A stretch of DNA of 64,000 nt from Panopea generosa (Eukaryota > Mollusca > Bivalvia > Adapedonta > Hiatellidae). The first letter of the stretch is position 1. Each line of letters starts with the position of its first letter. A program made the position numbers and the translations under genes. Under the pieces are notes generated by a model that saw nothing but the letters and a program-made list of their open reading frames with translations, did no database searches and was not told the DNA's origin. The stretch is from the NCBI GenBank assembly GCA_029582155.1, contig CM055909.1, positions 46,072,218-46,136,217 on the forward strand, written 5' to 3'. This document shows, piece by piece, positions 1 to 64,000 of this stretch.

Positions 1-509
1 ATTCATAGCAATTGAACGCTTATTAAACTGTGACGTTATCAGATTTTCAGTTGAAGCAACTGGCAAAATCCAAAACATGTGCTCAAATACGCCCTTTCCA
101 AAATTGATATATTAAATGGGTCCGTACTACAGACTTAAAGATAGTATGATCAAAGAAAACATAAGTATTTATGACAGTCCAGCATGGGATGTTGTTTTCT
201 AAGGACATAGGGCATTCAACGGGGCAATTGCAAAGAGAGTGTAAAATATATAGATAATAAGAACAAGAAAACAAACACAATATATGTATATGTGTATGAA
301 TATTTTATACGAATAAGAATTGTTTTGGTGCAAGTTATGTTACAATGTGACACTTTGATAAAAAATTAAAACGCCAATTTCGTATACATTCTGGGCAAAT
401 AACTCCTAAGTTGTGCTTTATGTCAAACTTACCGAGACCCACACTCAGTTATCAGTTCAAACTAAACGAATCACTACACAGCTGCGCTCCCCTTTTCCCC
501 ATGGTGATT
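1..509. other. Intergenic, nothing recognised
   Basis: AT-rich sequence with no convincing coding frame. The short minus-strand frame at 83-280 has no domain or splice context. I see no clear repeat here apart from the edge of the dispersed repeat that follows. Confidence 0.5.
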
Positions 510-740
510 ATTACGCTTAAAATAAGTTCTATGTAATTTGGTTTGAAATATGGTTTATAGTGGTAACCTGTGTTGTCTTTCTGCAGATGAGTAGAGCAAA
601 AGCTGGCATAGCGCATATCACAATAAGACATCTCTGGTGCTAAAAAGTAACTTGTATAGGATTTGCACAGATGCATGTATTTATGAGCATTTGAGAACTT
701 CTTTTTTAAAAAAATTCTTAGGGTGTCACTGCAACCTCTT
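510..740 (+). repeat. Dispersed repeat R (copy 1)
   Basis: Member of a family seen again at 5.7-6.1, 6.1-6.6, 39.7, 40.5-41.0 and 44.7-45.1 kb. The shared core is a TGCAGATnA-like segment, then GCAAAAGCTGGCA, an AATAAGACA block and a GATGCATGTAT block ahead of a poly-A/T stretch and a 'gggtgtcactgcaacc' end. It has no coding capacity. The short frame at 452-676 lies inside it and is not a gene. The element class is uncertain; it could be a non-autonomous DNA element. Confidence 0.6.
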
Positions 741-800
741 CAATTCAATTCAATTCAACATCTTTATTCACTTAGTTCACATAAATACATGAAACCATAA
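737..800 (-). repeat. Retroposon-like 3' tail with (TTGAA)n
   Basis: On the minus strand this reads AATAAAGATGTTGAATTGAATTG..., a polyadenylation-like motif followed by a pentamer run. That pattern is typical of the 3' end of a non-LTR element. The body of the element is not recognisable. Confidence 0.35.
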
Positions 801-904
801 GTGCATGCACGATTATAGAATGTTAAGTCTCATATGAGATTGTTAGTAACGTAATACAGCATATATTTCAAATACATTTTATTTTATAATCTGAGAAAAG
901 AGAG

Positions 905-962
<58 letters not shown>

Positions 963-1756
963 ATACAATATATCGATACTATTTTCAGAGAGTAACTATA
1001 CTAATTGTCAGTAAGTCCATCTAAATAGTGATTTCTGTTGAGGCTAAACAATCCATCTTGTGACATATACGGCGTTTTGAGAGATAGTTGTATTCAATAT
1101 ATTTGACATTTACTATTTTACAGCTAGTTCATTCGATTATCTTAATTGAAATATTTACATTTACATTCCAGCACAAAAAAACACATTATAACAATACGAA
1201 TTGAACTACTACAACTCGAAATATCTGCGATGACAACAACAATCAATAAGGAATTAGTAGCGCATTGTTTTATGCATGCATTTGTTTACATAATTCTCAT
1301 ATGGTATATTTGTCGGTTTTACGTAGAGTTAACAGAGGATATGAGCCGAACTCTAGCATGCATTACTATTTATTTCACATCAGCTCTTGCGGTTTAAGAT
1401 TTAATTAGCAAAATTGTTTTGCTATATCATTATTAGTGTGCCTACCAAGAAAATAATAAATAAAATCGGAGAGACACAGTGCGGTTTTATTACTAGCAAA
1501 CGAGTATTTGTAAACACAGAACGCACACAAAAAATATAACAGAACAAATTTGTCAGTTTCTTATAGGACAGGACAGAACATATATTTGATTTGACCTATA
1601 TATATGATATCTCGTCGAAACAAATACCTGTATAAACAATCATTATACAAGTGAACTATTCACACACACAAACACGTACGCCCACACACACACATGCAAT
1701 TACTCACTTATATATTCAGGCGAATGTTTGAAATGGCACCTGATAACATAAAACAT
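801..1756. other. Intergenic with AG microsatellite
   Basis: Contains a nearly pure (AG)n run at about 908-958 and otherwise AT-rich sequence. An 83-codon frame at 1146-1397 has no recognisable features and I do not call it a gene. Confidence 0.5.
908..958. repeat. (AG)n microsatellite
   Basis: About 25 uninterrupted AG dinucleotides, read directly from the sequence. Confidence 0.95.
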
Positions 1757-2410
1757 TTAAAGAGAATTTATCAGGATTTTTAAAATTTTTGAAATTGGTT
1801 ACGAACATTTTTCCCAATGTAGCATACTTATATATATATATACTCACTGACCCTGTATTGCCAAAAAGATATATATTGAAACATGCCAAACTTATATATT
1901 GAAAAGGGATTTCCTAACTTGGGCTACGCGCTTACGTTAGACTAAAATAGGTTTCCCGCTTAAAACTGCAACATAGGCTACTTTGTGACGTGTTAGATGA
2001 GTCACGTGATTTCATTTTAATTTCTTTTGATTCTTAACACAGGTTTACACGTATAAAACATTTTTTTTCATCCTATAAAGAGTCCGAATGTTGTCTGGCA
2101 GTATTTAAATGCTGTCTTTTTTAAGAATGGGGATTTCGTTTCAAGTTTACCACTCCGCTTTAAATACCGATTTTGTCACATTTTGGTAGATTGGACATTC
2201 TAATATTGAATGGCTATGTACGTTGTATGTGTTACTGTATGTTTTATTTATATGTTTGTACATAGATGAGACTTAAATAAAGATATATATATACTAACCC
2301 ATTCGGATTTTATTAATTAATGATAATTAGTTGTATTTTAACCGTTTTAGAAATAATTTTATTTTTTAAGACATTCATGCTTTTTTTTCAAATATATGTA
2401 TTCCCTTTAA
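1757..2410 (+). mobile_element. MITE family M (copy 1, with internal insertion)
   Basis: The left end, TTAAAGAGAATTTATCAGG at 1757-1775, matches the left terminal inverted repeat of the best copy at 43,281. The interior aligns along its length with copies at 2,722 and 43,281: landmarks include a 'tatattgaaaa' block, 'gctacgcgc', 'gactaaaatag', 'gtcacgtg' and 'cattcggatt'. The right end is degenerate, ending in CCCTTTAA at 2403-2410. Compared with copy 2, about 90 bp is inserted near 2195-2295. There is no open reading frame, so this is a non-autonomous element. Confidence 0.7.
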
Positions 2411-2721
2411 TTTGGTTATACGTTATTACTTAAATTTTTTTGAAACTTAACTTAAGTTATAATTAACATTGTTTCTTATTGTAAATGCTTCTTATCCGAA
2501 AAAAAAATGAATTAATCACTTCGATTTCTATAATTATATGTAATGCTAGTTTTACATATAAGTTACGAATATGTTATATACAGTTGTATAATGTTGGAAA
2601 AGTATAGCATTTAGATAAAAACTGAATGGTGAGAACGTGATGAGGCCGTGACGAGATCGAGATTTGATCGCCATGAAGTGTTTAATGGAGTAATTTGGAT
2701 GACACTCACTTGAAGATTAAT

Positions 2722-3274
2722 TTTAATAACGGAAATAATATCAGGATTTATCTTCAAATTTATACAATTTTTCCCAATATATATTTCCTATATATACTCA
2801 ATGTCCCCTATTTGCCAAAAGGATATATATTTAAATATGCCAAAATAATATATTGAAAACGGATTTCCTAACTTTAGCTACGCGCCTAGATCAGACTAAA
2901 ATAGAGTCGCTTAAAATTGAAACATATTTTGTGACGTATTAAAAAAGTCACGTGGTTTCATTTTGATATATATTTGATCCGTTGTACAGGTTTGCATGTA
3001 GTAAAATTGTTTCATTATAGAAAGAGTCTGAATGACAATGTGAAGGGCATCAAGCAATATTGAAGAGCCGTTTATCTTAAGAAGGGAATTTGGCTTCAGA
3101 TTTACCACACCAATTTAAATTTCGATTTTGTATTATTTGGGTGGATTTGACACACTATACCATTCGGATTATATTTATTAAATAATGATAACGAGATGCT
3201 TTTTATCCATTTTAAAAATATTTCTATATTTTTTTAGACATTTATAGCGTTTATTCCTGCTATACTGCCTTTAA
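2722..3274 (+). mobile_element. MITE family M (copy 2)
   Basis: It lies in direct orientation about 310 bp after copy 1. The right terminal repeat, CCTGCTATACTGCCTTTAA at 3256-3274, matches the right end of the 43.3-kb copy with few changes. The left end is degenerate (ATCAGG near 2738-2743). The interior has the same landmarks as copy 1 without its ~90-bp insertion. A 65-codon minus-strand frame inside it is not a gene. Confidence 0.7.
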
Positions 3275-3305
3275 AACAACAGTATTGACGAATTAATCGT
3301 TCAAG

Positions 3306-3383
3306 GAATACGCCTCTACTTATATAAAAGATGCACTCACTCCTGAATACGCCTCTACTTATATAAAAGATGCACTCACTCCT
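3306..3383. repeat. 39-bp tandem duplication
   Basis: Two perfect adjacent copies of a 39-bp unit (3306-3344 and 3345-3383) beginning GAATACGCCTCTACTTATAT. The identity suggests a recent duplication. Confidence 0.9.
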
Positions 3384-4655
3384 AAATCTTATGTTCATTT
3401 AAGAAATTTAAGATCAAAAACACATTTATGTGTTTATTTTCTCCGATCGAATGGTGATACTGTAACAACTATGACAGGTTTGTGCCGCCGGTAACGGTTG
3501 AAGACGGTAGTAATTGAAGATTAACACTTGGTGTAAAGTTCAGTCATTGTATTTCATTAAACGTTATTACACAACATAAACATCCGTTTAGTAAATAACA
3601 GTATATACACTATAGTAAAATAGTACAAAATTGCATAGTCACTGCTAATTAATACACTTGTCTGAAATTGTAATTGTACCTGTTTGAAATTAAAATTGAT
3701 AGGAGTTAGTCAGAAGTCCTGCTTAAGCAACATACGTCGCGCCTAGCGGTTAAAACCGCTTCACTGCATAAGAACTACATTGTGAATGCTGAAACACAAA
3801 AACTGAAGAACGAAACTAAAGCACACCTTCTGCGACTAACTCCTAACCCGTTTACTCTTATTTCATAAGCGAAAAGTGTTTAATGCGCTTTGATAAAATT
3901 ACCATGTTACTAGCACATGTGACCTATAGTAACCAATTAAAAAACAATACATTTTGGCGGGTCTTTTTTAATCTTGGCAACACTCCCCTAGTTACAAGGT
4001 TTTGAATTGATAATAGCCGCATGAATTGATTGTAAAGCTGGTGGCTTTTGAACAAGAACAGATAAGTTAATAAAATTATCATCACATGTACGATAAAGCG
4101 GAAAGATTTTGCTAAACGGAATAACGTGTAGAAATTAACCTGGCTGATAAAACAAGAACATTAAAAACATGATTTTACTTAAATATTTTTTTTTAAAATT
4201 GAATAAAACGATTTCCATATAAGTACACTATAAGATAAACTTACAAGTGTAACAATACTATTATTAAGACAATCCTTTGTTAATTATTGTTTTGATGTCT
4301 TTTCCAAGTTATATAAAATTGCACTAACCATCAAGCACTATAAACCCCGTTCTATATAGAAAGACAAAATGGCACCACATTAGCAAATGACAATCCCTGC
4401 AGATCTATTATCCTGCAGCTCTGGATATTATCTCTTTATAACATTAGCAAGATCAAACGTAGCTCATCTGTAATACAGAATTATGTGTTAACAGTTGTAA
4501 TATCATTTTTTTACCGATACAACTTCTTTATATAGATCAATTTACCGCTTGTATAAGTAGCAGATTATGATCGTTTTTACTTCTGTTACTATATATAGTA
4601 ACCTAAACAGATTTAGACTACTTAGCATAATTCAGTATTTCAGTATACGCTTGAC
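3384..4655. other. Intergenic, nothing recognised
   Basis: AT-rich sequence without a long frame, a tRNA-like segment or a clear repeat. Confidence 0.5.
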
Positions 4656-4659
4656 GGAG

Positions 4660-4832
4660 GGCCAAAAAGCCATATGCGAGATCAAAACGCCATATGCGAT
4701 GCCAAAAACCCATATGCGAAGTCAAACAGCCAAATGTGTGACCTAAAAAGTGACATGTAAGGGCCCAAAAAGCCATATGCAAGGCAAAAAAGCTATATGC
4801 GAGGCCCAAAAAACATATGCGAGGGCCAACAG
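4660..4832. repeat. ~22-bp minisatellite with CATATG cores
   Basis: About eight diverged tandem copies of a unit like GCCATATGCGAGGCCAAAAA. Each unit carries a CATATG palindrome or a decayed form of it. The 63-codon minus-strand frame across it (repeated aromatic and Ala/Leu residues) is only the array translated. Confidence 0.85.
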
Positions 4833-4949
4833 TCCAGTTTCATTTTAGGCTGTGTTACGGTTTTTGTCACTAAAATTAAGCAAATTAACATTAAATATAA
4901 CTGCAAATATAAGAAATGGTAAAGAAAGAAAATTATAATAGTCTAATTA

Positions 4950-5223
4950 ACTAAATATTTAGCGTCATTTTAATGCCATCGAGGGCAAACAGATGATCAG
5001 TTAACCTAGCCACTGTTTCCTGGGAGCCTGTACTCGAGCACACTCCATCGCCGCAAGTAATTGATAGCTTTCCCGCTTGAATCAGCGGTGAGAGACGAAT
5101 GACAATGAGACTCAATGTCGTATATCAACCATCACGGAGATTGTGACCGGGCAGGGATTCGAACTCACGACCGCTGGATTGATAGTCAGACGCGCTAACG
5201 ACTGAGCTAATGGGGCCCGGCGC
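4950..5223 (-). mobile_element. tRNA-derived SINE, family B (copy 1)
   Basis: On the minus strand the head at about 5150-5223 resembles a tRNA, with a box A (TTAGCTCAGTCGTTAG) and a box B (GAGTTCGAATCCC). The body is shared with copies at 22.7, 24.9 and 39.1 kb: 'gattgatatacgacattg', 'tctcattgtcattcgtctc', 'gtgctcgagtac', 'ccaggaaacagtgg'. The head lacks evidence of a working tRNA gene because the same body always follows it. Confidence 0.85.
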
Positions 5224-5524
5224 TTTAAATTAAAGATTTCACGAATTTAGAACACATGGTAGGTCTACTAAAGAGAATCCATTGTGTTGTTGTCCACTGA
5301 TACCATACATATTTTGAAGACATGTGTAAAAATGTTAAAAAATAAAACAAAGTATTATAACGTGAAGAAAATATGCATTAAGAGAATAAAATTGGACGAC
5401 TGTATTTGTATTTGGTAGCCCGTTAGTGGATTAAAATACGCATTTGTGCATTTTTCTTTCAATTAGGAGGAAAAATGGGAATTATAATGGCTAGTTTTCT
5501 CCTGAGTTTGTTGTGATTAATGAG

Positions 5525-5618
5525 ACATAGCGCTCGTCAGTAAATCTTTTGACCAATCCAATGTAAACGCGACATAGCGCCCGCCAGTTAATCTTTTGCC
5601 CATCCATTGTAAACACTC
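5525..5618. repeat. 47-bp imperfect tandem duplication
   Basis: Two adjacent copies start at 5525 and 5572 (ACATAGCGC, then 'cagt.aatcttttg', then 'ccat..attgtaaac'), with a handful of differences. Confidence 0.75.
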
Positions 5619-5689
5619 ATTTAGAAGGAATATTTTACCTCAAAACCAATCGGGTCTTGGGACTAAATTAAAAATCATATTCTACTGAA

Positions 5690-6110
5690 ATCGTTTTTTA
5701 TGTGATTTTTTTCCGTGGAAATCCTAGACCTTATTTTGTGTAGGACAAGCTGAAGAAAAATATGATAAAATGCTTAAAAAAGCGCCAAATTGACACAGAT
5801 CGTTGTTTTTGCTGTCAGAATATTCTCAGCTGCAGTTGATATAACAAATTTGAGTGTTCAGTTGTTTTGCTCTTCAAGCAATGATCCCTGCAAGATTCAT
5901 ACACTAAAAAAAAAGTCCTTTTGAATTTGGTTTGAAATATTTCCAAAATGGTTCATGTGGGGCTTTGATTTCTTGCTGCAGATCAATAAAGCAAAAACTG
6001 GCAAAGCTTATACTGAAATAAGGCATCAACGGTTTTTAAAAAAAGTGACTTTTCAGGATTTTTAACGGATGCATGAATTTATTAGTATTTGTAGACTTAT
6101 TATTTAAAAA
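5690..6110 (+). repeat. Dispersed repeat R (copy 2, first of a tandem pair)
   Basis: Shares a long run of landmarks with the next copy: 'atgataaaatgcttaaaaa', 'cgccaaattgacacagatc', 'gttgtttttgctgtca', then the TGCAG...GCAAAAACTGGCAAAG segment and the GATGCATG segment common to the whole family. It is non-coding. Confidence 0.7.
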
Positions 6111-6645
6111 AAAATAATTTTACCGTGGACATTCTAGACCTTTATTCATAGAGAAAAAAGAACAAAATTCAACTGTGCAGTGAAACCTGGAGTAAAATAT
6201 GATAAAATGCTTAAAAAACGCCAAATTGACACAGATCGTTGTTTTTGCTGTCATAATATTCTCAGATGCAGTTAAAATAACGAATTTGAGTGTTTAGAGG
6301 ATTCTGCTTCGTGCGAAATCAGTGAGGTTTGGCGAATATTTAACAACGTTTTGGCCATATTATAAATAGAAATGTAAATAAAATATATTGCACTTTGTAT
6401 CAATCAGTTGTTTTGCTTTTCAAGCTATGACCAATGCAATATTCTTACACTTAAAAAATATATAGTTTCAAAATGATTTCTTGCTGCAGCTAAAAAGCTG
6501 ACAAAGCATATTCTGCAAAATTGTGTAAAAAAGGTGACTTTATGGAAGTTTAACAGATGCATGTATTAATATGAGTAATTGATGACTTCTTTATTTAAAA
6601 CCAATCTCAGGGAGTAAACGCACTGTCTTTAAAAAAAAGCCGACC
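6111..6645 (+). repeat. Dispersed repeat R (copy 3, second of a tandem pair)
   Basis: Direct repeat of the preceding copy, in the same order. It has an extra ~110 bp after 'gaatttgagtgtt' ('ggattctgcttcgtgcgaaa...') and a shortened TGCAGCTAAAAAGCTGACAAAG core. The duplication probably arose by tandem insertion or unequal exchange. Confidence 0.7.
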
Positions 6646-7078
6646 AACCAACCTATCAGTTATAATGTGCATTTTATGTGTGGATGCATTCATGCTATGA
6701 AAAATATTTTTACAAAAGAAATTTTATATGGATTTTTTTATTTTTCATCCTATTATTAATATAATTGTTATTTTAATTCTAACATTAATTATAAGGTAAT
6801 ATTTAATTCAATAAGATAATTATTGAATCATTTAATTTAACTATAAACTTGATAAATAAATTTACTATTAGTGCGTATTTGATACATTTAATATGTAACG
6901 CAATAATGTCAGCACGAATTGATGTAAACCTTTATTCTTTAAAACATTTGTGTGTGTTTTTTTTATATAGTTTGATTACGATTAAAAACTATCAGTATAC
7001 CGATTGCAGGCGAATGATCTGCTACTGCCTGTCCAAAACGGAGCAAACGTTACTGGCAAAACTATAAATAAAAACAAA
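6646..7078. other. AT-rich flank and start of the intron after the bursicon-like exon
   Basis: Very AT-rich. On the minus strand this is the intron following the donor at 7079-7084. I looked for the second cystine-knot exon (an ECxCC pattern) on the minus strand from 7078 down to 1 and did not find a convincing one. Confidence 0.45.
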
Positions 7079-7084
7079 ACTTAC
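7079..7084 (-). other. Splice donor of the bursicon-like exon
   Basis: The minus strand reads AGA|GTAAGT. The phase is 0 after Arg263, and the position agrees with where the conserved GF-x-(K/R)-E motif is interrupted. Confidence 0.75.
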
Positions 7085-7873
7085 TCTTTCAAATCCGTCA
7101 TAGTGGTTGACACTTGGTGTTACGCTCGACTCGCACATTCCTTCACATTTATTGACGGCTACCTTCCCGACACATTCCAGCAGATAAGGATGACCGGCGT
7201 CCGTTTCCGAATGCTCACGGAATCTCATGTCAATTTCAATACGATCCATAACACACGGTACAATTTCACCTGCACTGTTTCTCTTCGTGATAGATGCCAA
7301 AGTAGATTCATTGTCAGCGCCATCCAAATATTTAATGTTTGAGATTGCATCATAATTATTGATGACACGATTTCGTTCTTGCGATAACCCTACCGCATTT
7401 TCCCTTTTTGACATTTGATCCGACGAATCCGTTTTAAAAAGAAAGTATCTTCCATTGTTTTGAGATGCTAATGTTTCCGAATCGCTAAAAGGTATTTGAG
7501 TTCTTTCTTGAAAATGAGCAATAAAGTTTTTTACCGCATCAAATCTACCATCTTCGCTCTTTTCAAACTGCTTCGGTTCTACGAAATGAGGAAAGAGATG
7601 TACTTCATTTTCTGGCTTGTATCTTTTACGAGGTCTTCTTTGACCATGGGGAATGTTCATACCATTTCTTTGAAGGGCCATTGTATTGATGTTGTCGTTA
7701 AACCCGATGCTATCAGAACGATTTTTGTTGCCGTAAGCATATTTAATATATTTTTCAATGAGTTCGGTATTAAGGACATTGTGTTGAGAACCTCCTTTTG
7801 GCAAAAGCTTTGCACAGTGTACCACAGCTATCATCAGCAGTACAGAAAGCCATGGTCTCGTTTTGATATCCAT
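7085..7873 (-). CDS. Bursicon-beta-like cystine-knot hormone subunit, first coding exon (partial)
   Basis: Encodes residues 1-263 of a secreted prohormone. Residues 1-20 form a signal peptide (hydrophobic core LSVLLMIAVV). Residues 204-263 match the N-terminal half of the bursicon-beta (partner of bursicon) cystine knot: Cys207, Cys234, then VNKCEGMCESSVTPSV with Cys243 and Cys247, and the GF of the family's GFxKECxCC motif. The exon stops exactly there at a good donor (AGA then GTAAGT on the minus strand), so the CC motif and the rest of the knot must lie in a later exon not found here. In this family the alpha and beta subunits form dimers acting on a leucine-rich-repeat GPCR. A ~175-residue propeptide with RPRKR84 and TKR198 sites is unusual. 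Cleavage after Arg198 would leave only eight residues before the first knot cysteine. N-x-S/T sites occur at Asn51 and Asn188. The 20 codons past the donor are intron. Confidence 0.78.
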
Positions 7874-7911
7874 GTTGACTCTGAAGCAAAATAGATTTAG
7901 TTGTTAAGGCA

Positions 7912-7920
7912 TTTTATATA
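7912..7920 (-). promoter_or_regulatory. TATA box upstream of the bursicon-like gene
   Basis: The minus strand reads TATATAAAA, 39 bp before the ATG. A start site 25-30 bp downstream would give a 5' leader of only about 10-20 nt, so this is a plausible but unproven core promoter. Confidence 0.4.
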
Positions 7921-8051
7921 GAAACTGCTAAACGACGCTTTTGTCTGATATACACTGAGTAAACGTTACTCTGACGTAAATATGACTAATTGCAAATTTC
8001 GTATACCTTCACCTGTATTTTAATTTGTATTGGTCACCTTTATAAAATGTG

Positions 8052-8245
8052 TTGTATTGTTTGGTGTTTGGTGCTTAGCGTTGATTTCAACAATTGTTCA
8101 GTTATGTCACGACGGCATCTGCTCGAGACAGTGTTCTAAACGCTGCTAAATGCCTCATGCTGTATCATGCCACAGACTCACGGTTTGATATCCCTACCAG
8201 ACACCGGGCCGACCATGACCCGGTTTCTCTAAACATCTTAAGCTT
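8052..8245 (-). mobile_element. SINE-like repeat, family E (copy 1)
   Basis: The reverse complement aligns with 28,862-29,085: 'gtcggcccggtgtc', 'gcatgatac', 'actgtctcgagcagatg', 'aattgttgaaa', and a shared end 'cgctaagcaccaaac'. The short plus- and minus-strand frames here follow the repeat and are not genes. Confidence 0.65.
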
Positions 8246-8951
8246 ACGTAATACCCTAGCACAATATCTTCTGATTTCTACATGATAAGCTGCACTTATT
8301 AGATATTGAAATAAAAAAAAAACAGACTCGAAGTCGTAGCAAAAGTGTACACATCGATTGGTTAGAAAAAAACATAGGAAAAGCTCAATGTAAATCAATA
8401 GCATTAAAAAAAAAATGAGCAAATTTCAAGTTGAACTGGGACCAGGGCCTAAATTCATCAAACTTTTGAATCTAAATATCGGATTAAAACCAAGAACATA
8501 ACCGATTTTTAAAATACTATTTAATAGCGAAATATTTAGTTTAAAATTTATTTTGTGATACGTTCTGATAATGTTCAATTACAATTGATGTTTGTTTGTA
8601 TGAAAATATTATTATTTTATTGTAAAATTGTTTAAATGAATAAAAAGAATAGAATAAGAAAAGAATAAAAAGTATCGACTACCCCACACCAAAATATATT
8701 GAAATGTTTTCGTTGTTAAAAAATGCTCATGTTTGTAGCTGAAATCGTTCTATGTAAATGAATTACAACTTTAATATGAAAATAACACAAAAGAAAATCT
8801 GCAAACTTCCACGACAACGTCCTTAAAATATATTCGTATACTATATATTAACTTAATATATTTATTCTAAAATCTCCCTGGGCAATATCCTTTAAAACAA
8901 AATAACCTACATGTAACACTTTTGTATAATATATATTTATGTTAATATAGT
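8246..8951. other. Intergenic, nothing recognised
   Basis: AT-rich, with poly-A runs and no supported gene. Confidence 0.5.
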
Positions 8952-9003
8952 TTTGTTGTTTGTTGTTTGTTGTTGTTGTTGTTGTTGTTGTTGCTGTTGT
9001 TGT
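8952..9003. repeat. (GTT)n microsatellite
   Basis: GTT repeats with one GCT interruption near the end. The 68-codon minus-strand frame across it is a run of Thr codons from the microsatellite. Confidence 0.9.
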
Positions 9004-10145
9004 AAATAATAGTAGGAAGTTCAAATGTCGTAGACTATGATACATATAATTCATATGAAATTTACCATCAATATGATTTGTAATATTTAAAATGAATGAA
9101 TCACTTAAAACAAAAATCGATTTATTAAGTCTTTAATATCTAAACTAGCTATAGAGCACTATTATATGTTTTTATTTTGTATTTATTTACTAATACCAGG
9201 TATATCACTAATTTAATACTGTTCATTAATGTATAATTCTACCTGTTATATTCACTTTCTTCATTTCTTCATTAAAGCGTCTTACCTTTCATCTGATCGG
9301 CCTATTTCACTGGTTCCTTCCTTCAATTCCTAATAACTAAATAAATACTGTTTAATAACGTCAGTATAATAAAAAGATCTTACCGTATTTATATTGTATG
9401 TTATTCTTACAGTTGCAAATCACATTCTAACAACTTCAACTGATGTTTGCTTGATATACCGAGTTCAGTGGATATTGGAAATCCGAATTAGTTGAATAGA
9501 AGGACGTCACAGATATTAGGTAGCGTAATAACAACCACCGAGTAGACTATCATCCAACACAAAGGTACAACGTGTAACTAGATACAAGGTATAATCCCAT
9601 CATTGATTTGTGTTCTTTATAATTAAGTTAATAAAAATGTTTGCATGATTATAATTCATGAAGAGACCCTAATAAAAGAAGTAAAATGTACAATTTAATT
9701 GTTTGTCAACCTCTGCACTGTCAAACTATGATGTCTAAAGTTGGGGCCACGTGTCACCCAAGAGATTTTGTTTTTGTTCAGTGTGTACGTTGTTTACAAA
9801 GTGAAAGTCATTTATTCATACCCCAATTAACAAGCATCCATTCTTTTTTTCTAAATTCATAATTGAAACATGACAATGCTTTCAAAATGTTCAAAATACA
9901 TCATTAATTCCATTCATATAAAAAAGAACATTAGAATAAGGAAATATTTTAAAAGAACAAGAAACACTGATTATCTCTAACCGCCATTTAGTGACTACCT
10001 CACGGAAGCATTTTCTTTTTCCAGTGGTATTGCTTTGTCTTTGAACATAATGTTTTAAATTATTAATAAAGTGTTAGTCCTCTTGGGTATCTGGAACAAC
10101 AACCGTTTGAAAATAAGAATTATTTTGAAGTCTAATCAAGAACGG
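9004..10145. other. Intergenic, nothing recognised
   Basis: No frame, tRNA-like segment or repeat that I can support. Confidence 0.5.
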
Positions 10146-10165
10146 TTAGATGGTAAAAATGTATC

Positions 10166-11331
10166 AGAAGATGGTATCTGTAGATGGTATCTGTGGATCG
10201 TTTCTGTAGATGGTATCTTTATATATATCTGTAGATGGTATCTGTAAATGATATCTGTAGATATATCTGTGGATGGTATCTGTAGATGGTTTCTGTATAT
10301 GGTATCTGTAGATATATCTATAGATGGTATCTGTAGATATATATGTGGATGGTATCTGTATATGGTTTCTATAGATGGTATCTGTAGATGGTATCTGTAG
10401 ATATATCTGTGGATGGTATCTGTAGAAATATCTGTAGATGATATCTGTAGATATATCTGTGGATGGTATCTGTAGATGGTATCTGTAGATATATCTATAT
10501 ATGGTATCTGTAGATGGTATATGTAGATGATATCTGTAGATGATATCTGTAGATGGTATCTGTAGATGGTATCTGTGGATGGTATATGTAGATAGTATCT
10601 GTAAATATATCTATAGAAGGTATCTGTAGATATATCTGTGGATGGTATCTGTAGAAATATCTGTAGATGATATCTGTAGATATATATATGGATGGTATCT
10701 GTAGATGGTATATGTAGATGTATCTGTAGATGATATCTGTAGATATATCTATAGATGGTATATGTAGATGATATATGTAGATGATATCTGTAGATATATC
10801 TGTGGATGGTATCTGTAGATATATATTTGTAGATGATATCTGTAGATGATATCTATAGATATATATGTAGATGGTATCAGTATATTGTATCTGTAGATGT
10901 ATCTGTAGATGGTATCTGTAGATGTATATGAAGATGGTATCTATCTGTAGATATATCTATAGATGGTATCTGTAGATGATATCTGTAGATGATATCTGTA
11001 GATGGTATCTGTAGATGATAACTGTAGATGATATCTGTAGATGGTATCTGTAGATGGTATCTGTGGATGGTTTTTGTAGATAGTATCTGTAGATGATATC
11101 TGTAGATGGTACCTGTAGATGGTATCTGTAGATGTATCTGTAGATGATATCTGTAGATATATCTGTAGATGATATCTGTAGATGGTATCGGTAGATGTTT
11201 CTGTAGATGATATCTGTAGATGATATATGAAGATGATATATGTAGATGATATTGGTAGATGTATCTGTAGATGATATCTGTAGATTGTATCTGTAGATTG
11301 CATCGGTAGATGTATATGTAGATGATATCTG
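10166..11331. repeat. 12/13-bp minisatellite (GATGGTATCTGTA)
   Basis: About 1.17 kb of tandem units. Most are TAGATGGTATCTG (13 bp), with interspersed 12-bp forms such as TAGATATATCTG. ATCTgtAGAT inside the unit is a short palindrome, so single strands could form many small hairpins. The 223- and 120-codon minus-strand frames (repeating STDTIYRYHLQ) are this array translated. Confidence 0.95.
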
Positions 11332-13309
11332 AAAGGATACAGAAACGCAGGGTAAATTTCAGAGCTGCATTGACCATTATTGAACTATTGTAAGCGATAA
11401 TTGCAGTTTTAGAATTTCTATGTAAATGTAATTCATTCACGATTTTGTCAATAATAATGATCGTACAAAGAAAATAATCAACGCTACTTTTGAAGAGAGT
11501 AGTTGGGTTTCCTTTGAGACATAAAAAGACGATGCCGCTTGATGGCACAATGTTGAAATAAGAAAAAATAAGACACTAGGTGGCTCTGTAGGTTATGCTA
11601 TATAGAATTGTAGAAATTACTTTCGGTACAAACTAAGAAGATAGCTTTTTTCACAAACATTTCCCCCCGTACATTAATACCAGCAGATGTGATAAAAGCG
11701 ATTCCTGCTCGTGTAATTGGTATCAAATGTCAAAACCATTATATGGACGTCATTATATCCACTAGACCATCGCGTTTACATACTCTGATTGTTGTAAGCG
11801 TCAGTTCAAATGGTTCAGAAGTTTATGCAACTCAAATACGTTTCAGATCGTGAATGTTATATTTATATGTAGAAATGCAGTTGTTCTCATAGTGTCCATC
11901 CATGGACGTAGTTTGTCAAACTCGCCTAGACTTGTGTTTGCACATTTATAGTGATCAACTTAAACAACACTATCTTCTCTGAGATGAACTCTATAAAAAT
12001 TGTAGTATTTCGTTCTAATTCTTCAGACAATTATTGATATTGTATATTTTTTTCTATATATAATAGAAACAGATTATGTCTAGACCATAACAATCGAAGT
12101 AGTCACTTTCTTTGGGCTAATCTTACAAAGTACGTATTCAAGTAAGTTTCACAATTCAGGTCATTCTCTTCTATGCACTTTAAAAACATAAAATAATAAT
12201 AACGAACGAGCTCCTCAGTTAATTCGAAGTATGCTTCTCTTTAAGCGAATCTGTGCACTATTGAAAGTCACGAGATTCCGCGAAAAGATGAAAGTCAAAC
12301 TAAGTGAAAATAATTTGCCTATTATTTACTAGAAGGCATTTAGAGTTCTAAATGGCGTTATATTTGCTTAAACTAAATACTCGACACTTTATCGTCATCG
12401 TGTCTTCCCAATTTCTTGCAGTTAGTAGCAATGTCTAACCGTAGAACACAAAGCGACAACACTTTCGCTACTATCGCCACATTAATCAGTTTTATTGTGT
12501 TGAAAATCACTTAATCGACACTTACTCACAATGTCTAATTTTTATCTTTAAAAACAACAAAAGTCATCTCCGAACAGCGATAGTTAGTATCTTACTACTG
12601 TGACATGGATTCAAACTTGGCGTCTTGGTCACGTTAATTTCATTCATAAAATAATGTTTCATCTTCAATTTTAGTAGTTTGTCTTTTGTTAAGAATAACA
12701 TATTAAATTCAATAGGTTTGGCTTTCACCTTTTCACATGTTTTCATCTGTATTCTTTTTGCATAGTTATTGACTCCTTTTTGTTTCTTGGTATCATGTTT
12801 TTTAATAAAATCCAAATGAATTTTGAACAGAAGTAAGGTTTTGTATATGCATGGTTTAGTGTTATTGTTTAACTTTATAAATCACTTACTACGATATGCT
12901 CTTAAAACGAAAATTGTTTTTTTAATATCACAGATCGGAATTTCGTGACTTCGAATCGTGCATACATTCAATACAAATGAGGTAAACTTCGAATTTGCTG
13001 CGGAATTCGTTCGTGATTATGTTTTTACGTTTATAAAGTGGGAAAAAACGTGTGAAAAACGGTACATTGGGTATATATTTTACTTGGTAGAAATAACTTG
13101 ATATAATTTTATTTCATGTGTTCCTATATCACCCTGTTTTTTATTGCTTGTTCGCGTCAATTCCAAATTTAAGTGTATATTTCATATTAACGTCATCAAA
13201 GGATGAATAATTCTTCTAGCAGATAAAGGACACCGACGCACTTTTTTTAGCAAATGGAATACTCTTATTCATATTTATCATTGTATGGATCACGTTTATA
13301 CGAAGGGTG
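11332..13309. other. Intergenic, nothing recognised
   Basis: About 2 kb of unique-looking AT-rich DNA. The longest frame is 83 codons on the minus strand (12,564-12,815), with no recognisable domain or splice context. Confidence 0.5.
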
Positions 13310-14110
13310 TTCAAAATACTCGGAAATGTGATCTAAAATCTTTATTGCATTGATGATGGTTTAATGAGTTGCTGACTTTCGATGCACAGTCGCATGATAA
13401 TAATCGAGAATTACATGGTCCTCTTCATCAAATCGTTTAAAGACCCGCCGGCAGCATATCACGAGCTGTTCCTTTTGATGTTTGGTCAGCATCGTCGGGA
13501 TTCGCATGACGCATAACCTTCGCATGGCCCTCGCAATTAAATACCACGATCTGTTCCTTTGATGTTTGGTTTGAATCGTCTGGATCCACCTGGCAATGTT
13601 ATTGGCATATTCAGTTCATCATGAATAATTTGGAATATCGCTCCAATACTGCAATCAACTTTATCCACAAGTTCATTTATCGTGATTCGACGGTGCTTTT
13701 CGAGCAATGCCTACATTTGCGGGACATGCTTTGACATTATTGACTTCGGACGGCCCCTTGGCGGGTGTTTGTTTTGCAGGAAATAGCAAGCATTTTATCT
13801 GAAGGCATGTGTCGCTAAAACTTTATTTCAGAACTATTACAAATATGGGGATGAACTTAGCTTTATTAAACTTGTTTTTAGTAGTATTACATAACATGTT
13901 TATGCTGAATCTTTAAAAATACAATCGTCTTGAGCCTCTCCAGTCTAGAATAAACCGTACCACTGATACACGGTTTTATGGTTATGTTTGTCATTACATA
14001 ATCCACATATGACTTCTGCAACATAACCGTTGTTTCCATCCATGGCTTTCCATTCAGAACACAAAATTGTATTGCTGATCTTTGTTCCATTCTCATTTTT
14101 AGACAATGAG
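13310..14110 (-). pseudogene. Decayed mariner-like transposase
   Basis: On the minus strand three blocks occur in the order expected of mariner/SETMAR-type transposases. The N-terminal block near 14,105-13,930 reads MRMEQRSAIQFCVLNGK and then a TVYSRLERLK-like segment. A second helix-turn-helix near 13,760-13,640 reads HRRITINELVDKVDCSIGAI, preceded by PRGRPKS. Near 13,480-13,340 a start of the catalytic region reads KEQLVICCRRVFKRFDEEDH. These sit in different frames with stops between them, and the catalytic acidic triad region is missing or unreadable, so the copy is dead. Terminal inverted repeats were not found. Only the N-terminal 95 codons (13,887-14,174) remain as a continuous frame. 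Confidence 0.7.
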
Positions 14111-14280
14111 GTAAAAAAAAAAAGTGGCTGCCAAAGGATATTCTGACGTCTTTTTTTTCTTCTAAATCATGCACGTAGCGCTACCGCTTCATAATCTGTA
14201 ACTGATATACTGTGCAGAGACTGATAATGGAGGAATCAGGAGTACTTTTTGTGGCCTAAAATCATGCCAAACATTAACAT

Positions 14281-14714
14281 GATTTGTCAGTGTATATGAT
14301 TGTTCAGTGTATATGATTGGTCAATGTATATGACTTGTCAGTGTATATGATTGTTCAGTGTATATGATTGGTCAATGTATATGATTTGTCAGTGTATATG
14401 ATTGTTCAGTGAATATGATTGTTCTATGTATATGACTTGTCAGTGTATATGATTGGTCAATGTATATGACTTGTCAGTGTATATGATTGTTCAGTGTATA
14501 TGATTGGTCAATGTATATGATTTGTCAGTGTATATGATTGTTCAGTGTATATGATTGGTCTATGTATATGACTTGTCAGTGTATATGATTGGTCAATGTA
14601 TATGATTTGTCAGTGTATATGATTGTTCAGTGTATATGATTGGTCAATGTATATGACTTGTCAGTGTATATGATTGTTCAGTGTATATGACTTTTCAGTG
14701 TATATGATTTGTAT
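14281..14714. repeat. 17-bp minisatellite (TGATTGTTCAGTGTATA)
   Basis: About 25 copies. Three variants (TTGTCAGTG, TTGTTCAGTG and TTGGTCAATG cores) recur mostly in the same order, giving a ~51-bp higher-order period. Confidence 0.92.
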
Positions 14715-15004
14715 ATAAAATGTATTGTGTACCGGATTGTACAAATATTTAGCGCAGTGTATAGCTATTGAATAACTCGTTATTGTGATATAAACCGTAA
14801 CTAATTTGTTGGTAGAATTTTCATGGAAGCGCGTTCGTCTAAACAATTTCCGATTCTCACATGTAAACATTGTAATTTCGTTTCTATGTTGATATTTCGT
14901 CAAGGGGCACAGCACTAGTACATGACTAAGAAAAAAAGAATATTTCACATAATATCAACAGTAAAATGTATTTAATTTTATCAATTCTTATAAGCACTGT
15001 TAGG
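14715..15004. other. Intergenic, nothing recognised
   Basis: A 95-codon minus-strand frame starts here and runs into the minisatellite. It has no supporting features. Confidence 0.45.
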
Positions 15005-15082
15005 AAATTGCCAAGAAAACCGAACCCAAGACTTTCCGCATGCGAGGCGGACGCTCTACCACTAGACCACGCTGCGGTATTT
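15005..15082 (-). repeat. tRNA-like sequence, likely pseudogene or SINE head
   Basis: The minus strand has a tRNA-like box A (TGGTCTAGTGGTAGAGC), a stem-loop CCGC-CTCGCAT-GCGG in the anticodon-arm position, and GGGTTCGG in the T-loop position. The T stem and acceptor stem do not pair well, so I do not call a working tRNA. Confidence 0.5.
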
Positions 15083-15992
15083 GCAGAATAAAATCCAAGT
15101 AGTTAAGACTACCACTTTTTTTGTGTAGGAAACAAATTCATCGTTCTTACGTAATTGCAGCATAACGTCAAATACGCTGTCCATTGATTTGACCTTTGTT
15201 GCTTAGCAAGAAACGAAACAATATTTAAAACAGTCATTTAATGCTTCAATTTGAAATAAAATAATTGATTTTTAATATGTACAACCACGTATTACCGCTT
15301 TCGAAACTTCGACAGTGATATAATCACGTTTAAATCACATTTGATAAGTGACTTCTTGCATGAAAACATCTTTTCTCTGACATAACTCTCTCGAACTAAG
15401 AGTTTTACAGCCATAATCCCTTCCGTTTATGCCAACTTCAACCTATCGATCAAACGCTTATTTAAGACTAAATATCCGTTAATTGGCAAAACCCCATTAC
15501 ATGCACCATGAAGCGGAGTTAATCGTTGCGGAGTTCCGTAAATAAGACATAAAACAGCGGTATAATTGAAGTGACCAGCTATCATAAAAAGGGGTATCTT
15601 AAATAAGCTTTATCTTTCGCTACATAAACACATTAACCGTCTTTAAATTACTGAAAAAAAACACACAAATTGTAAATTAATGTCTCATTTTATTTTGATA
15701 AATTGTTTTTATAGACAGTTGGGGGATTAAAAAACGTATTTCTGTCAAGTAAAGATGTGTAATGTTTTTCTTTTTAACTACATATCACGTGACAGATTAT
15801 AATTTCTTACTACATTACCTGAATTCCAAATATTCCGCAAAGGGACGGTGCGTTTTTTAACACACCCATGACAAACACGCTGCAAAGCGAACCTTACTTT
15901 TAAAGTGTCTGCATTCCAATAACTATCACCTATCAGCTAACGATAGATATTATTATATAATTCATTATGAGGGGTTGTCAAAAAGGTTTGAG
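15083..15992. other. Intergenic, nothing recognised
   Basis: No supportable gene or repeat was seen. Confidence 0.45.
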
Positions 15993-16231
15993 GAGGTCCT
16001 CTGTGGCCGAGTGTTCTAAGACGCCGTTTCACGATAACTATTCTTTCACCGCTAAGACCGTAGGTGCGAGTCCCGCTAGCCTCAAAAACATTATGTAAGA
16101 AGGTTTGCCAGTTACTAGCGGAAGGACGTTGGTTCTACTTCTAATATTCATTTTGAGGTCTTCCTCTACCAATAAAACAGGATATACTGTATATACAATA
16201 AAATATGCTGCAAAATAGCATTTGAGCCAAA
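15993..16231 (+). mobile_element. tRNA-derived SINE, family A (copy 1)
   Basis: The head GAGGTCCTCTGTGGCCGAGT, followed by TCTAAGACGCCG, resembles a Ser/Leu-type tRNA box A. The second promoter box is degenerate (GGTGCGAGTCCCGC). The body is shared with copies at 20.3 and 23.2 kb: 'tgccagttactagcggaagg', 'acgttggttctac', 'ccaataaaac', then the tail. The 67-codon minus-strand frame here is the repeat. Confidence 0.85.
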
Positions 16232-16540
16232 CACATTTCAAAGATATAGCAGGATGGTGTCATATTTCAACATATTCCCCTACTAAGTCAATGCACTTAA
16301 TTCCCCGCTTCTTAATGTCGTTTATGTCAATTTTATAGACGACTACTACCGGTTCTCCAAACCAACTGCACATGTCAGATCATCATCATCATCATCATTA
16401 AAAAGCTTGCTTTCTCAAGTTGCAATGGCGACCATGAGACGTAGTACCACCATTGAAACGGAAACAAGAAATGTTTCCGTGAGGAATGGCGGTCATACAT
16501 ACAAATAATTACTGTTTCTTCTTATTTCATTATACATTCA

Positions 16541-16664
16541 TATGTGTGTGCGTGTATGTATGTATGTATGTATGCATGTGTATGCATGTGTATGTGTATA
16601 TGTGCGTGCGTGCGTGCGTGCATGCGTATGTGTACGCACGTGTGTGAGTGTGTGTGTATATGTG
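16541..16664. repeat. Alternating purine-pyrimidine tract (GT/GTAT/GC)
   Basis: About 120 bp of almost strictly alternating purine and pyrimidine, with GTAT, GCGT and TGTG runs and self-complementary pieces such as TACGCACGTGTG. It has Z-DNA-forming potential and a short hairpin. Confidence 0.85.
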
Positions 16665-18000
16665 CTTATTTAATGCTTTATGTTTCTCATTATCCCTTGC
16701 CATGAATAAAGTGTCAATATTCCTAAACAATCTTAAAGTTGTAAAATATAATTAAAAGGGAATGGCCGTATTAGTCCGGCACTGAACCTTGCATGGAAGT
16801 GTATAGTAATTTTGTTTGGTAATTATGCTATTTTCGGCATTGCTTATGAAAAATAATCTTGATGACAAATTCGAGCATTTTGAAATATTCAAGATGGCCA
16901 CCAATATGGCGGCAAATGAATTGAAAATTATGTTTTCCGCTCATTTTGGTTTTAAAAGTGCAAATAAAATTAATTTAAATTATTTGATTTATTTAGTTAA
17001 AATGTCACTACCATCTAAAATATAAAGCTTACACAATTGACACCATATGCGAATAAAAATATTCTCAAATAATATCGGAAATTGTCCATATTTCCTACCA
17101 CAATGATATAGGCATATTACTATACAGCTGTAATATCAGTCTGTCTCTGTTTTGTTTTATTACTCCGCCTTGTCACAATACATTATTTTGTTATTAGTAA
17201 TCAACTTTCGCGTGTAATAGAAAATAGGTAAACATAATGCCTATGTAAATGGTAAATAGACATGTGTCGTCATAATGAATTAATTATGGTGGGGTAGCGA
17301 ACTTGTTGGGTGAAAAGAAGTTCCCTGAGAATGTCGGCTCATTATTTAAGCCGTGGATTTGTTTATGTTGAACATTTTAATATTAAGAGTTGGAAACTGA
17401 TCTGAACATTTTCTCTGAGAGAAGTAAAACAACAACGTAATAGGCAGATGATGTTATAAAACCTGTGTTTATAATTATCATGCACATCAGAGCTGAGAGA
17501 AAAGCTTTTGCATTTGATAGCACTTAAGCTTGTGGAGATTTAGTTTGTTTATTTGCAATAGAGTTGAAGATATTTTGTTATGTATTATTACCAATGACTT
17601 TGGTTCAAAGACCTATTCAAGCACGATTATAAACATGTAATGAACAACGTGACTAAACTAAATACCCATATCCTATTGACAATGTAGTAAGAAACTATGA
17701 AAGAAATATGCCTGAAAGTTTCCATAAAAAAAAATTTCGTAAACCGTTGAGACGTAGGCTGTCTCAAAAAGACAATTAGGCAGGTTTGATACGATTCTTG
17801 TACATTCAAGAGCTAAAGGATTGCAGAAAAGATCACGTGAGATAGAAATTTCAAACCTTGTAGCTCATCGACTAGTTGTTTACTGATACAGAAGATCTCA
17901 AAATCGCGAAATCAACGACATTATTGCAGGACAAAATATTGGGCATAACTCAAATCAACTAATATAGAACTAAGAATATTCATAGACAAGTCTGCTGATA
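16665..18000. other. Intergenic, nothing recognised
   Basis: Short frames (69 codons at 16,816-17,025 plus; 60 codons at 17,627-17,809 minus) lack support. A sequence like AAGATGGCCACCAATATGGC may belong to another dispersed repeat. Confidence 0.4.
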
Positions 18001-20060
18001 TACAGAATAAATTAAAATAAATACTCAATTCCCCCTCTCGCTCATGGGCACATTATAACATCCAATATCCCTCTCTTGCCCATGAACACATCATCAACAG
18101 AAACTGAAATAAAATAAATACTCAATACCACCTTCTCGACCATGGACATTACCCCTAATCGCCCTCTCTCGCCCATGGACAGGTTATAACACCCAGCATC
18201 CCTGTTCTGGGTATTAACTCGTCATATACAGAGAATGAAAGTAGAAGTACGTTAAACCCCACCCTCTCGCCCATGGACTTATTATAAACAGAGGATGAAA
18301 ATAAAAGTTTTGACTCATTATAAACAAAACGGGGTAATGAAAATAACCCAATCTCCCTCTCTCGCCTATGAACTCATCATAATCAATGAATGAAAATTAA
18401 AGTAAACTCAATCTCCCTCTCTCGCCTATGAACTCACCATAATCAAAGAATGGAAATTAAAGTAAACTCAATCTCCCTCTCTCGCCTATTAACTCACCAT
18501 AATCAAAGAATGAAAATTAAAGTAAACTCAATCTCCCTCTCTCGCCTATTAACTCACCATATTCAAAGAATGAAAACTAAAGTAAACGTAATCTCCCTCT
18601 CTCGCCTTTTAACTCACCAAATTCAAAGAATAAAAACTAAAGTAAACGTAACCTCCCTCTCTCGCCTATTAACTCACCATATTCAAAGAATAAAAAATAA
18701 AGTAAACGCAATCTCCCTCTATCGCCTATTAACTCACCATATTCAAAGAATAAAAATTTAAGTAAACGTAATCTCCCACTCTCGCCTATTATCTCACCAT
18801 AATCAAAGAATGAAAATTAAAGTAAACTTAATCTCCCTCTCTCGCCTATTAACTCACCATATTCAAAGAATAAAAATTAAAGTAAACGTAATCTCCCTCT
18901 CTCGCCTATTAACTCACCATATTCAAAGAATAAAAATTAAAGTAAACGTAATCTCCCTCTCTCGCCTATTAACTCACCATAATCAAAGAATAAAAATTAA
19001 AGTAAACGTAATCTCCCTCTCTCGCCTATAAACTCACCATATTCAAAGAATAAAAATTAAAGTAAACTCAATCTCCCTCTCTCGCCTATGAACTCACCAA
19101 ATTCAAAGAATAAAAAATAAAGTAAACCCAATCTCCCTCTCTCGCCTATTAACTCACCATAATCAAAGAATAAAAAATAAAGTAAACTCAATCTCCCTCT
19201 CTCGCCTATTAACTCACCATAATCAAAGAATGAAAATTAAAGTAAACCCAATCTCCCTCTCTCGCCTATTAACTCACCATAATCAAAGAATAAAAATGAA
19301 AGTAAACGTTATCTCCCTCTCTCGCCTATTAACTCACCATATTCAAAGAATAAAAATTAAAGTAAACGTAATCTCCCTCTCTCGCCTATTAACTCACCAT
19401 AATCAAAGAATAAAAATTAAAGTAAACGTTATCTCCCTCTCTCGCCTATTAACTCACCATATTCAAAGAATAAAAATTAAAGTAAACCCAATCTCCCTCT
19501 CTAGCCTATTAACTCAACATAATCAAAGAATAAAAATTAAAGTAAACTTAATCTCCCTCTCTCGCCTATTAACTCGCCATAATCAAAGAATAAAAATTAA
19601 AGTAAACCCAATCTCCCTCTCTCGCCTATTAACTCACCATATTCAAAGAATAAAAATTAAAGTAAACCCAATCTCCCTCTCTCGCCTATTAACTCACCAT
19701 AATCAAAGAATAAAAATTAAAGTAAACTCAATCTCCATCTCTCGCCCATTAACTCACCATAATCAAAGAATAAAAATTAAAGTAAACGTTATCTCCCTCT
19801 CTCGCCTATTAACTCACCATAATCAAAGAATAAAAATTAAAGTAAACGTAATCTCCCTCTCTCGCCTATTAACTCACCATAATCAAAGAATGAAAATTAA
19901 AGTAAACTCAATCTCCCTCTCTCGCCTATTAACTCACCATAATCAAACAATGAAAATTAAAGTAAACTCAATCTCCCTCTCAGGTTCATAAACTCAGTAT
20001 AAACAGAGAGTGAAAATAAAGGTTAACTCAACCTCACTGACACATCGAACAAAGTTATCT
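18001..20060. repeat. 60-bp tandem array
   Basis: From 18,361 to 19,980 there are 27 consecutive 60-bp units with almost no length variation; degenerate units extend to about 18,000 on the left and 20,060 on the right. The unit contains CTCCCTCTCTCGCCTAT, AACTCACCAT, CAAAGAAT and AAAGTAAAC. Variation is concentrated at a few positions, such as the three bases after AAAGTAAAC (TCA, GTA, CCA, GTT, TTA). Because 60 is divisible by 3, the array carries open frames of up to 253 codons that are not genes. Confidence 0.95.
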
Positions 20061-20257
20061 CAACTCCACTCTCTTACCCACGGACAAGTTAACCCAGAAT
20101 TCGACAGAACAAAAGTAGCACAACCCGTAAAAGGAATGAAATGAGGACAGCAGTCAAGCGACGCCTACATTTATCTAAGACTTTACGAATATCATACATT
20201 CATAGACAGCTACAATTGCCATTTATAACCCTCAGGGAGATCTTACTTCTCTGGAAG

Positions 20258-20482
20258 GGATCCTCTGTGTCCGATTGGTCCATGACGCCGTCTCAAGATC
20301 ACTTACCTCTCACTTCTAAAGTCGAAGGTTCGAGTCCCGCTCGCTCCCAAATCATTATGTGAGAAAGTTTGCCATTTACTTGCGGAAGGACGTTGGTTCT
20401 ACTCAGATTCATTCCTCCGCCAATAAAACTTGATACGCCATTTATAACATGAAATGTGTTGAAAATAGTGTAAAACTCCATT
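20258..20482 (+). mobile_element. tRNA-derived SINE, family A (copy 2)
   Basis: The head is GGATCCTCTGTGTCCGATTG, then the box-B-like GGTTCGAGTCCCGC, and the same body as the 16.0-kb copy ('cggaaggacgttggttctac', 'gccaataaaac'). It is diverged and non-coding. Confidence 0.85.
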
Positions 20483-20511
20483 AAAAAATCCTCTGGAAGA
20501 AATCCATTGGT

Positions 20512-20721
20512 ATTATGATAATGATGTTAATTATAATGATGATAGGGATGATGATGATGATGATGCTGATGATGCTGATGATGCTGATGATGATGATGAT
20601 GATGCTGCTGCTGATGATGATTATGATGCTGTTGCTGCTGCTGATGATGATGATGGTGGTGATGCTGCTACTGCTGCTTCTGCTGTTGATGATGATGATG
20701 TTGATTATAATGATGATGATT
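20512..20721. repeat. GAT/GCT trinucleotide microsatellite
   Basis: GATGAT runs interspersed with GCTGCT and GTTGTT. The Met/Leu-rich 83-codon frame across it is an artefact. Confidence 0.9.
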
Positions 20722-21165
20722 AACGTCTCACACCACTATTACATTTCCCATAGGGGTTCATTGTAACATTTATGTCCAAAACACAGTGAATTAACAAAAC
20801 CTGCAGCATGTTTATGGGCTCAAATTCTTCACGGGTTCAAGATATGAAATTATTAAGGAAAAAAAGCATATATTGACCAGGTTTGTTTTTTTTAAATTCA
20901 ATGCTTTTGTGAGACCTATCAATTTCCAGATTATTAATATGTTAACTATTCGCCCACGATGCGGTTCGAACCAACAATTCTGAAATTACACAGAATTGTT
21001 CAGAAAGCTGGTATCAGCATCAAATTTTCAGTGGTGATTTCTAAAATACTGATCATAAAGCATGTTAGGAAATAATTAATCAATGCAGTACAAATGCCCG
21101 GATAAAAGAACCATAAAGGGAACTAAAGTACTCAAGCGAGATAGTGATATGAGTCCTGAAGTAAT

Positions 21166-21359
21166 GTTGATAATGATAATGATGATGATGTTGATAATGA
21201 TGATGATGATGATGATGCTGGTGCTGCTACTGATGATGATGATGATGATTACGATAATGATGGTGATGATGATGATAATGCTGATTATGACGATGATGAT
21301 TATGATGACGATGAAGATGGCAATGATGATGATGATGATGTTGATGATGATGATGATAA
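21166..21359. repeat. GAT trinucleotide microsatellite
   Basis: Second imperfect (GAT)n tract, ~450 bp after the first. The Met-rich 106-codon frame is an artefact. Confidence 0.9.
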
Positions 21360-21379
21360 ACTATCATGTAAGACTAACC

Positions 21380-21720
21380 ATTTCATGTATTGTTGATGTA
21401 TGATATACTGCCTGTATTCTTATTGTATTTATACTGTACTTATCATGACCACTGTTAATATCAACAATACATATGGCACAGGGAATATTTTGCTAATAAT
21501 TTATCAGCATGCTGTACATTTTAGTTAAAATATGTATATAATAGCAGCAGTTTTTACGAATTATGTATATAATTACTGTCTCGATTATCCTGGTGATACA
21601 TGCACATAGGCCCAATATGGCGTGGGCCATATAATTTTGTCAATTTCACAAATGTATAGCATAATGAATGAATGTATAAGCACATGTCACAATAATAAAG
21701 TTATCTTATCTATATTGATC
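21380..21720 (+). repeat. Possible non-LTR 3' end
   Basis: Ends in ATAATAAAGTTATCTTATCT, resembling the short-repeat tail of invertebrate LINEs. No coding part remains. Confidence 0.3.
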
Positions 21721-21779
21721 ATTTTTAACATTCTATTTTTATTAAGATAAAACTAAAATCCTTGTAAGTTTATACTAAT

Positions 21780-21962
21780 TTATTTTAGCTCGATTGCTAT
21801 AAAAGCTCAGAGCTTATATGAGCCGCTCTCGAGTCCGCTTCCTGGGTAGAACCAGTACTGAGTGTTGTTTTATGAGAAGCATCGGGTCGAACTGTGGATC
21901 GAGCCCGTAACCTCTGGCGTGAGCGGCCAACACTCTATCCATAAGACTATCGCCCCACGTTC
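21780..21962 (-). mobile_element. tRNA-derived SINE, family C (copy 1)
   Basis: The minus-strand head GGGGCGATAGTCTTATGGATAG is followed by 'agtgttggccgctcacgcca' and 'gggctcgatcc' (box B). The body, with 'cactcagtactggttc', 'cgagagcggctcatat' and 'agctctgagctt', is shared with 45,236-45,418. Confidence 0.8.
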
Positions 21963-22507
21963 CTAGTTGAAAACGAGCATCTGATCAATATAATATAAGT
22001 CCGTCCTTACATACACTGGGTATCGTTTTAGGATAACCTATATATAATGATATAATGTACTTATATCAAGATCATAGAGATACACTTGTAACTATTTGAC
22101 TTTTTGACAATAACTTTAAACTAAATCATTTTAGCAAACATTCTGTTTATCATATAAATACCAAAACCGTGTTAATGGAACAATCTGTTTGTATAATGAG
22201 GGCGTGCGACGATTCACCTGATATTAAAACCTAGCCAAAATCCGATCAAATTAGCTTATTGGAGACCGAACATAAATGTATCGATCTTATATTAATGTCA
22301 CGTGATACCGTAGCTCTGTTAAGCATGTACAGTGTGTACACTACACTATGTATATAGAGACGACGTACTTTATAAAGTTTTAAAGTTTACTTTTAAATTT
22401 AGTCCCAATTCCAATAGCAATGTAATTGCACGGACTCCGAAACACGGATTTTATTTCAACGTTTTAATTGTTTTGTTTGGATGTTATAGTCAATATAATA
22501 GCTAAAC
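21963..22507 (+). promoter_or_regulatory. 5' flank and probable leader of the large gene
   Basis: No strong TATA box was seen near the start codon. The ATG at 22,508 sits in a good context (AAACATGG). The position of the transcription start is unknown. Confidence 0.3.
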
Positions 22508-22563
22508 ATGGCGGTGTCCAAAAAGGACATCAAGGATATATCGGAGCTGGTTCGAAAGAAGCT
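22508..22563 (+). CDS. Large gene, exon 1 (start)
   Basis: Encodes residues 1-18 and two bases of Leu19: MAVSKKDIKDISELVRKK. The ATG is chosen for its context (AAACATGG) and because the frame leads into a perfect donor, CT|GTAAGT at 22,564. Joining to exon 2 gives a continuous LVRKKLELYMNVERRE stretch, probably helical. Confidence 0.72.
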
Positions 22564-25500
22564 GTAAGTTATCTTTTAAATGAATTGTTTTAAAATTCTA
22601 ATAAGAATCCACAGCAACAATTTACTAGCATTTTAAACTCTGTATTCATTATAGCTGCTTAATGTGAAATACACGCATACTGGTATATTAATTAAAATAC
22701 ATTTACATAAACCCTCTACCGAAGACGCCCGTGTCTGACTATCAATCCAGTGGTCGTGAGTTCGAATCCCCGCCCGGCAACAGTCTCTGTGATGATTGAT
22801 ATACGTCATTTTGTCTCATTATCATTCGCCTTTCACCGTTGATTCAAGAGGGGATGTAATCAGTTACTTGCGGAGATGGAGTGTGCCCGAATACTGGTTA
22901 ACCTTTCAGGATCCCAGAAAACAGTAGTTAGGTAACCCGTCGTCGTTTAGTCCTCGATGGCAAAAAAATACGATAGATATTCAATCAATCAATCTACCGA
23001 AGACATTGCTGTCATGGTTAAAACTATACTATTGAAGAAGTTTAAATTAAAGAAATTCTTACTTAAGGAAATCCACAAGTAAACTGACGTCATTTTTTTA
23101 TAATCGATTGTGCATGCAAACTGCATTCATTTAATGATAACAAATGAGGGTGCTGCGGTTTTTTTTTAAATATTTTAAAGTAAATATTTCGGGTCATCCG
23201 TGAATGACTAGCCTTTGGTGCCGTCTCTAGATTACTAACCTCCCATCGCTAAGGTCGTTGGCTAGAGTCCCGCTCAGTCAAAACACTGTTTGTCGGAAAG
23301 TCTGCCAGTTACTAGAGGAAGGACGACAGTTCTTCTCAGATTCATTTTTAGGTTTCCCTTCACCAGTAAAAATGAATATGTCATACATTACCTGAAATGA
23401 GTTGAATATTGCGGTAGACTTCACAGACCGTATATACTTTTAACTAATTCTGTATATAGGTGAAAAAATTAATTAATGCTTGATTAAAATATACTCACCT
23501 GAGGTTAAGTACGCATTTTTTTTTTAATACTGGTCTCACCATTTACTTAATTACATGTCAATTGTCAATTGTCACTGTCGTGACAATATTGGTCATTCAA
23601 TTGGTTTGCCAACACCATATTCAGTTACAGCATTAAATAATTAATCAACAGATTTGTATAGTATAAATCCTAATATGATATCTGTGACCGTTGTTATCGT
23701 ATTTTATTTTCTATGTCATATTTGTGAAAAGAAAATCACAAATATACGATAACATTGTTCTAAATAAAGAATTCCGACATTCGTTATCTAACTTGTTTTT
23801 TTTTTATCATTTACATTCGCTTAATTTATTCGAATTTTATCTGAATATATTTATTTTGTGTTCGATGTTTAAATAGTGTTATGTAAGTTTCTTTATATAC
23901 GTGTTGAAGCACATGTAATTGCAATATTGATAACATAGCGACTGATAAGCCTTGTTAGGCTGGGTATTTCTTAACATTGCTTCTAATGTTATAAATCCAA
24001 CATGTATAAAATTGATGTACATGTCACTTTATTAAATAAACAATATTCATTGATTTAAACAAACAAGCGGCTCGACCATTCTTGTAGTTAGATAAATTTA
24101 GCTTTGATAAAAAGGGACATTCAAACATAAGTGGTTTACGCCAGCTTAATATGTTTGTGTTGTTTATTGTATTCAAACCTTATCTGCTCACACACCGCCT
24201 CGTACAAATGTTAACATTTCTAAACTCCTTATTCAATCGGTTTATTTACATATATCATTCAACTCTTAATCGCTTCGTCTAACGATATCTTGGTTTGAGA
24301 TGTTTATATTTTATAGGACATCGCTTCTGAAAACTGTTGAAAGAATAGAAAGAAAAAAATGTTACCCCTATATATATTTTAAAAAAATATTTATCTGTTT
24401 CAAAGTCAATATTGCATTATAAGTTTTATTGAAGGAAATATATTTATAAATTTATAAAATTCGATACAATTTTGTTTTATTGGTAAAAGAACAAATACTA
24501 TACCCATTAAATGTCTGGTTAACAGTCAATCCATAAAGCATGTTGAAACGTTAAGCTTTCGTTGGTGATTAACACTTATGTGGGTTAGTTAGAATCGCAT
24601 TAACTAAATTGAATTAAGTTTGTTTATCAAACATGACCGCGTTTGATATTTAGCGACTTAATGTTGCTGGTCGTGTTTGGTCATCAAAGTCTTCACAGAC
24701 ACAGAAATCTTAATGTAAAATAGTAGATTTCCTTATAAAGAAGTAAAAAATATATTGTTACTTTAGCCCCCGCCCCTTCAACCCTCCCCCACACCACCGA
24801 ATCAACCATTCTTTGAGTATTGCTCATTTTGATGTTCGGTTGTCGCCGCTGTTAGCTAAGAAGTGCATCTCGTGCATTGCATACTCGTGCACGGTTTAGT
24901 CGGGCCCGATTAGCTCTGTCGGTTACGCGTCTGACTATCAATTCAGGGGTCGTGAGTTCGAATCCCCGCCCGACAACAGTCTCCGTGATGATTGATATAC
25001 GACATTGTGTCTCATTGTCATTCGTCTCTTACCGTTGATTCAAGTTAACACTTGCGGAGATTGGATGTGCTCGAGTACAAGTTAAACTTTCCGGATCCCA
25101 GGAAACAGTGGTTAGGTTAACAGATCGTCTGTTGTCATATTTTCACACGTTATCTGTGCGTCCGTACGAGATTAGATTAAATTGTATGTGTATTGTTATG
25201 TTATCTATTAATATATGACTAAAAACTGTTATTATTTAAACTAAGCATAGTTAGCGCTGTCCCAGTGAACAAATCTGAATGTATATCACCAAACTTACCG
25301 TATATAAATAAATTCACTTTCTCCGTTACAGATGATGCATATTTTGCTATCATTCATGATCAGTAACAGAGCCTATCATTCTCTCATCTTGGACACGTGC
25401 TTCAAAGATGTCCTTTTATCAGACATTAATGATATTCTCGGCTGTGAAACATTCCCAAGTATGTTGTAATTGTTTCTAATTTCTTGAAATAATGTCGCTC

Positions 25501-28500
25501 ATTCGTTAGTTTTGGAGAAGAGATCAGTTAGTTTAAATATGTTTTGTTTCCAGTATTTACAGCTTAACCAGTACACTGTTCAAAATATAAACTTAAGGAT
25601 AAGAACGAAAAAATACAAGTATAGAGTTCTTCTCCAACGAATAGTTGAATGGGGTTGGGGGCAGCTGCGTGAGAGGTGGTGCGTGTTTCATAACCACTCA
25701 TGAATTAAATCGATAACACCGTGTCATTTCTTGTACTTCTAAGCGATTCTATAATCAAATATAGTATTATATACAATACAGTTATGTTCAATGCTATGTT
25801 ATTGATATGCAAGTTGACGTAATACATTCAATGTTTTAATTATAGAACAAGACTTATTAAAACACTGCAGTTGTTCTTCCTATTTCACCTAAGTTATTGA
25901 GTAATATCTACATCACATTTGGAATCACATATGGAATTATGTGCATTTTACTTTTAAATTAATATATTAAACGAAATGTTAGTTATACTATTTTAAAAAA
26001 GTTAGACACTATTTGTACTGAAAATATTACTTAAATAGGCGAGTTATCAAATTAATTGTTTTAAGCTGATTTATTTTACATCGATTGTTAAACAACTTGA
26101 TAAAAATACACTCGATGTTTTCGAGGTAGAACCGATACTAAGCATATGCGGAAAAAGTGTCTTGCTCAATGACTCTACGGATAACCATGGCAGAGGATCG
26201 AACCTGCGACCTCGAGCATGGGAATTGATGCTCTATCACATGACCACGCGATCCAAATCAAATAAATTCTGCTTCGATATGTTTTTTTCTGCAAACAGAG
26301 TAAAAATAAGCCCATACTTTATTCTTATTTAAGTACCAATTCGATCTTCTTAATACTTTAATTAATTCCTATTTTATTATTACACGCTCTATAAACATGT
26401 TATAATAAAATCATCGTTTATTGATGGTATGTTCTATGTTTATTGCTTATTATCAAAAAGTGTATTCAAGTTTATTCTTTCAAACTGTTAAATTGTCTCT
26501 CAATCTATTCAGTTTTTATCAAACAAGTACATTCAATTGTTTTCAACGTATAAATATCCTTTGGAAAATTTAATTATATTACAGTTAGGTGGATTGCAGT
26601 TCAATGAATACTTTAATATGTTATATTTATGACTTAACTGTATCAATAAATAATTATTATAATAATAATTACTATTTTAATAAGTCCTGCTGTGTTTATT
26701 ATATAAGCAGATATAACCCTGTTCAGTTCAGTTTAAACTTATGTTTTTTACTTCGGGTGTGAAACACGTTCTTCCAACTTAGACAAATCACACTCGAAGT
26801 CTTCATGGATAGTACAAGTGATAAGCTTATGCCAAAAAAAAATGTCTTGCTCATGGACACCACATACAGCCGCGACGGAGGATCGAACCCACGACCCTCC
26901 AATCATGGGTTCGGTTCTCTGCCACCAGACTGTGCGTACACTAAAGTAATGTTCTATTTATCCATATATACACACAACCAATTAAATGAAATGTTAAAAA
27001 CCTAAAACATTATATAACTTATTATCAGACGTACATGTATATGTATATCTCATGTTATACGAGACTATAAATTGAGCATATCTAATTTTACACATAATTA
27101 ACGGTTCATTTTATGAGACTTCATATTCATGTGGTACAGTAGTAGTATTTCAATAGCATTTAAAAACTCGATTACATGCTTACTACACCCTTTTTTTTAT
27201 TTATATATAATAGTTAACATGACCCGTCACCAGCATGCATTATCAGATATCATTCATTACGTCGAGATTAACCAGATTTTAAGCACTCGGTAAAAAGTTT
27301 TATATTGTACACGACACATACAATAAAACGAGCATACGCAATCTTTGTTTGATTGAAATGTTCTCGCTATATTACATAGTCGATATAATCTTACGACCAG
27401 CCAGTACAAAATCTTTAAATATATTTGATTAAGACTACATATTTAATGTTGGCAATTAATACATAGCGCTGTATGTGACATGTTCAATTGAATACAGGAT
27501 TGAACTTTTGGCATTATAGTATGTACTCGTGATACTAAAGTCGCCCGTTAGATTGATTTTTTACACGATCGTATTAAGTAAATAACTTCTTTAGAATAAA
27601 TATAATAGTATGCAAAAAGCTGTTTAAGCACATTGACGACGTTTTGACGTTTTTTTAAGTGTTTTTGATACCAATGCGTGCGTGCGTTAACCGCAATTCT
27701 CGATACATGATATGATGCTTAATTAGGCATATAAATATTTATTGGTGGCTGAATTCGCGTAGAAGCACCATCGTTCCGTCAATAACTGGCAGCAAACAAT
27801 CTCACATATATTTTAAGACCGAGATGGGTTCGAACCTATGACCTCTGCGATGAGATATAAGAGGTCATTAGACAATATCACCTTAGATCGCTCGGCAACG
27901 TAGCATAAATGTAATGTTAGTTGAATCCTAAAATTTGAATCTTTTATACAAAGTGTTTTATTTTAAACATTCTTGCAATCTACATTCTGCTCAGGTTTAT
28001 ATTTAATTTAATGTCATTCCACATCAATGAGATCGCTGTCTCTACAATATAACACATAATTTTAAATAAGCCATACAAACTATGATAAACATAAAATATC
28101 AGACAATACTGCTTTCGTCAACTCGAATATCGTTTTGTCTAGCTTTATCATGTGTCCATATATTTACTTTCTATCACCTTGGCAACACTTACTCCATATG
28201 CGGTTACTGTGTAAGCGACAAAGCGTCTTTCTTTGTTGATTGCATTGGAGGTAATATTAATATGATTATATATATCGCCAAAGGCAAACGAAATGTTTCC
28301 TTTGTAGTAAAATACCGTGACATAAAAGAAATGTTTAGAAAACTTAAAGAGCAGTTTTGTACGATACGTTATGTACAGTTAAACGAAAACAAGAAAAAAA
28401 CCACATGAAAACACTTGTCTTTGCCTGTAAATCTATTTTTTTAAGCTCAAAATATTTCTCTCGTTATTTGAAGTAATTTTTTTTATCGTTACCAAGCTAA

Positions 28501-31500
28501 TATATTTGTCTTTATAAATATTTCAAATATAGTATCATTGTAACTATTATTTTGAAGAAAGGAAATAAAAACATTATTGTAATTACTGTTCATTTTCAAA
28601 AATAGTAATAACATCGGGAAATGTGAACATAATTTACTTTCTGAGCTCATTTTGAAATACGTTCCATTGTGAAAGAAAGAGAAAAAATTAATCCAATTAA
28701 TTAAATAAATATACAGAAAATTAGAGACCACCTGGTTTACATCCATGCATTATCCAGACTAAGATGAATTGGTAGATAACATCGATACATGTTCGCCATG
28801 TATTCATTAAGATTTGTTTTTAATGTCTTGATATTTAAATTGAAAGAGTTTAAAAATGGTACTAGAAGCTTCGTCGCTTGACGCTCAGCATTTTGAGGAG
28901 AGTTCTAGGTCTGGTCGGCCCGGTGTCAGTAAATTGTGACTGGGTGGGGTATCATACCATGTGTTTGCGGCACGATACTCCAGTGTGACAGCGCTTAGAA
29001 TACTGTCTCAAGTAGACAACGTCGCGATATGACTGACAAATTGTTGAAAGCGACGCTAAACACCAAACAACAACATTTAAATTGATCCACGGATTGGCAA
29101 TGTTTCCATTTTATTCAACTATGAGTTGAACATTAAATTTGATTCTTATAAAATAATCTCTTGAATATTCTCATTAGTTTGTTTACACTTAACTCAAATG
29201 CTATAAAATAATCACTTAACGTATTCATGTGTACTTATTACGTATGTGTTTCAGCGAGCTCTATATGAACGTGGAAAGAAGAGAGACACGGTTTGACCCA
29301 AAGGGCAGGTTTACCACCACACCAAAGATGGTAAGTCAATCACAGTCAGTCAAAAAAAATTACGTTGTTTCCTAAACGTATTTTTTTATTTTTTCAAAAC
29401 AACGTAATTTTGAAATAAGTTCAATTATCCATAGACTATCAAACTAGTATACTTAAATTTGTTTGACTTCACTCGCATTTAATGCAACCGTTACTACTTG
29501 TCGCTTACAAACGGTTCAATGTTACATTTCTTAAATGCCACAATAAATATTTCAATGTTACAAAGAAGCTTAATATCAACATTTCACCACGTAATTTGTA
29601 CTTTGAAAACATCACAGTTTATCACCTGTAGTGTAGGTACCGTAAATAATGAACTATATTATCAACAGAAGACGTAGCTTTCAATACATTAACAGCAGCA
29701 ACAAGGACAGCAAAAGCATAATACATATACATGATACCTATGATAAATATGACAAGTAAAACATCATAACAGAAGGAATGACAGCAGGGGTTACAGTACT
29801 AAAGGAACAAACGACGCCACTAGGGAGCTTAAACCTGATTATTGTGTGCGTCCAACCTCGCTCTTATCCCATCAAATCATAATACGAGACAAAGCTTATA
29901 GATAAATTCTTAAATATGAGATTGCTTCACTTGTCTCAAAATTATAGATTCTATTTGGTGATTTCTAAACATACTATGTTAAGTATACTGTGGCACAATA
30001 TTCACCAATCTAGCGTTAGGCTTTTCGTAATCTATTATCACAATATCTGAACATTAAAATCACTAAGTACTCAATACTTGGTTTAGTTAATGTTATTATA
30101 GACATGTTTTAATAATGTGACCATGTAAATAAGCGCCGTGGTCTAGAATAAAATAATATACTTAAGTGTACATAACATAGCATAAGACCTGTAAACACAG
30201 CGTAATGTTGGCTGTGTTTAGCAACACATATATATAGTTATACCTATTACCGCGAGTCTAAAACTTCATCAACCATGTAAATAACGACATCAGTAATAAA
30301 CTGTAATAAAGTTACTGTATTGTCTTAAAACTTTTTTCTAAACGTTATTTCTTGTAAATATACCTTTGAAAATGATAAACTCAAGAAAAGACAGTGGTTA
30401 TCTATGATACACAGTCGGCCATTTTTTTCTGGTATAACTATTACCGCGATTCGGCCATGCAGACAGTTAGAAATGGTGTCATCAGGAAAAATACTGATGC
30501 TGGATTAAATTTTGAAATAATTTTAAGCAAGTACTGTATGAAAAATATAGTTATAGCGGAAACAGTGCGTTTGTACACTTAGGATTCTTTACACTTATTG
30601 TAGTTTTGCTAAAAAGAGGGCACAAAAAATGTTGAACCCCTCCCAAGGAATCTTATTGGTGTACAGTATTTTAAGTACACCCATCAATTTCAATTGTTTT
30701 TTTTGTTCCCAGGTAAGAAATTGTTAGTGCGTATGTGTGAAATAATGCTATTATACGGGTATTCGCGATAATACCTATATCGCGGTATTATGTATATAAG
30801 GGATACCTTGTCGAGTATTGACCGTGTTTAGTGCAATGTAACGAAAGACTTAGTTCAGACCAATACATTATTGACTTTTGTGCTCTTTGTAACATACAAC
30901 ATATTTAAATGGCAACAGAAGCATTTTCTAGACTAAATACATCACAATTGTGACACATTTTCGTTTCAGCACAAATATGACTTTCTATATAAGGTGTTAG
31001 ATTCTACTGTGTTAGAATCCCAACATAGAAGGTCTCGCCACACCAAAACAGAGAGTTCAAGGCCGAAAACATCTGTAAAGGTACATAAAACTATAAAATA
31101 CTATATAAAGTGGTTGTGACACGATCAGAGAACTACAATGTGAAACAATTATCTCTTTTTCTTCAATTTTTTAAAAAAATGCCTTTTTCAAGAAAATATC
31201 AGTGTTTTCTAACTGCATAGGATATGTGTTTGTCGTATTGTTAACCATTATAACTTTAAAACAGCATATCTTGTCAACATCAAAATAAGCTCTTGGTGGT
31301 GGAATTGGTTATTACTTAGAATTTAAAAATACATGGCGGTGGAATTGTGTTGAACTATATCTATATGTCATGCATGGTGTTAAACTATGCACGCATTGAA
31401 ATATATTTCAGTTTTAAATCCTTTCTTTATAATATAGAACTATCAAATGCTCCAGAATGTGAAATACTGCTACACAATTTAACGAATCGTCATGTTTCAT

Positions 31501-34500
31501 TCTTATGTTATTTGTTTAACCATCCAGTATGTTTATTTGTTTAATTGTTTTATTCTTGGCATGTTATTGTTTCATTACCAACCGCATAACGACCAGTAAA
31601 TGTTTTCTCTACAGTCCCCTGACAGGTCCAAATCTTCACGAAAGTCATCGGAGCGGGCAAAATCTAGTCTGGTTCGATCTTCCGTTAGTCCGAAACGAGA
31701 ACGAAGACAGAACCGACGAGTTGTGTCGCCCGGACCATCTGAGAAAAAACGAAAAAAAGATGATAAGTAAGTCTCACGTTTGTCTCATTTTAATGACCTG
31801 TATTGAAACAATTATTTTCTTTTTTTTTTCATTTGTCCTTCTGTGTCTATAAGTACGGAACTTCAATTATATAAATTATTTAAACTTTAGATTAGTCAAC
31901 GTAATGAAACTGCCGTCAAATAAGCAAATCCTGTTTTAATTAGTATGCTATGTTTCTTTTTGGTTTTTTTCTGTAGTGTGGGGTTATTTTTATTCCTTTT
32001 GCTGTTCATTTATTTTGTTTAGAGATAGAGGATTATATCATGTTGTCATTCTCATAAACAAAAAATGAGGGACAAAGTATTTTGCACCAAGAATAAAATC
32101 AAAATTAGTGAAAACGGAATACTGTTAAACCTCGTGCGGGGCGGGGCGGAACGGGAACCGGAAGTTGTGTTATGCTATATTGTTTGCTTACGTAGTATCA
32201 ACTGATTTTCATGGCGACTGTCTTGCGTGCTGCGTGGTTGCCGTAAAACACTAATTTATTTCACTCATGACACTTGCCAAGTCTGGTTAAACGGAATATT
32301 TCATAGTTATCATTGCAAAAAAAACAACAGTTTTGGAGATTTGTTATTCATTATTATGCCAACTGTCTGCTGTTACAGTTCTATAATTGAAACTAGTTTT
32401 GTTGTTATACTCAGAACCCTTTCCGGTGTTTTTGTAAATAAGTCTTACATTTTTTAATATGTGTTATATACACCATTCTTTAAATGTGCTAACTATCACA
32501 ACAGCAAGGATCAACAACAAGTAAAGTACTGACATGATGTTTATTATCAATATTTCATTACTGTTTGGTTTGTTATGATATATACCGACATTTTATATAA
32601 ATAAAGTCTATGCTTCTTGTGTAAGCTTTATATAAAGCCCAGGATTAATGATTCAATTCGACTGCATCGCTGTCAAAATATGTCTGAGTTCTATATGTAT
32701 ACTAAACTAAATTATAACAAATGAGACGTTTTGCTCATACGATATTCGATGTTAATGCCAAACAACTACAGATATTAAATGTCATACTCCACGTAATGAC
32801 TGTGAAGGAAAATGTGTGTAAAGCATTTATAGAACTTGCATAAAGTCATTTAAATCTGTTTATCACTTAATGGGCAAACGATTGCAGATATGATACATAG
32901 TGCCCATGAGGTGATAATTGCTAAATATAATAGACTTAATTATAAAACAGTACAGAACATTACTTTATTTTGTCATTACAAAGTTTTTCACCATAAATGG
33001 CATATTCACATACATAACCAAATACATAAGTCGCATACAAAAGTACATATCAATAGTAAATACAAACATTTTAGAAAATATGGTAGTAATAGTGAGAGTG
33101 TATAACATGGCTGGTTGACTTGTTATTCACATATGAGTATTACTAATATAATCACAAATCTTATCTAATGAGCTATTTGCATTAAGCATCTGTCCTCGCA
33201 CTGTAAATGCTTTGATAACAAATGAGACATTTTTGTTTATACTGTAGTCTATGTAAAGGCCAAGCAGCTATAACTATTGGATACTACACATCACATGACA
33301 ACTGGGAAAGAAATATAAATAAAACTGTTATAGAACATACATAAGGTCCTTAAACTATCACGACATGGATAACAATTGCTAACATGACACAAGATGTCCA
33401 CGAGGTGACAATGATAAACGTACACATTAAAAAAACACATTAAAACCTCGGAACACGATTCCGAATATTTGTCTTTATCAGCATTTGTGGAACTATTGGA
33501 TACACCAGGTCTCGGTGAAATAGAAAAACTATCGCTTTTCGTTTGTTGAGACTAAGATTGTTATGATAGCTATAAAACGTCAATTTAATAATCAAATAAA
33601 GTTGACATGGGAAGAGGACATGCTTGCCATTTTATGACTAATATGGCTTTGTTCTCGCAAACAAATCAACATTTTTAGCATCGCTTGAGACAATAATGTA
33701 AATAAAATAGATACCGCAATAGCCTTTAATCAAACAATTTAAGTGGCGTATACTTGTTATTATGTAGTTTGAGTACTTTGGCAAACAGAGGGTTTATTCT
33801 AAATAGTTACGATAAGGCGCTGTTAACTTAATATTTTCGATACATTAAAGTCAATTACAGGACATTACCTAGCTTAAACACGGGTTATATTTTTGATATT
33901 GCCCATCATCACATTTGAATGAAATGAAACTGAATTACAATTTAAAAATTAAACCTTTTTAATCATTATTGTTTAAATTGAATTAATTAACGCATGTTGT
34001 TTTGTTTTGCAAATTATAACGTGTTTAACTATATTTGTATATTATTGTGACATTGTAATCTGATGGGAAACTATATTTAAATCAAACAAACAACAAACAC
34101 AGAAACAAATATTTTATTAGGCAGAAAACCGCACTTGCGTGTATATAACCAACACAAATATAGCAACTGTTACAGAATAGTGAAAACATGAAAATAAGGT
34201 TATAAATAAAATAACTAAATAAAGTTGATGAATGTTAGCTAAATATATTTAACAATCATAGTTATGTTATTTATGTATTAATCTACTGCAATTATAAGAT
34301 TTTGTTTTAAACTTTTTTAACTTTGATTGCGAAGCATGTAATTACAATTATTACAAATCACATTCGAAGTCATCCTGGATAGAACCAATACTAAGCATAT
34401 GCAGAAAAGTATCTTACTTAAATACACCACACAAACACCACACATAGCAGTGACGGCCGAACCCTCGACCCTTCGACCATGGGACCGGTGCTTTATAACT

Positions 34501-37500
34501 GGACCACGCGCTCCTGTATCTTAAGGCTTGATGACTGGAAGTTAAGTTCTCCTATTTACTTTAAGATGGAAGGCACACATTTTGATAAATTGTTTATTGT
34601 TTAAGTACATTGAGAACAATCCTCGGAACTAATTTTCATCACACTGTAAAGTACAAACGTATCTGAAAGGTGCATATTAAGTGAACCATGACTGTGTGGC
34701 CGCATATTGCACAAACAAGTCATTATAATCATGTATCCGAACACTTAATGCAGTTTGAGAACAATCCTCGGAACTCATTTTCATCACACTGTAAAGTACA
34801 AACGTATCTGAAAGGCGCATATTAAGTGAACCATGACTGTGTGGCCGCATATTGCACAAACAAGTCATTATAATCATGTATCTGAACACTTAATGCAGTT
34901 TGAGAACAATCCTCGGAACTCATTTTCATCATACTGTATAGTACAAACGTATCTGAAAGGTGCATATTAAGTGAATCATGACTGTGTGGCCGTATATTGC
35001 ACAAACAAGTCATTAGAATCATGTATCTGAACACTTAATGCAGTTTGAGAACAATCCTCGGAACTCATTTTCATCATACTGTATAGTACAAACGTATCTG
35101 AAAGGCGCATATTAAGTGAACCATGACTGTGTGGCCGCATATTGCACAAACAAGTCATTAGAATCATGTATCTGAACACTTAATGCAGTTTGAGAACAAT
35201 CCTCGGAACTCATTTTCATCATACTGTATAGTACAAACGTATCTGAAAGGTGCATATTAAGTGAATCATGACTGTGTGGCCGTATATTGCACAAACAAGT
35301 CATTAGAATCATGTATCTGAACACTGAATGCAGTTTGAGAACAATCCTCGGAACTCATTTTCATCATACTGTATAGTACAAACGTATCTGAAAGGTGCAT
35401 ATTAAGTGAACCATGACTGTGTGGCCGCATATTGCACAAACAAGTCATTATAATCATGTATCCGAACACTTAATGCAGTTTGAGAACAATCCTCGGAAAT
35501 CATTTTCATCACATTGTATAGTACAAAAGTATCAGAAAGGCGCATATTAAGTGAATCATGACTGTGTGGCCGCATATTGCACAAACAAGTCATTAGAATC
35601 ATGTATCTGAACACTTAATGCAGTTTGGGAACAATCCTCGGAACTCATTTTCATCATACTGTATAGTACAAACGTATCTGAAAGGTGCATATTAAGTGAA
35701 CCATGACTGTGTGGCCGCATATTGCACAAACAAGTCATTATAATCATGTATCAGAACACTTAATGCAATTTGAAAACAATCCTCGGAACTCATTTTCATA
35801 ACACTGTATAGTTGTACAAAAGTATTTGCTTAATTAAGAGATGTAACTTCATACCGGAAGCAAACTCATTTCCGATTCTCGTACACAACATATGTTCGAT
35901 GGAAATCTTAACTGGAAATAATCCCTTGAAATCAATAATAGTACCTCAAGCGACAAGTTATTATACTACACAAGTCTAAAAATAGGTTTTATTCTTAAAA
36001 AAATAATTGAAACGAATGTTATTTCTAGGTATTACTCCATACATCAGTGCACGGCATCGCTTTCGGCATCTGTTGTCGAATACTGATAGATAATTATATA
36101 TACTAGTGTAAATATAACATATATATATTAAAATAACTAAGTCTATAACTCTTAACAAATAAATAAGTGACAAAAGTGTTTATAAACGGAACATTGCACA
36201 AAAGACTCGGAAATAATCCTTTGTACGGAAATGCCGACAGGTTCTATGTGACATCACGTGACACGTCCCGTAAATCGATATGTTACATACCAAGTATGAA
36301 CTTGATATAAACGTATGCTAATTAAACACTTGATAAAGAATATATTTAATGATGTTTATGTGTTGTTTTTTTTTAAACAATGCACGCTAAATTAATCGGT
36401 AGAAAGAATGATGTATTTTTCAATAAATGATATACAATAGAACTTCGATGCCTCGAACCCTCAGGACTGGTTATTCGAGCCAAGATTTGTTCAGCGTCAT
36501 ACCATACACGTACATACATCTAAATAAAAAATCGGCAAGTGGTCCGAGCTATATATGGTGATCCAGCCAGTGAAGTTTTACTGTACTTTTCATTAGTTAT
36601 AACTACAGTAACAATTTTCTGTTGATTCTAAATCTTAGTAAACTGTTCGTGTCGTACCGGACATTTTGGTCAAGCGTATTAGCTACATTAGTCGGTGATA
36701 TTAGTCGGTGACCCCAATACTTATATCCATACTCCAAATAGAGAGTGATTGTATTTTTGTCATTCAACAAACAAACTAATGTGACTTGGGTTATTTAAGC
36801 AATTGAAATATGTCACTTAACAATAATTCCAATCTCACTTTCATATATGTATTGAATCATTTTCATTGGACAACATCAATTTTTTAAAGACTTTTATTTT
36901 TCGATAAAACCCCTGGCGCGGGACTACTTTTTACGTTATTCGTGTTAACAAAAAAAGTACGACATTTTGATGGTCGGTTCAATATAATACGAACGAAAAT
37001 GACGTGCACCACGGCTCGGCGCTTTTTTCAATAAGATACAACAACAAAATGTTAGCTATGTTTATTTGGTTTATTGTTTTAATGATTTCTTTGGTTCAGC
37101 GATTTTAATCGGGCGCCACAATCAGACCAATGGTTGTTTTGAGAAACAATGAAAAGGGTTATAAACTATTTATATTTGAGATGTAACGGTACAATATATT
37201 GAACCACTGAACATAACCCTGGTCTACCGAACGTGATTGCTAGTCGTTTACAAAACTTCCCACAGACCAATTTATTCAACATGAAAAAAAGAAATAAAAA
37301 CATGTACAGCTCAGAAGCAGGCCATCGTGAGACAGCGTAAATACACAAATCTGTCCCATTAAAGTCATTTAAAACGTTCCAAATTCGGATTCGCCATCAA
37401 TTCATGAGCGTGGATGACCTTCGTAAATGTTGACACATTTATGATTTAAAAATTCGTAGACAAAAACCTTAACAATGACGTCAGCTTCGACACTGTGTGG

Positions 37501-37769
37501 GTATTTCAGTGAATAATCATTTTTTTATTTATCCAAATCGGGAGATAAAAGGCGGGTGTTTAATGTTTTCACCTCAAAATATTTCGTGATTTTACAATAA
37601 ACCAACCATTGTTGCAGAGTTCAGCTGATAACGGAAACAATAACCGTTACGATAATATTGAATATCAGATCTAGTGAATTTAATGTCGCTCAGTACAAAG
37701 TTGTTGTTTTTCCTTCACGTTTACTTTGCGGCGGCTAGTTTAAATTTCCATTCACTTGACGAGCAAATT

Positions 37770-37819
<50 letters not shown>

Positions 37820-40800
37820 TTATATCATCAGGATTGGAATTATAAAGATTAAAAACTAATTAACCATCTGAAACAAACACACAGCTACAAATACAGCATA
37901 AACCCAACAAATATAACGAATAGTCCTAATTAGTACGATAATATAGATAAGAAGTGAGAACATGGATTACCGCATTGGAACAGACAGTAGCAACATGTGC
38001 AACTGGGGAGCTTGAACCTGGTTAGCGGATGAATCCAATATGGCTCTTACCAATATCGTCATATGATAAGACGAGACAGTGAAAATAAAAGTAGTCCCGT
38101 AAGACTATTCTCTTACAAATTACATTTTAAACGTGTGTACATTGTAAAATACATAATGGTTTCGGTAATTATATATAAAATGATAAAAGGAAACAACTGA
38201 TTCTAATTTGTTATAGATTTTTAAATCTGTTATATTCTAGATCTAAATCAAGTTCCCAAACGCATGATGAGGAAGAGAAGAGAGTAGTGAGAAGCTACCC
38301 TCGGTCGTTCAAAACTGAGGACCATGACACCTCGCACACGACCAAATCCACAGAAAGTATCCATTCTTCTGGCGGTAAGTTTCACCAAAATCTAGACAAA
38401 CACAGATTCAAACACAAATTTTTCAGTTTTTATTTAAAGTTAATACAATAAAATATATACTTATAATACAAACAATAATATAAAGTATAATAGAACCTTG
38501 CCAAAACAGGTACAGAATAGCTTTTAAAGACTGCATCTGAACTTTAAAATAAACAAAAATGGATAGCGTAAGAACCAAAGTTTCACTTTAATATTGAAAA
38601 CATGTACTTTCTTTTGATTAATTACTTAAATATTCTTCTAACCAATTTCAATGCAACCAAATGCATTTTTTATTTCTGGAACCAAGTGAAACTCATGATC
38701 AACTGAATTTTTTTAATTAAATTTTTTTTTTATATTTTTAAGTTGATACGTAAACATATTCATTTGGTGAAAAAGAGCCGGTTTCGACATTATGTTAAAA
38801 CATATTTTAGTCATGAGTAAATCCCGCAATGTAGGCCTACTTTATTTCTGAATAACACAATTCATACGCTGTGTTGCGACCGTGTACATTTCACGAAGTT
38901 GTTTGCCTGAAATGTGGTTATTATTTAAGTTCCATGGCACAAGAAAGCTTTATTGGTGTTGCATATTTCATGACTTTACGTGAAAACCCTTAATAAAACT
39001 AATTCTGCTATTTTCGTTTTGTGAACGCGTTTTGTGCTTCCTTTATCACATATTTATCAAGTATTGCAGCCTATGATTCAGTCGATTTTCGAATATTGAG
39101 TGTCATTTTTATGCCATCGAGATAGTTAACAAGCGACCTAACCACTATTTCCAGGAATCCTGGAAGGTTAACCGGTTTTCGAACCCGCCAATCTTCGCAA
39201 TTAACTGATAACTTTCCATTTTTGATCAGAAGCGAGAAACAAATAGGTGAGACGCCTGAGCTTACCAGTTCCGGATAGAAAACTTAAATAAAACTAGTGT
39301 TGATATTTCTCCTATCTCTGTTTTTTCGAAGTTCATAGCTATCCTGATTTGATTTACACGTTAACAGTACTTATTATGGATTTTTTTTATATTTATATCT
39401 GTCTTTCTACGTTGAAGATAACAATACAAAGTCGTCAACACCAAAGCCTGTGGTGAGACCAAAGCTGAATGATACGTCCAGGCGTGTGGTGCTCGACAGA
39501 GAGTACGATCGACTCACAACTTATGCTAATGACATATTTGTAAGTGTTCATGATTTACTTACTCGAAATATGCTTATGTTTCTTCTTTTAATGGAATTCA
39601 CCGTCATTAAAACTTTATATAAGTTATCTATGACAGCCAGTGATCTTGGTGGAGGAAAACATCCCCAAAACAACTATGAGTATACTCACCGGTCCCCCCA
39701 TAAAAAAAATCTCGACCTTATTTATATAGAACAAAAAATAAAATTCAACTGTGTAGTGAGGCCTTGAGGACCTTGCTAATATATTATATATAAGTCATAT
39801 GGGTCACGGGTGAGTTTCACTAAACTTATCATTCACAAGCTGATATTTTCTAAATTTCTCCTAAATATATCTTGAACGAATTACACGTCGATGACCGTAT
39901 ACAATTGAAGTCGGAACAAATATTTACTCATTGGTAAAGGAAAACATGTAAAATGGCCAAGGCAAATACAATTATAGCATTTTAACAATTAAGTTGAGAA
40001 AAATCTCAATATTGCACACATCATATATATATTGAATTTTAAGACGATTTAATAAGAAATGTTACATATTGTTAGAATATAAGTATATGGTATGTACGCT
40101 GCTCCTCTGCTGAGGATATATATAACAATGCTACCCGATTGTTTAATTGGAATTGGGAGATACGTATTAACACGTGTGTTATAAATTAAACCCCGAACAT
40201 CTCATTTATCTTTGTGTGCATTAGAACTGTTTTTTTTCTTATATTTAACTATATCAGAACATTTTATTCAATTCAATTCGTTAATAAGTTTTCTGGACGG
40301 TGTGTCAAAATCTCTTGTTATCTTTCTAAGTTATCAGACGAAAAAAAGTATTTTCGTTTTAGTAATTCAAAAGTTTTTTAATATCCAAGTAAACGCGTGA
40401 AAGATAACTTTACATAAAATAGTTAAAGAGAAAATTGTCATATGTGAGCTGATTAGTAAATTAGTATATGTAAATAATAATCAATAAGTGAAAGTTAGAG
40501 TAAAGACGACGTTACGGTATCACTACACAGATGTGCCTGTTTATCGTCACGGTAGCAGATTTTTTTTGCACTTACAACAAAGTCTTATGTACTTTTGTTT
40601 GATTGTCTTCTTCAAAATGGTTCTTGGGGGCTGTGACCCCTTGCAGCAGATGAGAAAGCAAAAGCTGGCATAGTTCATACTGCAATAAGACAACAATGGA
40701 ATTAAAAAAATGACTTGTATAGGAATTTAATAGATGCATGTATATACGAACATTTGGGGACTTTTTTAAAAATAAATCTACGGGGGTCAACGCACTCTCT

Positions 40801-41591
40801 TTATAAAGCTGGCCAACCTACCATTTAGTGTGCAGATACATTCATGCGATAAAAAAAACCTTAAAACAAAGATTTCTATGTGGAACATCTTTACAGTGGA
40901 AATCTTCGACCATGTTTTATATAGAACAAAAAAAACCTCAAACTGTGTAGGGAGACCTGCATCGAGTTAAAAAGTAAATTATAGCAAAATGACATAACAC
41001 TTATACAACTGCCTTCTTTAATGCTTCGATGAATGCTTGCACTGCTGTTCAAGTAAGAAACATTTCTATATACCACAAATGGATAAAAAGCTTTTTAATG
41101 CATTATTCGATGGAAGGGACGTATTTTCTCAAATACGTTTTGAGTATCATGTACGAGTGTTCAAAAGTAATGAAAGATTGCCATGATTAACTAAAATTAA
41201 AAATATGTTTTAAAAAACATTATTTTTCTAGTTATGGAACATTCATACATGTAACGTAATCATTACGGAAGAACTTTTTTCACAGAATGATATACCAGTG
41301 GACGAGGTACAAATAATCCATAGATATCGACCGTCTCGTTCAAACGACGGCGAGCCAAAATATCAGGGGTTCAGTCGCCATGTTGGCTCGATACTGAGGA
41401 CCAAAAACTTTGTACAGTTTTACAATAAAGAAGGTGTGTATATCAATCGTTTGAATATTGTTTCTAAAGTACGTGTTTTGTAAATGCATGCCGAGTATAT
41501 GGTTAAATTGTATATTTACATTCACCAACATGTCAGAAAAAACGCATTGTATATAGATAACGTTTTCAATGCTGTTTCACTCTCCCCAATC

Positions 41592-41639
<48 letters not shown>

Positions 41640-42769
41640 CATTGAACAGTTGCATCGACTCCCATCGATACAATATGTCTCTTTTTTCTTATTCTCTACT
41701 CTTCTAGGTAATCTCTAATTCGCCAAAGGTCTAGGTACCTTTATAATTACTTATGTACTCGCTGTTTGTTGACGAGATGTGTCTTCACATGCTTCGGGCG
41801 GAGACAATTTTCCAAGGTTATGTTGTTTACTGTTTCATTCCAAGCTGTGTAATGACTCTTGTCACTATAGAGACAATTACTGGAAGAACAAATATGGATT
41901 GCAAGCACAGAGTAATTGCTATGGCAATATTAATTACTTTACAAAATAAAGCACCAAAGGCCATAACTCTTAATACAGAAACTGCAAAACACGATTACAT
42001 TACTTGCCTTTGTCTTGTATTGTGTAGTTTTGTCCGTGTTTTTTTTTTAATTTATATAAAGCCGTCAACATAAATATATGTCTATTAATCTTATTAAAAT
42101 ACCAACGTTCCTTGGTTATTAGGAATATCAAAATAAGTCATACCTAGAGGGATAGTTTTAAAGTACAAGCGAAAGAGTTACGAGTCTGGTATATATATTT
42201 TTTTTATATTCGTATATCTTTGTTGGTTAACGAGGTCCTCCGCGGCTAAGTGGTCTAAGGCATTGTTTCGAGCTAACTTACATCTCACAGGTATTGACTT
42301 TATTTATTTATATATTTATTCATTTACAGAATTTATCTACTTAATCAATCAAGTTATTTAGTAATTTCTTTATTGTTTAAGAAATTATTTATCTATTTCA
42401 GGTCTAAGCCATTCCCAATCTACGGACAAGGGTTCCACAGACAGCCTCTCCAAAAAGGTAAATCATGCATTCCTGATAGCATAGATGTACTTACCAGCTT
42501 ATAACACTTAATATTTAGATAGATGTTTGTGCTGTTCTTTGAGTCTGATTTTTATAGATGAAACTTCGATCTTGGTCTGGGTCGAGATTCACCAACGTTT
42601 TCTAAACTTAGTACGGGTACTTACTAAAATAACTTAAAGTGTTTATGTAGGCCCTTAAATTGGTTTTACTTAAATCAGTTTTCATGTCTGCATAGTTTAG
42701 GTTTGAACATTTTTGCGTGTCAAAGTTAATGTTGGTAAAACTCGAACAAGCACACTTTTGTTGTTGTTT

Positions 42770-42811
<42 letters not shown>

Positions 42812-45800
42812 TTATTGTTGACATGTATATCTTCGAGTATCAACATAAAATACTAAAACACAGCTTCAGACTTTCATCTCAAATTACCTACGACAATACT
42901 AGTGACAAGATTCTTAAACAAAGTTAAAATACATCTTGTCTTTTATATATTCTAAGAAATTCTTTATCATTTCCATATTTAACAGTTATAGTAATACGGA
43001 AGTTTTTTTTTCTTAAATGCGATGCTCTTGAAAGCAGTTGCTGTGATAATCGAATCATGCTGATTTATTTTTTGTAAGTGGCATGTCAAATCATAATTTA
43101 CTGATAATGAGCTGTAATGATTTTGTTTTTTCTTTGGGAAATGAAATTAAATGATGATTATTTATTTAAAATTACAAAATATAGTTTAGTAATTGCATGA
43201 CAAGTTAAGATCTTTGTTTTAATTAGAGGGTATATGCCTTGTTTGGGTTTAGATTTGTTTTCTAATTGGAATGCTTTGTCTTAAAGGGAATTTATCAGGA
43301 TTTTTCATACTTTTAAAATTGGCTTAAAACATTTGCCCCATGATATCGTGATTACATACTCTGTAATTGTATTGCCAAACGGATATCTATCTAAATTTGA
43401 AAAAAAAATAATATATTGACAAGGTAATTTCTCACTTGGGCTAAGCGCCTAGGTTAGACTAAAATAGATTTTCCGATTAAAATTGCAAGATATTTTGAGA
43501 CGTATTATATGTGTTACGTGATTTCATTTTGATTTCATTTTGATCCGTAATACAGGTTTACACGTAGTAAAAAAATGTTTCACCTAATAATAAGTCGGAA
43601 TGACGATATGAAGGTCGTCAAAGCAGTATATAAATGTGTCTATATTTAGAATAGGTATTTCGTTTCAAATTTACATGTACCACTACAATCTAAAATCGAT
43701 GCTGTCACGTTTAGTTGGATTTAATGTACTTAACTATTTTGATAAATTTTTAATGAGTTTTAAAAACTCTTTCATGGTGTTATTTTCCCCTGATAAACTC
43801 CCTTTAAACGTTAAACGAGAATTAACTGTTGATGCAAAACTAGTTCACAACCTTAGATATTAAACAGGTTCTAAAGTAATTTGTTCTGTTTAGTACAAAG
43901 TTGGCTATCAATGACATTAAACAATTAAAGGTTCGTACCAAGCTATCTGTGCTATGCTGTTACTAATAACCTTTAATGGACAGAACAAAATAAAATAGAT
44001 ATATCCAGCAATGCTTTATTGTTCTCTTTTAACTATAAATGGTATTTGGAATGCATTACGCAAGTCTTTTGATGTCTTAGATTATGGCTGGCTAATATTA
44101 CGCATACTGTTCACGCATTTATACTAAATATACTAAAAATACAATATCATTTATGAAATGCATTCACGTGCATATTCTAAAGTTTATCGCTTACAATAGT
44201 TTAAATCGACGTTGTTTTAACTTTTCAGTATACAAATATCTTTAAGTGACAAAATAGGGTGACAGTAATTATTTTTATTTTATTATGGGAGCATGTTTCA
44301 CCCAAACTTGTTTTATCTTATTTTGTCAAAACAATTTATTGAGCAGAACAATAAATTATTTATCAGTCTTTAAGTGATACTGAAATAAAAAAAAAAACGC
44401 TTCATTTTCCGAAATCAGTCGAATAATATTTGAAATATCACAAAAATGGAATTTGGTATGATAATTTTGCTGGATTTAAAATAAATATCAGAATCATGTA
44501 GTTATATTAATACTTGATTTATCACGTGTCAGTTTCAAATGTCTATATAATTAAGAAATGCTGAAAATATTATCACAAGATTTCACGCCTATCAAAAGTT
44601 AGTGCATATTGTATATTGCTATAGCTTGTAGACAAAACACAACAGGAAGCCAAGAAGAGTTTAATTCTACAGAGAACATATACCATAACAAGATGGTTAT
44701 GTTTTGCACTTAAGGTCTCACTACACAGTTGAATTATGTTTTTTATTCTATATAAAAAAGGTATAGGATCTACGTCTAAAAGTCCACAAAGAATTTTTTT
44801 TTAATTATTTTTTTCGTAGCAGGAATGTATACCCACATAACCCACAGAAATATACAATAGCTGGTAGGTTGACCAGCATGTTTTTTTTAAGAGGGTGCAA
44901 TGACACCCTGAGATATTTTGAAAAATGAAGTCCTCAGATGCTTATAGATATATGCATATGTTGAAATCCTATAAAAGTCACTTTTTTAACTCCAGTGTGT
45001 CTTATTGCAGTATATGCACTACTCATCTGCAGCAAGAAAAAACACAACCACTATGAACCAAGCATCACATACAAAAAATAGCAATAGTATCAGAATAATA
45101 TCTGTTAACCAGATTTTATCAACAACATATTAAAACAAAATGCATTTGATATATGGATAAGCGTACATTTTGTTTGTTCAAAGTACATGACACACTGACC
45201 GAATGGATGCAAGTCTATCATTAGTTTATACTAAGTTATTTTAGCTCGATTGCGATTGAAGCTCAGAGCTTATATGAACCGCTCTCGAGTTCGCTTCCTT
45301 GGTGAACCAGTACTGAGTGCATTTTTTTTTTATAAGAGACATCGGGTCGAGCAGGGTATCGAACCCGCAACCTCTGGTGTGAGCGGCCAACACTCTAACC
45401 TTTAAACTACCGCCCCGCTTGAAGTCTATCATTGACAGAATCTATCAACTAAAGTCTTCTCGATCCATATACAGTGCAGGATCGCACTGGTACAATTATT
45501 CTGCAATACCACCATTCAGTCACATTACACAGCCATTTCCTTTTTGTAATCCTTCCATGTTTCTCCTGCAAACGAATGATATGCAAGATGTTTCGTATAT
45601 GGAATGTTTAATTAGTAGCCTTTGTCATGACAGATGCATTTTGAGGAACTTTAAAAATGTAATTAGTACATGGTAAATCTATGATACAACTGATATATTC
45701 CGCGTTTGTAGATATATAACGATACTAACACAATATCCTTCTCCCCCGTTTTGTAGAAGAATAAATCGCCCAGTAGGGGTGTTCATATTAATCACGTGAC

Positions 45801-48800
45801 CAGGAGGAATGCCAATGACGTCACAAGGACCGAGAGAAGGTCTCGTCACACCGTGTATAGTAGTATAGTAGATACCGCCCCAGGGTGAGTCCTGAAACCA
45901 AAACCTATTCGATATAAACCCAACCCGCATTAACCTTTCTTCATATACTTTCTCCATGTTCTAATATTGCATTCCTTTTCAGCATGTTTGATTTTTATAA
46001 CTGTATTGTCCTCAACTTATTATTTCAAATAGTTACGTTCACTTTCTCCTCTTCCCCTTGTTTTATGTGTCGTTAACGTCAACATATACTTGAAATTGTA
46101 GTTTTATACATTCTATTGTTAGGCGTTTAAACAGCATGTGTTTATGGTATTCTTCCCTAAACATACAAGTTAGTAACAAGGAACGTTGCCATAGGCTTTG
46201 ACATTATGAACTCATAGGTCATTGTCCTTCTTCAAACGTTGTACATTCCCAAAGAATATCAAAGGAGTTGCCTTCTCAAGAGATTATATTTTAAAGAGAT
46301 TATATTCTCAACAAATTATATTCTAAAGGATTTATATTCTAAAGAGATAATATGCTCAAGAAATTATATTCAAAAGAGATTCTATTCTAAAGAGATTATA
46401 TTCTAAAGACATTATATTCTCAAGAGATTATATTCTAAAGGATTTATATTCTAAAGAAATAATATGCTAAAGAAATTATATTCTAAAGAGATTATATTCT
46501 AAAGAGATTATATTCTAAAAGATTATATTCTAAAGAGATTATATTCTCAAGAGATTATATTCTTAAGAGATAATATTCGCAAGAAAGAGTTCAGGAGATT
46601 ATACTCTAAAGAGATTATATTCTAAAGAGATTATATTCTTAAGTGATTATATTCTCAAAATATCAACAAGTAATGTCCACAGCTATTCACATCACTGCCA
46701 AAGCAATGTTAAGTAAAATATGTGATAAAAAAACAATTGAGCCACAACATTAAGATGCCCTACACGTCATTTTTTCATTCTTTCAAAGAAACTTTACATT
46801 TCGTTGTTGCATGCATTAAAAGAAGAAACACAGATCTTTTAAAGAAACAGCTTTTAAAGAGTGTGTTCGCTAACATCACGATATAACAGCACTGCTTGAT
46901 ACAATAACATGCAAGTGCCTATATATCTCAATATCATACGGATATAGCGCCCATTTACAGACACATCTCAATACAATACTTATGTTCATAATTAAAGATC
47001 ACAGGCATATTTATATCAATTACTATTATAATGATGAAAATTCTTATTAATAAATTACAGATATCTCAATAAAATAGTGATGCAAAAGACTATTTATAGA
47101 ATAGAGAAAGAAATAGCAATATCATAATGATGAAAATCTGAATATTATATAAAGAAACAATGAACCAATAGTCAAAAAAGTTATATTAAATGCTAAGTGG
47201 TGTTTCCGAACATTTCAAATACATAATATATTTACAATATATATATATATATATTTGCATGTCGTTTTTTTTATATACATTTATATACTGATAAATATAT
47301 ATATTTCACATAAGCATGTACTTTTCTTCTTTTTTTACATGCAGTTAAAAAGGACAATGAGTTGTGTTTGTCCAGCAGGATTTACATCACTGTGTATGTC
47401 ACTGCATGTCTTTATTTTGCATCTACTTACTGTTTTATCTACGCACATAAATAATATATCTTTACATTTTTAAGTTAGTGTTTTTATAGTTGTCATATAT
47501 ACATGTAACACATCTCTTAATGGTTTGGTTGGATGAATCAGTCTGAGTAAAAACTGGTTATGTCATATATGACCTGAATGGTGTTAAACATTATAAGTGT
47601 TTAATTAATTATTTCTACAAAAATATGATATATACAATAACTGAGATATCTAACAGTAATGTTTTTTGAGATATAAATATATATATATATATGGACTTTT
47701 ATATTATACACCATACATAGTAAATGAGCATCATTTCGTTCATATTTGGTTTTTATCATTCCGTGTGTTTTCTGCATGAAGCCATCTTCAAAATCAAAAA
47801 GGCTCGCAATGTATGGCGTAAGGACTGGTCAAAATATCGAACCACAGAGTGATAAAAACTGATTTAACAATCTTTGAAAGTGTCGTTCAACACTAACAGA
47901 ATAACAAAGTGGTCATTTTCTTCTGATTTCATGACTTCTATGCTCAAACTTCTAAAAATATATGCTAGAATTACTTTTGAAACATATTTTGACACACTGT
48001 CTAGAGAACTTTTCATTTCAATATGAATAGTTTATGTCATGCATTTAAAATCATCCATAAATAATGCGCAGAACAATCGACTTATATCATATAAAGTTCA
48101 TAATCAGATTTAAATGTTAGTTACAGTTAAAATGTCATTTATTTTATTATTACAAAATGACATTTTATATAATTAATTGTCTACCTTTTAAAAATATGTC
48201 AAGTAACTAAAATTGACACAAACCATCGACGGAACGTGTATCTAGCAATGATGCAATATCAACAGCCACCCAAATAAGAAACTGAAACAAATACTTGCAA
48301 CAGGTAATGACGTACATTCACAACTTCCACTCAAACAATTAAAATATATGATATTATATATTTTCTTTGACGCAGAACTATCATTAAGCATATCATATCT
48401 GTGTATATTAGAATATTGCGACCTTCAGTAGACACATTTGTATCTTAGTGATTTTTTCTATATTTCAGATGACAATAGTTCGTATTCAAATGCTTATTAA
48501 AATATATACATCCCATGTTATAGTAATTCATCAATGTATTGTTTCTAATATTGGTTTATTAAACTGCAGGATGAGGCAAGTGACGTCAACGAATGAAGAA
48601 CAAGCCATAATCTCCACTGAATCATTAACACCAACATATACCACCTCATATCATAACATGGACGCGACAGCATTTCCTCAGAGCCATGATCCATACCGAC
48701 CAGTCGATGCGGAAAGACCACCTTCCCCAAACGCAATATTTTCTGGAGTAAGATCGATGTCAATATCTTCCATCAAATCGTCGGTTAAAGTGTGCTTCAA

Positions 48801-51800
48801 TGATGAAAAACTTGAACGGAAGGATAAAAGTGAACGTTTGCAAGCATTACAACCCGATAAAGATGTGTCAAAAGATAAAGATGTAAGTATTTGTTTGGAA
48901 AATGATAATGAGTTTGTAACCACAGAGCAGTATAAAGACAAAAATACCGAAATAAGATTTGATAAACAGAATAGTAATATTGAAATACACAAGCAAGAGA
49001 CGATAGAAAGAGACCAGCAACTGTATAAAATAAAACAAATAGTTGTTGTATCAGTTGATACTAAGAAAACTACTGATAATGTTACGGACGATTGTAAAAT
49101 ATCTCAAATAATGGACGACAAACCTGAAGAAGAACTGAGCATGTTAACTGAATCATCAGTTCAACAGGATTCTGAAGAAGGCAGCATTACTGACAGAACG
49201 TTGACGCCGACGCTAGATGTTGTGCTGGATGATCAAATTACGCGAGAGAGTAAAGTAGAAATATCTGGTAAGATTGTGAAGAAACAGAAATATACACATG
49301 AACAAGCGGAGAAACAAACAATCACTATTGGGGATGTAAGCATAACAGCTGAAAGGCATGGACACCTTCAGCCAATGAAAAAGAAAATATCCCCAAGGGA
49401 GAATAAAGATAAAAGGTCACCAAGAGTAACTAAAGACAAAAGGTCTTCTAGAGTGCATAAGGAAAAGTACTCATCAAACGAAAGCATTGGAAAGATGTCA
49501 CCTAGGGAAGCAATTGATAAGAGAACACAAAACAAAAAGAAAATAGAAAAAGATAAAACAATATACGTCGTTGGAACTAAAGATACAAAAGGTCGGTGGG
49601 CCAAGCAATCAGATATCGTTAAACAACCGACTGGAGTCGATTTGTCAGAAAATGTGAGACTTAGTGAAGTTAGCTTACGAGAAGCAGAAAACAAACCGAC
49701 AGATAATATCAAAGAAAATGACACAACAATTGTAGATGCTGTTGATATGAAGAATGATAATACAATTAATGCTAACGATGACAACAAAGAAAGATACACG
49801 AAAGAAACACATACAGATTTTGAGGACAATGACAATGAAAAGCAAGATGACTATGAAGATGATTTTGAAGAAGATGAACCTAACGAACCTACAAAAACGG
49901 ATACAGACAATGCCTCAAATCACAAATTAGACAATGAAGAAGATCAATCTAATTATATTAAGGACTCGTTAGAAGATCCGATGGATAAACCTACGAAAAC
50001 AATTGAAAATAGAGATAATCGAGAAAGTCGTATTTCAGTAGTAGAAGACGTCGAACGTCATACTGGTTTTCAAGACCATAACAAGGAAACAGAGGTGAAC
50101 AGAGTGGATGTAAAACAAGATTATGAAACCAATCTCAGAGCAAATCCCTCTTTTAAAAGTCACATTATACAAGTACATCCTAAGGAAATCGATACAGAGC
50201 TTTCCACAGAAGATCCCAATTTCAATTTGGAAAATAGCTGTCAATCAGCCTGTGATAAAACCAACAAATCAGTCAGCAAACAAAGAGTCTGGAATAGGCA
50301 CTCTTGTTATATCAAACTCAACGATCAACACTCTTGTCATTTCGAGTGAAAGTAAGTTTGGCAAGGAAACGTTGGATTCACTAACTAGAGAATCAAGCAC
50401 AATAAAGAAAGTTGACACAGAAGGAGCAGACATTAACTCAAACAATAAAAATAAATCAGAAGACATATCAAGTATGAAAGGGTTACTAGAAGATCAAAGT
50501 TCTGAAATTCCGTTACAGTCAGATGAAGGTAACAAAGAGAATATAAAAGAAAAAAGTACATCTCATTTGACTGCAAAAGAAGATAGCGAAGTTGAAGAAG
50601 GACATGTCCAAACAAAAGAAGATTATCACATCTCTGAAAACTTTGAAATGAAAGCTGTACTTACAGAATACACTGACTTTTCACTACAAGGGTCAATTTC
50701 CTGCCATACTCAAACTATTAATTCAACTCAGACACAAACTATCAATTCCATTCAAACACAAACTATCTCAAACGTACAAACCCAAACCCAAGCAGAAATT
50801 GAAACACAAACAGATGTAACAGTTGAATCACAAACGGACTATGTTTTAAACGAAGAATCAGTTGACAATGACGAAAAACATAGACATGTAAAATACAATG
50901 ATTTTGGAACATCACCAATACCACAAGAAGAGATAATAACGATAAATGATGACCAGGTTATTGTTTTCAAAAATACAGAAGAAACAAAGGCAGCAGAAGA
51001 TCAGGTTCAGAAATTCGTCAAAGATCCACAATCTGACACAGAAGTAATCGAATCCGTGCAGGACTCGAATATACATCAAGAGATTACTTGAATTGGGGAT
51101 AACTAAACCAGAATCAAAAATTGCTGAAGCGGAAGATTTTAAATCAGACTTAGATATTGCAACATCGAAAGAAAGAAATGAGACAGAATCTGCAACAAAA
51201 GAAACTTTAGATGTAGAAATATTAGAATCAGGAAGCGCCCAAAACAGACCAAGACATTATTCAGACCACTGATGTGGATGCCACTCAAGCAAAATATGCT
51301 ACACATGATATTGAAACTGAATCAAAAATTGATGAAGAGGCAGATGCCAAATTAGACTTGAATATTACAACATCGAAAGAAGAAAATGAGACAGAACTGA
51401 CAACGAAAGAATCTTTAGTAGATGTATCAGAATCAGAGACGTTTAAACCAGAACAAGACATTACCAAAACTGAACCAGAAATTGTACGATCAGAAAATGA
51501 CACTAGTGATGTAAATACTATTGAAGAAAAATCAGGTAACTACTGATATGAGGGATGATGTAATAGTTGCTGAAACAGAAGATGCAAATAAAGAAACGAT
51601 AATTGTAGCAGAACTTAAATATAAGATGGCCACACCGGACGAAAACAATACTGAGGCCGTATCGGAAACTGTCAAATTTGAGAATGACTCTACTGATGTG
51701 GATCCTATTGAAGTGAAACAGGCTACACCTGATATACGAACTGAATCAAAAATTGATGATGGGGCAGATGTAAAATCAGACTTAGATAGTGCAACATCGA

Positions 51801-54800
51801 AACAAGACTATGAGACAGCATCAGCAATGAACAAAATTTTAAATGTAGAAGTATTAGAATCCGAGACATCCAAACCAGAACAAGATATTACCAAAATCGA
51901 ACAAGACATTGTACAATCTGAAAATGACACTAATGATGTAAATGACATCGAAGAAAATCAGGTTACTGCTGATATAGGGAATGATCTATCAATTGCTGAA
52001 ACAGAAGATACAAAATCAAACTTACATATTGCTGAAGTCAACGAAGTGAATGCGGCAGAAGCTTCAAATAATAAAACATTCGTTGTATCAGAATTTAAAT
52101 CTGAGACGGCCACACTGGACAAAGAAAATGTCGATGCCTTATTAGACACTGTCAAATTCGAGAATGACACTACTGGCGTGGATCAAATTCAAGCAAAACA
52201 GGCTACTCCTGATATACAAACTGAATCAAAAATTGATGAAGGGGCAGATGACAATTCATACTTAGATATTGCAACACCGACAGCAGATAATGAGACAGAA
52301 TCAACAACGAAAGAAAATTTAGATGTAGAAGTATTAGAATCAGAGACGTCCAAAGCAGAACAAGAAAAACAGGCTATAACTGATATTGGGAATGATTCAA
52401 TAATTGCTGAAACAGAAGATGCAAATAACGAAACGTTTATTGAAGCAGAATTTAAATCTAAGATGGCTACACCGGACGAAAACCATACCGAGGCCGTATC
52501 GGAAACTGTCAAATTCGTGAATGACACTACTGATGTGGATCAAATTCAAGCGAAACAGGCTACTCCTGATATACAAACTGACTCAAAAATTGATGAAGGA
52601 GCAGATGACAAATTAGACTTAGATATTGCAACACCGACAGCAGAAAATGAGGACTGAATCGACAACAAAAGAAATTTTAAATGTAGAAGTATTAGAATCA
52701 GAGACGTCCAAAGCAGAACAAGAAATACAGGTTATTACTGATATTGGGAATGATTCAATAACTGCTGAAAATGAAGATGCAAATAACGAAACGTTAATTG
52801 TAGCAGAAGTTAATTTTAAGATGGCCACACCGGACGAAAACAATGCCGAGACCATATTACAGGCTACTCCTGATATAGAGAATAAATCCAAAATTGCTGA
52901 AGGGGAATATGTCAGATCAGACTTAGATGATGCAACACTGAAAGAAGAAATTGAGACAGAATTGGCAACGACAGAAACTTTAGATGAAGAAATTTTAGAA
53001 TCTGAGCAGTCCAAACAAGAAGATGACACTACTAAGACCGAACAAGATATTGATCAATTAGAAAACGAAATTGCACAATATGAAAATGACACTAATGATG
53101 TAAACGACATCGAAGAAAATCAGGTTACTGTTGACATAGGGTATGATTTATCAAATGCTCAAACAGAAGATACAAAATCAAACTTACATATTGCTGAAGT
53201 CAACGAAGTTAATGAGACAGAAGCTGCAAATAATGAAACATTCGTTGTAGCAGAATTCAAATCTGAGACGGCCACACTGAACAAAGAAAATGTCGAAACC
53301 TTATTAGAAACAGTCAAAATTGAGAATAACACTACTGATGGGGATCTTCAAGGGAAACAGGCTACTCCTGATATACAAACTGGATCAAAAATTGATGAAG
53401 GGGCAGATGTCAAATCAGACTTGGATATTGCAACACCGACAAACGAAATTGAGGTAGAATCGGCAACGAAAGAAAATTTAGATGTAGAAGTATTAGAATC
53501 AGAGACGTCCAAAGCAGAACAAGAAAAACAGGCTATAACTGATATTAGGAATGATTCAATAATTGCTGAAACAGAAGATGCAAATAACGAAACGTTTATT
53601 GAAGCAGAATTTAAATCTAAGATGGCCACACCGGACGAAATCGATACCGAGGCCGTACCGACAACTGCCAAATTCGACAATGACTCTACTGGTGTGGATC
53701 CTTTTGAAGCCAAACAGGCTACACCTGATATACAAACTATATCGAAAATTGATGATGAGGCAGCTGTCAAATCAGACTTAGATATTGCAACACTGAATCA
53801 AGACAATGAGACAGAATCGGCAACGAAAGAAACTTTAGATGCAGAAGTATTAGAATCAGAGACATCCAAACCAGTACAAGATATTATCAAAATCGAACAA
53901 GACAATGTACAATCTGAAAATTACACGAATGATGTTAATGACATCGAAGAAAATCAGATTACTGCTGACATAGGGAATGATCTATCAATTGCTGTAACAG
54001 AAGATACAAAATCAAACTTACATATTGCTGAAGTCAACAAAGTTAATGAGACAGAAGCTGTAAATAATGAAACATTCGTTGTAGTAGAATTCAAATCTGA
54101 GACGGCCACACTGGACAAAGAAAATGTCGAGGCCTTATTAGAAACTGTCAAATTCGAGAATGACACTACTAATGTGGATCAAATTCAAGAGAAACAGGCT
54201 ACTCCTGATATACAAACTGAATCAAAAATTGATGAAGGGGCAGATGACAAATCAGACTTGGATAATGCAACACCAACAGCAGAAAATGAGACAGAATCAA
54301 CAACAAAAGAAATGTTAGATGTAAAAGTATTAGAATCAGAGACGTCTAAAGCAGAACAAGAAAAACAGGTTATTACTGATATTGGGAATGATTCAATAAT
54401 TGCTGAAACAGAAGATGCAAATAACGAAACGTTAATTGTAGCAGAATGTAAATCTAAGATGGCTACACTTGACGAAAACAATATCGAGGCCGTATCGGAA
54501 ACTGTCAAATTCGATAATGACTTTACTGATGTGGATCCTATTGAAGCGAAACAGGATACACGTGATAAACAAACTGAATCAAAAATTGATGATGAGGCAG
54601 ATGTCAAATCAGATTTAAATATTGCAACACCCAAACAAGCCAATGAGACAGAATCGGCAACGAAAGAAACTTTAGATGAAGAAGATGAATCAGAAATATT
54701 CAAACCAGAACAAGATATTACCAAAATCGAACAAGAAATTGCACACTCTGAAAATGACACTAAAGATGTAAATGACATCGAAGAAAAACATGTTTCTACT

Positions 54801-57800
54801 GATATAGATAATGATTCATCAATTGCTGAAACAGAAGATGCAAAGTCAGACTTACATATTGCTGAAGAGAGCAAAGATAACGAGGCTAAATATGCAAATA
54901 ATGAAACTTTGATTGTAACAGAAATAAAATCTGAGACGGCCAAACAGGACGAAGAAAATACCGAGGTCGTATTAGAAACTGTCAAATTTGAGAATGACAC
55001 TACTGATGTGGATCCTATTGAAGGGAAACAGGGTACTCCTGATACACAAACTGAATCAAAAGTTGATGTAAGGGCGGATATCAAATCAGACTTAAATATT
55101 GCAATACCGACAGAAGAAAATAAGACAGAATCGCTAAAGAAAGAAACATTAGATGTAAAAGTATTACAACCAAAGATGTTCACAAAAGACCAAGACATTA
55201 CCAAAGCCGAACCAAAAAGTGTAAGATCAGAAAATGACACTAGTAATGCAACTGACATCGAAGAAAATCAGATAACTACTTACATAGGGAATGATTCATC
55301 ATTCGCTCAAACAGAAGATACAAAATCAGACTTACATATTGCTGCAGACAACGAAGCTAATGAAGCAGAAGCTGCAAATAATGAAACGTTAATTATTTTA
55401 GAACTTGAATCTGAGACAGTCACACCGGACGAAGACAAAGTCGAGGCTATTTCAAGCACTGTCAAATCCGAAAATGATACACTTGATACGGATGCCATTA
55501 AAGCCAAACAGATATCTCCTGATATACATGTTGAATCAACAATTGCAGAACGTACGGATATCAAATCAGACTTAGATATTGCAATAACAAAAGAAGAACA
55601 TGAGAATGAACCGGTCACGGAAGAAACCGTAGGTGTCGTAGTATCAGATTCAGATACGTTCAAACCAGCAGAAGACATAACCAAGACTGAACCAGAAACT
55701 TTACGATCAGAATATGACACTAGTGATGTAAATGATATTGAAGAGAAACAGGTTACTACTGAAATTGGGAATGATACAATAATTGCTGAAACAGAAGATG
55801 CAGAATCAGATATTGCTGCAGACAAAAGAGTAAATGAAACAGAGGATGCAAATAACGAACCGTTGCTTGTAGCAGAACTTAAACCCGAGACGGCCACACC
55901 AGACGAAGACAATGCCGAGGCCGTATCAGAAACTGTCAAATTCGAAAATGACACTACTGATTTGGATCCTAATGAAGCGGAACAGGCTACTCCTGAAATG
56001 CAAACTGAATCAAAAATTGATGAAGTGGCAGATGACAAATCAAACTTAGATATTGCAACACCGACAGCAGAAAATGAGACAGAATCGGCAATGAAAGAAA
56101 CTTTAGATGTAGAAGTAATAGAATCAGAGACGTCCAAACTTGAACAAGACATTACTAAAACCGAACAAGATATTGTACGATCAGACAATGACACCAGTGG
56201 TGTAAATGACATTGAAGAAAAACAAGTTACTAATGATGTAGAGAAAGATTCATCAATTGCTAAAACAGAAGATGCAATGTCAGACTTACACATTGCTGAA
56301 GACAGCGAAGATAATGAGGCTAAAGCTGCAAATAATGAAACTTTGATTGTAGCAAAATTAAAATCTGAGACGGCCACACCGGACGAAGAAAAAAATGCCG
56401 AGGTCGTATTAGAAACTGTCAAATTCGAGAATGACACTACTGATGTGGATCCTATTGAAGCGAAACAGGCTACTCCTGATACACAAACTGAATCAAAAAT
56501 TGATGAAAGAGCAGATATCAAATCAGACTTAAATATTGCAATACCAACAGAAGAAAATGAGACAGAATCGCTAAAGAAAGAAACATTAGATGTAAAAGTA
56601 TTACAACCAGAGATGTTCACAAAAGACCAAGACATTACCAAAGCCGAACCAGAAAGTGTACGATCAGAAAATGACACTAGTAATGCAAATGACATCGAAG
56701 AAAATCAGATAACTACTTACATAGGGAATGATTCATCATTCGCTCAAAAAGAAGATACAAAATCAGACTTACATATTCGTTGCAGACAACGAAGCAAATG
56801 AAGCAGAAGCTGCAAATAATGAAACATCAATTATAGAACTTGAATCTGAGACAGTCACACCGGTCGAAGACAAAGTCGAGGCTATTTCAAGCACTGTCAA
56901 ATACGAAAATGACACACTTGATATGGATGCCATTAAAGCCAAACAGATATCTCCTGATATACATGTTGAATCAACAATTGCAGAAGGGACGGATGTCAAA
57001 TCAGACTTAGATATTGCAACAACAAAAGAAGAACATGAGAATGAACCAGTCGTGGAAAAAACTGTAGGTGTCGTAGTATCAGATTCAGATACTTTCAAAC
57101 CAGCAGAAGACATAACCAAGACTGAACCAGAAACTTTACGATCAGAATATAACACTAGTGATGTAAATGATATTGAAAAGAAACAGGTTACTACTGAAAT
57201 TGGGAATGATACAATAATTGCTGAAACAGAAGATGCAAAATCAGATATTGCTGCAGACAAAAGAGTAAATGAGACAGAGGATGCAAATAACGAACCGTTG
57301 CTTGTAGCAGAACTTAAACCCGAAACGGCCACACCAGACGAAGACAATGCCGAGGGCGTATCAGAAACTGTCAAATTGGAGAATGACACTACTGATTTGG
57401 ATCCTAATGAAGCGGAACAGGCTACTCCTGTAATGCAAACTGAATCAAAAATTGATGAAGGGGCAGATGACAAATCAAACTTAGATATTGCAACACCGAC
57501 AGCTGAAAATGAGACAGAATCGGCAATGAAAGAAACTTTAGATGTAGAAGTAATAGAATCAGAGATGTCCAAACTTGAACAAGACATTACTAAAACCGAA
57601 CAAGATATTTTACGATCAGACAATGACACCAGTGGTGTAAATGACATTGAAGAAAAACAGGTTACTACTGATGTAGAGAAAGATTCATCAATTGCTAAAA
57701 CAGAAGCTGCAATGTCAGACTTACACATTGCTGAAGACAGCGAAGATAATGAGGCAAAAGCTGCAAATAATAAAACTTTGATTGTAGCAAAATTAAAATC

Positions 57801-60800
57801 TGAGACGGCCACACCGGACGAAGAAAATGCCGAGGTCGTATTAGAAACTGTCAAATTCGAGAATGACACTACTGATGTGGATCCTATCGAAGCGAGACAG
57901 GCTACTCCGAATACACAAACTGAATCAAAAATCGACGAAAGGGCAGATATCAAATCAGACTTAAATATTGCAATACCGACAGAACAAAATGAGACAGAAT
58001 TGCTAATGAAACAAACATTAGAAGTATTAGAACCAGAGACGTCCACAAGAGACCAAGACCTTACCAAAGCAGAACCAGAAAGTGTACGATCAGAATATGA
58101 CACTAGTGATGTAAATTACATCGAAGAAAAACATATAACTACTGATATGGGAAATGATACAATAATTGCTGAAACAGAAGATGCAACATCAGACTTAGAT
58201 ATTGCTGCAGACAAAGAAGTAAATGAGACAGACGTTGCATGTAACGAAACTTTGATTGCACCAGAACTAAAATCTGAGACGGTCACACCGGACGAAAACA
58301 ATGCCGAAGCCGTTTTAAAAACTGTCTACTCCGAGAATGACACTAGTAATGAGGATGCCATTGAAGCAAAAAAGGGTATTCCTGATAAAGAAACTGAATC
58401 CAAAATTGCTGAAGGGACAGATGTAAGACCAGACTTATATATTGCAACATCGAAAGAAGAAAATGAAACAGAGATGGCAACGAAAAAAACTGTAGATGTC
58501 GAAGTATCAGAAGCAGTGACGTTTCAACCAGAACAAGACATTATTAAGACCGAATCAGAAATTGTACGATCAGAAAATGACACTAGTGATGTAAATGTTA
58601 TTGAAGAAAAACAGTGTAATACTGATATTGAGAATGATTCAATAATTGCTGAAACAGAATATGCAAAATCAGATATTGCTGCAGACAAAAATGGAAATGA
58701 GACAGAATATGCAAATAACGAAACGTTTATTGATGCAGAACTCAAATCTGAGATGGACACATCCAGACGAAGACAACACCGAGGCCGTATCAGAAACAGT
58801 CAATTTCGAGAATGACACTACTGATGTGGATGCCATTGAAGCCAAACAGGCTACTCCTGATATACAAACTAAATCAAAAAATGACGATGGGGCAGATGTT
58901 CAATTAGACTTAGATATTGCAACACCGAAAGAAGAAATTGAGACAGAATCTTTAACAAAGGACACTTTAGATGTTGAGGTATTAGAATCAGAGACGTCCT
59001 CACCAGAACAAGACATTACCATACCCGAACCAGAAAGTGTAAGATCAGAAAATGACACTAGTGATGTAAATGCTATTGAAGAAAAACGGTTTAATACTGA
59101 TATTGGGAATGATTTGATAACTGCTCAAACAATAGATGCAAAATCAGATATTGCTGCTGACAAAAAAGGAAATGAGACAGAATATGCAAATAACGAAACG
59201 TTAATTGATGCAGAACTCAAATCTGAGATGGCCACACCAGACGAAGACAACGCCGAAGGCCGTATCAGAAACAGTCAATTTCGAGAATGACACTACTGAT
59301 GTGGATGCCATTGAAGCCAAACAGGCTACTCCTGATATACAAACTAAATCAAAAAGTGACGATGAGGAAGATGTTCAATTAGACTTAGATATTGCAACAC
59401 CGACAGCAGAAAATGAGACAGAATCTTTAACAAAAGACACTTTAGATGTAGAGGTGTTAGTATCAGAGACGTCCTCACCAGAACAAGACATTACCATACC
59501 CGAACCAGAAAGTGTAAGATCAGAAAATGACACTAGTGATGTAAATGTTATTGAAGAAAAACAGTTTAATACTGATATTGGGAATGATTTGATAAATGTT
59601 AAAACAGAAGATGCAAAATCAGATATTGCTGCAGACAAAAAAGGAAATGAGACAGAATATGCAAATAACGAAACGTTGATTGATGCAGAACTTAAATCTG
59701 AGATGGCCACACCAGACGAAGACAACACCGAGGCCGTATCAGAAACAGTCAATTTCGAGAATGACACTACTGATGTGGATGACATTGAGGTCAAACAGGT
59801 AACTCTTGATATACAAACTCAATCAAAAAATGACGATAGAGTAGATGTTCAATTAGACTTGGATATTGCAACACTGAAAGAAGGAAATGAGTCAGAATCG
59901 TCAATAAAATACACTTTAGATGTAAAGTTATTAGAATCAGAGGCGTACCCACCAGAACAAGACATTACAAAACCCGAACCAGAAAGAGTACGATCAGAAA
60001 ATGACACTAAGTGTTGTAAATAAAATCGGAGAGAAACAGCTTACTACTGACATAGGGAATGACTTAATAATTGCTGAAACAGAAGAGGCAAGACCAGACT
60101 TAAATATTACTGCAGACAAAGAAGTAAATGAGACAGAATCTGAGGTCGTGTTAGAAACTGTCTACTCCGACAATGACACTACTAATGAGGATGCCAATGA
60201 AGCGAAACAGGCTACTCCTGGTATACAAAATGAAACAAAAATAGATGAAAGGGCAGATGTCAAATCAGACTTAGATAATGCAACACCAAAAGAAGAAAAT
60301 GAGACAGAATCGGCAACTAAAGAAAATTTAGATGCAGAAGTATTAGAATCAGAGTCGTCCAAACCAGAAAAAGACGATGTAGACAAAAGTACTGAAGTTA
60401 GAATAGCTTCACAAGATGCCGACGAATGTACAAATGCTTTAATTACCCCAAAACCTGATGAAGAACGAAGTCCTATGCAGACAGGTCAGAATATTCTTTA
60501 TGGGCCGGCTTGTGAGCCTGCTGAACCAATTCCACCACCATTATCATCGTTTTTTAATGATGAAGAAATCGTTTCAAATACAAGTAGGAAAGATGATGTA
60601 AATGTGACCATACAAAATGATGCAATGGATAGAGAAGTTGAATGTAATGATGATGTATTTGATAGTAACTCTTATACTGACACTTTCACAACTGTCACTG
60701 ATACAAATGAGGATGTCTACCTAAGTTTCGGATGATACACTGACAACAATTTCGGAGGTAGACGAGGATAATAGTAATCTCAGTGTGTTTGGCAATGATA

Positions 60801-63800
60801 GTTTTAAGACTAAAGAAATATTGGAGGAGTTGAAAGAAAGTGAGGCCCTTCTAACAGTAAAGAACGAAAATGCTACCAAATTCCAAACAATAGATAAAGA
60901 AGGTAATACAATCGAAATTGAAATTGACACATCAATGCCTGATAAGGATATACACAATAATAAAGAGAGTAGCAATAGAGAAATAGAGGTGAAAGTTAAA
61001 GTACGAATTGCTGATAACGGATACATAAAAGATCTTTCAGAGGAAGATAAAGTCAAAACAAAAACAGAATCAGACATATGTGATATGAGTATTGCCGACC
61101 CAGTAGATTTAAAGACTGGTTCTAAAACATTACAAAATGAAACAAATCAAGTAAATGGACTTGATAACACTAGTAATGTAAATGACATTGAAGTGAAACA
61201 GGTAACTACTGATATAGGAAATGAGGCAACATTTGCTGAAGCAGAATATGACGAATCAGATTTAGTAATTATTACAGACAAAGAAATAAATGAGAGAGAT
61301 CCTGCAAAAAACGAAACTTTAATTCTAGAAGAATTAAAATCTGAGTCGGCCACACCTGAAGAAGAAATAGCCAAAGCCATATCAGAAACTGCCAAATCCG
61401 AAAATGACCTTACTGAAGTAAAAGTCAGTGAGGCGAAACTGACTACAGATGTATTAGAAACTAAATCAAATACTAAAGAAGAAGAATATGTCAAATCAAC
61501 ACTCCAAAACGACAATAAGTCGGAATCAGCAACGAAAGAAACTTTAGATTTGAATGCATTAGAATCTGAGACTCCCAAACCAGAAGATGATATTGCCAAG
61601 ACGGAACAAGAAACTTTAAAATCAAAAAACGACAGAAGTGATGTAAATGACATTGAAATAAAGCAAGTTATAACTGCTACAGGAAATGATTCCACTATTG
61701 CTGAAACAGAAGATGCAAAATCAGATTTAGATCTTGCTGCAGACACAGAAGTAAATAATACAGAATCTGCAAATAACGAAAGTTTAGTTGTAGCAGAATT
61801 AAAATCTGAGACGACCACAACATACGAAGACAATGCCGAGGCCGTATTAGAAACTATCAAATCCGAAAACGACACTACTAAAATGGATGGCATTGAAGAG
61901 AAAAATGCTACTACTGATATCGAGATTGAATCAAATATTACTGAAAGGGCGTTTGTCAATTCAGATATAGATGACGCAACGCCGAAAGAAGAAAATGAGA
62001 CAGAATCGCCAACAAATGAAACTTTTGGTGTAGAAGTTTTAGAATCTGAGCAACCCAAACCGAAAGATGCCATTACCAAGACCGAACAAGATATTGTTCA
62101 ATTGGAAATTGATAATAATAATGAAAATGACATTGTTGAAATTAAACAGGTTACAAGTGATACCGGAAAATATTCAACAATTGCTGAAACAGAATATGCA
62201 AAATCAGATTTAGATATTGCTGCAGACAAAGAAATAAATGGCAAAGAATCTGCAAATAACGAAATTTTAGTTGTTGCAGAATTAAAAGCTGAGATGACCA
62301 CAACGGAAGAGGACAATGCAGAGGCCTTATTAGAAACTGTCAAATCCAAGAACGACAATTCTAAGGTGCAAGGCATTGAAGCGAAACAGGCAACTCCTGA
62401 TATCGAGAGTGAATCAAAAATTGCTGAAGGGGTGGATGTCAAATCAGACTTATATGATGCAACACCGGAAGACGAAAATAAGACAGAATCGCCAACGAAA
62501 GAAACTTTAGATGTAGAAGTATTAGAATCTGAGAAGCCCAAATCAGAAGATGACATTACCAAGACCGAACAAGAAATTGTAAAATCAGAAAACGACACTA
62601 GTGATGTAAATGACATTGACGTAAAACAAGTTACAACTGATGCCGGAAACGATTCAACAATTGCTGGAACAGAAGATGCAAAATCAAATTTACAGATTGC
62701 TACAGAGAAAGAAATAAACGACAAAGAACCTACATATAACGAAAATTTAGTTGTTGCTGAATTAAAAGCTGAAACAACCAGACCGGACGAAGACAACGCC
62801 GAGGTCGAATTAGAAACTGTCAATTCCGAGCAAGACACTACTAATATTGATGGAAGTGAATCCAATCAGTCCATTCCTGATATCGAGAATGAATCAAAAA
62901 TTGCTGATGGGGTGAATTTCAGGTTAGACGAAGATGATGCAACACAGAAAGAAGAAAATGAGACAGAATCGGTAACGAATGAAACTTTAGATGTAGAAGT
63001 ATTAGAATCTGAGAAGTTCAAACCAGAAGAAGACATTACCAAGACCGAACAAGTAATTGTAAAATCGGAAAACGATACAACTGATGAAAATAACATTGAA
63101 GTGAAAGAAGTTACAAATAATACAGGGAAAGATTCAACAACTGCTGAAACAGAAGATGCAAAATCTGGTCTAGATCTTGGTGCAGACAAAGAAATAAATG
63201 ACAAAGAATCTGCAACTGACGAAACTTTAGTTGTAACAGAATTAAAAGCTGAGACGACCACACCGGACGAAGACAATGGCGAGGCTAAATTAGATGCTGT
63301 CAAATCCGAGAATGAAATTGCTAATGTGGATGGCATTGAAGCAAAACAGGCTACTTCTGATATCGAGAGTGAATTAAGTATTACTGAAGGGGAGGATGCC
63401 ATATCAGACTTAGTTGATGCAACACCGAAAGAGGAAAATGAGACAGAATCGGCAACGAAAGAAACTTTAGATGTAGAAGTTTTAAAATCTGATAAGCCCA
63501 AACAAGAAGATGACATTAGTAAGTCAGAACAAGAAATTGTTCAATCAGAAAATGATAATAATGATGTAAATGACATCGAATTTAAACAGGTTACAACTGA
63601 TACAGGAAATGATTCAACAATTGCTGAAACAGAAGATGCAAAATCAGATTTAGATCTTGCAGCAGACAAAGAAATAAACGACAAAGATTCTGCAAATATC
63701 GAAACTTTACTTGTTACTGAATTAAAAGATGAGACGACCACACCGGACGAAGACAATGACGAGGCCGTATTAGAAACTGTAAAATCCGAGCAAGTCACTA

Positions 63801-64000
63801 CTAATTTGGATGGAAGTGAATCCAATCAGGCACTTCCTGATATCGAGAGTGAATCAAAAATTGCTGAAAGGGTGGATGTCAAATCAGACGTAGATGATGC
63901 AACACCTAAACCAGAAGATGAAGTTACTATGACCGAACAAGAAATTGTAAAATCAGAAAATGTCACTAGTGCTGTAAATGACATTGAAGTAAAACAGGTT
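22508..64000 (+). CDS. Large unrecognised multi-exon gene (whole span, 3' end outside window)
   Basis: Ten exons: 22508-22563, 29255-29330, 30970-31080, 31615-31766, 38241-38374, 39418-39539, 41286-41433, 42402-42457, 45757-45884 and 48570 to beyond the window. The first nine total 983 nt. With the first base of exon 10 this makes 328 full codons, and every junction joins in phase with GT/AG sites, which strongly supports one gene. The product starts MAVSKKDIKDISELVRKK with no signal peptide or membrane segment. It is basic and Ser/Arg-rich for ~330 residues, then charged and low-complexity, then carries an LC8-type TQT cluster, then over 4,000 residues of acidic repeats. I do not recognise the family. 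The build (basic head, long acidic repeat tail, one giant exon) recalls large cytoskeletal scaffolds, but that is only analogy. Reading through exon 10 needs ten +1 frame changes. Confidence 0.75.
22727..22993 (+). mobile_element. tRNA-derived SINE, family B (copy 2) with target-site duplication
   Basis: A 5'-truncated copy starting inside the tRNA-like head (box B GAGTTCGAATCCCC), ending in an (ATCA)n tail. It is flanked by an 11-bp perfect direct repeat CTACCGAAGAC at 22,716-22,726 and 22,994-23,004, the mark of target-primed retroposition. It lies in intron 1. Confidence 0.9.
23191..23425 (+). mobile_element. tRNA-derived SINE, family A (copy 3)
   Basis: A diverged copy in intron 1. The tRNA-like head is degraded (CCGTGAATGACTAGCCTTTG), but the body 'tgccagttactagaggaagg', 'ttctcagattcattttt' and 'accagtaaaaa' matches the other copies. 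Confidence 0.75.
23426..24899 (+). other. Intron 1, no recognised content
   Basis: AT-rich intronic sequence. A 61-codon frame at 23,691-23,876 is Phe/Tyr-rich AT-frame noise. Confidence 0.45.
24900..25141 (+). mobile_element. tRNA-derived SINE, family B (copy 3, full head)
   Basis: The most complete tRNA-like head in the window: acceptor-like TCGGGCC pairs with CGCCCGA, box A is TTAGCTCTGTCGGTTA, a TCTGA/TTCAG anticodon-type stem has the loop CTATCAA, and box B is GAGTTCGAATCCCC. The family-B body follows immediately, so it is a SINE rather than a free tRNA gene. Confidence 0.85.
25344..25466 (+). CDS. Possible alternative exon between exons 1 and 2 (weak)
   Basis: After tandem acceptors six bases apart (ATCAG|TAACAG|AG), a frame in phase with exon 1 reads AYHSLILDTCFKDVLLSDIN and so on. 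To stay in phase with exon 2 it would have to use the weak donor TT|GTAATT near 25,467; the better-looking GTATGT donor at 25,460 breaks the frame. Exon 1 joins exon 2 perfectly without it, so it is probably spurious or a minor form. Confidence 0.2.
26100..26258 (-). mobile_element. tRNA-derived SINE-like repeat, family D (copy 1)
   Basis: The minus strand has a tRNA-like head ('gatcgcgtggtcatgtgatagag', box B GGTTCGATCC) followed by 'aagacacttttt' and 'gcatatgcttagtatcggt'. It is shared with 26,783 and 34,350. Confidence 0.7.
26259..26782 (+). other. Intron 1, no recognised content
   Basis: AT-rich with a short AT-palindromic tract near 26,655. Confidence 0.4.
26783..26943 (-). mobile_element. 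tRNA-derived SINE-like repeat, family D (copy 2)
   Basis: Carries GGGTTCGATCC (box B) on the minus strand, a degraded box A, and the family-D body ('tgagcaagacatttttt', 'gcataagctt'). The 66-codon plus-strand frame here is the repeat. Confidence 0.7.
26944..27795 (+). other. Intron 1, no recognised content
   Basis: No gene or repeat that I can support. Confidence 0.4.
27796..27900 (-). repeat. tRNA-like SINE remnant
   Basis: The minus strand contains GGTTCGAACCC (a perfect box B) preceded by a box-A-like segment about 45 bp upstream. No family body is recognised. Confidence 0.45.
27901..28861 (+). other. Intron 1, no recognised content
   Basis: Holds a 108-codon plus-strand frame (28,082-28,408) with no recognisable domain, coding bias or splice link to the surrounding gene. 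Confidence 0.4.
28862..29085 (+). mobile_element. SINE-like repeat, family E (copy 2)
   Basis: Aligns with the reverse complement of 8,052-8,245 and ends GACGCTAAACACCAAAC. It lies near the end of intron 1. Confidence 0.65.
29255..29330 (+). CDS. Large gene, exon 2
   Basis: Acceptor TTTCAG at 29,254, donor GTAAGT at 29,331. Only one frame is open, and it needs two bases from the previous exon, exactly what exon 1 supplies (CT+C). It encodes residues 19-44, including ELYMNVERRETRFDPKGRF and TTTPKM. Confidence 0.75.
29700..29905 (+). repeat. Dispersed repeat S (copy 1)
   Basis: Shares 'gggagctt.aacctg.tta', 'tccaa..t.gctctta' and 'cgagaca' in the same order with 37,880-38,085. Both copies lie in introns of the large gene. 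Confidence 0.5.
29906..30969 (+). other. Intron 2, no recognised content
   Basis: AT-rich; a 62-codon frame at 30,394-30,582 is unsupported. Confidence 0.4.
30970..31080 (+). CDS. Large gene, exon 3
   Basis: Acceptor CGTTTCAG, donor AAG|GTACAT. It is 111 nt and phase 0 at both ends. It encodes residues 45-81, starting HKYDFLYKVLDSTVLESQ and then the basic HRRSRHTKTESS. The RRSRHT motif recurs in exon 9. Confidence 0.78.
31081..31614 (+). other. Intron 3, no recognised content
   Basis: AT-rich. The 65-codon frame at 31,347-31,544 is noise. Confidence 0.45.
31615..31766 (+). CDS. Large gene, exon 4
   Basis: Acceptor CTACAG, donor AA|GTAAGT. It encodes residues 82-131 and part of 132. The sequence is strongly basic and Ser/Arg-rich (SPDRSKSSRKSSERAKSS) and ends in a possible nuclear localisation signal, EKKRKKDDK. 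The 107-codon frame over this region is an out-of-frame shadow. Confidence 0.8.
31767..32716 (+). other. Intron 4, no recognised content
   Basis: Short frames only. Confidence 0.4.
32717..32931 (+). repeat. Dispersed repeat T (copy 1)
   Basis: Aligns with 33,221-33,417: 'aaatgagac.ttt', 'tatagaac.t.cataa', 'gcccatgaggtga' versus 'gtccacgaggtga'. Two diverged direct copies lie 500 bp apart in intron 4. Confidence 0.55.
33221..33417 (+). repeat. Dispersed repeat T (copy 2)
   Basis: Partner of the copy at 32,717. The order of shared blocks is the same, with many substitutions. Confidence 0.55.
33418..34349 (+). other. Intron 4, no recognised content
   Basis: AT-rich, nothing supportable. Confidence 0.4.
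34350..34517 (-). mobile_element. tRNA-derived SINE-like repeat, family D (copy 3)
   Basis: Body 'gaagtcatcctggatagaac', 'actaagcatatgcagaaaag' and a tRNA-like head on the minus strand ('gcgtggtccagttataaag'), as in the 26-kb copies. Lies just left of the 145-bp array. Confidence 0.7.
34611..35826. repeat. 145-bp satellite-like tandem array
   Basis: About 8.4 copies of a 145-bp unit containing ACCATGACTGTGTGGCCGCA, TTGCACAAACAAGTCATTA and CAATCCTCGGAACTCATTTT. Variants GAACCATG and GAATCATG alternate in units 2 to 8, giving a 290-bp higher-order period. A cluster of overlapping 63-70-codon minus-strand frames comes only from the repeat, since 145 is not a multiple of 3. Lies in intron 4. Confidence 0.95.
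35827..36431 (+). other. Intron 4, no recognised content
   Basis: AT-rich; a 65-codon minus frame is unsupported. Confidence 0.4.
36432..36585. mobile_element. Small TIR element (pogo/Tigger-like MITE)
   Basis: Left end TACAATAGAACTTCGA and right end GTGAAGTTTTACTGTA are inverted repeats (12 of 16 match), bounded by TA as expected of Tc1/pogo-type target sites. The 154-bp interior contains the 'ctcgaaccctc' and 'attcgagcc' blocks typical of such MITEs. Confidence 0.55.
36586..37771 (+). other. Intron 4, no recognised content
   Basis: A 60-codon minus-strand frame (37,166-37,348) is not supported. Confidence 0.4.
37772..37814. repeat. (AC)n microsatellite
   Basis: About 21 AC dinucleotides without interruption. 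Confidence 0.95.
37880..38085 (+). repeat. Dispersed repeat S (copy 2)
   Basis: Partner of 29,700-29,905; shared blocks include 'ggggagcttgaacctggtta' and 'gctcttacc...atcgtcatatgataagacgagaca'. Confidence 0.5.
38241..38374 (+). CDS. Large gene, exon 5
   Basis: Acceptor TATTCTAG, donor G|GTAAGT. It encodes residues 132-176 and one base of 177: SKSSSQTHDEEEKRVVRSYP, then RSFKTEDHDTSHTTKSTESI. The phases match exons 4 and 6. Confidence 0.8.
38375..39097 (+). other. Intron 5, no recognised content
   Basis: AT-rich, no supportable feature. Confidence 0.4.
39098..39275 (-). mobile_element. tRNA-derived SINE, family B (copy 4, 3' fragment)
   Basis: Diverged body only ('gatggcataaaaatgacact' on the minus strand, 'ccaggaatcctgg', 'ttgatcagaagcgagaaac'). 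The tRNA head is lost. Confidence 0.55.
39418..39539 (+). CDS. Large gene, exon 6
   Basis: Acceptor TTGAAG, donor TTT|GTAAGT. It encodes residues 177-217, ending RRVVLDREYDRLTTYANDIF. The open frame continues into the intron past the donor, but exon 7 joins in phase. Confidence 0.78.
39700..39770 (+). repeat. Dispersed repeat R (fragment)
   Basis: Contains 'gaccttatttatatagaac' and 'attcaactgtgtagtgaggc', as in the full copies. Confidence 0.5.
39771..40539 (+). other. Intron 6, no recognised content
   Basis: AT-rich; a 62-codon frame at 40,212 is noise. Confidence 0.4.
40540..40965 (+). repeat. Dispersed repeat R (copy 4)
   Basis: Contains the TGCAGCAGATGAGAAAGCAA core with 'aagctggcatag', 'caataagaca', 'gatgcatgtat', 'gtcaacgcactctctttat', 'ggccaacctacc' and a 3' 'tatatagaacaaaaaaaacc' segment. 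Short frames here are repeat. Confidence 0.7.
41286..41433 (+). CDS. Large gene, exon 7
   Basis: Acceptor TTTCACAG, donor G|GTGTGT. It encodes residues 218-266: NDIPVDEVQIIHRYRPSRSN, then YQGFSRHVGSILRTKNFVQF. This is the least low-complexity, most globular-looking piece of the N-terminal region. No family was recognised. Confidence 0.8.
41434..42232 (+). other. Intron 7 with a microsatellite
   Basis: Contains the (CT)n run and a 106-codon frame (41,753-42,073) with no splice context or recognisable domain. Confidence 0.4.
41594..41635. repeat. (CT)n microsatellite
   Basis: About 20 uninterrupted CT dinucleotides. Confidence 0.95.
42233..42290 (+). mobile_element. tRNA-derived SINE, family A (5' fragment)
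   Basis: Head only: GAGGTCCTCCGCGGCTAAGT and GGTCTAAGGC. It stops before the body. Confidence 0.6.
42402..42457 (+). CDS. Large gene, exon 8
   Basis: A short exon with acceptor CTATTTCAG and donor AAG|GTAAAT. It encodes residues 267-285: GLSHSQSTDKGSTDSLSKK. The phases match both neighbours. Confidence 0.72.
42458..43280 (+). other. Intron 8 with a microsatellite
   Basis: Holds a (GTT/GCT)n run at 42,758-42,820; nothing else supportable. Confidence 0.45.
42758..42820. repeat. (GTT/GCT)n microsatellite
   Basis: GTT and GCT triplets, with a pure GCT core. Confidence 0.9.
43281..43807 (+). mobile_element. MITE family M (copy 3, best preserved ends)
   Basis: 527 bp bounded by TTAAAGGGAATTTATCAGG (43,281-43,299) and CCTGATAAACTCCCTTTAA (43,789-43,807), an 18 of 19 inverted match. 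The outermost TTAA could be a TTAA target duplication as in piggyBac-type elements, or part of the inverted repeat itself. The interior aligns with the copies at 1.8 and 2.7 kb. The 75-codon frame inside is not a gene. Lies in intron 8. Confidence 0.85.
43808..44689 (+). other. Intron 8, no recognised content
   Basis: AT-rich, nothing supportable. Confidence 0.4.
44690..45075 (-). repeat. Dispersed repeat R (copy 5, inverted)
   Basis: The reverse complement matches the 40.5-kb copy: 'ggtctcactacacagttgaa', 'gttgaccagc', 'gggtgcaatgacaccctgag' and the TGCAG core. Confidence 0.65.
45236..45418 (-). mobile_element. tRNA-derived SINE, family C (copy 2)
   Basis: Close match to 21,780-21,962: box B GGGTTCGATACCC on the minus strand, then 'cactcagtactggttcacca', 'ctcgagagcggttcatat' and 'agctctgagctt'. 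The 63-codon minus-strand frame is the repeat. Confidence 0.82.
45757..45884 (+). CDS. Large gene, exon 9
   Basis: Acceptor CGTTTTGTAG, donor GG|GTGAGT. It encodes residues 286-327 and two bases of Gly328: KNKSPSRGVHINHVTRRNAN, then RTERRSRHTVYSSIVDTAPG. It shares the RRSRHT motif with exon 3. The donor leaves GG, completed by the first G of exon 10. The 92-codon minus-strand frame here is a shadow. Confidence 0.78.
46275..46658. repeat. 16-bp minisatellite (AGAGATTATATTCTAA)
   Basis: About 24 imperfect copies, with CTAAAG and CTCAAG variants. Lies in intron 9. Confidence 0.92.
46659..47534 (+). other. Intron 9, no recognised content
   Basis: Very AT-rich, with TA runs near 47,240. A 72-codon frame at 47,255 is unsupported. 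Confidence 0.4.
47535..47600 (+). mobile_element. SINE family A tail fragment
   Basis: 'aatcagtctgag...gttatgtcatatatgacctgaatggtgttaaacatt' resembles the 3' end of family A (compare 23,335-23,415). Weakly supported. Confidence 0.35.
47601..48569 (+). other. End of intron 9, no recognised content
   Basis: AT-rich. The frame of exon 10 happens to be open upstream of the acceptor from 48,448, but the codons there look like AT-rich intron. Confidence 0.45.
48570..64000 (+). CDS. Large gene, exon 10: giant repeat-coding exon (runs off the window)
   Basis: The acceptor AACTGCAG at 48,569 joins exon 9 as GG|G then ATG AGG, so the frame is fixed independently. The exon codes for at least ~5,100 residues in order: a unique charged region (48,570-51,100) with a Lys/Ser/Arg stretch (SPREN, SPRVTK and SSRVHK repeats), the acidic DDYEDDFEEDEPNEP patch and a TQT motif cluster; acidic repeat domain 1 (51,100-60,360); a unique island (60,361-61,150); acidic repeat domain 2 (61,151 onward). 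Frame use is 1 up to ~50,270, then moves +1 at ~50,270, ~51,085, ~51,231, ~51,532, ~52,650, ~56,778, ~58,762, ~59,256, ~60,010 and ~60,724. Between the changes coding quality is high. No signal peptide precedes it, so its many NDT/NET sequons are probably not glycosylated. The long minus-strand frames opposite it are shadows. Confidence 0.72.
48883..48888 (+). other. Possible internal splice donor in exon 10
   Basis: GAT|GTAAGT at a codon boundary (phase 0) is a perfect donor sequence inside the coding frame (KDVSKDKD|VSICL). If used, the transcript would skip the repeat region. No matching acceptor is visible in this window. Confidence 0.3.
50705..50843 (+). repeat. TQT motif cluster (probable LC8 docking array)
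   Basis: Around residues 1041-1085 the frame-2 reading gives CHTQTI, STQTQTI, SIQTQTI, NVQTQTQ, EIETQTD and VESQTDY: five TQT motifs and one SQT, spaced about 8-13 residues. The TQT anchor, often TQTD or TQTE, is the known recognition motif of dynein light chain LC8, and multivalent arrays occur in ASCIZ and other scaffolds. Binding is inferred from the motif alone. Confidence 0.6.
51100..60360 (+). repeat. Coding repeat domain 1: 160-residue acidic units
   Basis: Full units are ~475-480 nt and shorter ones ~300-360 nt. Two related ~80-residue halves alternate. Half A starts like KQATPDIQTESKIDEGADVK and half B like KQVTTDIGNDSIIAETEDAK; both continue with an ENETES/NETEAANNETL-like segment and end SENDTxDVNxIE. 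Half-A starts fall near 51,720, 52,200, 54,199, 55,034, 55,514, 55,989, 56,469, 56,949, 57,423, 57,900, 58,375, 58,852 and 59,329. Rich in Glu, Asp, Thr, Asn and Ser with no Trp or His clusters: almost certainly disordered. Confidence 0.85.
54770..58130 (+). repeat. ~1.43-kb higher-order repeat inside domain 1
   Basis: Three-unit blocks recur at an offset of about 1,435-1,438 nt. For example the ISPDIHVESTIAE unit occurs at 55,511 and 56,946, and the SSIAxTEDAxSDLHIAEDSE-type unit at ~54,810, ~56,245 and ~57,680. High identity implies recent duplication by unequal exchange. The +1 change at 56,778 lies at the equivalent place to 55,340, which has no extra base. Confidence 0.8.
60361..61150 (+). 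other. Unique coding island between the two repeat domains
   Basis: The repeat pattern stops and a non-repetitive, still acidic segment follows. It includes ITPKPDEERSPMQTGQNILY, PACEPAEPIPPPLSSFFNDE (the only proline-rich spot) and, after the +1 change near 60,724, DDTLTTISEVDEDNSN and KTKEILEELKESEALLTVKN, a likely helix. No family was recognised. Confidence 0.65.
61151..64000 (+). repeat. Coding repeat domain 2: 160-residue acidic units
   Basis: Open in a single frame to the window end. TTDTGNDSTIAETEDAKSDL-type starts at about 61,677, 62,157, 62,637, 63,117 and 63,597 give a period of exactly 480 nt. The same A/B half-unit plan as domain 1 is kept, but with its own consensus (AADKEINDKESANNETL, KPEDDITKTEQEIVKSEND), so the two domains expanded separately. 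Confidence 0.85.

What the first reader, a model, noticed from the sequence alone, without database searches (positions are those of the whole stretch)
50230..60735. Ten consecutive frame changes in one giant exon, all +1
The coding frame of exon 10 runs 1-2-3-1-2-3-1-2-3-1-2, always advancing by +1, at about 50,270, 51,085, 51,231, 51,532, 52,650, 56,778, 58,762, 59,256, 60,010 and 60,724. At seven of these the neighbouring repeat copies allow direct comparison, and each shows one extra base: GAGGACTGAA versus GAGACAGAA at 52,650, ATTCGTTGCA versus ATTGCTGCA at 56,778, GCCGAAGGCC versus GCCGAGGCC at 59,256. Most are followed within a few to ~60 bases by a stop in the old frame. If direction were random, ten alike would be expected about once in 500. 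Options: insertion-biased long-read assembly errors, ongoing decay, or programmed +1 frameshifting. Long frame-clean stretches (52.7-56.7 kb, 60.7-64 kb) mean that errors would have to be clustered.
Basis: partly seen in the sequence, partly recalled or inferred. Interest (0 to 1): 0.8.

Follow-up and report, generated by a model that had tools for sequence, protein, structure and literature searches.

The report
Giant exon with patchy assembly errors
A very large repeat-filled coding exon in a big genome, probably an animal's, seems to change reading frame ten times, but the pattern fits a short stretch of poorly called sequence with surplus single bases far better than an unusual way of reading genes.

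Summary
A codon-usage parse finds ten frame changes in the window's part of the exon, all +1, on a path with 0 stops in 5,113 codons. At seven sites the aligned repeat units show one extra base private to one copy; the other indels scored there are multiples of three.

The exon continues to a stop at window-scale 79,746, about 31 kb. One more +1 lies at 64,787; the following 4,986 codons, made of the same repeats, are one open frame. All eleven thus fall in 14.55 kb (P = 0.003).

Programmed shifting is not supported: no shared motif, old-frame stops at chance distance, no RNA structure. Decay is disfavoured: no stops, no deletions, and the insertions sit on young repeat copies, as errors would.

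Best reading: insertion-biased consensus errors in one patch about a long read in length, inside an intact giant gene. This is inferred: no reads were available, the platform is unknown, and three sites lie outside repeats.

The parts
48570..64000 (+). window part of one giant, apparently last coding exon (continues to a TAG at window-scale coordinate 79746 in loci L003 and L004; about 31 kb) encoding an acidic, Thr/Lys/Ser-rich repeat protein
   Evidence: 10,392 codons counted from 48559, four codons before the apparent exon start; acceptor-like CTGCAG just before 48570 seen; five pieces searched against Pfam, nothing above a curated cut-off
51104..63996 (+). 29 tandem units or part-units, most of them about 360-480 bases; 63 used over the whole exon
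   Evidence: nhmmer units; TRF
50236..60724 (+). stretch holding the ten +1 frame changes seen in the window; with the eleventh at 64787 (outside the window) the affected stretch is 14.55 kb
50236..50347 (+). frame change 1, position uncertain in this interval, outside the repeat units
51086..51091 (+). frame change 2, outside the repeat units
51228..51234 (+). frame change 3, one extra base private to this repeat copy
51531..51537 (+). frame change 4, one extra base private to this repeat copy
52649..52655 (+). frame change 5, one extra base private to this repeat copy
56775..56781 (+). frame change 6, one extra base private to this repeat copy
58759..58765 (+). frame change 7, one extra base private to this repeat copy
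59255..59260 (+). frame change 8, one extra base private to this repeat copy
60008..60014 (+). frame change 9, one extra base private to this repeat copy
60721..60735 (+). frame change 10, outside the repeat units

Best explanation
The gene is intact and under selection to keep its frame; the assembly is locally poor. A stretch of about 14.6 kb (50.2-64.8 kb), about one long read in length, carries surplus single bases at about 0.76 per kb from an insertion-biased sequencing error process that was not corrected there. Shown: frame steps all of one sign, with a single extra base private to one repeat copy wherever copies can be compared, confined to that stretch, and no decoding signal found. 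Inferred: that the bases are absent from the organism's DNA, and that the stretch rests on one or few raw reads or an uncorrected gap-fill.
For: All eleven shifts lie in 14.55 kb of a 31.1 kb exon (span P = 0.003). 31 repeat units start before 64.8 kb and hold 8 private +1 insertions; 32 start after it and hold none (Fisher P = 0.002). The last 4,986 codons are one open frame. The frame is under selection: 0 stops in 10,392 codons on the parsed path, although 737 differences in three overlapping self-alignments times 4.9% nonsense would give about 36 without selection. Age test: the 5 insertion-bearing units in the 24-unit tree have short terminal branches (mean 0.050; a mutation process expects 0.121, P = 0.002; a uniform error process P = 0.12; likelihood ratio 42, or 258 with internal branches). 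No motif, stop coupling or structure. Literature: PacBio RS II read errors were dominated by insertions (PMC6879543, passages read); short-read polishing leaves errors in repeats of bacterial genomes because reads align to error-free copies (PMC8812927, passages read); [quoted passage not shown] Elsewhere in this assembly long frames are mostly open: of 17 long-frame, low-scoring HSP70-profile matches 13 have open frames of at least 550 codons, one of the 13 with a stop inside the match.
Against: No reads could be inspected and the platform is unknown. Ten of ten insertions needs an insertion fraction of at least 0.74 (95%). [quoted passage not shown] In this very assembly one HSP70 copy on C7 is split over three frames by two steps of the -1 sign (from the match coordinates; pseudogene or error not resolved), so errors elsewhere need not be insertions. 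The extra bases are mostly not in homopolymers, unlike the commonest residual long-read errors (PMC8812927 abstract). Sites 1, 2 and 10 lie outside the repeat units, and the second half of the exon is just as repetitive but clean, so failed repeat polishing alone does not explain the sites. Substitutions are not enriched near the insertions (9 of 84 near, 49 of 534 far, seven sites, P = 0.39), so there is no error signature from that side.
Confidence: 0.85

Rival explanations
1. Stop-triggered +1 frameshifting: an internal stop makes the ribosome skip one base, so single-base insertions are tolerated at any place and accumulate while deletions do not, as described in Euplotes.
For: It predicts insertions only, at chance distances before a stop, which is what is seen. 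[quoted passage not shown]
Against: It predicts sites all along the exon, but the last 14.96 kb has none. It predicts older insertions inherited by several repeat copies; 7 of 7 in the window are private (weak alone: P = 0.08) and those in the tree sit on short branches. AAA precedes 2 of 10 old-frame stops and 9 of 10 are TGA, unlike the AAA_TAR pattern reported for Euplotes. The genome, 1.47 Gb in 39 contigs, is not one of nanochromosomes.
Confidence: 0.02
2. The insertions are real and the gene has begun to decay, or this individual carries a broken allele.
For: Single-base insertions are an ordinary mutation. Amino-acid constraint between repeat copies is weak (pN/pS about 0.79, pairs not independent).
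Against: No stops and no single-base deletions accompany the insertions. Neighbouring tandem arrays hold 27 single-base insertions and 25 deletions against their consensus (my recount without one 57-base array whose consensus length did not fit; 46 and 28 with it), which gives eleven of one sign P = 0.0007; part of that balance may be paired alignment gaps, so this is soft. The age test disfavours mutation.
Confidence: 0.08
3. The insertions are real but harmless because the transcript does not use this stretch in one frame (separate exons, isoforms or an early end).
For: No RNA evidence was available either way.
Against: The frame is kept across the 31 kb apart from the eleven steps (0 stops in 10,392 codons on the parsed path; other scored indels in threes), and at the seven sites with good paralogues the repeat DNA runs on across the site with one extra base, leaving no room for introns.
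Confidence: 0.04

Closest known systems
Uncorrected insertion errors in long-read assemblies (PMC6879543, PMC8812927, PMC8337076; passages read)
   Same: single-base insertions that break frames, left in place in part of an assembly
   Different: mostly outside homopolymers and all of one sign; reads not seen
Stop-codon +1 frameshifting in Euplotes (PMC10235951; passages read)
   Same: one-base insertions with an old-frame stop soon after
   Different: TGA dominates here, AAA context in 2 of 10, about half the exon has no sites, not a nanochromosome genome
Perkinsus mitochondrial frameshifts (PMC9550989; passages read)
   Same: many +1 shifts within one gene
   Different: Perkinsus sites share AGGY/TMGGY or CCCCT; no shared motif here
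Antizyme-type +1 frameshifting of animals (recalled)
   Same: +1 direction
   Different: one conserved site in antizyme; here eleven sites, private where copies can be compared, without unusual structure at the ten tested

Membership tests
Long-read consensus error patch | errors confined to a stretch, with clean neighbouring sequence of the same kind | tested here: met
   11 in 14.55 kb, then 0 in 14.96 kb of the same repeats
Long-read consensus error patch | extra bases absent from accurate reads | not testable with these tools
   no reads held
Long-read consensus error patch | positions independent of sequence age | tested here: met
   uniform model P = 0.12, mutation model P = 0.002; 5 sites in 24 of 29 units, two part-units with sites left out
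Long-read consensus error patch | errors mostly in homopolymers (usual for residual errors) | tested here: not met
   by eye on the alignments, at most one or two of seven sites touch a homopolymer; no formal count made
Euplotes-type stop-triggered frameshifting | shift at a stop codon, mostly AAA_TAR | tested here: not met
   AAA precedes 2 of 10 old-frame stops, 9 of 10 are TGA, distances equal chance
Euplotes-type stop-triggered frameshifting | sites not confined to one part of a long coding sequence | tested here: not met
   none in the last 4,986 codons
Perkinsus-type codon-specific frameshifting | a shared motif at the sites | tested here: not met
   information content over 19 columns 9.42, random 9.48, P = 0.51; site tetramers recur in frame 6-197 times unshifted
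Antizyme-type programmed frameshifting | downstream stimulatory RNA structure | tested here: not met
   z-scores -0.35 to 1.68 at ten sites, -1.75 to 0.82 at six controls; pseudoknots not modelled
Decaying gene | nonsense changes and deletions alongside insertions | tested here: not met
   0 stops on the parsed path, 0 single-base deletions

The most novel reading that the evidence does not exclude
A nuclear gene of a large, probably animal, genome in which ribosomes skip one base at internal stop codons, so that single-base insertions are tolerated and accumulate in one direction.
Probability: 0.02. Interest if true: 0.95.

Novelty: not a real feature. Interest (0 to 1): 0.13.

Why it matters
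If the shifts were real they would break the triplet rule in a nuclear gene outside the ciliates. As they stand they are a useful warning: a run of like-signed frame changes in one giant repeat exon can come from one poorly called stretch, and reading beyond the window's edge changed the picture.

Tried and rejected
Tested and not borne out: a shared slippery motif, stop-coupled shifting by distance, stimulatory RNA structure, substitutions clustered at the insertions (seven of ten sites used, P = 0.39), clustering inside the window (P = 0.45). First noncoding control (six arrays): those of 145, 60 and 17 bases, 3,271 bp, hold 0 indels (2.1 expected at the exon's rate, P = 0.12); those of 16, 13 and 20 bases do hold indel bases (insertions/deletions 0/5, 5/24, 3/0) and were left out of that sum because their units are short or divergent. 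A larger control (20 arrays of at least 80% match and at most 2% indels, 24,427 bp) found single-base indels both ways, so noncoding arrays cannot serve as an error-free yardstick. Pfam on exon pieces and on three + strand frames of 20.0-48.6 kb with stops read as X gave nothing above a curated cut-off; a PDB sequence search of one piece gave only E-values of 0.05 and 0.34. A repeat-derived pattern gave 0 matches in genome contigs and viral contigs, which hold prokaryotes and viruses. One search failed on BLAST parameters; one search stopped with an error after printing the counts cited. In one search the gap settings produced pairs of compensating gaps, so only the substitution ratio is used. 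On re-reading I lowered the best explanation from 0.87 to 0.85 and raised decay from 0.07 to 0.08, because of the two -1 steps in an HSP70 copy, the balanced indels of PMC8337076 and the nanopore error profile of PMC6879543.

Not obtained: a search of the own genome for a second copy or haplotig of this locus did not complete.

Full report
What was claimed.

Is it there? Yes. A dynamic-programming parse on codon usage, with +1 and -1 steps equally penalised, gives ten steps, all +1, and 0 stops in 5,113 codons on that path (the parse avoids stops, so this is partly by construction, but one search lists the same long open frames without it). The three remaining sites lie outside the units and rest on frame usage.

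What surrounds it. The window is part of a 1.474 Gb genome in 39 contigs; I take it for an animal's, from size and sparse coding, without a test. Reading the next 20 kb shows that the exon goes on to a TAG at window-scale coordinate 79,746. The whole exon is about 31 kb; 10,392 codons were counted from 48,559, four codons before the apparent exon start, with 0 stops on the parsed path, and are rich in E, D, T and K. One more +1 lies at 64,787. After it come 4,986 codons in one open frame, made of the same units. Thus 31 units starting before 64.8 kb hold 8 single-base insertions and 32 units after it hold none (Fisher P = 0.002). One gap of two columns at 66,415 lies at a unit's end where the frame is open, so I read it as an edge effect. 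All eleven shifts lie within 14.55 kb (span P = 0.003, longest gap P = 0.009). Inside the window alone the sites look evenly spread (P = 0.45).

Is the frame under selection? Three self-alignments of at least 85% identity, which overlap in part, hold 737 differences. With 4.9% of single substitutions making a stop, about 36 stops would be expected without selection; none is on the path. Amino-acid constraint is weak (pN/pS about 0.79 over 14 non-independent alignments), as might be expected of a disordered repeat protein, but the frame is kept.

Programmed shifting. No shared motif: information content at the sites equals that of random in-phase positions (P = 0.51), and the codon-plus-base context of each site recurs 6 to 197 times in frame without a shift. 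Old-frame stops are at chance distance (median 15 observed and simulated; mean 28 against 35) and 9 of 10 TGA is unremarkable (P = 0.18). RNA downstream of the ten sites is not unusually folded (pseudoknots not modelled). A general stop-triggered +1 shift, as in Euplotes (PMC10235951, passages read), would fit insertions only and chance distances, so alone cannot exclude it; the clean second half of the exon and the age test speak against it. Perkinsus mitochondrial sites share consensus sequences (PMC9550989, passages read), which are missing here.

Age test. Real insertions should collect on long branches of the repeat tree. Of 29 units, 24 were long enough for the tree; five carry insertions (two insertion-bearing part-units were left out). 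Their terminal branches are short: mean 0.050 against 0.121 expected for mutation (P = 0.002), while a uniform process gives P = 0.12; the likelihood ratio is 42 or, counting internal branches, 258. Seven of seven insertions are private, which is only weak evidence by itself (P = 0.08).

Direction of indels nearby. In 20 tandem arrays around the exon, chosen for at least 80% match and at most 2% indels (24,427 bp), single-base insertions and deletions both occur: 46 and 28 in all, or 27 and 25 by my recount without one 57-base array whose consensus length did not fit. Some may be paired alignment gaps. Mutation here does not look insertion-only, and noncoding arrays cannot serve as an error-free yardstick. 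An earlier, smaller control of three arrays had none in 3,271 bp where 2.1 would be expected at the exon's mean rate (P = 0.12); with the patch localised to 50.2-64.8 kb this no longer conflicts with the error reading.

Assembly quality elsewhere. A search with the HSP70 profile lists 73 matches. Of 17 long-frame, low-scoring matches (HSPA12-like, a name from recollection), 13 have open frames of at least 550 codons, one of them with a stop inside the match; at the patch rate about 27% of such frames would survive (whose printed label says at least 12 although the value is for 13 or more). Of seven strong HSP70 matches with open frames of at least 500 codons, five have no stop inside. One further copy on C7 is split over three frames, and its match coordinates give two steps of the -1 sign, the opposite of those in the exon; whether it is a pseudogene or badly called is open. 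Open frames are selected by the listing, so this is a rough guide.

Conclusion. The frame changes are in the assembly but most likely not in the organism. The best explanation is an insertion-biased error process in one stretch about as long as a single long read. PacBio RS II read errors were dominated by insertions, nanopore errors were not (PMC6879543, passages read); short-read polishing tends to leave errors in repeats (PMC8812927, bacterial genomes, passages read); in a Drosophila nanopore assembly the residual coding indels, 15 insertions and 17 deletions, lay where short reads mapped poorly (PMC8337076, passages read). Against this reading: the bases are mostly not in homopolymers, three sites are outside the repeat units, the equally repetitive second half is clean, and no reads were at hand. 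The exon of more than ten thousand codons is the more durable observation.

Noticed in passing
window 48570-64000 and L003, L004 to window-scale 79746: An exon of about 31 kb, more than ten thousand codons, coding for an acidic repeat protein; five pieces searched gave no Pfam family above cut-off.
   Followed up: partly
window-scale 64787 (L003 about 787): An eleventh +1 step just beyond the window, then 4,986 open codons.
   Followed up: yes
G000 C7:36030807-36032373: One HSP70 copy in a tandem cluster matches in three overlapping pieces in different frames, two steps of the -1 sign by the match coordinates, so it is broken or badly called.
   Followed up: no
G000 C16:46193912 (500 N) and C16:46246912 (7,500 N): Runs of N about 122 and 175 kb from the window's start; a run of 500 is often a scaffold gap (recalled), the longer one may be a gap or a withheld stretch.
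   Followed up: no
G000 C16, about 37 to 72 kb before the window's start: A long tandem region of 47/94/188-base units.
   Followed up: no
window 18345-19981 and 34610-35812: Tandem arrays of 60 and 145 bases, 94-95% alike with no indels; part of the first reads as a 299-codon open frame, as a period divisible by three allows.
   Followed up: partly
window 45343-45416 (-): A tRNA match just over the Rfam gathering score (30.8 against 29 bits), perhaps part of a short interspersed element; ARAGORN found no tRNA.
   Followed up: no
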